Assembly (NCBI GenBank): GCA_034687125.1
Contig: JAQGBZ010000163.1
Span: forward strand, 62,001-126,000
Source: Neelides folsomi
Taxonomy: Eukaryota; Arthropoda; Collembola; Neelipleona; Neelidae
Length of the DNA: 64,000 nucleotides
Direction: 5' to 3'
Position numbers and translations under genes: made by a program. Below the pieces are notes generated by a model. It did not search any database. It saw only the letters and a list, made by a program, of their open reading frames with translations, and was not told the DNA's origin. Shown one piece after another: positions 1 through 64,000 of the stretch (position 1 is the stretch's first letter; each line of letters begins with the position of its first letter).

Positions 1-439
1 GTAAATTGAAAAATTGAAAAATATTTTTATTATCTCGTTTTAGTCATTATTCAACAACTTGCAATTGTAAAGTTAATGTATTTATAAGGTCTTTTTACAA
101 AATTATTTAAATAAGCTAATGTTTACAATAATAAATATTAAAGTTTAGAGAGTTTATTATGATCATGTTTGATATAAACATGTAGATTTTATCGAACTTA
201 ATTAAAATGAACAATATTTAACAATATTTAAGAAAAATGAAATAAATAGATAATTAACATTTTTAGTAAAAAATAAAATTAAGCAGTTAATTAAGTCTCG
301 GTTCTCTTTGGCTTATCAGTCAAGGATGAGTAAAAACATTAAATTAATAAAAGTAGGTATTTGAGTTGTATTAAAATTGAACTTTTTGGGTGAATTTTGA
401 ATCTAAGCATTTAAAACACAAGGGATGATTGATGTAAAT

Positions 440-3400
440 TTAAACGATGGTTTCTCCACGTCGCCAGGCATCTGTCCTAATTTGCTGCATTGTTGGAGGC
501 GGATTTGGATTTCTCGGAGGGAGCGGAGGTTGAGGAAATCCTCTCGAGTTGACTGATACCCGCGGATTCCTTGGGACAGGATTGACAAGGTGAGCCGAGT
601 TCAAATGCGGCTTTACTTCACTTTGACAGCAGAACCAGAAACAGCAACAGACTCTTTTGGCCAGCGATGTGAAGGAGCGAAAGGAAAACGTTGACAACAC
701 CCAGACACCTGAAAGAATGAGGGCGTTGAGGAATGAAGGCATTGAGGATGAATAATCTTGTTTGGATTATCCAAGGGACGCTTACCGGTAGTCAGCCCTG
801 CAATGAGATTCATGTTCAACCGAAGGAGAAAGATCTGAAGATTCGGACGATCTGCTCCTGACTCCCATGCTTCTCTGCCAGCAAGCTCATAGATCAACGT
901 CCCGATCTGTCAACAACGACACATTGCTTATTAACATTGCACATTCCACGACTCCACCAGATTTTTAATCTAAAAATACTAAACTAACTTTTAACTATTG
1001 GATTGCCTATATGTAAAATATAAAGGGGAAAACTTCTTAATTGTAGCTCATTCAATAAAACATAAACTAAAAGATCTAAACATTTTTTATCAAAGACATT
1101 TTTTGCCCAATAAAATGAAAAATGAGGAGACGAAAGAAAATACCATGAAAGGCATCTTCATCCTAAAATGATTAAGCTTTCGAAAATACTTAATAACTAT
1201 TCATGTAATGTAATTCTTTTAACTTTTCGATTATATTATGTTTTTTAGAATGACTTAAACACTTAAAAGTGTTTGAATCTTCCATTTAATTCTGAATATA
1301 AAATAGATGCATGCTAAAACACAATTACTGATTGCCTAGATTTGAGATTCTATTCGTGTTATGAAAAAGATAAGGATAGATTGCTCAAGGTATGTACATG
1401 GAACAACTGTTTGAAATGTTTAACTGTTCCAGAGGAGAAGAAAGAAACCCAGTGTACATATTTGGCTATACAAGTATGGAAATGTATAAAAACGTCTTTT
1501 GTGTTCTCCTTCTCACATAAATCTCTGGTTAAGTGGACGAGTGTCTTTAAGAGCTGAAGGGGCTCGAAGAGGTTCAAACAGACTCAAATGAGGAATGGTT
1601 ACTTGGCAGGCGATGGGCAGAGAATGGACCAGAGCGAAGATCTCGACTCGCATCCAAAGGCGGGAGCTTTCAAGAGCCTTCAACCGACTCGAAGGACTCA
1701 TCGAGTTGAGAATTGTCGAGGAGTGGAGGAGCACAGGAGCGTAGCCATTATTCCCATGGCTCATGCAGCCCGGGTCGCCGCTGGACGTTGACTTGCATCG
1801 GGAGAAAATGGGCTGGCGGGAAACAAGCCGCTGGATTAATCCCAAACTCACGAAGAAAACACCGAGGATGAGAGAGACGGAGAGGGGAACTAAATTGTAG
1901 AGTTTCAAGGCTTCCACATCCTATGTAAAGACAAGAACAAGTTAATTATTGATATTGATTGATATAACTTAAAAGCAGGGAGATTCTGAAAAACATGTTA
2001 GTAGTTCAAAGTGACTTTAAGAGGGTTCATTCTGAGGGCTTAATTGACGCCTCTTGGTTTAAATGCCAATCAAGTTTAAGTAAGAGAGACGCCTTGAGAG
2101 CTTTCCTTCTAATAAGGTCTCAAGGGTCCCAGACGTCATTTTGAATGTCAGGGTTGGAGATTAATGATTGACAGTGAGAGGGTCATTTATATCAACGTAA
2201 GTGTATTTATAAGCATCAAAAGGGGTTCAGGTAATGGGTATGAATTTGAGGATTATTTGTGACCTGGAAGCCGACGCCACAAATCCCCGTCAGCTCATCC
2301 GCGTCCACTTTCTTATGGACGAGGGCGATGGAGGTGATGAGAGACGCAATGCCCCAAGAGCTCAAATGGAACATTGACCATTCCCGCTGTTGAAGAGACG
2401 AGGCCAAGGAGGGATATTGGCTCAGGAGCCACGAGAGACACAAGATGACCCACCTGTGGAAAATCCATTTATTATTCCTTCAAACCCTAACTTTAGCCTC
2501 TTAGGTTTGAGGAGACAGCAGGGAGCTGAGCTCACCTTTTCCCTTCCATCACTCATAGTCATATCTAGCTAGAACCGAAGACAATGAGAATCCCCTTCAA
2601 TATTTTCAATTACCTTCAACGGGACTCAACCCTATTTGCCCTTTTCCGTTTTCACCCTTAGATTATAAAAGAAGCTTTTATTCTCTTATCCCTAAATCCT
2701 ATTATCTCTTTCAAAAACATTATATCTATCAACTGTACATACATATTGTATCTTCAGATTCATTTACGGAAGCTCTCCCAACAATCAGGGCACATTTACC
2801 CGGAACGGAGTTGATCAAACCCTAACTTCAACATGTGCCAGCGGATTATTGTTTGCTTCTTTTCACGTAATTTTCAATTATCTATCTACATGCACAGTAA
2901 ATCTTTTGTATTTTAAAACAAATCCTTACCAAAAAATGGCTGCAGACCAGAAAAAGTAAGTAATGAGGAAGACCAGGGCGCACACTGAAGGAATGTGACC
3001 GCCAGCAGGGAGAAGATCCAGCCCTGTGCTCTTGTCATAAACACAAGTAGACGTCGTTGACCCAACGATGACTCCAATACTGTACATGACCTGGCACAAG
3101 GCTAAATACAAAATTGGTCTCTCAGCCGCACTCGATTTCTGAAAAAAATCATACAAAAACTATTTAATAAGATTTTTATTTAATAGGTAGTAGAGTAATT
3201 GTAAACTGATTTTAAATTATTTTTTCCATAATATACAATATACCTATTTACCTATGTATATGAACATAAATATTAATAAAAAATAATAACCAATGCATTG
3301 CTGACTTAATAAAGATTATGAATATTATTACAAGGAATCATAAATATAACTAACCCTATAAGCATTACAATACAAAATACGTTTATAGTATGATGAGTGT

Positions 3401-6400
3401 GTTCTGATATACTCTATATTTGCATTTATATTATGCATATATGAGATATTCCCTATCGATTATCAATCTCTAAAAAATCTCAATTTTATTGGAAGTAGAA
3501 ATCTAAATAATAATAATCTCTTTGAGTTTATGCGGCTATAAATTAAGATTATAGGGGAGTAGCTGGAGAAGGAGGAGTGTTGGAATGTGTGTACAAGAGA
3601 ACAAGAAGAGATTCCGGTTCTTTTTATTCCTTTAATAATACTACAAACCAGACACATTCGCGTTCCTCATCAGCTCTCAAAAGTCGCCGGTCTCCTTTGA
3701 GAAAATCTGATAAAACGAATGAGGAAACGGCGTAAGGATCGGCGAAAAGATGTTCCAACGAATGCAAATTCAAATTACAGAAGAGGAGAAAAAAAGATGA
3801 GTATCGCGAATCTCCCCCACGCCCCTGAAACCATAAAGGCGTCGGGATAAGACGACGTTATCGCTTTTTACGTCCAACTTGAAACCACAGCTCTCCACTT
3901 TACAAATGCCCATCACAAAGACCAATTTCCATCATCATCTCTCCATCATTTCCCCCCGCAAATATGTTTACAAAGTGGAGAGGCGAACGATGTACGTGAC
4001 GGTAGGCTCAATCAAAATCTCTTTACACACCATTAGAAAAAGATGACGAGAGTCACGTAAGAACAGAAAACTCACAGAAAAGAGTCATCGTAATAATACT
4101 CTGCCAAACATCCAAGGTTTATATGGGTCTGTCTATAGTATTTTATGGATTCGATGGAGTGCAATTTTGTTAATCGCGATTCCATGCCGTGCCACTGACC
4201 GCTCTAATGCGGGTCTGACAAGTCTCAAAAATCTATAGAAAATCTGGAGTTGTGGTAATGTAGAGATGAAAAGGAGCCGCTGCGGCTTCTGCCGACAAAC
4301 AAATACTACAACCGCACATCCATTATATAACCTAAAAACCAGGTAATACACCTTAAACAAATCTTTAGAATCAAACTCTAACAAAGAATGCGGATCTTTC
4401 AATCCAATAAACGAGAGACTAATTTATGCAAAAATTCTACTATTTAATACTATAGTGTAATATACTGTTTAATAAGGACTCATATTTTAAGTTGGCTTTA
4501 TGAATAATGATCAAAGTTCAATATTTAAAAAAATTACTTACAAGTGAACAAAGCGAGAGAAGAAGTGCAATGACGGAGGACGAGAGAGACAAAATGGCCC
4601 ATAAGAGCGCGTAACTTCTTGCAAATCCTTTTTCACTCTGAAGATAAAGAGATTCTTCCGAATCGCCGCATTTAAGCCAGCAACGATTCTTTGTGAAAAT
4701 CCATCTTCGATGGCATTTGCCTTCAACTTCACTCACGCCGATTTTCCCGCCCCGAAGAACGGGTTCTTTGTGGCGTGGTGGGAGAGGGTCGAATGCAGGA
4801 TGAGATGGGTGAAGCACCGCTCCAGGGATTTGATGAGGATCAAGACCGTAGCCTTTTGAAAAGATCTGATGAAGTGTTTGCTCATTGACCGGGCGATGGC
4901 CGTGAGGATGAACCTCAGGCAGGGGAACATGATTTGACGATGGGATTTGTGGAGGCATTAGCGGGCGGTGTCGGATCGGCTCTTCTTCAGGCCCATCAAT
5001 GCACATCTGCTCATGTTTATTCTCCGGGTGAAACTTGCTACAGTTGAGGTTTTGAGGCCATTCGAACCCAAACTCCTTCATGACGGGTTCGCATCTCAAT
5101 CTCACAGACTCACAGAGGGAACGGCACGGGCCTATATTTGTAGACAAACAAATAGAAAAAATACACATGTTAATCTATCTTTAAAAACTGTTCCAGCTGC
5201 AACTGAGATTTCGGAATCAGGCTAGCATAACAATATTGATTGGGTAAATAAATAGAAAATAAAATTGTATTGAAGTAAATTCAATAGACTTCTTTCATAG
5301 AACAAAAGTTACAATATTACCAGAATGTGATTTATTTTACACACCACATTGTTGGATACAATTATTAAAATGATTTTACAATATGAAAATTCATAAATTC
5401 GCTAACTAAGTGATTGAAAAGATAAATGGAAAAATATTGTTATGCGTAGTGTAATATTAAGAACAAGAACTCATATTTTATAAAGGGAAGTTATTATGAT
5501 AGTTAATAAAATAATGAAATGAACCACATGGTGCATTTACTTTTGAACAACATTGTTATAAATTGGATTTAAAAACTGGATAAGATTCATACCATTGGAA
5601 AAGAAGAACTGCCATAAAGAAATAATTATGATAGTTAGGTTCATAAAAGTTTTGAAGAAGTGTTCTGGAAAATGGGTTTTGAAAGTCAACAAGGTAATTA
5701 TGGATGTGGCAATGAGATTAAAAGGAGCAATAAAATTTTAATCAGGGAACTTGGAAGTGAAAATCCTCATAAGAAATAAGTGTCCTATTCCAGCAGCATT
5801 TCATTTCAAAATAAATAGCCCATAAGAATAAGAATAACCTCATAAAATAACTACTGATATCATTACATAACAGTAGTCCAAAAAAGTTGAATAACTTAAA
5901 TAAGTTAAATACACTCTGCAGGTAATAAGTATTAAATGGTAATAAAGTTAATAACCTATTTATGTAAAGTGCATCAAAATAAAATAAAATAAATAGGGTA
6001 AAAAAATATAAATAAAAACATTTAAGTATGTGTATTTAAAAGCAAGTACTGTATAATTAAAGTAGTGGAAACTTACCAATTGGTTCAGGCACCTTGTCAG
6101 TACACATGGGCACATGGGCAGTACAAAGAAAAAGTTTCAGATTCATCGAACAGCCGTATCTAAAATAAAAAAGGAATTATAATCACATTGTTTGAAGTTA
6201 AACGATGTCAATCAATCTCCTTAACTTGAAAAGTAAAGTTGTAAATAGAAATCTTGGAAGACAGCGGATGGGTTAAATTAATAATCCTGAATGAGATGGC
6301 GAAAAATTGAAGGAATGACCCCTTCAGTTCCCCTCATTACTGTCAAATCCTCTTGAAAGTACCAGGGGGTTAATCGTTATTCTCCCAACTAATCTCAAAC

Positions 6401-9072
6401 GCTCGCACTCTCCCTCAACTCCCTTCATTTCAACGACACACTCGAATAAAGGATTTAAGGACTCGGAGGAGACTTAAGGAGAAAAAAACCTTTTTTACTT
6501 ACTGAATGAGTGGAGTGAAGGTTTGGAGCATCGCGTCAGCATCTGCTTGGACATCGTGAGACACCAAATTCGGCATCGTCGTCTCATTGTATCCGACCCC
6601 GAGACACATCCCTGTCAGAGGAAACAAACAAACATTTTAGGAATAGGAAAAGAGACACACAACAATGGGAAGCTCCTTGGCTCCTGGAGAACCGTCTTCG
6701 TGCATCGTCGTTTTTTCCTTATTCTTTTATGGACACGGACGGGATGGGTAATTGTGAGTCACGAATTTGAACATTAGGATCCAGATCCCACTTTTCCGCT
6801 TTGTCATTCATTACATATAATAGATATTTATATGCCTTTCCTATAATACTGGAGAATGGAAGTTTAAAACTAGGGCTGGAAACTACAAGGAGATTTGGGC
6901 GTAGCATGAACAACGCATAATGATCCACAACATATAGAGTTCGATTCTTTAAGGGAGCAGAAGATGAAGCATTTAAAGGTAGTGATTGGAGAGGAGGAAT
7001 TGGGCGCGGAGGGAGCACAAAGAGGATTTTATGGTTTGTAGAGGTGCCTTATAAGAGGAAATCTCCCTAAATCATCATCATGATCATGAGGTTCCTTCCA
7101 CTCGAATTCAATTCCACTAAAGGCAACTCGAGTTGTTATTAAGGTGGCACTGAACAATGCGAATGAAATTCCCTTTGTATCGTTTAAGACTCACAAAAAA
7201 CATTTGGGAAGATAAGGACTGGAAAATCTTTACAACAGAATTGAATGCATGAAGAGGTGTAGGAGCTGTTAAATGGTTAAAATGGATATATGAGAGGAAT
7301 AGTGTAAGTTGGTGGTGAAACGAAAAGAGCATTAAAAGAGGAGAAAAGTCCTTTTGGAATTCCGCCGACATGGCAGGCTGACTCCCAACAATCTCCAAAC
7401 TTCACGATTGAATCCAAATCCTTTTAACTTCAATATCCCCAAAAGTTTATAAGTTATAGGGACATTTTACTCATCCTTTTCTCACAATGTTCATTTGGAT
7501 TATTCACATTTAATCAGAAAAAAACTCTTGTTTTTTCAAATGTAGCATGAAAGAAATCAGAATTGTACTTGTACTGATACTAATAAACAGAGAGCATGCA
7601 TAAACATACATATATAACATAATTCCATATAATTCTTAACGTCTTATCTAATCCAGTTTTCCGACTTATGTTTGGCAATTAAGCAGGGATTTGTACTTTT
7701 GTTAATATTCTCCCCATATCTTTCCACCAACCTGTTGAGCTTTTTTCCTCATGGTCGCCATTTCCGATAAGAACCCCTTTCATGTTTCTTAAATGTACGC
7801 TCGAGCCTTCCTTCACTTCTTGAACCATTTTAATAATTACACCTTTAAGGACTCTGTTTTAATTTCATAATACATGGAATAGAACAATGGAAGACTTCAT
7901 ACATTGTGTATTACAATTAATATATTCTACATTGATGGGTGATTTAACGAAAGAGAAAGAAGGCGGTTCATGTAAAGTATGAATGGTATAAGGATATTCA
8001 TGTAAATTTTATAAAAATATGAGAAATTTCTGTTGTATTTTTTGCATAATGGAATATTTGGTTGTTTAACATTTGAATTTATTTGTAAAATATTCAAATT
8101 ATTATGATGTTAAGAGGCTCCTTGACAGAAGTAATTTATAAATCAATCTTTTGAGCCCCACTCCTTCCCACCTGTAAGGTCCGAGATTGAAAGTCTCCTT
8201 CGGAATACATAATGGTTCAGAATCAAGGCGTTCCCTTTCTCATGATGAATTCTTGAATGATGCTCTCTTAAACAATTTCCCTTTGTGCTTGACGAGGGGG
8301 AATATGAATAAATGTATGAGGAGGAAAATATGTCTGAGAAAGGAACGGTGTGCCGGTGAGGTTGAAATGCAGAAGAGATGCTCGGCGTATTTCCCTCCCA
8401 CACATCCTGTCTCCTCTCAAAACATCTGCGTCTTGAATTCTAAACTCTTCGCTCAGCCATCCATCACGGGAATCCAAGTGGGGAGCCAAAGAAAGCTCAG
8501 GACGAACAATCCTTTTAAAAACTCAACATCAAATGGTTCGGATTATGTAGGGAACCATTGAGCCATTGGTTCAAAAGAGGAATCTCAATCTAAATCTGTA
8601 GAATAACGACCTCAACACGAATACAAATCAAAGCTCGGAATATTTTCAAACTTGCCGTCCTTTTCACCGTTCAACTCAAAACATTCCGATGGGCCGATGA
8701 GATATAACGATGTGACTTTTCCCATTCTGTTCCCTTTACATGTCTTTAATGGTGATCTTTAATGTTACAAGAAGTTACAACTGCCTTGTTAAGACTCAAC
8801 ATTGTAATTCTATACAATCTGGAGAGGAAAAGAAGATGGAGATTTAAGATAAACTCACCAATTTTAATCGGCTCGCATTTCCCCTGTTCATGGTGGCCAC
8901 TCAACAAGTGATGATGTTCCGGGTCGAGTCCAAGGCCCATTGATCCTATCCCTAATATATCCTCATGGAAGGTCTCATCGTGATCTTCAACTTTTCGTTC
9001 CCCATTGCTCATCCCGAGCAAGGTAAGGAAAATGAAAACAATCGGAGCTCGCATTCTCCCGCGTCGCTTCAT
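440..9072 (-). CDS. fz4: Frizzled-4-like Wnt receptor, 9 exons, 700 aa
   Basis: Seven-pass receptor for Wnt ligands at the plasma membrane. Exons read 8859-9072, 6503-6611, 6077-6159, 4542-5131, 2930-3138, 2264-2453, 1603-1920, 786-906 and 440-708; they sum to 2103 nt with all phases matching. A signal peptide leads into a cysteine-rich Wnt-binding domain with [21 protein letters not shown] and [14 protein letters not shown], closest to FZD4 in my memory. A His/Pro-rich linker of roughly 80 residues and seven membrane segments follow ([33 protein letters not shown]). The tail ends in GETIV, a class I PDZ ligand like FZD4 ETVV. Odd points: the conserved KTxxxW after the last helix reads FSFRSF, and the third intracellular loop is about 30 residues longer than usual. 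ATG at 9072 is chosen because it starts the signal peptide; an in-frame ATG also lies at 9093. Family is certain; the FZD4 subtype is inferred from the CRD. Confidence 0.93.
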
Positions 9073-9299
9073 TTCAAACTTGAACAGAATCACTTTAACT
9101 TAACCAACTTGACTGAAGTGTAATAACTCCAACAAACATTCTCTTCAATTTAGCCATTATTGTAAGGTCCCATTTTAAAAATATTTGAAAACTTCACTAT
9201 TCAACTAACTTAAAGAACTTTTTTTCTCTTTGATTTTCAGTGATTTAATTTTGAATTTCGTCGTAATACTATTTTAATGGTAAGTTGATTTGCTTGTTA

Positions 9300-9600
9300 T
9301 TCAAACTGAACAAATTGATGTTTGATGTGAGTTGAATTAAGTAGATGTGAAGGAGTGAGGAATTTGGTGGGGAGAATTGATGGAAGCAAGTTGGTGAGGA
9401 ATTTGAGGGCCGTGAGCCGTCGTGGCCGTGCCGGGTTGAGACGTGAGGGAAGACTGAAACTCCTCGTCAACGAGGCAGAGCGAAAGAGGTCTGGAGATCC
9501 TAACAAGTTCCTCTCCTTCTTCCACCCCCCTCGTTAGTTACCTTCAGTCTCATTATTCTCCAGGAGCGAACCCTCCCTCACCAACGAGGTCCACAAGCCT
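9300..9600 (-). promoter_or_regulatory. GC-rich block upstream of frizzled, probable promoter or 5' UTR
   Basis: This stretch is clearly richer in G and C than the flanking DNA and lies about 230 bases upstream of the frizzled start codon. No long open frame in it looks like protein. Its position suggests a promoter or a spliced 5' UTR exon. I found no clear TATA box. This is inference from composition and location only. Confidence 0.35.
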
Positions 9601-12591
9601 CATACTCTCCTCCCGAAAATTGTTCACACCTAGGTACTACTACGCTACTACTTCTCATTATAATACATTCCTTTGCATGGGCAGATGTATAGAGAGTATA
9701 TTTATTAACTCTTGATATAACAGAGGCCTTGTTAGGAAGGATTAATAACGACGGCAGAAGTCTCCGCCTTATCAACAATAAAAGATTAATTGCTAATTGT
9801 TTGTAAATATAGCACACGATTGTGTTCGGCTCCTGGTTTACTACACTTTCTTACGGGAGAACATTATATACGTGAAAGAGTTATAAATGGGGTTTGGCAA
9901 GTTTTTTTAAACTGGGAGATGATTGCAATTTGCAATTTATTCTTTGGTAAAACAATGGGATGATTCGTCAGAATGAATTCTGTTCAACTGCCATTTTTAA
10001 TTTCAGATTTCTTGTTTTGTATACGTCGTTATAAATTGACAAATGAATTGCTTTATCTTTCACAATGATTATGATTAGATACTTAATTTAAGTACATTCA
10101 ATACATGCCATACATACATTGTAATACATTCTACCAAAGTATAGAATTTATTAAGTGTAAAAAGGTTCATTTGATAACAACAGTTGAACCTTACCTCATT
10201 TGATGAAAATTTTTAATCCTTGTCACTGACAAGTTGTCAGCTCGCTGATAGGATAAGATATGATATTTACAAAATTGATTTAAAATAACAATGGTGAAAA
10301 TGTTTGTGTGTTGAAGAACTGTGTTTTAACATATTAGCAGCGTTTATTCAATTGTATTGATTTTAGCTAGAAATAACTCAAAATATTTAATATCTTACTG
10401 ACGACGCGAGATAAAAAACATTCTGTACATGCTACATGAACTCTTTTTTATTAATTGTATCAACACAAACAAGGTAGCGTATCAGTTTATAATACTTCTT
10501 TACAAATTGTTAAATAAAAAATAACACAAAGACTTCATTTTTTTATATTCACATTCTCATACATAAGTTCTAGGTGTTCGTAAACTTTTAACATACAAAA
10601 CTTAAATATGTTTGTATGGAGGTAGGTGTGTATTTTAGATATTTTAATGTTGCCAATTACAAAACTTAAATATGCCTTTAATGAAGATTTACAGTCATAT
10701 TTATGGACTTTAAATAGATTCTCCCATTTACACCCTCAGTTACAAACTAGCTATTAAATAAAAATATTCCAAATTGAATTTTTCCATTTCATTTATACAT
10801 AAAAGAAGGTAAGGAAGGTTGCCGCAACGAATTTCTTTATTACCATTTATCATGAAATGAATTTAAATGTCAATCTGGACAGAGGGAGGAAGAAAAAGGT
10901 ATAGTCATAAGAAATTCAAAAATATTCTTCTCGCATGATGAGAATGAAATTCGAAGAAGAGCTCTTGTGAATTGGTAGGCCGTGGAGGGAACAAAGGTGG
11001 TCGTGCTAGTGTAGTTGAGTGCATGAGGGCATCCTCCTTAATACTAACCATATAATCATATGTAAAGGAAAGTGGATGTGTTTTTTTCTCCGTCTCCCTC
11101 CAAAGTCTGACCCTTGTAAGGAGCAGCATGAGGTTTTGAATTTCTTTCAATTCCTCTTCTCCGGCCCCCTTCTGCTCCCTTCAGAGAAGGAGACGAGGAG
11201 GAGAGTCAATAATACTCCAGGACTCTCTTACGAGGAGGTCGGGATTAGAAATGGAAATGGTCTGTAACCTCAGGAGAAAAAAGGAGGCCTGGTGAGCCTT
11301 GGCTCCAATGTCCCTTAACTCCCTTAGCTTTACATGGAAATGTATGGTGGTTGAAGGGAACTTGAAGGGAAGGAGAGAGAACCCAAAGGTACGTTGTATA
11401 AAGAGAGTAAGCTCTACGTGCACATCCGGGCAAAGGGAGTTTTACTCGCACGCCTTTATTATTATATTGAGGTCCCTTTTTCTCCTATTTTAAATAAAGG
11501 GGATTGAATGGGTTCTGGTTGCATTCCGAGATCCGGACTCAAGATTACATTCTTAGACACAGACGTCGTCCCTTACTAACAATAATATAACCATTGTTAT
11601 TTTTTTCGAAATGAACCTATCTTGTTCCGCCTACAATAAATAGAATAAAACTAGGGTGGATTGTATTCTTAACCTCAGTTATAAAAAGAGGAAAAAGTGA
11701 CATTGGGGCAGAGGAAGAACATAAAATGAAATTTTAAAGAAGACATTTTCTCTTGGAATGCAATGCAGAAGTTATATGATGAAGTGTATGTAATAAAAGG
11801 CGTAGATTCATCATCTGTATAAAGATCCCCATTTATTTACACAGCTCCTACCATTTGCAAGGAAAGGATGATTGGATTCAATTGGATAAATAAATAGTCT
11901 TCACGAACCTTCTGTTTTCTTATTTACACGTCTCTCAACGTCTCAACGCTCATTTAATCTTATAAACTCATGGAGGTCTGAGTTATTCTTATATGCTTCT
12001 TCATAAGTTTTTTTTGCAGGGGAATTGTTTTTTATATTATTGTTGATCTTAATGTAATTTGAGTTTAATGACTTATTCAATTTGTATGTATTCTATGCAT
12101 TTATAAAATAGTAGGTATTTATGAATATGCATATAAAAACTAGAAGATATTCATTAGTTACTCTTGAATTAGTTAGGGATGTATGGTATTGGTATAGGTA
12201 TCGTACTTATTGTTAATTTACTTATGATCACCTTTTTATGATAAGTAATGTTAAGAAAAACAACTTTCATATTCTATTATATCTAACAATCATAAGATAA
12301 CAAATAAACGATAAACTATTGATCACAATTCACGAATATTAAATGTAATGCTTTTGGTAATGCTTTTGGTAATATGATTCGCAGAAAATTATTAGTTAGG
12401 CATATCTTATGTATGTTAACTACATAATGTTAACTATATAACTATATTCTGTATAATCAAATAATCAATAATGCTGATTTAAGGATATAATTTTTTAACT
12501 AACACACTTTAGATAATTTATGATTCGAATAGAATAAAACAAAATTTAAAAAGTTTTCCGATTTACTTTTAAACTTAATGATAAAAAAATA
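9601..12591. other. Intergenic region, no gene recognised
   Basis: About 3 kb between LSM10 and frizzled. It is mostly AT-rich. A more balanced patch at about 10900-11560 carries short open frames on both strands, but none has a recognisable motif, splice-consistent partner or convincing start. I see no repeat arms, RNA gene or mobile element here. Confidence 0.5.
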
Positions 12592-13195
12592 TTATAATGT
12601 CATTCTTTTTTTGCTTTTCTTCATTAAGTAATGCGCTCTTTTCTCGCGATTTCTCTTATTTTCTTCATTTCTTTTAGCACCCGATACAATAGCTACACCA
12701 TCTTTTAATAAACGTTCAATAGGGACCTACATTAAAGTAAACAAACATTTGTATAACTTATAAATAATATAATATAATTGGTTAAAAAATATAATTATAA
12801 TTATAAATTTAAATTGTAATTAATTAAATACCTGATTAGGAATCCTTATTCCGCGAATGCTTTTTCTTTGAAGAAAGAAAAATTCAAAATATGATTTTTC
12901 ACCATTTGGTTTCCTCAATTGAACATGCTCCATCGTTAAGTTCATGAAACTGTAAAAGGATATAGTTATTAGCTTTAATAAAATTTAATTAAATATTAAG
13001 AAAAATATATTATATACTATTTATATTATTACATTGTTTATTAAACACTTACCAATCAACACTTGTTATTTTCCCATAAATACAAATCCCAGTCTTCAAT
13101 TCAATTACAATTCCTTTATTAACAAGTCCGATCAAAAGAGGAGTAAGACTCCTTGAAAATATTGCTCGTTCTCTGCCTCCAACACATAATGCCAT
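12592..13195 (-). CDS. LSM10: U7 snRNA-associated Sm-like protein LSM10, 131 aa
   Basis: Sm-fold subunit of the U7 snRNP, which replaces SmD1 and takes part in 3' end cleavage of replication-dependent histone pre-mRNAs in the nucleus. Three exons (13053-13195, 12832-12949, 12592-12726) total 396 nt in phase. The start MALCVGGRERAIFSRSL aligns with human LSM10 RERTISENSL. The Sm1 motif gives the D-x-F-M-N signature as DCFMNL, and RGIRIPNQV matches the Sm2 region. The tail is rich in Lys, Arg and Glu, longer and more basic than I recall for the human protein. It lies 675 bases beyond the end of the PRPF39-AlkB gene on the same strand. SmD1 is the main alternative, but there is no GR-repeat tail. 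Confidence 0.85.
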
Positions 13196-13869
13196 TTACA
13201 GAGTAGTTATCATGCAAAACTTATATTCGAAAATTACAGGTAAATGTAATATTGAAATGTTATTGAAATGGTTCAGTAGAGTCAAATACAAACGAACAAA
13301 TAGAATAATTGAAATGGAAAATTTTTAACAACAAATTATGAAATTTTTAAAATAGTTTAATAGTGATTGGATTTAAGAAGAGAAAATGAGATCAACGAAT
13401 TGAGTAATTTATGATTGAATGACTCAATCTCAATGAGAAAATAAATGAAAATGAAATGTTTTGTTTTGTTAAGATCATCTTTAACGCAAAAAAGAACTAT
13501 GTTTAGAGAAATTCAACTTTCCTTTGAGAAGTTGAGACTTTGAGAAGATTCACATTGCATTGGAATGAAATAATGGATTTCTGACAGAATAACCGACTCG
13601 TGAGAATGAGTAGTTAAATAATTAGGATTTGTCTCACGATTATGCATTTAAAGATATAATTTTAAGAAAAAGGTCAAGCGCTCTTTATAATTAATAAGTC
13701 TTTTATTAACAATTTAAGAATTTTAATACTTAATTACGGTATGAACTTGTAAGTATTTTTTTAATCACATCATATTCAATAAAATAATAAAAATTTCCGT
13801 GATCAACAGTGTTTTGTAAGTTTCGTTTTATAAGTTTAGTATCGAACAATACATTAATTTAATTTCAAT

Positions 13870-16800
13870 TTATAAAATTGTTCTGACATTATCACAAAAA
13901 ATTATTTTAGGTTTATGAGGTTTTGGATTTTCTTTCTTTTTAATATTGGTTTTAGCTTCATCAGAAGAAGAAGCTGTTTCCACCGGAAGTTGTTCCTTTG
14001 TCGAGTCTGAGTTATTCTCTTCATTAAGAATTATTACTTCAGGGCTTGTAGGCGCTTTTTCTAATGATTTCTCTTTAGGTCCTATTTCAGTCTTTGATGC
14101 TTCAATACTAACATTCTTTTTAATAAGCGACTTCTGGCTATCTTCAACTTTAGAGTTTTCGCGAACCGGTGGTGTTTCGACAGGTAAAGAATTTGGAGAT
14201 GTAAGAATTCCCATTTTAATTTCTTCCTCGCTAACATTTTCAATAGCATGAACAACTTTGAGGCAAATGTATATGGTCTCCTCTTTGATTGATGGATCTT
14301 TCGGAAACTGAAAAAAAAATTATTATTTTTGTAAAAAATGAAATGATAAAACTTACTATATATCTGGATTTTAGTAAGACTCAAATGAACACTCACTTGA
14401 TGAACCCAATCTGCTTGAGTTGCTCCTTCCATTAGAAATAAACTTCCAGCATCAAGCGGCATTCGAACAAAATTGACATTCTGACCTCGTTTTTTCAATT
14501 CAATGGTTCGCTGATTCCCTTTAATTTAAGAATTGACTTTTAAATTTTTGTAAATCAATAAGACTTGTTTATTTTAACAGTTTAATTTAAATTGTAATTC
14601 TACCTAATGTTATGCAAGCAATAGGAGGATTTGATCCTAATGTTTTATCAGCTTCAGTATGCCAATAAATAGAATCGTGACCCGAACGAAATAAGTTGAG
14701 GAAACAACAATTGAACTCACATTTAGTTAATTTGTTAACCCTAAAAAATTATATCAAAATGACATTAAACGTTATTGAATTTAATTAAATAATTTATAAA
14801 TGTTGAAATACTTAATGCGAAATTCATTTTAGAATTAAATTTTTATGATCTTGCCTATGAAGGAGATCAATAACTTCCCGAGGCCAATCTTCACATGCTT
14901 TTAATGTCATTCCACTGTAAGTGAAATTGCATGGGCCAAGCCACGAAACAAGTCGATTAAGATGCCTCATCCTTCCTTGATTGGTCAATACTTGTTTTTG
15001 ATGCCATTTTATTCCACGACGAATTGCGCGAAACATTTCCTAAATAATCAATAAATAATTTACATTATATTGAAATATATTACTATATTACATGATCACA
15101 AATATTTTAATACCAAAATGTATTAGAAAATGTTAATTTTTATAAATTTACCGTATTGCCCTTCATTGAAAAGAACGATGGCCAATAGCGAATGTTCGAA
15201 AATCCTCGTATTGTATCACTCAGACATAATTCTCCTCCGTCTTTGACAAACGCCTCTGGTACATTAATCGCAGCAGATAAATTAGGAAGACTGTTTACAT
15301 CAATTGGGGCCTAGAAAAAAATAAAATAATTTTTTTTATTTTTAAATAAAAGATATATAAAATAAAATTGATATAAAATAAATTTTTAAGTGCTCTTAAT
15401 TTATTATATTATTACCTGTAATCTTATAACATTAGATTCATCATGATTTGGAATATACGTTGGACCCCCAAGGTATCTTTCAAGGCATGCATTTCTCGGA
15501 GGAATAAGATAAAAAGGAACTGGCGCTTTCTGATCAAGTCTCATCTTTTTAGGAGTTGAACTTTCATAATTCTCATCTTTCAATTCCTCTGGTATTCCTC
15601 TGCTTTCCAATTTCTCATATTCCTTTTGGGCCATTTCCACCCTCAGTTTCTGATCAGGATGTCTTGAGTCATAACCATAGTTAGGGTTGGTGTTTAAGAA
15701 TTCTTCAGGTGGAGCAACTTTCTTGTAAACTTCAACAACTGGACCAAGTTGACCAACCTCGGTTATTTCATTATAATTGGCGCCTTCAATGGAGTCAAAT
15801 TCAATTGGAACTGGATGTTGTTGGTTTTCACCATAAGAAGGAACAGGAAAAGCTTGAAGGCACATTTGACTTTCCCTTTCTTTTAATTTCCTATCAAATT
15901 CTTTCCATTTTTCTTCTTCTTCTTGCTCTTTCTTAATTGTTAATTCAAGTTGGTGGAGTTCATCTAATGTATCACGATATCTAGATTGAATAAAATTATT
16001 ATTTTCAATGTATTTTAATGTACATTTCCTAAATAGAAATATTTATACAATGGTTAATTTATAAAAAGAATTTTCAATATAAATTACATGTTCAATTAAT
16101 TAATTATAAATTTAGATCTTAAAAAAATTATGTTAACTGTATAATGTAACAAAACTCACCTTCTTAACTCTCCATGTTCCTGTAGAAAAAGAACTTTCTT
16201 TTTGAGAAAAGAAAGTTTCTCTTGATTGCTCAATGGAGCCCTTAAAAGTGCGAGGTCAAGAGCAGCCACAGCTCCTTTTTTATCCGAAGGATATCTCGTG
16301 TAACAAAGTTCGTAAACGTAATTATAAAGATTTGGATTTCCTTTGTCATTTTTAATTGCTTTTCGTAGTGCTCCCAGTGCTTTATCAGTTTTTCCACATT
16401 CCTAGTAATTGAATGTTTATCATTATGTAAATCGTATTAAAATTATCAATTACTTGTAGAACATAAACAGTTGAAAGTAAATCAGCCAAAAGTTATAAAT
16501 TTTTATATTGAAATATCAAAGTGGAATCACCTTATGAAGGAATCTTGAAAATTTAAGACTTAAAATTGAGAATTCTTCTTTTGACTTCACTCTTGAAATG
16601 AGTTGTTCGTAAATTTGAGTGACTTCATCATAGTTCCCGATGCGACGTTCGAGTTCTATAAGTTGAGATTTTGCAACGAGTAGATCAGGATACCATTTCA
16701 AGACATGCAAGATCAACTCCCTTGCTTGTTCCACATTTCCTATTACGGATTCATGAAATGAACATTTTTAAACAAGGCTTGTAAAAATGAATTCATTTCA

Positions 16801-19800
16801 TGCCATTTTATCAAAATCCCTGAAAGAAAAATCTCGAATTTTCCATTTTAATTATCATGACCAAAATACATTACAATTTCAGTAAATGACTTACCGACAT
16901 AAAAAAAGGAGGATTAAGACAATTATTATTGATATTATAAATATCAACCAAAAAGAAATTACCAATTTCCTCCTCGAAGGCTGCCCATTGAAGCCTAATG
17001 GCTGGTTTCTTTGGACAATGAACAATGGCTGCTCGTTTGTAAACATCTCGAACGATCTCGTGCCATTGTATGGTAGGAATTGGGAAACTAGGGATGTTGA
17101 GAAAAGCGAAGAAATCGTATTCTGGGACTTTTTCTTTGGGGGGTAAAAATTCTTTATATTTGGGTGGACACTCAGAAGAATCTGAGTGACCACTCAAATG
17201 TTTTCGTTTTCTAGGTTGACGTTGGGGACTAACGCGTCTTACCATTTCTTCACTTTCACTTCCACTAATAATATGATTTAACTGAGAGTCTCCAGAAACA
17301 ATATTAAGAATCGATTCAATACATTCTTTTACATCTTCCTCGTCATCTTCAGCTTCCTCAATTGTATCAATAATTTCAGAAAGGAGATCGGAAATTGTAT
17401 TGATGAGAACTTCCTCTTCTTCAGTGTCTTTCTTGGAAATTTCAACACTCATTTTTGCCCTTTGGAAATGAAATGAAATTTTGGGAGAATTTGGGTCTCG
17501 GAAATGCGTTTCAAGGTAGCGAGCATATTTGCACCAAAAATATTCATATTGAGCACAACTAATCAAACACCTTTCGAATAACAAAACAATTCTGTCGAGG
17601 TTCTTTAGGGAAATTTCATAGTCAAGATATTCTTCCCAATTTCTTATATCGCGGACGTCGAGAAGTTGAATGTGAAAATAAGGTCTTTTGATCTAAAAGT
17701 GATTTAATAAAAATATTAAGATAACATAAAATCACAAAATATTTGTTTAAATGAAAGCTTACTTTATCTTCAAAATCCCATCTTTTGTCCGTTTCAAGTT
17801 CACATTTATCATGAATTTTAGACAATTTGCCAACCAATTTATCTTTCAGGTAAGTCATAAGTTGATCTTCTGGCTTGGTTGTTTCATAAATTTCTCCAGG
17901 TTCAATTTCTGGCTCTTCTTTGTATTTAAGCTTAAGTATTTTGCAACCCTTTCTCCGATATAACTCATATTCATCATGTGATAAATAATCTCTGGGATGA
18001 TGATCACGAATTAAAGCCTTTAAACTGAAATAAAATGATTAATCAATCAACTAAACTTCATTGCTTTAAAATTAGTAATATTTTATCATTCGTGGTTTTT
18101 ATATTACTCATCCCAATGTCGATTGTAAAGCCTTGTTGGAGTTTGAATAAGTCTTTTATAAATCGAAAATGCATTTCTTAATTTCTGGCTTCTCATTTCC
18201 CATTGAATGTAAGATTCCCAAATTGCATCACTTCTAAATTCCATTCCGACTGTCTTCAATGCTTTTTCATATTTCCTTAAAAATTGATTCATATTAAAAA
18301 ATTTACAAGATTTACAACCCAAACACATATAAGTTGGCGCTCTCACTGGTTTGTAACAAATGAGAGAGCTCGCCAACTCTTATGAGGTTGGGTTGTACAT
18401 AAAAATATATTTTATAATTCAATTTTGTTAAACATTCAAATTGTGCTTTTTATATCTTCTTACTTTCTGACAATAAAACCGTAATTTGGAAGGTGTGAAT
18501 TTATTTCTGAAAACAAGGTGATATATGACAGCCACATATCGACAGAAAGAGGAATAAACTCCAAACCGCTTTCCAAAATCTTCAATGATCTAAATAAAAT
18601 GAAGAATTGATTAAGAATAACAAAATGTAATTTTTATATCAAACTGCAATTACTCAAATCACCTTTGAACAAAATGATGCATTTTTTCGAGTTCTGCAAA
18701 TCGTTTCCAATAACCAAAACAGTATGGGAAAAGAGGAAGAAATGCACTATAAGCTTTTCGGCATTCATCAAGACTTTCCTGTAAAAAATATAAATAAGTT
18801 ATATAACCTAACAAAGGTAGTTAATACAGATATAATTATATACCTAAATAAATTTTATTTATCAAAATTAGCTCACCTGCAATTCAACGTTTCGAATAAG
18901 ATATGTCCATCTATTAAAATCATGCGGATCATCTTTGACATAATTCCAAAATTCATTCAAAGTTGTGTTATCGTTAATTCCAAGATTTTCTGCTGTAGTT
19001 GACGGGACTATTTCCATTGGAAGCGGATCATAAGTGACTTTTTCTGCTTCTTTCATTGCCCTTTTAGCAGCTGCTTCCATTGCCTGTTTGGCCCTTTGAG
19101 CAAGTTGAGCCAATTCAATGATGTTTTGATCAACTTCCATTTCTTCATCTGGAACAATGGGGAGACCAAATTCCAATCGTTTGTCTCCATAAGGCTCAGC
19201 TGCTACAGAATAATGATAGACGCGATTGTAATCTTTATAAAATTCAGCTATTGAGTTTCGTTCGTCAACTGGTTCCGTTTGTGACGAGACAGGAATATGT
19301 GTTTGAATGGTTAATTCGGATTCCTTAGGTTGGTCAGCTTCTGAAGGATCATTAGCAGTCTTTATTCCAATGCTCGCGTAAAAGTCTTCAGTCTCTTTAG
19401 TGTCCATTACACGTTCTTCTTTAGTCTCATCTTGTTTAATTCGATCGTCGAAGATTTCTCGCATACTTATTGGAGCATTTTTTGCACCGCCGATCGACCG
19501 GACTAAATCTGCTACGGAGTCGGCATTATTTTCTTCGATAACTACTTCAGGCGGCTTTTCACTCGTTTGTTCCTTTGAGTTTCCCAATTTCTCGAGAAAT
19601 TCAGCTTCACCCTTTTTGTTCTTCTCGAGGATTTTGGAGGCTTCGATTCCGTATCCATAATTGGGTGCCAAAACAAGGCCATGAGAGTCTTCATTGCCAC
19701 CGACTGTGCTCAGAAGCCCACTTTCTTCAGAAGGATGGACAAAGGAATTCTGCAAGTGCAAAATTCCTGTTTCTGACAGCAGTGGTTTAACCTTTCGATT

Positions 19801-19809
19801 TTTCGGCAT
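13870..19809 (-). CDS. Prpf39: PRPF39 (U1 snRNP HAT-repeat) protein fused to an ALKBH3-like dioxygenase domain, 14 exons, 1463 aa
   Basis: Exons: 18877-19809, 18663-18778, 18464-18589, 18108-18275, 17763-18024, 16963-17692, 16531-16739, 16160-16401, 15416-15980, 15152-15310, 14855-15039, 14604-14740, 14397-14518, 13870-14307; total 4392 nt, in phase throughout. After an acidic N-terminal third come HAT repeats that match PRPF39 closely (EFWNYVKDDPHDFNRWTYL, LFERCLISCAQYEYFWCKY, LQWAAFEEEIGN). PRPF39 supports U1 snRNP and 5' splice-site choice in the nucleus. An acidic and Arg/Lys-rich insert of about 110 residues splits the repeats. Residues from about 1115 on resemble ALKBH3: FTYSGMTLKACEDWP, MEGATQADWVH. 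The iron motif is H-T-E instead of H-x-D, and both cofactor arginines are replaced. A charged tail of about 110 residues ends the protein. The intron at 14741-14854 is GC-AG. The alternative is two adjacent genes, but the AlkB part has no start codon of its own before residue MKGNT. Confidence 0.85.
18313..18397. repeat. 85-bp imperfect hairpin inside an intron of the PRPF39-AlkB gene
   Basis: The arms begin TACAACCC and end GGGTTGTA. They pair through AAGTTGGCG with CGCCAACT and CTCTCA with TGAGAG, leaving a loop of about 15 bases. It lies in the 188-bp intron between 18276 and 18463. The size and shape fit either a MITE-like element or a pre-miRNA-like hairpin; nothing in the sequence decides between them. 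Confidence 0.7.
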
Positions 19810-20813
19810 TTTAAATCTAGAAATTAAAATCCGTTTTACTCTAACTCAACTCAATATTAATTAAAATTACAAGCTAGTCATAAACTAACTAAAATATAAT
19901 TATTTTAGAAATCACACCAGTCAGACCGAGTCGCGGGACGTTTGGCATGTGAAAAATTGATTTTCAGATTTTCCCTTCTTACTTTTTTCATCAGAAAATT
20001 AACCGAACATCATCAACAACATCACAATTTACGTTAAATTTTATTCTTGGCTTTAATTAAGACTTATTACCAGTTAAACCATTAAATACTTTAAGAAATA
20101 TCAATCTTGTTAAAGTTACAAAAATTCGACAATTAATTATGACATTAATTATAGGTTTTTGTTTGAGATTTCATTTGCTTGATTTGACTTTCTCTACGTT
20201 CATTTTAGCGCCTTATCCAAGCAGTGCTTTAGACTTGGCTATATTTGGGGCATATAGACATAATGGTTTAATGCTTCCTTAAATAGCTTGTTGGATTGGG
20301 TATTTCGGTAGCATCCAACGTATGCTGTTAGCATGATTTAACATTTTGATACATAAAAATAAAATATTATCTAACATTTTCTGATTAATAAATACGTCCA
20401 TTAAGCTCCTAAAATTGTTTTTTAAGTTGTTTAACCTAACCTCTTAAACTTATGTATATCAAATTAACCGAAAATACGTAAATTATACTGAATTATGTCG
20501 CTTATGTAAAATTGTATCTTATATGTAACATAATTTATATTGAATTTGGTGATTTTATGTGACCTATGTAATTATGCGTTTCGGTGTAAGACTTTGATGA
20601 TAGATGATTTCATATAATCATATTCATTATTTGAATCGTTGGCAGGAAGAGGGAGGATTAGATTAGATAAATTTTAATGTTATATTAATTTTACTTTTAA
20701 CTTGTTGTTTATTTTACATTTTACACCCTTCAAAAATTAAATATGACTATAATAAATAATTTTCATAAATATCAAAGTTATCACTTAACCATATTCTTTT
20801 AAACATATACCTA
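19810..20813. other. Upstream region of PRPF39-AlkB, no gene seen
   Basis: About 1 kb of AT-rich DNA. The first 200 bases presumably hold the promoter and 5' UTR of the gene on the minus strand, but I see no distinct TATA box. No open frame with protein-like composition was found on either strand. Confidence 0.5.
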
Positions 20814-20898
20814 TGTACAGAGTGGGTCTAAAGTCGCCTCAGATTTTTTAATCCTTGGTTTCTGAATGTCTGAAGCGACTTTAGACCCACCCTGTACA
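20814..20898. mobile_element. MITE-like hairpin element, 85 bp
   Basis: The arms TGTACAGAGTGGGTCTAAAG and its near-exact reverse complement flank a short AT-rich middle; they agree at all but a few positions over about 30 bases. The terminal TACAGGGTGGG resembles the ends of the mariner-like element at 60.2-60.7 kb, so this is probably a non-autonomous relative. No coding capacity. Confidence 0.8.
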
Positions 20899-20940
20899 TT
20901 TAATTTACTCCTTATTTATTGGCAAACATTTACATAATTG

Positions 20941-21180
20941 ATATATGTAATATCATTGTTAAGCGCTGTATTTTACTACATGAGTTCAATTTAATTGGCA
21001 ATAATGATATTATCATTGTTAACAGATATATTTTACTACACGAATTGCATTTAATTGGTTGTAATGATATGTTCATTGGTAAAAGCTATATTTTCCTACG
21101 TGAATTGTATTTAATTGGTAACTTTTATATTTCATTGGTAAAAGCTATATTTTCATGACAAAAATCTTTATAATGATTGG
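20941..21180. repeat. 60-bp tandem repeat, three full copies and one partial
   Basis: Units start at 20941, 21001, 21061 and 21121, with an exact 60-base register. Each contains ATCATTGTTAA-like, TATTTTACTACA-like and TTTAATTGG-like blocks. The repeat creates a false 79-aa open frame. It begins 42 bases after the MITE-like hairpin. The copies differ at several positions, so the array is not very recent. Confidence 0.85.
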
Positions 21181-21976
21181 TCGGTGAAAATATAAGCCAA
21201 TATTATATTGAACTTGAGATTTAGTCTGAATATTTTGATTAATTTTTTATTTCCCCTAAATTCATTAGTTTCTTACATTCATAAAAATTTCATATTTGAT
21301 TTTCCCATTTAAATAACTACTACGACTGTATAATACTAATACGAACAGTTGTCCTTCAATTTAAACCTTTTCAGATAGAATAAATAATATTGGGAAGCGA
21401 ATTTTAAACACACCAAGCTCATTTAGTTTTTTTATTGACGGTCATTACTTTTAGATTTCGAATCATGAATCCAATTAGAAACATTGAAATTAAACATTAT
21501 AATTTATAATGGTAGTTTTATATTAACATTCATTCGTTATATTAATTCGGTTCTTTTTCTGAATAAAAACCATTTTGATGATGACTTGTAAATATTTCAA
21601 TGTTATAATAAAATAACTTAAATTACCTCACATACCTATTAGTATGTATATAGTATTATACCTACTCTCTATATTAACAGACCAGAGCTCTTGCCTGTTA
21701 ATATTGTCCAGCCTTCATCATTTCAGCATTATAATAATAGAAAATTGAGCTGAACAACGGGTCACGAATTCTTCTTGATCAATGCTCACGTTTTTATATG
21801 CTCAAACGTCTATAAAATAGAAATATTTGGTGTGTGTCTTATATTTATTTTATTTTAATGCAAATAGGTAAATAACATAAAGTCAACTCATCGCATGGGA
21901 AATTCAGTATAATGATAAAGCAATACCTTACAATATTAGATTTATTCTCATCATTCACAGAATAATGTCAAGTACT
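21181..21976. other. AT-rich intergenic stretch, nothing recognised
   Basis: Low-complexity AT-rich sequence between the tandem repeat and the serine protease promoter. No open frame, repeat arm or RNA motif stands out. Confidence 0.5.
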
Positions 21977-21984
21977 TATAAATA
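21977..21984 (+). promoter_or_regulatory. Probable TATA box of the CUB-serine protease gene
   Basis: TATAAATA lies 123 bases upstream of the preferred start codon at 22100 on the same strand, in a slightly less AT-rich setting. Transcription would start near 22005-22010. Confidence is limited because such octamers are frequent in AT-rich DNA. Confidence 0.4.
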
Positions 21985-22099
21985 ATGAGCGGAAAGAAGA
22001 ACTTTCCATTTAATTCATTTGATCTAAAACCATGATGAAGTCAGGATGGATTTGATCCTTGGATCATCATCCGCATATGAGCCAATCATTGGAGAATCC

Positions 22100-25059
22100 A
22101 TGATAATTTTCTGGTTCTTTTTCGTATTCGTTTCTCCCGAGTCTCTTCGTCCCCAACTCCCTTCTCAACTCTTTGGTCTTCCAATTCGATCAACTTGGAT
22201 TTTGGAGCCAGCGGGATTAAAATGCGAAGGAGCATGCATCAGCAGAAAAGGTATTACTTAATATAATAAGGAAAATCAAATTGAGTCTCAAGGTTTTGCT
22301 TTCCCTTCTTTTCACCTATTTGATTAGATATTTATGATTTCATAAGCTGTAAATACAGTGAATACTGAAATGGTGTACATTCGATATTATGCCTATATTG
22401 TATTCATCATTAAATTGGAACAGATTGTGAAGCTGCTGGTGGCCGTTCAAGTGGAACCTGTGTTAATGAAAGATTTTGCTGTCGATGTATGTTTATACTA
22501 TATTAAACTTCATAAAAATGTTACGAATTTTATTATGATATTTTAATATTTTAGAAAATAATGTTTCACATTACTTGTGAATTTGAAATAGCAAAATAAA
22601 AAGAATATTTTGTCAATAATCTATGCTAAAAATGAGATCATTGGTTTAACAAGCTTGCTTAAATCTTCATTGTAGATACATAATCAGTGAAGCTGAAATG
22701 TTAATGATATTTATAACAAAAAATAATGAATTCTTGTTAAATTATATTATGTAATGCGTATATTATTTCAGTTGAGAGAACTTGCTCGGGGGTCGGGAAA
22801 GAAAAGATCTCCTTTTTCGTTTCACCAGGATACCCGTCTCAAGTCAAAGGCCCTATCCATTGTTCAATGAAAATGGAAGGAAACTTCGCAGCGCTCAAGT
22901 ATCATTATAACTTATAACTTTATAACTAACCCTTATAAACTAATAAAATATATCTAATAAAATATGTACAATTTCTGACCTAATATTACAGACTTTCTCA
23001 ACTTATGTATTTTTCAATTTTGTATAAGTTTTAAAAGATTGAATTGAATCGTAATATAGACTGAATAGAACATTATTTACTTTTAAGAAAGTTTACTTTC
23101 ACAAATGAAATCTGACAATTCATTATTTACGTTTAATTTTAGGCTCGACTTTCTTGACCTTCCTTTTGCAGATGGAATCAAAGTGGGCTCAAGTGGGCAT
23201 ATCTGCCTTCATGATAATTTCATCATTTTGGGTGGATTGAGCGGACCGGGAGAAGGAATGTGCACAATGGATGGAATTTCAGGTGAGTAAAATAAATTAT
23301 TTGAGTTGAAAATCCGTTTTGACTCGAGAAGGAATTGTATTTTCTAAGCCGAAACAACCCATCACTTTCCTCGTCGTCTCCCAATCCAACGTCACACGTT
23401 GGAAAGTGAAGGTGAGTCAAGTGAGTGAAGAGGAAATCCAAATGATGACCAATGCTTTTAAAAGCCATGAAGGATGTGGAAGGCAATTAATTTTTGAGCC
23501 ACCGATAGTTAATACTTTTCAACTTAAAAAAGTAAACGAGAGGCCAACAAAAATCATCCCTCTCATTATTGGTGGAATTAATGCAGAGGGAAATGAATTT
23601 CCCTGGCAGGTTGATCTTATTAACTAACTTTAAGTAATCAATTGTACTGTTATTGTAAGTTTCAGATGTTTTATTTATATTTGATTTATGTAAAAGGCCA
23701 GCATACAAATCTTGACTGTTACAAAAAAATGGCATCATATTTGTGGAGGCTCTGTGATTTCTAATAAGACAATTATTACAGCTGCTCATTGTCTTGTTGG
23801 GTAAGGATTGTATAAATTTCAATTTATCATCTAATATAATATTTGTAGTTTCATTAGTAATACTTATAACTTGTGTACATTAAAACGGTTAATGAAATAC
23901 TTTTATTGATAGAAAGAAAAATCAATTTAATAAAACAAGGATTGTGTTGGGTTTGGATGATATTGGATCTGAGAAGGAGATCTATCATATTGAATCAATC
24001 ATTTCTCATCTTGAGTATACGGTTAGATATTAGATAATAAGATAATTAAATCTTAATTACCTATACCGTATATCTGTACCATATAATATAAATAAAAATA
24101 ATGCTTAAAGTACAATAAAAGTATACAGTAATTATGTATGGTAAGTATGGTACATAGTTTTAAAAAATTAACTTTTTATTGTTATTATATTGATTATTAA
24201 TTTGACTTTACTACTTTTGTATTTGTTTGATTAATTTTTCTTTAGCCAAGTCTTGCCTTTTTGAATGATATTGCCGTCATACGAGTCGTAGAAAATATTA
24301 AATTCTCTAGAAATCTTCTACCAATTTGTCTATTTTCAAAAGGTACTTCCAATGATTTTGACTTTATTGACTATATTTATGTTTAATTATTAAACGTTAT
24401 CAAAATGCTAATTACTTGAATAATAATAATTATAATTAACATTATTAACCCGTATCTCAACCTGTGTAAAATACCAAGATGTGATTGAATATGGTGAGGC
24501 GACCGTGAGTGGATGGGGGAGATTGAATGCCACCCAAGGAAATCCTCAAAATCTTCCTTTACAAAAAACTACAGTTAACATCGTTGAAACTAAAAATTGC
24601 AAATTGTATGAAATATCTGGAAAAGTCATTAACTATAATGTTCCATCAAGCCAATTATGTACTGTTTCTGCTAATTCAACATCCATTTGCTTTGTATGCA
24701 GTAACTCAACTTAAATTATATACTATAGAATTATATCTACTGATTTATAACAGAAATGTATTTCTTTTTCTTCGCAGGGTGATTCGGGTGGACGTAAATT
24801 ACCTAATATTTATTTATTATAAATACATAATAGATACACTATGTATATCAATTAATTTTAAAAATCTCTAAAAACTTGGATATTTAACTTATTATTCAAT
24901 TGAATTTATAAAGCATTGGTTAAGCGGAGCAGGAACGGCCTAATGGAACTCATTGGCATTGTTTCATATGGATTCAGTTCGTGTTCAACAAATCTCCCAT
25001 CCGTTTTCACTCGTGTTTCCAGTTTTGAACGATTCATAAGCTTAGCTGTACTCAAATAA
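22100..25059 (+). CDS. Secreted CUB-domain serine protease (S1A), 11 exons, 482 aa
   Basis: Extracellular chymotrypsin-fold protease. Exons: 22100-22250, 22424-22486, 22772-22898, 23143-23282, 23329-23609, 23697-23800, 23913-24021, 24246-24342, 24479-24693, 24778-24793, 24914-25059; 1449 nt in phase. Signal peptide, a small cysteine-rich segment (CEGAC, CEAAGGRSSGTCVNERFCC), then a CUB-like domain (SFFVSPGYP), then the protease from IIGGINAEGNEFPWQ. The triad is complete: ITAAHC, NDIAVIRV, GDSGGPLV. Ser at 189 (chymotrypsin numbering) and Gly at 216 suggest chymotrypsin-like specificity, but 226 is Ser instead of Gly. The residue before IIGG is Leu, so activation by a trypsin-like enzyme at the usual Arg/Lys is not possible at that bond. 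GDSGG sits on a 16-nt exon. CUB-serine proteases are known from crustaceans and other arthropods; the physiological substrate cannot be told. An in-frame ATG at 22046 is an alternative start. Confidence 0.9.
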
Positions 25060-25602
25060 TAATTAATATACCTCAAAAGTAAAGCGTCAAGCCGGACTCA
25101 ACGTCACCTTTATTATTTATTGTTCCTTTTGTGTTTATTTTGTAGTCACTTGTGATTTTTGTATTTAACCATATTTATTTAGGTCATTTGATGGTTTTAA
25201 ATAAGGTCAAAGCACTTCTTCCTCTTTGTTGACAATATTGCGAAATGACATGAGCTTTAATTAATAATTTAATAAAACATTTTACTGATGTTTAAAAACA
25301 TTTCATTTTAACATTGATTCTTTTAATCTTAATTTTTCTGATTTTTCCTACATAGAGGTCGAATCGGCAATAAATAGTTCATAAACATAATAATATTGTA
25401 AATAACCCGATACAGTGTATGAATTTTATTCCCAAATTAATTTGGTTTAATAAGTGGTAGGTGTATCCTTCTATAACATAACACATTTCTGTTTTGTACC
25501 TACTCAAGTTCATAATAATGGAATTGAAAGTTTATTGCGTCTTTCGTTAATACTATTTTTAAATGTTTCGCTCTTTTTACACATGTTATATACCTAAGTA
25601 CC
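25060..25602. other. Intergenic, 3' flank of the serine protease
   Basis: AT-rich sequence with the expected 3' UTR of the protease; an AATAAA lies near 25268-25275. No other feature seen. Confidence 0.45.
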
Positions 25603-25751
25603 TACTCTCGTTAGAAAGTTATCTCTTGAGTTCCCGCCTTTTAGAACATCATTTAGATAACGTTAATTTATATCTATCACAATTAAAACTAGTGTTAAAC
25701 TAAATGATGTTCTAAAAGCGGGAGCTCAAGAACTAACTTCTAATGAGAGTA
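25603..25751. mobile_element. MITE-like element with long terminal inverted repeats, 149 bp
   Basis: The left arm starts TACTCTCGTTAGAAAGTTAT and the right arm is its near reverse complement, running through CTTGAG, CCCGC and TTTTAGAACATCATTTAG. Arms are about 53-55 bases with few mismatches, around an AT-rich centre of about 40 bases. No coding frame. The family is not identified; its ends differ from the TACAGGGTGGG type elsewhere in the window. Confidence 0.8.
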
Positions 25752-26519
25752 TGTATGTTTTATAAAATAGGTATACTGTTATATTTTGGGTTTATACTAA
25801 ATACATACATCGAGAACTTAGAATATTAGCATATACATTAATGAACGTATAATAATTATTTTATACTTTTTTATGTATGCTATAATGTAAATCTGTATTT
25901 TCAATAATGTTTAACTCTCTCAAATGATTATCTATAATTAAAAGTAGAGATACAATACATTATAATCTTTAAATAATATATTACTTATACCATGTAATTG
26001 TTAAGTTTATACACATACTTAAGACAGTTAATGTAATATGTAGAGTATGAGAATAGACTACATTTAGAACGTTAGAATATAAGACATTTAAGAATTTTGC
26101 AATTTTTTTATGATTCAAACAGGAAATTGTGGGTCAAGATATCTTGGATGATGTGCCTTTGGTTTCCCTTTTGATAAAAAATTAATACTGTGAGAACAGA
26201 ATGTATCGTCAGTAATTATGTAATCTCTTGGTATTGTACTCCTAAACTTGAATATAACGCATTGCAATGTATAAATATCACCATGTATGATTTAATTACT
26301 TCAAATATATATTACATACACAAGTAATGTAAATCAGAAAAATATTTGTTGTAAACATGTTGATTAATTCATATGAGACAATATAAAAATATAGTTTTTT
26401 GATGAATGTTGGTTCGTACATTTTTTTAGGTATTAACCGCATGAGTGTTTCTGTTTCTTATTAAAAAGATTTTTAAAGAACATATCTCTATCTAGCAAAG
26501 TTTTGGCCGATTTGACCAA
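25752..26519. other. AT-rich intergenic stretch, nothing recognised
   Basis: No gene, repeat or RNA motif seen between the hairpin element and the Methuselah-like promoter. Confidence 0.5.
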
Positions 26520-26527
26520 TATAAATA
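26520..26527 (+). promoter_or_regulatory. Probable TATA box of the Methuselah-like receptor gene
   Basis: TATAAATA lies 97 bases before the first ATG and 154 bases before the second. The less AT-rich sequence that follows, with GATTTAGTTGAGC about 28 bases downstream, fits an initiator region. Confidence 0.45.
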
Positions 26528-26616
26528 TTCGTTGTATGGTAGAAAGTCGATTTAGTTGAGCTGAAAGAGTTGATCGAGTGTGAATCTTCACAACTCAAGG
26601 AAAGGCTCTACATAAT

Positions 26617-29599
26617 TTGGCTCACAAATATATTTTTAATCGATATCTAACTGAAGTTAATAAACTTTTCATAATGGTTTATTTAAAATGTAAATTCAAC
26701 CGATTGTTAATTTCAACTATAATTAGCCAAATTATATTTTCGACAAATTCAATAGCGGAAGATGATTTTAAAAATACGACGTTCCCTATAAACTATTGTC
26801 AAAATGAAACAAAGAACGATGATCAAATAGCTGGATTAGTAAAAGAATTTCTTCCTAATTATCAACTTGTTTCAAATAAGTAAGTTCTTTAAATATAAAA
26901 TCATTTCTAATACCGTTACATCATAATTGTATTCATATTCATAATTCATGTACAAAAATTCTAGATCAAAGTATATTGATTGCAATCCAAGTAATTCAGA
27001 ATTAAATTTAAACATTGAAAAGATTTATAAGAATGGAGCTATCAAAATAGACAATTTAATTTATAATCTTGAACAATATTGTTTTCAAAGGTAAGAAACA
27101 TTTACAATGTTACTTCCAAATCAATATTTTTTTCATCAATTTAATCGAATTTTAATGAAGATCTTTCAGTAACTCATTAAAAGTGCAAACATGTGTACCA
27201 AAATGTGGAGGTGAATCTCCGTGCATTCCAAAATGTTGTCCAGCTCACCAAGTTTATGATTACACCTTAAACGGCTGTTCAGATGAAAATGAAGAATCTT
27301 ATTGGAAGCCAACATTTTATAAATTACATACACACGAAGATGCAAACTGCTTGGAACGGTTAAGCGAAACAGAACAAATAAGCATAAAGCTACAATTCAG
27401 GATAAATGAGGATATTTTAGAAGATGAATCATTATTCAAAATGTATTCAAGAGATATTCACAATGAATCCTCCCGAGCATTGTAAGTATATTAAAATTTT
27501 AAAAGCTTATGAAATATTTTTACAGACTATTTACCTTTATGTAATTGCAAGATTCTAAGCTTAAATAATTGAATTTTAGATTCAAATTACTTGAAAATGG
27601 AAGCTTGGGGATTTTCCAAAATGAAGAGCATATTTGGAAATTATATGATTCATTTTGCATTGATGGTTTAAAAATTTTTCAAGAAAATGAAGTATATTCT
27701 GGATTGGAAGACGAAATAATTATCCTCTGGAATTTAAATGACACTGAAGAGTATGAAGAGACAAATGACATGGAAGAACAACTTGTAAGTATAATTCCAT
27801 TTTGTATGTGATTTAGAGCTTTAGAGTTTCAAACTTACAATTACTGATAGTTAGAGTTAGAATATTTTGAGTGATTTTAATATAATTTTATTATTTATTT
27901 TTCATAGCATGAAGAAGCGATATTATGCTTAGAAAGTGAAACAGATTTAATTGAATTCATTTATTGTGTCGCTTTATATGTCTCTTCGGTATTTCTATTT
28001 TTGACGGTTGTTGTCTTCCTTCTCAATTACGAAAAGCTCAATCTTCACATGATGGTCATTCTCTCTTATATTTTCACTTCTTTTTGTGCATTGTTTTTCA
28101 TGGCTACTTCGAAACTTCCAATTGTTAAGAATGAAGCTGCTTCAACTTTGGTAAATGCGCCGGGAATTTCTTGTATTTTAATCGGTAATTCTAATTTTAT
28201 TTTACACCTTTCATTTAAATATCCTATGTATATACCTAAGTATAATTCGTTATCTTATATGGCTCTAAGTAATTATAGCTAATTGTAAGAATGCAAATAA
28301 CTGTGAATTTTTGTATTAGGAATTTTTGCACATTTTTTCTTACTTTCTCAATTCTTTTGGATGACTGTAATAAACGTTGATCTCTGGTGGACTTTCAGGT
28401 AAACCCTTTGTAATTACATACTTAATTCTAAGTGTAAGTAATTATGAAATGATGAAATTAAGTTTCTGACTCAATGTATATCATACAACCATTAGAAATT
28501 CAATGCCAACTAACAAAAAGATGAATTCTCGTGACTTTAAAATATATTTCTCATATATTGGATTTGCTTTTGGCATTCCTCTCATAAATATTCTCGTTGG
28601 GATTAGTTTGGACACACACGATAAGTCAATAAACGGAGAAGTGTGAGTCACAATTTTTTAGTAATGTTACCAATTATTAAATTATGCGTAAAATCATTGC
28701 AAGCAGAAATCATTATAAATTATACCATTCATTAAATATTTATATTAAAGTTTTGATCTATAATTGTAAAGACTCAAGAATATTATTTAATGCATTTTTA
28801 GTGAACCAGGAATGTGTTTGTTTAAGAATTACATAAATCCCCAATATGGATACGGACGATGCTTCATATCTGCTCAAGCGGATGGAATTTATCATTATTA
28901 CTGGATTGGAATTTTGCTTCTCATTAATTTACTTCTTTTTGTTTCCACTCTCTACATTTTATTTGCTTGCAAAATTAGAAAGAAGATGATTGAGAGAAGA
29001 CTATCAAAACAAAAAGAATCGTAATGACCACATTGACTTGTACAATAATTATAACAAATTAATTGCGTGGAATGATAAAAATTATATTTTATTTTGAATC
29101 AATTAGGTTTAAAATCTTTGCAAAATTGTTCATCGTAATGGGAGTATTTTGGTGTAGTGATTTCATATCTTGGGCTGCGCGTCCAAATGACGAAGCTTCA
29201 TGTTGGATTGTGGTCGTATTTGACATGATCAATTTCTCACAAGGATTTGCAATTTTTCTCATATTTGTTTGCAAGCTACAAACGTTGAGAGATTTGACCA
29301 AAAAATATCATTGCTTTAAAAGTAATATTAAAGTATTTGAGAATATTTTATTTTGGAAGTAAAATTGAAGTATATTGGATTTGTTTTGTATATTTGATTT
29401 GATATGAAACTTAAATTTTTAATTTTGCTTTTCTCTAGTTTTGTTTGTTGAAATTTGCTCACTCAAATTTGGGTCTGAAAATGATTATTCTCATTCTGGA
29501 CACGGAAGTACACGTGGAAGAAATTCAAGGTTCTCTGTACAAAGTGATATACTTCCAAATTCCTTTAAAGTTAAAAATAACCCAAGCGTTACCATTTGA
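26617..29599 (+). CDS. Methuselah-like family B GPCR, 10 exons, 667 aa
   Basis: Arthropod-type adhesion/secretin-class receptor at the cell surface. Exons: 26617-26879, 26965-27090, 27170-27481, 27580-27784, 27908-28184, 28320-28398, 28496-28642, 28802-29020, 29107-29321, 29439-29599; 2004 nt in phase. A signal segment is followed by an ectodomain with the Methuselah-type cysteine cluster CVPKCGGESPCIPKCCP, then seven membrane spans, including FFWMTVINVDLWWTFR (TM3) and KLFIVMGVFWCSDFISW (TM6). The last exon gives a Ser/Arg-rich tail ending NNPSVTI. If its splice at 29321 is not used, the frame stops at 29362 after a short tail. ATG at 26674 would give a cleaner signal peptide. Ligand unknown. 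It is convergent with the LGR gene, 710 bases apart. Confidence 0.85.
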
Positions 29600-30309
29600 C
29601 ATTCTGTAACCATTGAATATTACCAGTATGTAAAATATAATTTTATAACATTTATTAACACTTAGCTTTAGTTAAGTTATTTTACGTTTATAAATAATAA
29701 TATTATGTATCTGTATTTATATTGATTTTTATATGCTTCGGCCTTTGAAACCTTTAAGTCAAGTTTTATCTCAATTTTTAATCATAATAAAACACGTTAA
29801 ACTTAGTATTTTTTATATTTTTGCCTAATGCATATACTACATAACTGCCAACTTGGTATAAGTTTATTCAAGAGATTCAAGACAAAAGTTGATGCAGATG
29901 TGCCTAAAGTTTTAGTTAAGTATCAGTACGAGTATAAAATACAAGCATTTAAATAAGTTTTCACTTCAATAATACAAAAACGATCGTAGAAATACTGACA
30001 ATGTTTGAGATCTTAAAAGACAACAATGCACAAGTGACAATAAACGGCTATGTTTTTATAATATTATTAATTTTATATTTGTTATACCCTATTCTACTCT
30101 ATATTAATTCCATATTCCATTAAAAATAATTTTGAAGACATTATGCAATTAAGCTGTGTAAGACATAAACTAGATACTCCTGTATACCTTATGTATAATG
30201 TACATATTATGTATACTTATATGGTAGATACTTATGTATAAATAAGGTACATCATTTCTTATTGTGTATCAGTTAGCTTATAAGTACTTTTAACTTATAC
30301 TCGTACGAT
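29600..30309. other. Convergent intergenic gap between two receptor genes
   Basis: AT-rich 3' flank shared by the Methuselah-like gene (plus) and the LGR gene (minus). Several AATAAA-type hexamers occur on both strands, as expected for facing 3' ends. No gene seen. Confidence 0.5.
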
Positions 30310-33300
30310 CTAATTTCTTTTTATAACTTTTGTAACAGAACGATATGTGGATAGATTATTCATTATGTAAATGAACTCTTCAGATTTTCCTGAATCACTA
30401 TGGCTCATATTATTTGGAGTCAAATTCTGTGGATCGTCTGTGACTCCCGTCTCATCCTCCTTATTATCCAATGAAGGTCGGGATCTCAACCTTTCCCAAA
30501 TCAAAGAAGCCCGCTTTGATATCCGAACATTTTTCAGCACACAAGAGCTCAATTTGATTATCCATCCACGAAGTGTCGTTGCAACTTCTCCAGTAGTAAG
30601 AGTGTAAAGCAATGGATTCACGGCCGAGTTGAAAGGAAGAAGACAAATGATGAACGCTGTGTAATCTTAAAATCACAAATATTATTCTCGGAAAAATTAA
30701 TTGCATGCCAAATAAGCAATAATGATGTAATATTTAATTATACATTAAATAATGATAATAAACAAAATAAATAATTACACGTGCGGGTTTTATCTAAAAA
30801 ATTACTTTTTATGTCATAACCAACAAGGGCCATAATTTTTCCAACAATCATGGGAGAGCTGCAGATAATTTCAGCCGAAGCGAGAATGGTGAACCGCAAT
30901 GCAAGAGATAATTTAATGTTTTGATCCGGAGTTTTTTTCCTCGTCTTCCGCACAGCAAGAAAAAGCCGAGTGTATGACATCGTTATAAATAGAACGCTGT
31001 GGGAATCAATATTAGTATTGCGTCTCACCGCCTTATTAGTCAAGTTAATCGGATTAATCCACTTTTAATGGTTTTACACTATCTATAATTAATAAAATTA
31101 TTATAGGACCATAATACCAAATTGAGTTGATTCCAATGTAAATCAAAGCGCTATATTCATAACCAAGACCTTTGGGTTCGTCCAGGAAATGGGGAATGCA
31201 CAAGTAGTTGCTTCCATAAAATCTATAGCTATTCGACAGCAAAATTTCTAGATAAGATAATAAAAAAAGTTTTGCATCATATTCCAATTCCAATGAAATT
31301 TCCTTTAACCAAAACTTTAACTTTTAACTTTCTAATCAATAAACGTTTCTCGGAAATGCAAAGGAAAAGCCGTGAAAAGATTCACAGGAAAAGCCATGAA
31401 AAGTTTTGGATAATTAATAGGGAAAAGTGTGTACTTGGGGAAAGTGCAAGGATAATTGTCGTCATCCAAATAATTCCAGAAACCACCATTGCAAGTCTGA
31501 AATTACCATCATAATTGAATCAATTAAATGATATAATAGCACTATAATGTTCTAATGTATTTTTAATTAAAAATTGAAAATTAGAGCACTTTTTGCCAAT
31601 TTTAGGGCTGTTTCTGTCTATTCTTCCTCCTACGACGAAATATCGCTCGAGTGAGATGAGAGTGAGGAATAGGAGAGATGTCTATTATCCAAGTTCATAC
31701 ATTTATATACATCATTTTTATTCGACATCCACTTTGATCATTTAAAAGAGTTTTGATTAGAAATTTGACCTCGTGTGAAACGACGTAAACGATCCCGATT
31801 CCTTGACATAGCCAGGAACGAAGCCAATAATATCCGTTATTCCTCAGAGTATCGCGTGTCAATAGATCTTTGAATGCAATTGTGTAGACGTAGATCGACA
31901 TGAGGAGATCCGAAACTTAATTAAGAAATTCAAAGGTAAATTTGGAGGTTTCATATTACATTAATTAATTAAAATCCATTTTTTACTATAACCATTATGT
32001 TAAATTCTGCCATTTAATTACATAGTATGACATTGAGCATGCATGGTAAATTCCTTTAAGCGTTAAACCTTTACGACAATGTTTAAGCACCTAAATAAGA
32101 TATACTTAATATTTTCAAGTAAATAGTTGCCAGAAATAGGAAAGTATTTATATGAAAAGTAAACTTTAAAAGAGTGAAAAACTGAGATTTTTTAGATCCA
32201 ATTACCTGCCAAATTGTTAACAAGAATATCCAAAGCTTTACTGCCAAGGTTCATAGAAGACTTGTTTTTTTTCTTGAAATAAAGTCTCATAAAGATGACG
32301 AGTCCGTTGCCAGTTAAAATGCCAATTCCAAGAAACCATACAAAATACCTCAATACTTTTGACTCGAGTAGATTCAATCGAGAACTGATTGTATCTACAT
32401 TAAAACAATATGTAATTAATGATGAAATTTTCCTTAGTGCTCAATTGAAGCTAACTTTATAATAAAATAATGCATATAATGATATTTAATACGATAATTA
32501 ATCGCATGTATAGCTATCTATATTACCTGGAGCATTTGGAAAGCAGAGTCTAACTTTTGGGACGTAAAAACAATATGAGTAGTTTTTAAACGAACTGAAA
32601 TTAAAAAATAAAATAATTGTTATAATAAACGACGTTTGTAAAAATATACATTATTATTAGTATATTATGTAAAACAGTTACATTGATCTCAAGTTCCTCA
32701 TAGATGAAAAAGTATCAAGGTCAATTTTGATCAAATCAAGTCCTTCAAGATTTCTGAAAATGAAATTCATCATTTAAAAGTTAAGTACTATAAATGTTGA
32801 ACAATAAACATCAATACAGTCGGACTTATGTATTAAAAATATCCAGTTAAGTAAACAAATTAAAAATCATGTAATATCGTTATGTTATGATTATATGTTT
32901 AAAAGTTTTGTTAATTTTTACAAAGTCGACACATTTCCAATACTAGACATGAAGGCATTAGAAAGTTCTTGAATTGAATTGTAGGATAAAAGCCTATTAA
33001 GTAAATATTAAATACAATCAGTAAAATAATTTTAATTTTGTACACATTTGATATATGTTATTATACCGTTAAGGATTAAACGTAACCTAAAATTTATGTA
33101 TGCTAACTTATTAGGTAATAAAAATCGCTTACAGTTCTTTGAGTTCTTCTTTACCACTTAACACTTTTGGATCGATTTTCTGTAAATTATTATTGGACAG
33201 ATCTCTGTAGAAAATAATATGAATCAGTGAATTTATTTATATTTATTTAAATATTATCATATTAAAAGTAAAATATTATAGTACAGATATTTGCAATGTA

Positions 33301-35475
33301 TCCTACAGTACTCATACATTTTATGTGTATTATAGTAAATATAGTTATAGTATAGCTTGCTTTTACCAATAACCAATAATAAGGTTATAGGTATACAATA
33401 TTATAACTCTAAGAAAATTAAGATTAAACTTGATCATCTACTTACAATTGAATTAACTCCAAGTTACTGATAAACGCATCCTTGTGAATATACTTAATCT
33501 TGTTATTTGCCAAATCCCTGAAAAATTTTTGTTTAAAAAGAATTATTTGATTGTGATGCAAATTGAAGTGCAACTTGTTTATATCTTACAATTGCTCTAA
33601 AAACGTCAACTTTGAAAATAGGAGCTGATCAATTTTCTCAATTCGATTATCTCTCAAATCCCTAAATCGGGTTATAATCAATCATTTATTAAAATTAAGT
33701 TAATTGTAAATTGTAACATAAATAATATACCATAAATAGTTTTAAATGTATAGTACATATAACCATTCTGTGTAGTTATTTTTCCAATATTTGTAATTTT
33801 TTGTTATTTCGTTTATTGTAAAGATAGAGTATACCAATGGTAGTTTTATACCAAAAAAGTCATTTTAAGCCATATTTAATGTTAATAAATATAAAATATA
33901 ATAATATTGTAAAACTTATTATTGGATGTAAATCAAAATATCATTATAATTGTAATCAAGTCGTAGAAATCACATCTTTAGAAGGTACTGAAATCCATCA
34001 AATGTGTAATTCTCAAATTGCAATTTGTTAGATTGAAGATCCCTAAATTGAAAATGAAATGTATCAAATTATCAGGGAAAGTTCATAAAAGTTAAAGTTA
34101 AAATAATACAAAATCACGAGGCAATCAAGGTCGCAAAAAGCTCCTGGTTCAATCCGTTCAAGACGTGGATTATATCTAATGATAAGCCAATGGAGTTCTT
34201 CAATTCCGCAAAATGCATTACTTTCAATTGTAGCAATTTCGCTATATTCAATGTATCTGTAGATTAAGTTTGTTCATTATTAAATTAAATGAATTAATTT
34301 CAATAGCTATACCGTACATTCATACATATCATATTTCGAATCTTACATTTTCCCCAGCTTCTTATTCGGATTAAATATTTTCCAAGGTACAGTAGTGTGG
34401 TTATTAATAACGCTATCAGAGTAGTATAAGCATTATTAAGTTATGAGTAAGATAATATTATAAATTGTCAATTAAAGATAAAAGGATAAAGCCTATGTTT
34501 TAACTGACATACATTCGCTTTAAGGACGTTAAATGAAATTCGTCTTCATTCCATTTGAAATTTTTTGATGTTGAAAAATTGTAGAAATTTCTAAACCATT
34601 AAGTAATAATTGGCGTTTAAAGTTTTAAGAATTTCCATGTAGTAATTAATAGTGTACATATGATATGTAAGAAATATGTAAATTCTTTAATTTTTAATTT
34701 ACAGCCTCATCGGTGTATTATTAAATTCCTTCCATGGGACAGTTTCCCAAAATGTATCTTGACAACAAACCGTAATATCATCTGACGCATCATCAAAATC
34801 ACAAGTACAATTTTTGGAAATCGAATCGACATCTTGTAAAATTAAAGAAACAATTGATTTATCTGCTTTAATTTATAAAAAGTCATAATTTTGAAATTTG
34901 ATTTACTGCAAGAAAGATTTTTCTCTTTAAAATTTAATTTTGGTGCATGTGTGGTTCGTTTGTTTCCTTCATTGCACTTTATCTTCATAACATCAAGAAT
35001 TAGCCCAACTCCATCAAGCTGATCTAAGTTTTGTCTCATAAGTTGAAGATTCTTTAATATATAAAATTATTAATATCTTATTTAAACTAACTGCAGTCGA
35101 GTGGATTTTCGTCGCTTCCATCAGGACAATCATGGTTCCCATCACAATGGGATACCTTTGGGATGCAAACATCGCTTCCGTAACAAAAAAAGTTTGGAGT
35201 TGGGCAGCTTCCTTGTTTTAATTAAAATGATTTGTTATTTATGTAATGTACTCGTAATAAAGACTACTAAATAAGTATGTTGAACCCTATGTATGGTATG
35301 TTATCTTATACTATGCATACATAGATATCTTTCTTTATTAATGAGGAAGTTTATTTAGTGAGCAAATGGTAATTAAAGAATTCAAACCTCTTCGAGCCAC
35401 AACAATCAGAATGGCCGTGATGAGAAGAACAGCGAGGAAAATAATAATAAAGACAAAACTCTTTGGTAGTTTCAT
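30310..35475 (-). CDS. Relaxin-receptor-type LGR (LDLa + LRR + 7TM GPCR), 19 exons, 758 aa
   Basis: Leucine-rich-repeat GPCR of type C (RXFP/Lgr3/Lgr4 group), which bind relaxin-like peptides. Exons: 35388-35475, 35092-35211, 34907-35023, 34703-34832, 34347-34412, 34110-34256, 33974-34042, 33590-33661, 33446-33517, 33133-33204, 32682-32753, 32527-32594, 32206-32394, 31770-31915, 31590-31681, 31435-31496, 31118-31247, 30779-30996, 30310-30656; 2277 nt in phase. N-terminal hydrophobic segment, one LDLa module (CDGNHDCPDGSDEN), about eight LRRs on 66-72 nt exons, a hinge whose PNAPDTISSRLNLLES matches RXFP PNTDGISSLENLLAS, then 7TM with NLAVSDLLM, ERY in place of DRY, and NPLLY. The tail is Ser/Asp-rich. 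RXFP-like assignment is strong; which arthropod orthologue is not decided. Exon 3 is the least certain. Confidence 0.88.
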
Positions 35476-36970
35476 TTCTCTTCCCTTCTCCAGTCAATTC
35501 CTCCTATCAGTGGGATCTCTCTTAATTGAGTGTTAAGGAGAGAATGAGAGAAATTCACATATTTTCACTCGTCTGGTGGGAAACAGCAGGGATCCAAAGG
35601 ATCTCGACGACGAGTCGCAATAGTTGATTTCCAAATCACTTTCCAATCCCTCATAGACAGACGAAGGACCACTCCGGGAAAATGAAGGAGGACAACTGAC
35701 TTGTGCAGACGTCTCTTTAAGTCTCAAAGTCGCTCACCACATCTGACATAATATTAATACACCTATCCCCACAACGAGGGTCGTTCTAATTTAATGATCT
35801 TATTTATAACAGATTCCTGCTGAGCCTCCTGGAATATGATGATGTATGTATCAGTGTAAAGAAGTAAAGATTAACATGTAGAGAAGAGCGATATGCCTAA
35901 TATTGGATCTTTATAAAGAACCAAATTCCCCTACGGGGAATGATTTTCGTAATGGTGATTTTGGTAATGGTTCCAATCTGGTTCTGGATAATGAAATGGT
36001 TTTAAAGTCCTGAGCTTACAAGAGGATAATAATCCGTTTAAGTGGCTATAAAACTTTGAGAAATTAACGGGATTTATGGGGGAATCTAGCAAGTCGTGAA
36101 GAGTTCCTCTGGGGAAATTGAGGATGGAGATGAGAGATGATTAAAAGGACTGGAAGTTTGGGAACTGATGGAACAACTTCCACACTTCACCCCTTATTTA
36201 TAGAGGAAAGTTAAATTGGAAACCGCGTCCGACTCACCTTCAAATAATTCGAAATTCGTCATTGGCTCATTGGACGAGAGAATTAAATTTCTATGAATTC
36301 ATCACTTTTCCGACCCGAAACCTCCAGGTCAGAATGAAAAGAAATTGAGTTTTGTCGACGCGCATTTTGGATGGATCCTTATCAAATTCAAACCATTGTT
36401 GGGGAGTCTCGTGGGAAATAAAAGTGATCATCATCTTGTTTCACCAAACTCATCTCTTTCCATCAGGATTTCAAATGAGCTTCAAGGTTTGATTTTGCAT
36501 TTCAATTCAGACGCGTGTTTGGAAAGAGATCCCGTTTCATGTTTTCATAACCTTCGTCTTGGCTTTGATTTTAATTTGTTTTTCAAATATTTCGTGCTTT
36601 TTGAACCTGATGCAGCAGAAATCTTTAGAGATTTTTCTTTGTATTCCGATCTTCATTAAATTATTATTATTATTTATGAGCTAATTGTTAATGAATGATA
36701 ATTTAAACTTGAAGATATAATTTGAAAAGTAGTAATGCCACAACCTCAAATAAAGTGAAAGTTAATATATTAATATTATACGTGATTTACGTTAATGACT
36801 ATTATATTGTAATGTACTAATTGATAAGCTGTGATATGAACAGATTATATTATTTAAAGAATAAGATGATCAAATAAAGGAAAAACACTTTGATTCAATT
36901 CACAAAAATAATCTTTTTATTCAGAAAGTGTTAAAGTTCATTTTTGAATAAGAAAATTGTGTTATGAAGT
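35476..36970. other. LGR upstream region and intergenic DNA
   Basis: The first 1.2 kb beyond the LGR start (to about 36660) is richer in GC than the rest and carries open frames of 64 aa on minus and 104 aa on plus. Neither has motifs or splice partners. I read it as promoter and 5' UTR. The remainder is AT-rich. Confidence 0.4.
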
Positions 36971-37600
36971 TTATCCGTAAACGATCCCAATGCCATAACC
37001 TCCATAACCTTTAAAACAAAAGTCATTTCAATATCCATTAAGAATGATTTTTAATTAATATTTTTAATTCAAATATTATAATAATGATATCATATAAATA
37101 TTTCCTTCATAAGAATTTCTCTATGTAATTATATTATAATTTACCTCCTCCATATCCACCTCCGTATCCTCCATATCCTCCTCCATATCCTCCGTATCCT
37201 CCTCTGTATCCTCCGTATCCTCCACCGTATCCTCCTCCGTATCCTCCTCCGTATCCTCCTCCGTATCCTCCTCCGTATCCTCCTCCGTATCCTCCTCCGT
37301 ATCCTCCTCTGTATCCTCCATAACCTCCTCCGTAACCTCCATAACCTCCATATCCTCCATGGTGGCGGGCTTCTCTCTCGTTGTCCATGCCCATTTCTCT
37401 TGAGTCACGCTTGGGGTTCTCAACTGGAGCTGTTTTATTCAAGGCTTCTACTCCTTTCTCTGCTGGTTTGACTTCGAGGGCCAATGCTCCGACGAGGACA
37501 AAGGCAGCGAACGCCAGAATTCCAAAAACCTAGAAATTGAAAAGTAATAGACAAATTATATACTTTCTCTGTTCATTTTAAAATTTGTATTTACCTTCAT
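36971..37600 (-). CDS. Glycine/tyrosine-rich secreted protein, 3 exons, 142 aa
   Basis: Exons 37595-37600, 37145-37529 and 36971-37008 total 429 nt. The first intron follows codon 2. The signal peptide MKVFGILAFAAFVLVGALAL precedes a charged propeptide-like segment (VKPAEKGVEALNKTAPVEN) and then about 70 residues built from GGYGG and GGGYGGGY units, ending GYGIGIVYG. Similar glycine-rich proteins in arthropods serve as cuticle or eggshell parts or as antimicrobial peptides; which applies here cannot be told. At the DNA level the core is a 12-bp repeat (CCTCCTCCGTAT on plus), and a frame-shifted reading gives an equally long but false Glu/Asp/Thr-rich frame. Confidence 0.85.
37145..37370. repeat. 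12-bp coding minisatellite in the glycine-rich gene
   Basis: Tandem CCTCCTCCGTAT-type units, with variants at single positions (CTGTAT, CATAAC), encode the GGY repeats. The best-conserved run is about 37205-37320. Such arrays tend to change copy number by slippage, so length differences between individuals are likely. Confidence 0.85.
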
Positions 37601-37681
37601 TGTAGTTAGTATTTATTTAGTGAATGAGGAGAAGAGACTCTTAATTTGAATTGTGATATAATTTCTCAGCTTGCCAGAGAG

Positions 37682-37689
37682 TTTATATA
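37682..37689 (-). promoter_or_regulatory. TATA box of the glycine-rich gene
   Basis: TATATAAA on the minus strand, 82 bases upstream of the start codon. A transcription start near 37655 would leave a 5' UTR of about 55 bases. The position and match are good. Confidence 0.55.
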
Positions 37690-39875
37690 GTCAGAATTTT
37701 ATCTTATAATTGCCATTAACTAATTAGTGCTCTAAGATTGACGACTTTAGTATTAAGAAATTATGATTATTGTTAGCTGATGTTAATTAGTAATATCGAT
37801 AAGTACATACATGGTGTAATAATTTATAAATTTACTAAATGTCATACATGTATAATCTTATATAAATTATAAGCAGAAGATGATATTGGGAACAAATCAA
37901 ACTTATTTAAATAATGATTAAGATAATACTCTTTATAAATATGTACATAGTAATAAGGTGATGTACGTATTGATACGAGATCATTTTTGATATCTTTCAT
38001 TAACTATTGCATATCTTCTATATAAGAATAAGTACACATTAAATTGGGATAAATAATGTGCTTTTATCAACATAATGTATATTTGTATGTAATTACCAAA
38101 TAAATTACAAATAAGTAATTTACACTTCTTAAATGGCTTATGGGATAATTAGGGAAAATTAACGATCAATGGAATAAACTCATTGATATAACAAAATGCT
38201 TTTATATCAGTTAAGCGCTTCATAAATGTATAACATATAAGATACGCACAGTTAAAATATCATGGATAAGGTGAAATTATATAGTATACTTACATAGGAT
38301 AGGTATATTGTTAAATGTATCTATTTTTATTATGTGCTTACAAACATGGTATGTATATGGTGGTAATTCTAACGATGTAATTTTTTGATAATGCAAAAAT
38401 AAAAATATTTAATTTAAACTTTTCATTTTACTCATTTAATATGATTTTGCTATGCTTATGTTAATTGTATTTAATACATAAATATGATATGGCATGATAC
38501 ACATAACATAAAATATTTCACAACTTAAATAATTTATGATTAAAATACCCTTTAACCTTTGTTCCCTATTTAGATTCTTTTGACATGTTCATAATTAAAT
38601 TATCCTTATTCAAATTGCCTTACAAATACATATTATGGTTATACTTGTATGGTATTGTATTTATAAATATGATTAATTTTTAGCAAAACCCGTTTGTGAA
38701 CTGAAAAAGATTGCATATTAATATTGTAGATTGTTATATTAAGTATCTATTTCATCACAACCAAAAGATCACAAGAGATTGAGATTGTAAAGTACATTTT
38801 AAACTAATATTGGTGGTATAAGGTATTGTAGCATAATCTGAAAGTTCATTTTGGACCTTTTTAAATAAACTTTTAAATTAATATTCCCGAACAGAATTAA
38901 TTCAACATTAACAATAATTAATATGAATCGATAGTATTTTGATCGAAGGGACTTTCATATGAGCACTCTTTGTACGGGAAAATCTTACCAAAAGCTCTGA
39001 TTACTTTTACCTTACACTTTTATTAATTATTTGAATAAATGTAAGCATTCTACCCATTTTGGTATACTCTTACTCTAGTATACATAGGTATTAATATACG
39101 AGTACCAATACATACTGTTTTTACATTATCTATCAGCATATATTGCAATAACTGTAAAACTTTGATAATCTCGTTTACTACTTTTTCATAAAAATCTTAA
39201 TACACAGTAGATTAGAATTTGTTTTATAGAGAAAATAAAATGTCATGATTGTAAGTTTGTATGTGATTGCATATATTTTATACACAGAAAAGTACTATAC
39301 CATGCTTGATTACATCTAAATGTAAGTATTTTAATTACTTGAAAAGTTTTTGAACCAATTTGGCATTACTCTTTGGGCCTTTTCTTTCATATATTTGTAA
39401 AAAAAATAGTTAAATATAAACAAATTGAGACATTGAATTGAGATATTCTTAATTAATATTTCAAATCATTGCAATATGTAGAGTAGGTATTAATTTTTAC
39501 TTGAGAATATGCATATTACTTATATTAAATATACATTTTCCATATAATATTCCATATACTTTACATTAAATAGTAAAATACTAGTATAATACATAAGTAT
39601 TCATGCATATCATAATACCCTTAAGTAAACACTATTAATCTTCAACCAATATTACCAATATTACCTAACCAGTATTACAGTAGTATTCATGTAATTACAT
39701 AATACGTACATAACTTTATTACAACTACAAGAATATTGTATTCTATATATTCATAATTTAAATTTAGGGATGATAGAATTATGCTACAGGAGATCTCTAC
39801 AACCTTTCCCTTTCCCAAATATGTCGGTACTAGCTAAAATGGCAAGAACCATGATAGTAATCGCATAAACGGCAA
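37690..39875. other. AT-rich intergenic region of 2.2 kb
   Basis: Very AT-rich sequence with many ATA and TTA runs and stops in all frames. I see no gene, element ends, hairpin or tandem array. Confidence 0.5.
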
Positions 39876-40604
39876 TTATTTTTCTTCCAAATCCTGGTCT
39901 TTTCTTTTTCGTTCTCTTTTTTCCCTTCTTTTCTTTTCAATTTTCTCTCTCTCGCACCTGAGAGTGTATGTGAGCCTGTTGATTTTCCGAATGCCAAGAG
40001 CCGTTCCATATTCCTTCTCCAATGTTGGCTTTCCCTTCTTCGGAACGTGAAATTCCCAATAATGATTGTTTGGGCATTTGGCCCCTGGAGTTTCACCCCA
40101 ACCTTTCTTAAAAGTGTAAATACTTCTCTCAGGATCGTAAAAAACAGTATTCCCATCTCCGATATTGAAATGCTGCGTCGCATCAAATCCAAATTTCGCT
40201 CTAATTTCTCGAGCCAAAAGAGCTGGATTGTACGACTTGGTGAAATTAACAATCGTTAACATCTTCGTTCCAAGCAAAAGACGATCAACTGAGTGAATTG
40301 GCCCAAATTCCGAGTCGTTGATACTTTTAAGTTCGCGATCTGTGAGACTGGCATTGGCAATGATTTGTCCAGGTGTTGATTCTTCTCGGTGCTCAATGTC
40401 AGTCACGACCGGATGCTTTTGACGAATGAGTTCCAAATTTTTCGTGATTTTCTTTACGAGGGCCTTTGAGGGCAAAATGTCCTCGGAAACCGTAATAGCC
40501 AGATGTTCCGCCTCGGAGAATGTAATTGGTGGTTTGATGTATCGCTCAGCTTCTGCTTCGCTTTCACTCCGCTTCATTTTACAACCTGAGATGGAATTCC
40601 CCAT
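39876..40604 (-). CDS. Unknown protein with N-terminal myristoylation signal, single exon, 242 aa
   Basis: I do not recognise this family. The start MGNSISGC has Gly2 and Ser6 of the N-myristoylation consensus and a Cys at position 8 that could be palmitoylated, so membrane attachment is likely. The middle (residues about 125-190) is hydrophobic/aromatic and looks like a folded domain, with FGFDATQHFNIGDGNTVFYD and NNHYWEFHVPKKG. The last 30 residues are almost all Lys, Arg, Glu and Asp and could form a charged helix. The frame is uninterrupted, base composition is well above the flanks, and a GC-richer promoter-like block lies at about 40800-41000. A second overlapping frame on the same strand (39830-40252) is a shadow. 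Confidence 0.7.
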   Translation of the reverse strand: MGNSISGCKMKRSESEAEAERYIKPPITFSEAEHLAITVSEDILPSKALVKKITKNLELIRQKHPVVTDIEHREESTPGQIIANASLTDRELKSINDSEFGPIHSVDRLLLGTKMLTIVNFTKSYNPALLAREIRAKFGFDATQHFNIGDGNTVFYDPERSIYTFKKGWGETPGAKCPNNHYWEFHVPKKGKPTLEKEYGTALGIRKINRLTYTLRCEREKIEKKRREKRERKRKDQDLEEK

Positions 40605-41299
40605 TCTGTGGGAAAATAGTATGAAAAATATTATGGTTAAAAATATAATGGTAAAATCCTATTTATGATTTAAGTTCAATTTTTAGTGAATTTACTATAT
40701 GGGGAAAGAATCAACAGTTGGTCACCTGTTAAAGTAATTTCTGGAATGAGCGTTCTTTTTAAGTGTTCTTTATAAGTATTATGATTTGAGCATTGGGATT
40801 TTGCGTGAGCCGAGTTGAGATATTTGTTTTAACGATGAGTCGAGTTGAGACGGAAATTTTTTGCGAAGAGGAACCGGAGGTTGAGGAGGCGGACGCGGAG
40901 TGAGGGAGAAATTCATCATGATTCTGCCCTAGTTTGCTTCTTATTGATTTTCTCCCTCGTCCAACCAATAAATGACTCTCTTCTTTCTGGGAGACGCAAA
41001 GGTGTTCTTACACATGTATTTATATGCAGCATAATAATATCAATATACCTTAACAAGTTTCTCAGGATCTAATACGCAACTATACATCCTTTCTTTAAAA
41101 GCGAATAAATTGAGAATTCGGTACCTACAATCCCTGCGTGATTTTTTTTGATGCGCAAAAGATGATGATACATGTGTATAAATTTTGTTGATATATTTAC
41201 AAACGGTTGATCGATATGGAGTACGAGTATTTATACATGCTTGAATAAATGAAAACAGATTTTCAACGATTTTGTAAAAAAGAATGTTCTTATTTGGAT
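40605..41299. other. Gap between CSL4 and the myristoylated protein gene
   Basis: Holds a GC-richer block at about 40800-41000 that is probably the promoter of the minus-strand gene, then AT-rich DNA. Short open frames on both strands show no motif. Confidence 0.4.
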
Positions 41300-42438
41300 T
41301 TATTCTTTCGCTTTTTTCAGCTTTGAACTTGCGTTTCTTTCATGCCAATAGGCAACATTTTTGTCTTGGACGATTTTGGCGACCTTTTTGGGATACACAA
41401 GTTTCGTTTTTGGACATTCCATCGAGTCCCATCCAATTGGCACCATGTAATAACCTTTAAATATTGCTAATTAATAACTTTGAATATAAAATTAACTATT
41501 AAAAGTAAGTATTTGGATTTGGATATTTAGATAATCAAAAAGTTTGAGCTTTTTGAATGTAGAATAATTCATTTTATTTCGAAATAATATTTTATTTATA
41601 AGTGAAAAATTACCTGCAGGGCTAATAGAAGTTGCAACTCCTAAACTATCCTCAGCAGTCGACATAATGAAATCTCCATCTCCAATCCCCACCTTAATTA
41701 AAAAATAAAACAATTAAGCTACGAATTAGACAGAAAAAATTAAAGATTGGAGACTCACAACTCTAGCTAATACATTGTCTCCAACATCAAAACTTTTTTC
41801 AATTTCAGCCTCGTCACGATGTTTAAAAGTTATGTATTCCTTTCGTATGATTCCTCGAATTCCTTCTCGAAGTGGAACATCTCCAATGTCTGTAATTATA
41901 CACTTTGCAAATCGATCGGTTCTGGAAATCACCTAAATTATAAGAATGAATCAATTTTTTTTATATTATAACGAAAAGATTTAAAAAAATTATTTTTTAC
42001 AAATTGGAATAAAAACTTACCGTGCATGTAACAATTGCTCCAACATATGGGGATGAAAAAGGTGGTTTTCCATTTTTATTCACAACAGAAACAACAGTTA
42101 ACTAAAATTAAAAAATACATCATTATAAACGTAACTTATCGTATTTTTATAAGATTTGTTAAAAAATTCTTTAAAAACCTCATGCTCAGGGAATTCTTCA
42201 AGTGTGAGTACTCCAACGACAGAGGCAAAAATTAAACTTCCAAATTCGTATGCTCCTTTGCCAGCTTCAAAATATTCATTTGCCAAGCAGAGTTTTTGAC
42301 CTTAAATACAATTGAATGTTTTAATAGAAATGAACTTGAATATTATTACAGACAATTAAAGAGAGAATGATCTGAATATTTACCGGGCATACAAATAGAT
42401 CCTTCTTTTATGTTTAGTTTAGTTTTATGATCTGCCAT
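41300..42438 (-). CDS. EXOSC1: Exosome complex component CSL4 (EXOSC1), 6 exons, 221 aa
   Basis: Cap subunit of the RNA exosome, which degrades and trims RNA 3'-to-5' in nucleus and cytoplasm; CSL4 helps dock the catalytic subunits and contributes an S1 RNA-binding domain. Exons 42384-42438, 42179-42300, 42021-42101, 41759-41932, 41614-41692 and 41300-41454 sum to 666 nt. The N-terminal PGQKLCLANEYFEAG matches the CSL4 PGERLC motif. YVGAIVTCTVISRTDRFAKC and LREGIRGIIRKEYI align with human DVGAIVTCKV...RFAKV and FRGTIRKED. MVPIGWDSMECPKT matches MVPISWCEMQCPKT. The zinc-ribbon-like end is reduced, as in other animals. Length is slightly above the human 195 aa because of a basic tail. Confidence 0.95.
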
Positions 42439-43012
42439 TATATTTATGAAATTCAACAGGTTTAAGAATAAATATTAATTGCAATTAAACTGCTTAAAAT
42501 TATGAACACGAATGGAAAATATTTCCAATACAAAATATAAAAATTAAATGTGAATGTGAGATGAGAAGATGAAAATGAGATAATTGAAGAAAAGTGAGAT
42601 GGTGGATTTAAAAAGGGCGAAGAAGCAAATAGCGTTATATAAACTATTAGCCAACTTTTACATTCTTTATTTCGTTTATTTTATTGACTTTTTAACTTTA
42701 AACACATATTTAACAGCTATGCTTAATAAACTTTAATTCCCATCAATTCATTTTATAAATTCTTTAAGTTAATTATCAAGTAAAACGTTTTACATAAGAT
42801 TTAAGTATCATTATTAATTAAATATCCCATTTTCGTTCTTACTAAAGTATTTATGTAATGTAACATTATACCATACTTTGTTATATCAGTATTTGTGTAT
42901 AAATTAAATATATTTTCGTTATTTATATAATATTATGTACAAGTAAAGAAATATAAAGTTTAAAAATTAGGAAAAGGTTGTAACTTTAAATATTGAGAAA
43001 GTGAATTTTCTT
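42439..43012. other. Intergenic, upstream of CSL4
   Basis: AT-rich sequence of about 570 bases. It holds the CSL4 promoter on one side and the 3' flank of the cysteine-rich gene on the other. No other feature seen. Confidence 0.5.
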
Positions 43013-44046
43013 CTAAAACGCAATTGAATACAATTTGTGGGTGGCGAGAATGAGACCATAAAATAAAGAATAATTGAGTAGAGAGCCAGGATTAATTCGA
43101 GACTGCGAATTGCAAACAGTTCCTTCGACATTTGACCAATATCCCGGTAAACAAAGACAAAGGTTCGAGTTCTCATAATTCCTTGGCTCATAATTCCTCG
43201 TGTCCGCCAAATAATCCCCATTCCCACCGAATCTCCTATAAATGGAATCAGGTGAATAGCGTTGATTGTAATAGTCCGATTGATGATAATTGTAGGACGA
43301 AGATGGATAATACGAAGAATCTGATCTGTAATTGGATCCAAATCTTTGATAATCCTTGTTCCCGTAATAATTAGATGGGTAATTCCTTGGGTCAGCCGCC
43401 CAATTATTAATACTCTGTGGATTGTATTGCCCTCCTGTCCCGCTCTTGTCCATAAACCCTTGTTGGTACTGGCTTAATTGATTATTCCCTGGATAGATCG
43501 GATTCAACAGGGAATTTCCACAAATTGCATTTTTCACACAATCAAGTCGTTGGTGTTCGTGTCCAGGAGGAAATCCATAACATTGTTGAAACACTCGCCC
43601 ACGGCATTTTCCATCCCTATTAATTTTCATATAAAAAAATCACATGTTAAAATTATGCAACATTGAATTTAATTACATATATTAAATAAACTCTTAATTA
43701 TCATTATCTTTCATAATATTTAAAAAACTTGACTTTATTAAATAAAGTTTATTGGAACATTTCCTTTTGTATTCAAATACCGATAAATTGCTCCTGGCAC
43801 TTGACACCCGCAAGTTAAACTATGAGGAATGCAATAAAGTCCTTTAGCACTATCACAAATTTTTGAGTCGTCGGGATTCCTTGTTTGAAATACAAGGTTC
43901 GTCGTCAGCGTTTGACATTCGTCTCCATAATCTCTCGTTCCTTCAATGCTCCTCAAGTAGATGAAAATTAAAAGGAATGAATATCTTAAAAAACTTGACC
44001 CAATTTTTTCTTCCATCTTCATATTCACATTAAATAAAGGAGACAC
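43013..44046 (-). CDS. Cysteine-rich secreted or GPI-anchored protein, 2 exons, 289 aa
   Basis: Exons 43781-44046 and 43013-43616 (870 nt in phase). A hydrophobic signal segment (SFLLIFIYLRSIEG) leads into a cysteine module: DECQ, KICDSAKGLYC, TCGCQVPGAIY, then RDGKCRGRVFQQC and LDCVKNAICGN. A Tyr/Asn/Ser-rich spacer of about 90 residues follows (SNYYGNKDYQRFGSNYRSD), and a second cysteine group, NLCLCLPGYWSNVEGTVC, which has the ending of an EGF-like or EB-type module. The C-terminus is hydrophobic (NYSLFYGLILATHKLYSIAF), as in GPI-anchored proteins or a single membrane span. The pattern resembles arthropod EB/EGF-like surface proteins, but I cannot name the family. The preferred start may be the internal Met at 44022. 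Confidence 0.65.
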
Positions 44047-46684
44047 ATTGCGATTTTAACAAAATAATAATTCAGTAAAATCACAATTTATGTATTTAGG
44101 ATATTTAATATATTATTATCTTTAAAACTAATCAAATACTTTCGAAACTAGTTTTACAATAAGAATAATTTGGTAAGATACTTTTATTTTTAAAGTGCGT
44201 ATTTGGCCCTGTGTTTGTGTGTGTGTGACTCCGAGAGAGTTTAAAGGGAAGTGAAAATGGCACACCCAATTTGACACTTGATTGTGAACAAGATGAGAAG
44301 GCTCTTCGTTCACTTCAGTTCAAAACGTGCTTATTTCTAGAATGGAAATTTAGTCATAATGCATTGTATTAGTCAGCCTTGAATGGCTCTTAATATCCCT
44401 CTTAACCATTATGAACTACAGCTAACTACAAAGTAAGAAACTCTTTTCTCTTCTTTAATTCCTCGACGGTTTTGGCTACACAAGACACAAGCACCACAGT
44501 CATAATGTATTCACGTTCATTTAAACGCTTTAAATATCTGTACTACGTATCTGTAAATAGCAGATGTGAATCAACAAATTATCATTTTTATTGCTGCTGC
44601 TGCCCTTCCTGGTTAAAAGACTTGTAAACTATAAATGTCTTATATATGGTACTTAAGGATAGGATCTATAATTTAATAACACTAATGTTTGATTGTATAA
44701 ATACAAATATAATTATAGAGTATAAAATACTATACCATGCACTGATTCAATACACTGTATGTGCCAAATACAATACATGTATGAAGCTCAACCTTGTTAA
44801 CATTTTATTTGTAAATTAGTTGTTGTTAAAAATGAAGCGTATATAGGAGTAGTCAAATTTGTTCATATTGCGCTCCATGAATAATGCGTATTATTTTTAT
44901 TGACCTTATTAATTTACTTGATATAATTTACAAGAATATATTGCGTATGGGTTTAGTGGATAATCAATATCATTTGTTTCATTGTTTAACCTCATATAAC
45001 ATACAGAGTATAATACATAAGTATACATACATAATTGTACCTATCTGCACATACCTACATAATTTATACATCTTTAAAAAATTTGATTTTAAGATTATTT
45101 CACGATTTTTTAAAAGAGCTAGAAGTTTAAACTTGCAATGACTCGTGTTTGTACAAAAGTTTAAGGTTAGTAGTTATTCTACAAACACAAGTGCATTATA
45201 TTTTTGAAAGAGAATACAAAGAGAGTATTAAAATTAGAGTTGTTTATGCAAAGCATGATCTCCATTAATAACTTTGGGAAATGAGAAGACGGATGTGGTA
45301 GTTAAGAATGAGAATTTCCTGGACACATTCCTTCACTCCTCCTTTCTAATGACCACATTACTTTGAACCCTCAATGCTCCCATTATCTCGCTTTTCTTCG
45401 AAATGAGTCACCTAGTCAATGAGTTTAAATTTACAGTTACGGCTGTTAATCTTGCTAATCTTTTCATCAGAATCTCAATCCCTAGAATCAATTACCTGAA
45501 TATAAAAAAAGTATCAATGGTTTTAGTAAATGGACTAATAAGGTGCGCTGGACGAATTTGAGATTTCAAGAAATACATACGACTCATTGAGTCATTGCAT
45601 ATTGTTACTCATCCCTCTCATCTCCTTCATTATCACTTTTATGAATTTTAATTTACATGGAACAGTCACGGACGCCACTGTAGACAAAAATGATTACCTA
45701 TAAACACTATTGCATACACGTGTGCTGTGCCTAAGACTTATAAATATTTTGTAAATTCACATTTAATATTTCTACTTTTTTTAAGATTTTTGTATAGCTA
45801 TCATAAAATTTATGCTAATTGATTTTTTAGATCCACTTACCTAGACGGAAGATTATGAATAAATTATATTTTATGTAATACAATACGCTAGGAATATACT
45901 ATACTTATGTTATATAATCAATTAAGAGTTTTTGTCATATTTCATTTAATATAACATTTAGTGGTTTTGTATATCTTACAAGGAAAGTTATAGTGTATAA
46001 AGATATTCAAAATAAGAATTGAAAAGTAGGGAGATTAAGAATTTGATTTAAACCTACTGAAAATGTTTAATAACAAAATTTTAACTAACATAAAATAAAC
46101 CGGTCTACATCCAGAATTGGAAAAAAACACCTGGGTAATTCAATTTATTCAATAGAAAATGATTATTAATTTCAATTAGCCTTTTAAATGGGGACATAAG
46201 GATTTTTATTTCTAATTTGAAACAATTAAATATTATTAAATATAATATTTACATATTTACCCATGTAAATATTATGAATATGCATAAACGTTACGCAGAT
46301 TCTGAACAATAATATTCCAAAAAGTTTTGATTGACATCGACCTATCAATGTCACCTGAAGATAGCAGTGACAAGAAGGTGGACGACTTGACAAAGATGAT
46401 AAATGTTGAAATAAATAACCGAACGATTTAATGGCCTCGAGACAATAAAATCCCACTCAAGATATAATAATGGGAAAAAACTCTGAGACTAAACTCGCAA
46501 TTAAGTATTGTGAAGGACGAGATCAAAGAAAATATGAAAATGGGTGATAATATATTCATAAATTCATTTCAATTTTTAATAATATCTTTTATTGTAATGA
46601 TATCTTTTATTTATGACTAAAGTATTATCATTTTATTATTTTATTTCATAAAAATATTTGTACATTAAAAAAATTCACAGCCTT
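44047..46684. other. Intergenic region of 2.6 kb, no gene recognised
   Basis: AT-rich, with somewhat richer patches at about 44200-44600 and 45270-45500. Open frames are short and lack motifs. No mobile element ends or hairpins were noticed. Confidence 0.5.
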
Positions 46685-48376
46685 TTAACGATTATAGTAC
46701 GCCTTTTCAGCAACTTGAGAACTATTTTTTCCATCAAATCCAAAACTATTCAAATTTGCTATTTTTATATAACTATCACCTAAATAATTCAATACATTTC
46801 TATAAAATTTGAATTCTGAAAGTGGATTAATTAGATTTCTAAAAAAGAAGGAGATGAATCTTCCATGCCAAGATTCATATTTAATATGTCTACGTAAGTA
46901 AATTGCTTCTGATCCCATTAAATCTTCAATGATGAACACTAAAATATAATCTTCTGATAGAAGTGGTAAGATTCTCACTAGAGCCTAAAAATATAATATA
47001 TTATAAATTGTTGATTACATTTATATATTAAATAATTGAATATGTAATTAAATTATTATAATACCTTAACAAGAGCATTCCACATGATTTCTTTTTCTAA
47101 ATCAATTCCCATAAATAATTCTTCAAAGTAGACTTCTACTAAAATTTGTCTTAAAATATATTTAGTTTCTTCTAAATCTCGACTAATGCAAAGATTAAAG
47201 GCATCTTCAATTCCCAACATCCATCCCAGCCCAGCCCAAAGATGAATGAACGCTTTTTGTTCTTCTGGAGTGCTTTTGTGAATTCCCAATTTCTCCGGTA
47301 TAAGAACAGGTAAAGCAACAAAGGCCCATTGGGTCAAAGCCATTGAATATTGGCAATGAGCCTTTTGGCTCAGTCTACATTGTTTGAATAAATTGTTTGA
47401 AATTTCATTATCTTTTCTTCTTTTGTATTTTAACTTGGTCCTTAAAAGATCATTTTGAAATGCCACATAAAGGGGGGACATAGGTCGATTGGAATTTGCA
47501 GCCTTAATTTCCATATCCATAAAGTTGGTCATGTTCCGTTCGAAGAATCTTCCCATAAAATTATGAATTTGTCTAATATTGTTCACACTTTTGAAAAATG
47601 GAGACGAGAAATTGAAGCTAAGGGGCTCTTTGTACCATAAATTGACTTGAGCCGAAGTGGCGGTGTAGCGAAGGGTCGCTATCTCCCATGTGTGAGATTT
47701 TCCGGTCAAAAATAAAACTTTTCGAATGTTCTCAATTACAAGAAGAATGTAGAGAGAGATTGAATGGGAATAATTGATAATAAACGAGTTTTTAATTGCG
47801 AATTCTTGACCTTTGAACGCCAATTCAACATCAAGCCATTTGGGGAGTGTTCGACCATCATCCAAGGAATCTCCATAGCGGCTTTCGCCGATAGACAAAA
47901 GACTCTTCACTATAAAATTATAATTAATAAAAAAATTAAGATATTTATTAAGATATTAACATGCTTATACACAAGCGAGAAGAAAATGGTGAGATTAAAA
48001 GTTCCGCCAAAATATTTCTATTGCTACTAATGTAAATATTTAGCGGGAACGTGTAAACTCAACATTCTCTTCACAGTGAATTAGGTATACTCGTATACTA
48101 TTAACTATTGTAGTATTTATTTGTTAATTAAAAGTTAAAATTAGTATTTGATTTCTCCCTTAATATTCCAATAAAAATATAAAATAATTTAATAACAATT
48201 AAAACAAATTAAAACTTACCATCTGGGTTTTTTGAAAATCTTTCATAAAATGGAATATTTTTATCAAATTTTTGCACATCTTTGCATCCATCAATAGGAT
48301 ACTTTATATGTTCAGTACCAGCGTAAATTTGATGGAAATTTAAAGAAAATAAAAAAATTAAAAAATGCGGCTTCAT
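46685..48376 (-). CDS. Secreted MpaB/latex-clearing-type oxygenase family protein (DUF2236), 3 exons, 433 aa
   Basis: Exons 48220-48376, 47065-47909 and 46685-46984 sum to 1302 nt. A signal peptide (MKPHFLIFLFSLNF) precedes a mainly helical domain with the marks of the MpaB/rubber-oxygenase catalytic family (Pfam DUF2236): LPKWLDVELAFKGQEF near the start, HTWEIATLRYTATSAQVN in the centre, and FIHLWAGLGWMLGIEDAFN in the C-terminal half. Bacterial and fungal members are heme enzymes that cleave rubber or farnesyl chains; animal members are mostly uncharacterised, so the substrate is unknown. The signal peptide implies the secretory route. The assignment rests on motif memory; which histidine would bind heme I cannot fix without an alignment. 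Confidence 0.7.
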
Positions 48377-49238
48377 TTTAACAACAAAATAATTATATCA
48401 CAAAATTAATAAAAAAATTAACTATTAAAAACTTAAATTATAACATTATAATTGTGGTAAATAATTTAATTTGGCACTAAAGAAAAGTAATAAAAGAATG
48501 GACCACAACACAAAGAATTGTTATAATGTAAACGTATTTTAAACAGTGCAGTATTTATATGAGAGCTCACACTATTTAGCGTCTAATAAATTACTCAAAT
48601 TACGCACTCGCGATGATTCTAGGATGAAACACGCGTCATATGGCTCACTGAGCTGTAAACGATCTGACAGCAGTTAGAAACGAGGGACGCAGATGCAATT
48701 CTTAAAACTCCGGACGCTGGAAAACGATCCTTTCTGGCCTTAACCAAGAACTTGGGGATCGAGTCTGCCAAGTGGAACGTGCTACTTGAATCCCCTCACT
48801 GACACGCCCCTCAATACAAACTTCTCTTAAAGACCAATGTCAAAGATCAAATCAAGAGGACAATGAATAGTTCCACAATGATAAAATTTGTACGAAGCTT
48901 TTAAGCTTTTTCCTTGTTTTAAGTGATACTCATAGTAAAATATGTAAATAAATGAATTCTCAGAAAGAGATAACTTTATATTTTTATACAACTTTATATA
49001 CAGTATTCATCCAACATTTTGCTACATTCTAAGTATTTGTTCATTCTTATAACTTTTATATTCAAGAATTGCCTCTTTCTTGTAAAATTAAATTATCGGT
49101 AGATTGTAGGTAGATTTATGTATCTTATTAATAATGTATTATCGTAAAATGCTCCAAGCAATTATCATAAAATCTGACTATAAAAATGAAATATACATAA
49201 AACATAGGAAAATTGGCAAAATTTTATCCGTGTTTAAT
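48377..49238. other. Intergenic, with a GC-rich block at about 48590-48850
   Basis: The block is unlike the AT-rich DNA around it (for example GGGACGCAGATGC, CTCCGGACGCTGG). No protein-like frame was found in it. It lies about 210 bases upstream of the DUF2236 gene and may be its promoter, or an unrecognised RNA gene. Confidence 0.4.
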
Positions 49239-49292
49239 TTTTTATACTTGGGATTATTGAATTCCAGAATTCAATAATCCCAAGTATAAAAA
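49239..49292. repeat. Perfect 26-bp palindrome with 2-bp centre
   Basis: Arms 49239-49264 and 49267-49292 are exact reverse complements (TTTTTATACTTGGGATTATT and so on, each ending or starting with GAATTC) around CA. No gene is near. It could be a very young inverted duplication, a hairpin element core, or a cruciform-forming site. Confidence 0.9.
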
Positions 49293-51016
49293 GCACTGCG
49301 TGTGCACTTGTGAAGAAGAATGAGATTCTAATTGAGATTCAAATTGATACCTTTGGTGAGAAAAGAATCTTAATGTAATACGGATAATATGTGGTTATAC
49401 CGTATACCATATAGGGATAACTAATATATTCTGATACATACTACATATAATAATACCATACATGTTATAAAGCTCACTTAATTCAACTATTGAAATCATT
49501 TCATTCCTCAATCTTCCAGTGATTAACTGACGTTTGATGAAGGTCATCCTGGATCTTGGAAAAGTTTAATTCAACCCATCCAACAACAAAACGAGAAAGA
49601 AAATTTACAGTGGAAAAGTGGAATAGAACCAAAGGCAGTTGAATATATTAATAAATGGAGATTAAATATATACCAATGATGATCCTATAAATAGAAGATA
49701 AAGGCTGTATAAAACAAGCGTTCTGATAACTTAGATATCATGATATGATCTTACTCAAAGTTTTATCATATAAATCTAAGGTGTTATTTCATATAAGATT
49801 AAGATATGATCTTTTACATTTAGCTAGTATGTTATAAAATTTACAGTCCAATAAAACAATTTTATGAATATACGTAATTTGTAAAATTATGGTATACTTC
49901 TAAAGAAGCATTGAACTATGGATAATTGAATAATCTGTATTCACAGCATTACCATTAGATGTTGTATAATACGTACTTAATGTTTGTGATTTTTACGTGC
50001 ATTAATTTAGAGTAATTACATCAATTAGCATCAAAGTTTGTCATTTAACATTAACGTGTTTTTTGATTGACAATGTGAATTTTATAATTTATTGTTCCTT
50101 TGTTCCACACTCTCAGTTTTAGGATGTTTTATAAAAGTTAAAGTCATGCGAAAGAATCGTAATTCCAAATATAATTGTTTTATCATACATTATTACATAA
50201 TATGTTATAGTATATACCATATAAGTGTAACATATATAGTATATTATGTTATATATTTATACAGGAATATAAGATATATATTATACAATATATATACCAC
50301 ATACGACTGTAAAACTCATATAAATCATAATCGTAATTTGTAATAATAGTTTATTAAATATTAATGTTAAAAATATCCCATGTTTAAATAATTAGATAAT
50401 TAAATGGTATAACACATATTCTTTGTATGAATTTTAATGTACTGCAAATAAATAATATAATAACGTTCACTTTCCATTTGAGAAATTTGTTTAACGATTT
50501 ACTTTACATATACTGTATATCGTAATTTCTATAAGGTATACTTTATATTTTCTTATTACTTATAAATATAGTAAAATAAACAATGATAATGTCAGTATTA
50601 AACATACCTAAATATCTACGCGTAATAAATTCAAAAAATATAATTTTAACAGCTATAGCATAACGATAAATTTTGTATTAATTTTAAATGACATTAACTT
50701 TATTTATTGACTTATTTAATAAATGAAACATAGGGTTCATTGATATAATTAGGATAATAGATGTAAATAATTCCAAGCTCTGAATAAATAAAGTATGCTC
50801 TGCATTAGCTAATAGCAAGTTATATAAATTAGAAACTTCAACTTTTTATTGTAATATCATTAATCATTAAGTCTAATTTAACTAATCAACCATAACTCCA
50901 CTCGAATTAAGCTATTTAATTAAATTTAAAAAAAGAAAACATAATTCAACTTTTCTTTAAACTTAACAAACTTAATGGGGTAGACGATTAAGGAAATTCA
51001 GAGCAATATTAGAGAG
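49293..51016. other. AT-rich intergenic region
   Basis: About 1.7 kb with strong AT bias and no open frame of note; the 83-aa frame at 50092 is low-complexity Ile/Tyr sequence. No other structure seen. Confidence 0.5.
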
Positions 51017-51804
51017 ATGGAATTGCTGGCATTGCTCATCATTGGCCTTTTTTCAACATTCCTTCCAAATTCGGTGAGTTGCCTTCAGTTTCAATTAGAA
51101 CCTATTCAATTTCCGCACATGATAATTCAATTATACCCTCAATTTATTATTTCCAATTTTTTACTTTCACATTTACAAACCAAATCAAGATTTTAATAAA
51201 AAAAATTAATGATTTTTAGGAGTCGGTCCCTCTAAACAATGGTAAGTTGGCGTTAATCCCTCTAAAAACAATTATGTATTCGCACATTGGAATGATTTAT
51301 CAGAACATCCGCGTGTTCGCCGAGAAGAAAATGGCAACAAATTAGAATTCTCCATTGACGTGATTCCTTCTGAAGTCGGATCTCTAGCACACAATGCAGG
51401 TTCACATGGAGCTGACGGAGCTTCAGCTCAAGATCAAATCAATTCCTTGAGTCGAAAGAAACGAGATCTCTTCGGATTGTTCGACCATCCTGAATTTGAC
51501 ACGATTCAAGAAAGAGTTCATCACAGAAACAGGAGATCTGCATCTGAATCAGAATCTGAATCAGAATCAGAATCTGGATCTGGATCAGGATCTGGATCAG
51601 GTTGGGATTATTATTTATGATGAATTGATGAATTGAATAAATTCAAGTGCTTGAAAACATAATAACTCCATTTAAGATTCAGGTTCGGAGTCTGGTTCTA
51701 CTTCGGAATCAGAAAGTGAGGAAGAACCACCAGCAAAATCTGAGAGTGGCTTTGTAGGAATTGTACCTGCACTTGTTTCTACTCTAGGATTAGGAAAGAG
51801 ATAA
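51017..51804 (+). CDS. Secreted Ser/Glu/Gly-repeat protein, 4 exons, 167 aa (paralogue 1)
   Basis: Exons 51017-51073, 51220-51241, 51304-51600 and 51677-51804 (504 nt). Signal peptide MELLALLIIGLFSTFLPNS, then EHPRVRREENGN and a dibasic SRKKRDLFGLF that suggests furin-type processing. A run of SE and SG dipeptides (coded by a GAATCT/GGATCA hexamer array at 51541-51600) follows, and a C-terminus VPALVSTLGLGKR. The next gene has the same order of parts, an equivalent tiny second exon, an RVRREE motif after it, a hydrophobic LGLG end, and TTGAATAAA just after the stop. The acidic serine repeats may be phosphorylated or glycosylated. I do not recognise the family; a secreted mucin- or matrix-like role is inferred. 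Confidence 0.75.
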
Positions 51805-52708
51805 GATTGAATAAAAATTGACCTGTTAAAAAGGATAATTTTACTATCTACTGTATTTCTAAAATGTCAACTTTATTTATCATTCATTCAATGGTTATTA
51901 CCAATATTTATAACTTTTTCTAATAAAGTAAGTAGGTATAATATCAGTTAAATATTTTTAATCATTATTCATTACACATTAAATAATAAACTACACTTTC
52001 AATTGTCGAATCTACTTTTTCATATATTATGTATTTTAAGGCATTACTTAAAACCAATCATCATTATAAATTTATAATAGAATGTATAAACAAAATCATA
52101 TATTAGTGGATATAAAGTAATTAATGTAGCATTTATTGTTAACAAAATAAATAAATATAGCGAATATAGTTAATTTTATTTATGTTATTTATGAACCAAT
52201 GCGCAATGTTTGAAAATGTTAGAATAAAAAGTTTTGTCAAAAAATTGTCTGAAACTTCATAAATCAAAAATTGCATAGTTTTTACGATATAACTTCTATC
52301 TGTGAATTATTAATCAACTATTAATTCAATTTTAATTACCTATTTTATTTATAATGTACATTGTATACTACATATGAGCATACATTCAACTCATGTTTAT
52401 GATGGAAAAATAGCTATACTTATAAATACAGAATTATTTTGAATACAATTTTTTGTTATGTACCTAAATAATATAGGTCGTGGGTAAGAAATAATTATTA
52501 ATTAATACTTGATACTAAATTATTATGTGCAGATATATTGAGAATGAAAGTGATTAGGTAATTGTTGCGAATATATATGTATGTCGTAGTTGAAAAATGG
52601 AAATTGCTATTAAATTAAAAATGAAAGCGACTCATATATTAAGTTTTACTAATCAAATGAGTGTGTTATACTTTCTAATGGGATGAAGCAATACAAAAAT
52701 CTATTGAA
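51805..52708. other. Spacer between the two tandem paralogues
   Basis: AT-rich, with AATAAA ten bases after the first gene's stop. No further gene or element recognised. Confidence 0.5.
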
Positions 52709-54559
52709 ATGGTTGGTAATTTAGGGATTGTTTTGCTCGTCTTCAGCATTTTTTTGACCTTTGCTTCCAATTCGGTAAGCAATTTCATCATCTGTTATAT
52801 GATCATATATTGTAGTTTGAATTTGGCATATTTAATTAATTTATAAATATTACTAGCAATCCTCTAAAAGTAAGTATTTAGAATAATAGTATTGGTTGAA
52901 GGTCAAATGTAATTTTTTATATTTTGTAAATCATATTTTTTCTTATTTTTGTATTTTTAACAATTTTCAGAATTCTGTATTCGTCAAAATTTGTAAGATT
53001 TTTATATTAGTGTATTGGTATTATATCTTATCGGTCTCACAAGTATAATTAATAATATACGATATTTTGTTGAAGTTGAAGACGTTGGTGTAAAAGACCA
53101 TAAAGAAAGCATTCGGGTTCGACGGGAAGAAGGAGGGAAAGAAAAACGATTTCCAATCAACACCAATCCTGCTGAAGATAGAATTTTGTCTCAATTTTTG
53201 AATTCTTTCGGATTTTCATCTCTATTAAGAGATGACTACGTTCCATTAATTGATCGAAAGAGAAGGGCAATCAACCAAAACATTCTCAATGAACAGGTCA
53301 AAAGTAGAAGCAAGCGTGGCGTGGGCGATGATCGACAAAGCCGAATGCGAGGTCCCTCACTCGCAGGGGACGACGGAGCCGATCCATTTGCGGTTATTGA
53401 AGCTGAAGTCGCCAATGCAACTCCTGCACCAACGACAACAACAGAAGGTCCAAGTACTACCTCAACTTCTCCGCCTTCGATGCAATCTCCACCATCCCTA
53501 CCAGATGCACCAGCTCAACTACCGGCCCCAGATGCATCAACTCAACCCATTGCACCACCAGCACCAGTACCAGTAAAGAAGCGGCGTCTTAAAACAAAAC
53601 CAACGACATCTACACCTCCAATTCAAACGCCAGCTCCACCCGAAGAACCTGAACAAGGTGGAAGAGGAATGGATTCTCCAGAACCAACTGCAGCCACTTC
53701 GGAAGCTACTTCAGAAGCAACTTCGGAAGCACCAACTACTTCTGAACCTCATGAAGAAGCACCAAAAGCAAAAATACTTGATGTACTAGAACCTGAACAA
53801 AATATGGCAACTACAACTACAGCACCACCAGATGGTTCACAGGTTCCAGCAAAAGCTCCTGAAGAACCGAAGAAAGAAGGTCGTGGTTTTGGTTTGGATG
53901 TTTTATTAGAAACAACAATGCCGTCTGTTTCAACTGAAATGCCAACGATGGGAACAACAATGACTGTTTACACAACTGACGGTGAAACGAAAACTTCAAT
54001 GGACACAACGAAATCTTCAATGGGAGCTCTTGGGGGCTTATTTAGAATGGCGCATGAAGCTAGTACAGAGACTTCAGTAATGCCTTCTTCGGGAATGCCT
54101 TCATCGGAAATGCCTCAAACGTCAACATCAGCTAAGCCGGATGGAAAGGGGAAAGATAAACCACATGGAAATGGAAGAGGATTCGGAGATGAAGAAGAAG
54201 GAGACGACGAGGAAGAAAGTGAAGATGATGAAGAGACTACAAGTGCTACAAGTGAAAAAGAAACGACGCCGGGTTCAAACGAAGATGAAGATGAAACTAC
54301 AACTACAACTACGAAATCTCCCAAGAAAAAGACAAAAAAACCTGCTCGTAAAGAGGAAGCTTCGGAAGCTGAAGAGGTCAGTGAGAAAGAGACAATTACT
54401 GAAGAAGAAGAAATAGAAACCGTCAACAGGAAAAGGATTTATAGATCAACAACTACAAAGCCCAAACCTAGCCCTGAAAAAAAGCCATCAAAGAAACCAG
54501 CAGAGAAGGGATTAGTTTCTAATTTGGTTGCAGGTTTAGGCTTAGGGTTTGTAGGCTAA
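52709..54559 (+). CDS. Secreted mucin-like Thr/Pro/Ser/Glu-rich protein, 3 exons, about 520 aa (paralogue 2)
   Basis: Exons 52709-52774, 52857-52869 and 53076-54559 (1563 nt). Signal peptide VLLVFSIFLTFASNS, then ESIRVRREEGGKEKR, as in paralogue 1. Dibasic sites DRKRRA and SRSKRGV precede a long low-complexity region: TTTTEGPSTTSTSPP, repeats of EATSEATSEA, Pro/Ala stretches, acidic blocks, and KKKTKKP. It ends in VSNLVAGLGLGFVG. Thr/Ser/Pro content predicts heavy O-glycosylation, so a mucin or extracellular matrix component is likely. The 13-nt second exon is inferred by analogy with paralogue 1; a possible alternative exon from 52971 cannot be excluded, but the main exon is secure. Many shadow frames on both strands arise from its repeats. 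Confidence 0.75.
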
Positions 54560-55299
54560 GCAATTGAATAAATCAAAGTTATATGCCCAACCAACATTAA
54601 ATATTACATGTAGCATATAGTGAATTTGTATTTCAGCTAAAAGATTTCATCGTATGATTCATCAATAAATCATGGTGATATCTTGTTTTCAAACATTATG
54701 AAAAACCATAATATTAAAACTTAATTGCTGGAATTACAATTGATCCAGATTATATTAATATTTGATACCTATCATACCAGTCATAAAGCCTAATGTAATA
54801 AATGTAATGTCATTTAGATCAAAAAGAGAAATGTGTGAAAATATTTAGGTATGCTTTAAAATTTTTTCAAATAGAGAAAATTAATTGGAAACAGTAAAAT
54901 GAAAACGCACATTATTCACTATTCAAAAATCATATTTCGTTCATTCTGAAAATATAGTATTAATATTTTGATATATACACAGCATATGGCTTTATAATTT
55001 TATAATATTTATATTTCAAAATAAACATTTCAATAATTTTTTGATTTCTAAATTATCTAATCGTAATAAACTAATAAATAGTCTAGATAAAGTTAAATAA
55101 AATGTTTCAAATCTTACAAATTTTAATAAAAAGTAATAATATTCCATATGGAACATAATGTTACATAATTATATGTGTAGTATGTAGTATAAGTGTACTA
55201 TCCCAATATACTTACAAGAAAGAATTGAAGCAATAAACGTTGATTAATTTTAAGGCCGTGCCGACAAACGATGGATTGAGATATAAGATAGCATTTTCA
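54560..55299. other. Intergenic, 3' flank of the mucin-like gene
   Basis: AATAAA follows the stop by about ten bases. The remainder is AT-rich and empty as far as I can see. Confidence 0.5.
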
Positions 55300-55307
55300 T
55301 ATAAAAG
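55300..55307 (+). promoter_or_regulatory. TATA box of the ML-domain gene
   Basis: TATAAAAG, a strong match, 88 bases before the start codon. Transcription is expected near 55330, leaving a 5' UTR of about 55 bases. Confidence 0.6.
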
Positions 55308-55387
55308 ACTGCTAAATAACCCAATGGAGCAATTTGCTAATCATTGTCTTCATCACAGTTGGTGGGTATTTTAAAAAATTAACTATA

Positions 55388-56109
55388 ATGCTGAAGGTTA
55401 TCATTTTGGCCCTTTTGGCTACAGTAGCTTTAGCTCGCCAACAAGTTAAACTTGTGGGACATACCGATTGCGGTAAATATTTATTTTATTATTAATTAAA
55501 AATATTAATATAAAAGTGCGTATATTTAAATGAATTATACTCATCAGGTTCGGAAGGAAGACTCATTGAGGTTGAATTAACTAATTGTGAACAAGCACCT
55601 TGCGATTTTGATCCAAAGGAAATCTTAGATTTGGGAATCATCTTTGTTGCTTGTAAGAATTCCCTTAATTATATTTGAAGATTGTGATTCCACCATTATA
55701 TAAGAAACTTTAATAGTAATGGTAAATAAATTAATCTTGTAATTATAGCTTCTTCAAGTTCAAGCCCAGTTTTGAGAACTTCTGCTGTAGCTTTTGGTCA
55801 AGAACACGACATTCGAGACACAATCATTGATGGGGAAATTGAACAAGGAGAAGCTTATCTTTTCGAACATTCATTCCAAATTGGAGATTTCTTCTCCGGA
55901 GTGAGTTTTCACATTTTATTAATTTTTTTCGCAATCTGTGGATTTTCAACCTTTATTTATTTGGTATTATATAAAATTTAAAAACTTTTATTAATTTTTA
56001 ATTGTTCCTCTTACAGCTCCGTACAACCATTAAGTTCGAAATTCTCCGCGGTGATGATGATAATGGTTTAGAAATCTGTCTTCAAGCTCCAATGAATGTC
56101 GGAGAATAA
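55388..56109 (+). CDS. ML-domain (NPC2-like) lipid-binding secreted protein, 4 exons, 144 aa
   Basis: Small beta-sandwich protein that binds sterols or other lipids in the extracellular space or lysosome. Exons 55388-55472, 55548-55652, 55749-55900 and 56017-56109 sum to 435 nt. Signal peptide MLKVIILALLATVALA, then the typical N-terminal pattern TDCGSEGRLIEVELTNCEQAPC, which matches NPC2 DCGS...VxVxxCPxxPC. The C-terminal strand LEICLQAPM keeps a cysteine. The central cysteine pair of NPC2 (the GxNC-type loop) is absent, replaced by an acidic segment, so this is a divergent arthropod ML protein, not NPC2 proper. AATAAA lies about eight bases after the stop. In arthropods such proteins carry sterols or semiochemicals or bind microbial lipids; the ligand is unknown. 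Confidence 0.85.
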
Positions 56110-56620
56110 ACTTATGAATAAAATATCAATAATAGAATATCAATAAATTACATATAATCAAAATACTTAATTATTAATTAAATCCATGAGCATAAAAAAT
56201 CACATTTAAATCAGTTTTTCATGACCAATTTTAATAACTTTTGTTTTTAATAATTTCGATATTCGAATAAATTCGATGCCTAATAGGATTACAAAAAATC
56301 ACGTGTGCTTAATGATGTCATTTTCATAAAAAATCAATAAAAGAATTTAACGTTTAAAGACAAACGCGTGCAAATTAGCACAAACGCAAACAATGCATTT
56401 AATTCTTATATAAAATAATTTATTATAAATAATTATTCTAATTATGTAAGATCTATTAAAGATTCGTTGCCTCTTAATAGTTGTATACATATATCATAAT
56501 GTACGCCAAAATTAAGTTATTGAGTTTTAAAAGTAAATTAAATATGAATTAGATCATTTTTCGAAAAATATACACACAATAAGGGTAGAGTCAGTGAAGC
56601 TAAACATTTAAAACAATAAA
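56110..56620. other. Convergent gap between the ML gene and the elongase
   Basis: AT-rich 3' flanks of two facing genes. Polyadenylation-type hexamers occur soon after the ML stop. No other feature. Confidence 0.5.
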
Positions 56621-58891
56621 TTATTCAGGTTTGTTCTTTTTCTTCGATTTGTCCAAATAGGCAGTGTAGAAATAGTGAGCGAATAAAATCGCGAATAATG
56701 CATATAAGAATATATTAATGATGATATTATTCATTTCCCTTCCGCATCCTCTTTCGCTATCTAAATAACCATTAAAACAATTATTAATCAATCATCAATC
56801 GTCATTATGTGTTTAAAAATTGTTTGTTCTATTGCTTATTACTTTTCATCTTATAAGTGTACAAATTGACAACGATTCCTCCAAACATTTCTAAAAGTTG
56901 AATGCCGGTTATCTTCATCGCCCAATGCTTCGCAATTTTATAGCCATAAAGTGAAGTGAGGCCCTAAAGAGAATTAATTGTTTAAATTTTATATTTTTAC
57001 AAGTGGGGAAATAAAAATTAAAAGGAATTTCATACATATATTGTTCTGTGTAATCCAAATAAATCCACTCAAACCTACCTTAATGACGAAATAGGTGTAG
57101 ACAATCTAAAAAGGAATTCAAGGTAAAACAACAATTAATATATGGTCCGGTGGATATTAAAATTGTAATACTTTTTTTTATCAAATGTGACATTATCTTT
57201 ATAATGACATTCGTGTCATTTTAACAAGTAAAATGAAGGCAGCATGTTATTATGTCACAATATGGTTTATATTTAAAGACTTTAACAATTTAAAATTTCT
57301 TACACCGTGAGCGAAAGAGTTAGTAACACCAGACCATCTCATTGTTGTATCATAATATTGGTAGATGTAGAAGGCATAGATAAATGCAGTAATGTGATGA
57401 TACCTGTTTTCAATTGTAAAAATACATTAGAAGCTACTCAATGGGTCAATAGAGCTTGTAGACAACTTTCTACCCCTTCAATTGAAGTATTTTCATGTAC
57501 CAATGAAGGAAGAGAAGTGGATGTTTCTTGAGTACGATGAATGCTGTGCCCCATAATTCGACGAATTTTGAGATCGTATAGACAAATCCCCTATAAAATA
57601 TTAATTATTGGAAAAAATAAGGAAATTTTCCTTCCTTTGTTCATGTAATAAAAATATTTATTTACCAAAAAATCAGAGTGCAATGCATTTTTAATAATTT
57701 AATTGCGGCTTATGCCAAATAAATACTTGAATTCATATAGTACAGGAAAGATTTTGTATGGTATACATTGTTTTCTTATAGCAATTATACAAGCAATAAA
57801 AGAAATGGGTTTTGAGTTTACCAAAATCCTGCCGCAGAGTTATGTTCTTCCCTGTGAAAAAAAACCATACGTTAAACAATTTATAAAATTAATTTTTGAC
57901 AAGACAATTTATGGCATTTATGATTTTTCTAATACAAAAGTAATAGTTTTATGTTTCACTTAATTAAAAATAGTCAGGCGTGACTTTTAGTAATTTAAAA
58001 TAGCTTAAAATTTTCCCTTTTATTATACTTATTCCTTTGTTACTCAATAAGTTGAAGGTGTTGAACTTAAAAGCCATATTTATAAAACAATTTGATTAAT
58101 TATAGCATTGAGAACATGTTAAAGTGTTAAGTTTGCATGCTTTTTCTTACAAAAGTATAAACTACGATAGAAATATTTTTATTAAATTATGCAAGTAGGT
58201 TATCCAGTCAGGTATTGAGGAAGTAATAATGGAACAATAAAATACTCCTATTGTTCTATATTATTTACATACTTGTAATATTCATATTTAACATTTTGAT
58301 TTTGCAATATTTAATCTAAAAAATCTGAGAAATATACATACTTCTTAAATACCATATGGCACGTGAACAGCCCATTTAACACATATATAATATGTGTTAA
58401 AGTATTTGTTAAATATACACCAAGCACTTATTCATATTGTCATTGTCATTAATGTACTTCAAACTTTTTAATTGGAAAAGTTTTACTTTATTTATTCAAC
58501 ATCTTTCGACTTTGGATTTTTAATTAAAACTAAAAAGTTTTTATGGATTGAATTACCAGCTACAAACGTATTTGTAAAATCCATCCGAGTGATTTGCAAA
58601 AAGACTAAAAAGTTCCGGTGATCCTCTCGAGAAAGCCCAAAATGAGAAGATCCCAAAAGCGGCATTCCACACGATTGAGTGAATTCTGAGGCTAAATGCT
58701 TCTCTTTCCCTCATTCTCTTCTGGCCCCAAAAAATGAGAGCAACATACAGGGCAGAGATTGGGATCGAAATTGTCCAATATTGGCTCATCAAGCTTCTCC
58801 ATCCTTTAAGATCAAATTCTTCGTATTTCTTTATATCCAAATAATCAGGAGTGAAGAACACAACATTATCAAATTCGCTTCCGTTCTTCAT
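56621..58891 (-). CDS. Fatty-acid elongase, ELOVL6-like, 6 exons, 270 aa
   Basis: Condensing enzyme (3-ketoacyl-CoA synthase) of the ER membrane that adds two carbons from malonyl-CoA to long-chain acyl-CoAs. Exons 58557-58891, 57501-57590, 57304-57403, 57079-57105, 56843-56963 and 56621-56760 (813 nt in phase). The histidine box is intact, FLHWYHHIT, formed across an exon junction. Other family marks are SKFVELWGTAFIVLKK, KHWAMKITGIQLLEM, and the C-terminal FAHYFYTAYLDKSKKKNKPE with a di-lysine-type ER retrieval signal. The N-terminal FYKYVCSWGF and overall alignment favour the ELOVL6 (Baldspot) branch, which elongates saturated and monounsaturated C12-C16 chains; ELOVL3 is the alternative. 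The fourth exon is only 27 nt. Length is typical. Confidence 0.9.
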
Positions 58892-60172
58892 CTTTGTTTA
58901 ATATAATTCTAAACTTTTTTCACCTATATTCAACTTTTTACTCTCCTTCAAAAAAGTCAAGTCAAAAAATTCACACAGATTATATGTTAAAATTTTATTC
59001 ACTTCACTCCATGTTGTATTGAAAGAACACTTTAAAACATTCAAACTTGTCTTTTATAAATGTTTGGGCCACTTTGATGTGACCAAGCCAAGGAAGCTTG
59101 AAGGACTGGTGAGAGCGTTGATTGAATGATTCCTTTTCCGCCCTTATTTCTATAACGCTGGTGAAGAACACTGTCAAAGTATGAAATCCCCCTACAAAAT
59201 TATAATAGTGATTGGCTATACGAATACCCCGTTAGGCGTCTTGGTCCTTCCACAGAGATCAGTTAGACCTTTCTGAACAGCTTTACCTGAGTATATACCA
59301 ATACATCCCGCACGTAAGGAGAATTACGGTAATTCAGTGTACTACTTTTATCCACTACAACCGCAGGGCCAAGACACCCAACAGACACGTAAAAGACATC
59401 CTAACCTACTCCTTTCTACTCAATCATTCCGTGCAGTCTTTCAATCCCTATGCATCCTTTTGTATCTCTTGAATATAAATTAATGTAAAAGTAACTACAT
59501 AGAGTACCTAAGTATAAATATAGACAAATAGGCACATAGGTAATATTGTATTATGTATTAAATTTGGTTCTTATTATATAATCAAGACGAGGTTTTCTTT
59601 AAGCTGCGATTGTATTCAAATTACATTTCATATTACTTTTAGCATGGTCAAACCAGGAATGCTTTGACATTATAATTATCAAGGTTTTCCCTCCCACGGT
59701 GAAAACCCTTTAAGGAAATTTAAGGATATTTAAAGAGTTTTAAGAGTTTTAACACTTAAAGAGATGAGAAAAAAGATATGATTTTTTACACTTGTTGTTG
59801 TTCAGAATCTTAGATCAAGTAACTAATAAGACTCACATAGCACATAATTAAACATATTACGCTTACTTATTGTTAGCATTAGTTGGATTTTTCAATTTTT
59901 TTAAAGGATAATTCTCTGAAAAATAAATTGTAGGTTTTGCAGCTTTACATACATAATACTCTCAGAGATTTAGATTTTTAGTTATTATCTTATTTGTTCC
60001 CTATAAATTATGAATTTACTAAATTTTCCTCTTTTGCTTACGTGAGTATTTTTTTATATTTTATATACTTTTAAACTTTGATTAACAACACCTACATTCT
60101 ACATATTTATGCAGTAATATTATTTATTAAACACAATGATATTTTTCTGTGATTGTAATAACTACAGTCTGT
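58892..60172. other. Upstream of the elongase; contains an unexplained protein-like stretch
   Basis: From about 58985 to 59460 the composition rises and minus-strand frames look coding: a 49-residue frame (59041-59190) and a longer frame to 59004 both follow a good acceptor at 59192. An upstream block with an acceptor and a GTAAAG donor lies at about 59290-59410. The phases do not join convincingly, so no gene is called. Beyond 59500 the DNA is AT-rich. Confidence 0.35.
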
Positions 60173-60694
60173 ATATAGGGGTGGGCTGCTAAGTTTTGAG
60201 AATTTTTAATCGAAGATAACTTTTATGTTTATGAATGAATATTCATCAAATTATGCTGATATGTTCTTTATATGACATGTTATTGAAGGTTATAATTATA
60301 TTTTATGACTTGACCTCTGTTGACCTCAATCCAGTGCAACAACGAAAAATCAACATTACATGCATTTTACGCGTCTCGAAGGGAATTTCCTCGAGTGCTT
60401 CAACTTTCATTGTCTAATTCGCAATCAGGGATTGTTCAGTGATTGTATTCCAGGATCCAACGTTTGGTTAAGTTAAAGAATAAATGAAGCGTTTGCCATT
60501 GAACCATTGAAATTTATAGAAATTCATCTAGTTAAATATGTCGAAGAGGTCAACGGAGATCAAATCTTAAATTAAAGTTTAGCCTCTTATAACATGATAT
60601 TTAAAGAGTGTGTCATTAAAATTTGATAAATATTCGTTCATTAAAATAAAAGAGTCGATTGTAAATGCTCAAAACTTAGAATCCCACCCTGTAT
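60173..60694. mobile_element. Internally deleted mariner/Tc1-like DNA transposon, about 520 bp
   Basis: Inverted ends: the left reads TATAGGGGTGGGCTGCTAAG and the right, reversed, TACAGGGTGGGATTCTAAG, both continuing through TTTTGAG, AATCGA and ATGAA, so arms extend about 80 bases with mismatches. Flanks are TA-rich, as expected for TA target sites. Inside, LNPVQQRKINITCILRVSKG on plus resembles the N-terminal helix-turn-helix start of a mariner transposase, and YVEEVNGDQIL resembles its C-terminal end; the catalytic middle is missing. It is an inactive, moderately old copy. Confidence 0.75.
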
Positions 60695-60964
60695 AATATT
60701 TAAAATCTTTTTAATTTAGTAAACTGCCAAGATGCACAAATTGTTAATTTTTTTCTTATTTGTTTCATGAATTAAATAATATTCTCGAATTTAAAGTGGG
60801 CATTAAAATAAGAATTATGGGATAAAATAAATAAATGGACGTTATGTATTTACATTGTAACTTTTAATGTAAATGGTAGATTTGGGTATTTTTATTTAAA
60901 AAACGTGCAATGTTCTTAGTTTCTGATGCGTAACAAAGAGAGAAATTGTTCATGTAATGGAGCA

Positions 60965-62403
60965 TTAATAATCACATGTACAAGCACACTTAGGTGGCGG
61001 ACCATTTCCATTTCCTTTCACTTGAGTTTGCACTGGAGAAGATCCTGAAGATCCTCCATGAGATGAAGATCCGTGAGAAGTCGAAAAGCCAGAGCTATGT
61101 TGACCACCTCCGCCATTATTTCCGCCACCTCCGCTCTTGTAATTAAATCCATTTTGGTTCTGTTGTTGTTGTTGCTGATTATGATGTCCATTTCCATTTC
61201 CATTTGAAGGTGGATCCGTGTCATTTGGACCTTGAAAATGAACATTTCACTCTTCAAACTTCTGCTTAATCACTTTATTTATCGAGGAAATCTCCATTCA
61301 ATGCTTAAATGGAATTTTTTTTATCATACGTTTAACCAATTCACTAGTTTATCAAAACATCATACATATCTTGCATACTACAAACATAGACGCTTGAGTA
61401 CACGTACTTACATGGCAAAAATGTTCATAATTAATTAATTTCCAAATTGTAAAAAATTCAAGTTATACAATAATAGTTATACTATTAGTTAGTATTAGAA
61501 AATAAAATACGAGTGTAATTGTATGGTACAATTCCATTTTTCAGATTTTTTGTGACTTTACCAAAAAATCGGAAAATTTGTATAATTTTTTATCTTTATA
61601 TAATTAGCACACCTGTATGATTTTTAATATGACTAAATGTAAATATTAATTATGTGTTTAATGAAAGTAAAAGAGTATTAAATACCTAATCCACGATAAA
61701 CATTTCCTCCAAGATCCTTGGACTCGCATTCCATCGGGAAGGAAGCTCCGTTCGCAACATTCCCACTGAATTCATTGTTGCATCCCTTGACATAGAGTCC
61801 ATGGTTTGCCACATTGTTCTTCAGCTTGTATTCTCTTCCTTTTAGATCGACCTCCCCGTTGGCAACATTTCCTTCAAGCAGTCCACAACAACTCTCTTCG
61901 GAAATGACAATGGCCGGAGTTTGAATATTCACAGAGTTATAATAAAGTTTATTTTTACTTCCTTCCAACAGAATTCCCGTTTCAGCTTCGGAAATGACAC
62001 AGCTCTTCACCGTGTTCTCCTCACCCTTCACAACAATTCCTTGTCCTATTCTCTGAAGGACAATTCCTTCCAAGGAGTTTTGATTCCCTTCAAGAAGAAC
62101 TCCAGTGATTGGGCCTTTGATCCAAAAGCTCTTCAATTTCCAATTATTTCCTTTGATCGTGAACCCCGTCCCTCCTTCGCTCATTATTGTAGAGTTGACA
62201 TCGCCAGTGATGGTCATCGGCCCATCTCGATTGGCAAAGAATTCACCCTGGTATTCCTTCGGGAGCATTTGAATGGTCGATCCAATTGGCGCTGTGTCCA
62301 TTGCGTTTTGAAGCTCAGCTTCTGAACCAACTTTGATGATTTTCTGTCCTTTGCCAAACCCGCAGGATATTAATATAGAAAAAATGAAGATGAATATTTT
62401 CAT
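60965..62403 (-). CDS. Secreted right-handed parallel beta-helix protein with Gln/Gly/Ser-rich tail, 2 exons, 327 aa
   Basis: Exons 61686-62403 and 60965-61230 (984 nt). Signal peptide MKIFIFIFSILISCGFG, then QKIIKVGSEAELQNAMDTAP, the usual opening of pectin-lyase-like beta-helices. About nine rungs follow, with the recurring pattern GxxxxGxxNxLxxxxV (EGNQNSLEGIVLQRIGQGIV, EGSKNKLYYNSV, KGCNNEFSGNVANG), as in NosD or carbohydrate-binding beta-helix proteins. The second exon gives a disordered tail with NGNGNG, a run of six Gln, GGGG and Ser/His-rich parts, ending in the cysteine motif KCACTCDY. No polysaccharide-lyase catalytic residues can be assigned. A structural or glycan-binding extracellular role is possible. 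The join at 61686/61230 is supported by good sites and phase. Confidence 0.78.
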
Positions 62404-62474
62404 TTTTCACTTGATAAATTAGTAAACTTTTGTAGGTATATTAAAATAATGAAGTTTAATAATGAAAATGGAGA

Positions 62475-62481
62475 GTTTATA
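62475..62481 (-). promoter_or_regulatory. Probable TATA box of the beta-helix gene
   Basis: TATAAAC on the minus strand, 72 bases upstream of the start codon, within GGGTCCAGTATAAACTCTC. Distance and context fit a core promoter. Confidence 0.5.
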
Positions 62482-62858
62482 CTGGACCCACAATGGTCGA
62501 CAACTAATTTTTGAGTGAGTTAGCTTAGGGAGTTAAATAAAATAAATCCATTTTCTTTGAGAAGGAAGAAATTTTTTTCCATTGGAATTAGCATTTAAAA
62601 TCCAAAATTATAATGTTTCCTTACTATGAAATGGATAATTTTGTTGTTGTTCTGATTATGCACAAGGTCCTAAAATGATTTATTACTAGTTTTACTATGT
62701 TATAGGTATTACCCTCTATTATTATAATGGCAGTGGAAAAACTCTTCTTCTAAGAAAAATATGACATTATGACTTATGAGCAACGTGATGACTTTTTTTA
62801 TTTTAAACAGGTTGCATAAATAAAAAGATTTCATAGATAGAGGATTAAATCAACCCAA

Positions 62859-62902
62859 GGATGTAGAATGGAATGAAAATACTTTCATTCCATTCTACAT
62901 CC
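62859..62902. repeat. Perfect 20-bp hairpin with 4-nt loop
   Basis: GGATGTAGAATGGAATGAAA, then ATAC, then the exact reverse complement. It stands alone in AT-rich DNA about 450 bases upstream of the beta-helix gene. The stem is shorter than a normal pre-miRNA. It may be a MITE remnant or an inverted micro-duplication. Confidence 0.9.
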
Positions 62903-63861
62903 ATTCTTTAAGAAAAGGATTAACCTCCAGGAATCACTCATGAAAGGAAGATTTGACGGAAGCTAAAATGAAGGACGAGAAGATTAATTAATTATTCTAG
63001 CGTCCTTAAATCAGCTTTTAATTTTAGTATTATGCATCAACATTTTTCTCATTAAATCACAGCATCTTTAGTGAACTTGACTGAACTAATACAATTATAT
63101 TTTACATAAATAGATTTGTATTGATCACACAATTAGTTTTGATTAAAAATATAAAAAATTGAGGACGAGTACCAACTACCAACCATTACATGATTAAATG
63201 ATTACTTAATGTACAAATATTTAATTATACAGATGGAATTTATCAGAATGAGGAACGGAAATAAAAAGAAATTTTATAAATAGGGATTTGCTCAAAACTG
63301 AATTTAATTTGTTTATTTCTACCTGTAAATGTAAGTTCTACATTGTTTAAATATTGGGGAAAATATAATTTTTGTTTTTATGTATGGTATGTGTAGAATA
63401 AGTAATATGTTTGTAAATTGCACTGAAGTAATGCAATTTGAATCTATAGCTCACAAAAATTAATAAAGTGAGTAATAAAGATCAAACTAACATTATCTAA
63501 GTCTATTAACTTATGCTAAACATGTTGAATTTTTAGTGTTTTTATTATCATGTAACATTTATAAAAATATTTACCATTATGTTCCAGTATGCTTCAATAT
63601 GTACCTTGTATTTTGTATTGATTGACATTGATAATTGATAATAGAATAGGCCAATTTGATAGATATGATTCAAAAAAATGTCAAGAGCACTTAAGAATGG
63701 CTCAATATTTCTTTCCTTAAAACATAATTAATAGTATTAATAGAAAAGTAATTTAAATAAGCTGTAATGATTAATTAATAATAAATTACATATTTGTTTA
63801 TTTTGACAAAATAAAACAACATAAAATAATTTTATATACCTTATATAAAATAAATATAAAA

Positions 63862-64000
63862 ATGAAGATTTTCGTACAAATATTGTTTTTATTATTGAGC
63901 ATTACAATAAGAGTTACTTTAAGTGAAAATAAAATAATAAATCAAATATTGCTCGATACAGATAATGATTACATGAACAGGTGGATTAAAGTTTCTTGCA
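63862..64000 (+). CDS. Start of a secreted protein gene, cut by the window end
   Basis: ATG opens a 46-codon frame to the window end, beginning with a clear signal peptide (MKIFVQILFLLLSITIRVTL) and then SENKIINQILLDTDNDYMNR. An AACAG/GTGGAT junction near 63979 could be a splice donor, so the first exon may end there. Too little is visible to name a family. A hydrophilic segment rich in Asn, Asp and Ile after the signal could be a neuropeptide or receptor-chain N-terminus; this is open. Confidence 0.55.
   Translation, partial: MKIFVQILFLLLSITIRVTLSENKIINQILLDTDNDYMNRWIKVSC

Follow-up and report, generated by a model that had tools for sequence, protein, structure and literature searches.

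Does the PRPF39 gene of this locus run on, by ordinary cis-splicing, into exons for an AlkB-family domain, or do two genes lie in tandem on the same strand? The locus lies on the minus strand of the window, the whole 64,000-nucleotide stretch of DNA analyzed here. The reading favored below, with a probability of about 0.68, is a single cis-spliced nuclear gene that would encode PRPF39 with a C-terminal ALKBH3-derived, probably non-demethylating binding module, joined to it by a linker of about 200 aa.

Gene model and domain composition

The joined gene model runs from 19809 to 13870 on the minus strand, in 14 exons, and keeps one continuous frame of 4440 nt, corresponding to 1479 aa and a stop codon. 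A sequence-only reading of the same DNA had proposed 14 phase-keeping exons; the joined model bears out their number, strand and limits, while the coding length given there, 4392 nt, was wrong, being 48 nt too short. Twelve of the 13 introns are GT-AG and one, intron 11 (14741..14854, donor TAG/GCAAGA), is GC-AG, with intron lengths of 70-223 nt.

Exon 1 (18877..19809) encodes an N-terminal region of 311 aa, most of it ahead of the HAT repeats, the first HAT match starting at aa 286. The N-terminal HAT module of PRPF39 is encoded by exons 2 (18663..18778), 3 (18464..18589) and 4 (18108..18275), all three matched by both Pfam and a solved chain. Exon 5 (17763..18024) lies between and into the HAT modules and is matched by the solved chain. 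The C-terminal HAT module is encoded by exon 6 (16963..17692; Pfam and solved-chain match), which carries an acidic insert, and by exons 7 (16531..16739) and 8 (16160..16401), both matched by the solved chain. In exon 9 (15416..16028) the HAT homology ends and the greater part of the linker follows; the exon is open up to its donor. Beyond intron 9 (15311..15415) the AlkB domain starts in exon 10 (15152..15310) and continues through exon 11 (14855..15039), which ends in the GC donor, exon 12 (14604..14740) and exon 13 (14397..14518). Exon 14 (13870..14307) encodes the last AlkB strand followed by a tail of approximately 125 aa in which charged residues and serine are abundant.

In the 1479-aa product, the Pfam families HAT_PRP39_N (E 2.9e-62) and HAT_PRP39_C (E 7.2e-50) both scored above cut-off. 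The HAT part matched residues 85-608 of the solved PRPF39 chain 6g70 (670 aa) with an E of 6.3e-95, a match ending near aa 951, about 22 residues into exon 9. The family 2OG-FeII_Oxy_2 was found at aa 1173-1338 with an E of 5.4e-17 (63.1 bits, the cut-off being 31.2). From about aa 1161, 194 query residues of the AlkB part matched the ALKBH3 chain 8jnr (1.1e-28, 103.7 bits); ALKBH2, which belongs to the same fold family, gave a weaker match, the best of its solved chains scoring 44.9 bits. The HAT and ALKBH3 matches are far beyond chance, and by the domain test the predicted product belongs to the PRPF39 family. The earlier assignments of these parts to PRPF39 HAT repeats and to an ALKBH3-like domain are supported by the Pfam families and by the solved chains, among which ALKBH3 is the best relative of the AlkB part. 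Between early exon 9 and early exon 10, the linker gave no Pfam match up to an E of 0.1.

PRPF39 is a metazoan U1 snRNP-associated HAT protein whose yeast counterparts are Prp39 and Prp42. The product described here has the same two HAT modules, but differs in the 285 aa that precede the first HAT match, in the acidic insert of exon 6, and in the linker and AlkB domain added at the C-terminus.

Codon usage was trained on exons 1-9 and the three frames were compared. The modeled frame was best for exons 10-14 taken as one set (0.05 bits per codon, versus -0.49 and -0.67), for exon 10 alone (-0.11, versus -0.45 and -0.55), for the codons of exon 10 that precede MKG, and for the tail of exon 14 (0.17, versus -0.47 and -0.96). 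When exons 9 and 10 were left out of the training, the modeled frame was positive in 6 of 6 exon 9 blocks. Exon 10 scored -3.0 bits over its 53 codons and +2.4 over the first 28, the latter falling slightly short of 2.9, the 95th percentile for 2978 stretches of 28 codons without a stop at 20001-30000 of the window. In absolute terms exon 10 has a weak codon signal, which counts against the fusion, and homology is the stronger argument for this exon.

The junction between the PRPF39 and AlkB exons

Intron 9, the fusion junction, is 105 nt long and 91% A+T, has an in-frame stop as its fourth codon, and contains two AATAAA motifs. Such features would also fit a PRPF39 that ends here, with an intercistronic region after it, and they weigh against a single gene. 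The splice sites were scored across the gene region with leave-one-out models built from the other 12 introns. The intron 9 donor, CAG/GTAATA, ranked 8 of 233 GT sites and the acceptor 7 of 346 AG sites, and both sides of the junction are in phase 0. Had PRPF39 ended at the stop codon, the chance of finding such a donor within about 30 nt of it and in matching phase would be roughly 1-2%, a hand estimate from GT density, donor rank and a factor of 1/3 for phase.

These sites bear on a two-cistron arrangement, which the sequence-only reading had raised as a trans-splicing alternative. PRPF39 would end three residues into intron 9 and be polyadenylated there, and a spliced leader added at 15310 would give the AlkB cistron its 5′ end and its start codon. 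The short A+T-rich gap, the AATAAA pair and the strong acceptor are in keeping with this. A strong acceptor is expected under cis- and trans-splicing alike, whereas trans-splicing has no need of a donor, so the strong phase-0 donor that ends exon 9 favors cis-splicing. Two AATAAA motifs are not unusual at 91% A+T; the motif is present in 2 of the 12 other introns as well, introns 1 and 12, and by itself says little. Moreover, the next downstream gene on the minus strand begins about 675 nt away, at 13195.

Start codons were also considered. The exon 10 ATGs at 15300 (+1), 15264 (+1) and 15227 (+2) are out of frame, and the first in frame, at 15166, is the M of MKGNT, which follows RYWPSFF and lies inside the ALKBH3-aligned segment. 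As claimed earlier, then, no start codon precedes RYWPSFF in frame. The AlkB exons therefore cannot easily start alone, and in a two-cistron arrangement the leader itself would have to supply the ATG. Across the window, no Rfam family, spliced leaders included, matched at gathering score, and no tRNA was found, although a leader gene could lie elsewhere. Upstream of PRPF39, an acceptor-like site, ATTTTAATTTCTAG (19817..19830, minus strand), stops 7 nt short of the ATG; another, with a higher score, stops 79 nt short of it. Either could mark a 5′UTR intron or a trans-splice site, and the pair fits a spliced leader or, equally, a 5′UTR intron. On the sequence grounds of donor and missing ATG, the two-cistron arrangement has become less likely, though the features of intron 9 still suit it; overall it is considered unlikely.

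The AlkB exons might instead belong to a gene of their own that overlaps PRPF39 and is driven by a promoter within it, in which case no fusion protein would be made. The in-frame ATGs of exon 9, for example the MRLDQK codon near the exon end, could start a shorter product. Alternative first exons were sought at 19900..15417 as ATG-to-donor stretches in phase 0 with a donor score of at least 6, a region that leaves out exon 9's own donor. Among the 14 candidates, 13 begin inside PRPF39 coding exons, as an internal promoter would allow; the only one found outside them is 6 nt long. In addition, exon 9 is open from the HAT homology to its donor, so that a full-length PRPF39 spliced there would still be the fusion. 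A separate overlapping gene is accordingly very improbable.

A further alternative is that both forms are made. Retention of intron 9, or early polyadenylation in it, would yield a 1136-aa PRPF39 with VII as its last residues, and the fusion would result from splicing, so that attachment of the AlkB domain would be regulated. The in-frame stop just within the intron and the AATAAA motifs are consistent with two such forms. However, motifs of this kind are common in A+T-rich introns, as the two other AATAAA-bearing introns illustrate, and the two-form reading is regarded as quite unlikely.

Taken together, fusion of AlkB to PRPF39 by cis-splicing is the best reading of the junction. The continuous frame, the domains and the phase-0 junction of the gene model support the PRPF39-AlkB fusion proposed earlier.

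Active site of the AlkB domain

Bacterial and archaeal genomes were scanned with an alignment of human ALKBH3 and the AlkB domain as query, and 75 pattern matches led to 45 relatives. Forty-four of these were aligned; the remaining one, L044, had no long ORF and was left out. The human protein and the 44 aligned relatives together have 35 columns conserved at 95% or more, and the AlkB domain deviates at 13 of them. At five positions (ALKBH3 numbering), human ALKBH3 and 44/44 aligned bacterial relatives agree on Y181, D193, R269, N271 and R275, where the AlkB domain has F, E, T, Y and K. N179, H191 and H257 are retained.

By sequence the AlkB part descends from ALKBH3, yet it departs from the enzyme family at two signatures. 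The first is the iron triad HxD...H, which reads HxE...H here, whereas human ALKBH3 and all 44 aligned bacterial relatives have HxD. The second is N-x-Y with R-x-N-x-x-x-R, of which the first N is kept, while Y has become F and the Arg, Asn and Arg have become T, Y and K. Exon 12 encodes N-x-F and H-x-E in place of the human N-x-Y and H-x-D, and the Arg/Asn/Arg positions fall in exon 14. The second metal histidine is present in exon 13, within MEGATQADWVH. The domain is 31% identical over 191 aligned residues to ALKBH3, an AlkB-family 2OG/Fe(II) demethylase, with which it has the MEGATQADWxH segment and the two metal histidines in common. It differs by Y181F, D193E, R269T, N271Y and R275K, by being joined to PRPF39, and by the charged, serine-rich tail beyond the fold.

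We take R269, N271, R275 and Y181 to be 2OG-site residues, and the disappearance of all three residues of the Arg-Asn-Arg set speaks against a normal use of 2OG by the domain. An HxE metal site can bind iron or work in some oxygenases; iron binding here could thus survive, and activity of the domain is conceivable. H191, D193 and H257 are the residues reported as mutated for a catalytically dead ALKBH3 (PMC12494543). The AlkB fold itself would be kept, since the MEGATQADW segment is conserved and the alignment spans the length of the fold. The idea that the Arg motif could be restored by a frameshift in exon 14 was also considered and rejected. The +1 frame, RRPYTFA, aligns worse with ALKBH3 and lacks the second Arg, whereas the main frame, HQFPK...IYICLKVV, aligns better as judged by eye.

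An active demethylase was downgraded on account of the five residues, identical in the 45 comparison sequences (human and 44 bacterial) and changed here. The demethylase-type role implied by the sequence-only reading, which did not mention these changes, is weakened, since the metal-binding Asp and the R-x-N-x-x-x-R segment are among them. The domain is degenerate and probably does not work as a regular demethylase. One possibility is a pseudoenzyme that binds nucleic acid or protein as a module on a U1 snRNP adaptor.

Origin of the AlkB domain

Human ALKBH3 was, by a narrow margin, the closest sequence to the AlkB domain, at 31.4% identity against 30.9% for the bacterial sequence L007. The bacterial AlkB-type relatives belong to the same fold family and are up to about 31% identical, but the 44 aligned ones retain the five residues changed here. 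In the MEGATQADWxH segment, the domain is nearer to human than to the six bacterial sequences compared there. In pairwise comparison, neither the identities nor this segment supports a bacterial origin or horizontal transfer of the domain. When viral contigs were searched, the AlkB part gave 1 pattern stretch and the HAT part 23, with no relatives for either. Fruit fly and Aedes are described as lacking ALKBH2 and ALKBH3 (PMC6849265). If the genome is that of an arthropod, the AlkB domain may be an ALKBH3 relic retained for another purpose.

Other features of the window

A two-exon gene for an Sm-like protein lies directly downstream of the fusion gene, at 12820..13195 on the minus strand. Its LSM domain was matched by Pfam at 1.6e-10 with the exons joined by eye, the first exon alone falling below cut-off, and we presume that it resembles LSM10. 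A Frizzled-type gene is located at 4518..5174 on the minus strand (Fz domain, 7.1e-10), with a sub-threshold Frizzled membrane match at 1513..1920. Neighbors of this kind suggest that the DNA is probably that of an animal. The minus strand also encodes a glycine/tyrosine-rich protein with GGYGGY repeats at 37134..37529. On the plus strand, a long low-complexity ORF (53069..54535) is rich in Thr, Pro, Glu and Lys and has RVRREEGG near its start; the neighboring ORF 51282..51608 has the similar stretch RVRREENG, and neither gave a Pfam match. The ORF at 61678..62406 (minus strand) seems to encode a signal peptide and matches a NosD-like family (Pfam NosD, 2.5e-07). The NosD family is named for bacterial copper-binding proteins, and a bacterial origin or contamination is possible for this ORF.

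Proposed working of the fusion protein

Human PrpF39 was reported to form a homodimer through its C-terminal domain and to contact U1C, like the yeast Prp42/Prp39 pair (PMC5648754). The same paper describes PRPF39 as coupling auxiliary factors to the U1 snRNP (PMC5648754). By analogy, the HAT part of the fusion would dimerize and bind U1C as known PRPF39 does, and each dimer would hold a pair of AlkB modules, on long linkers, close to the 5′ splice-site complex on the U1 snRNP. AlkB proteins act on methylated bases. With demethylation probably lost, the module here would bind either RNA, possibly N-methylated and perhaps at N1 or N3, or a protein partner. Such binding would help to recruit or stabilize the U1 snRNP on chosen transcripts.

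A more specific version is offered tentatively and is itself doubtful. In this lineage PRPF39 would have acquired ALKBH3 as a C-terminal domain that is obligatory; the domain would have lost its demethylase chemistry and would serve as a nucleic-acid reader that steers the U1 snRNP to particular transcripts. The fusion as a whole is modeled from the DNA of a single genome, which weighs against it. Literature on PRPF39 or Prp39 with ALKBH or AlkB, on fusions and on pseudoenzymes was also searched; no title or abstract opening among the matches listed describes such a fusion, though full texts might.

A single protein with both parts would tie base methylation, or an AlkB-type grip on nucleic acid, to the choice of 5′ splice sites. 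The reader would perhaps recognize N1/N3-methylated bases, in which case an AlkB 'reader' would be built into the splicing machinery. The changed active-site residues lead to a testable claim, that a protein can reuse an AlkB fold as a module without catalytic function. Provided that transcripts confirm it, the fusion would be an unusual way to build a protein, with recognition of the 5′ splice site coupled to an AlkB module that is probably non-catalytic.
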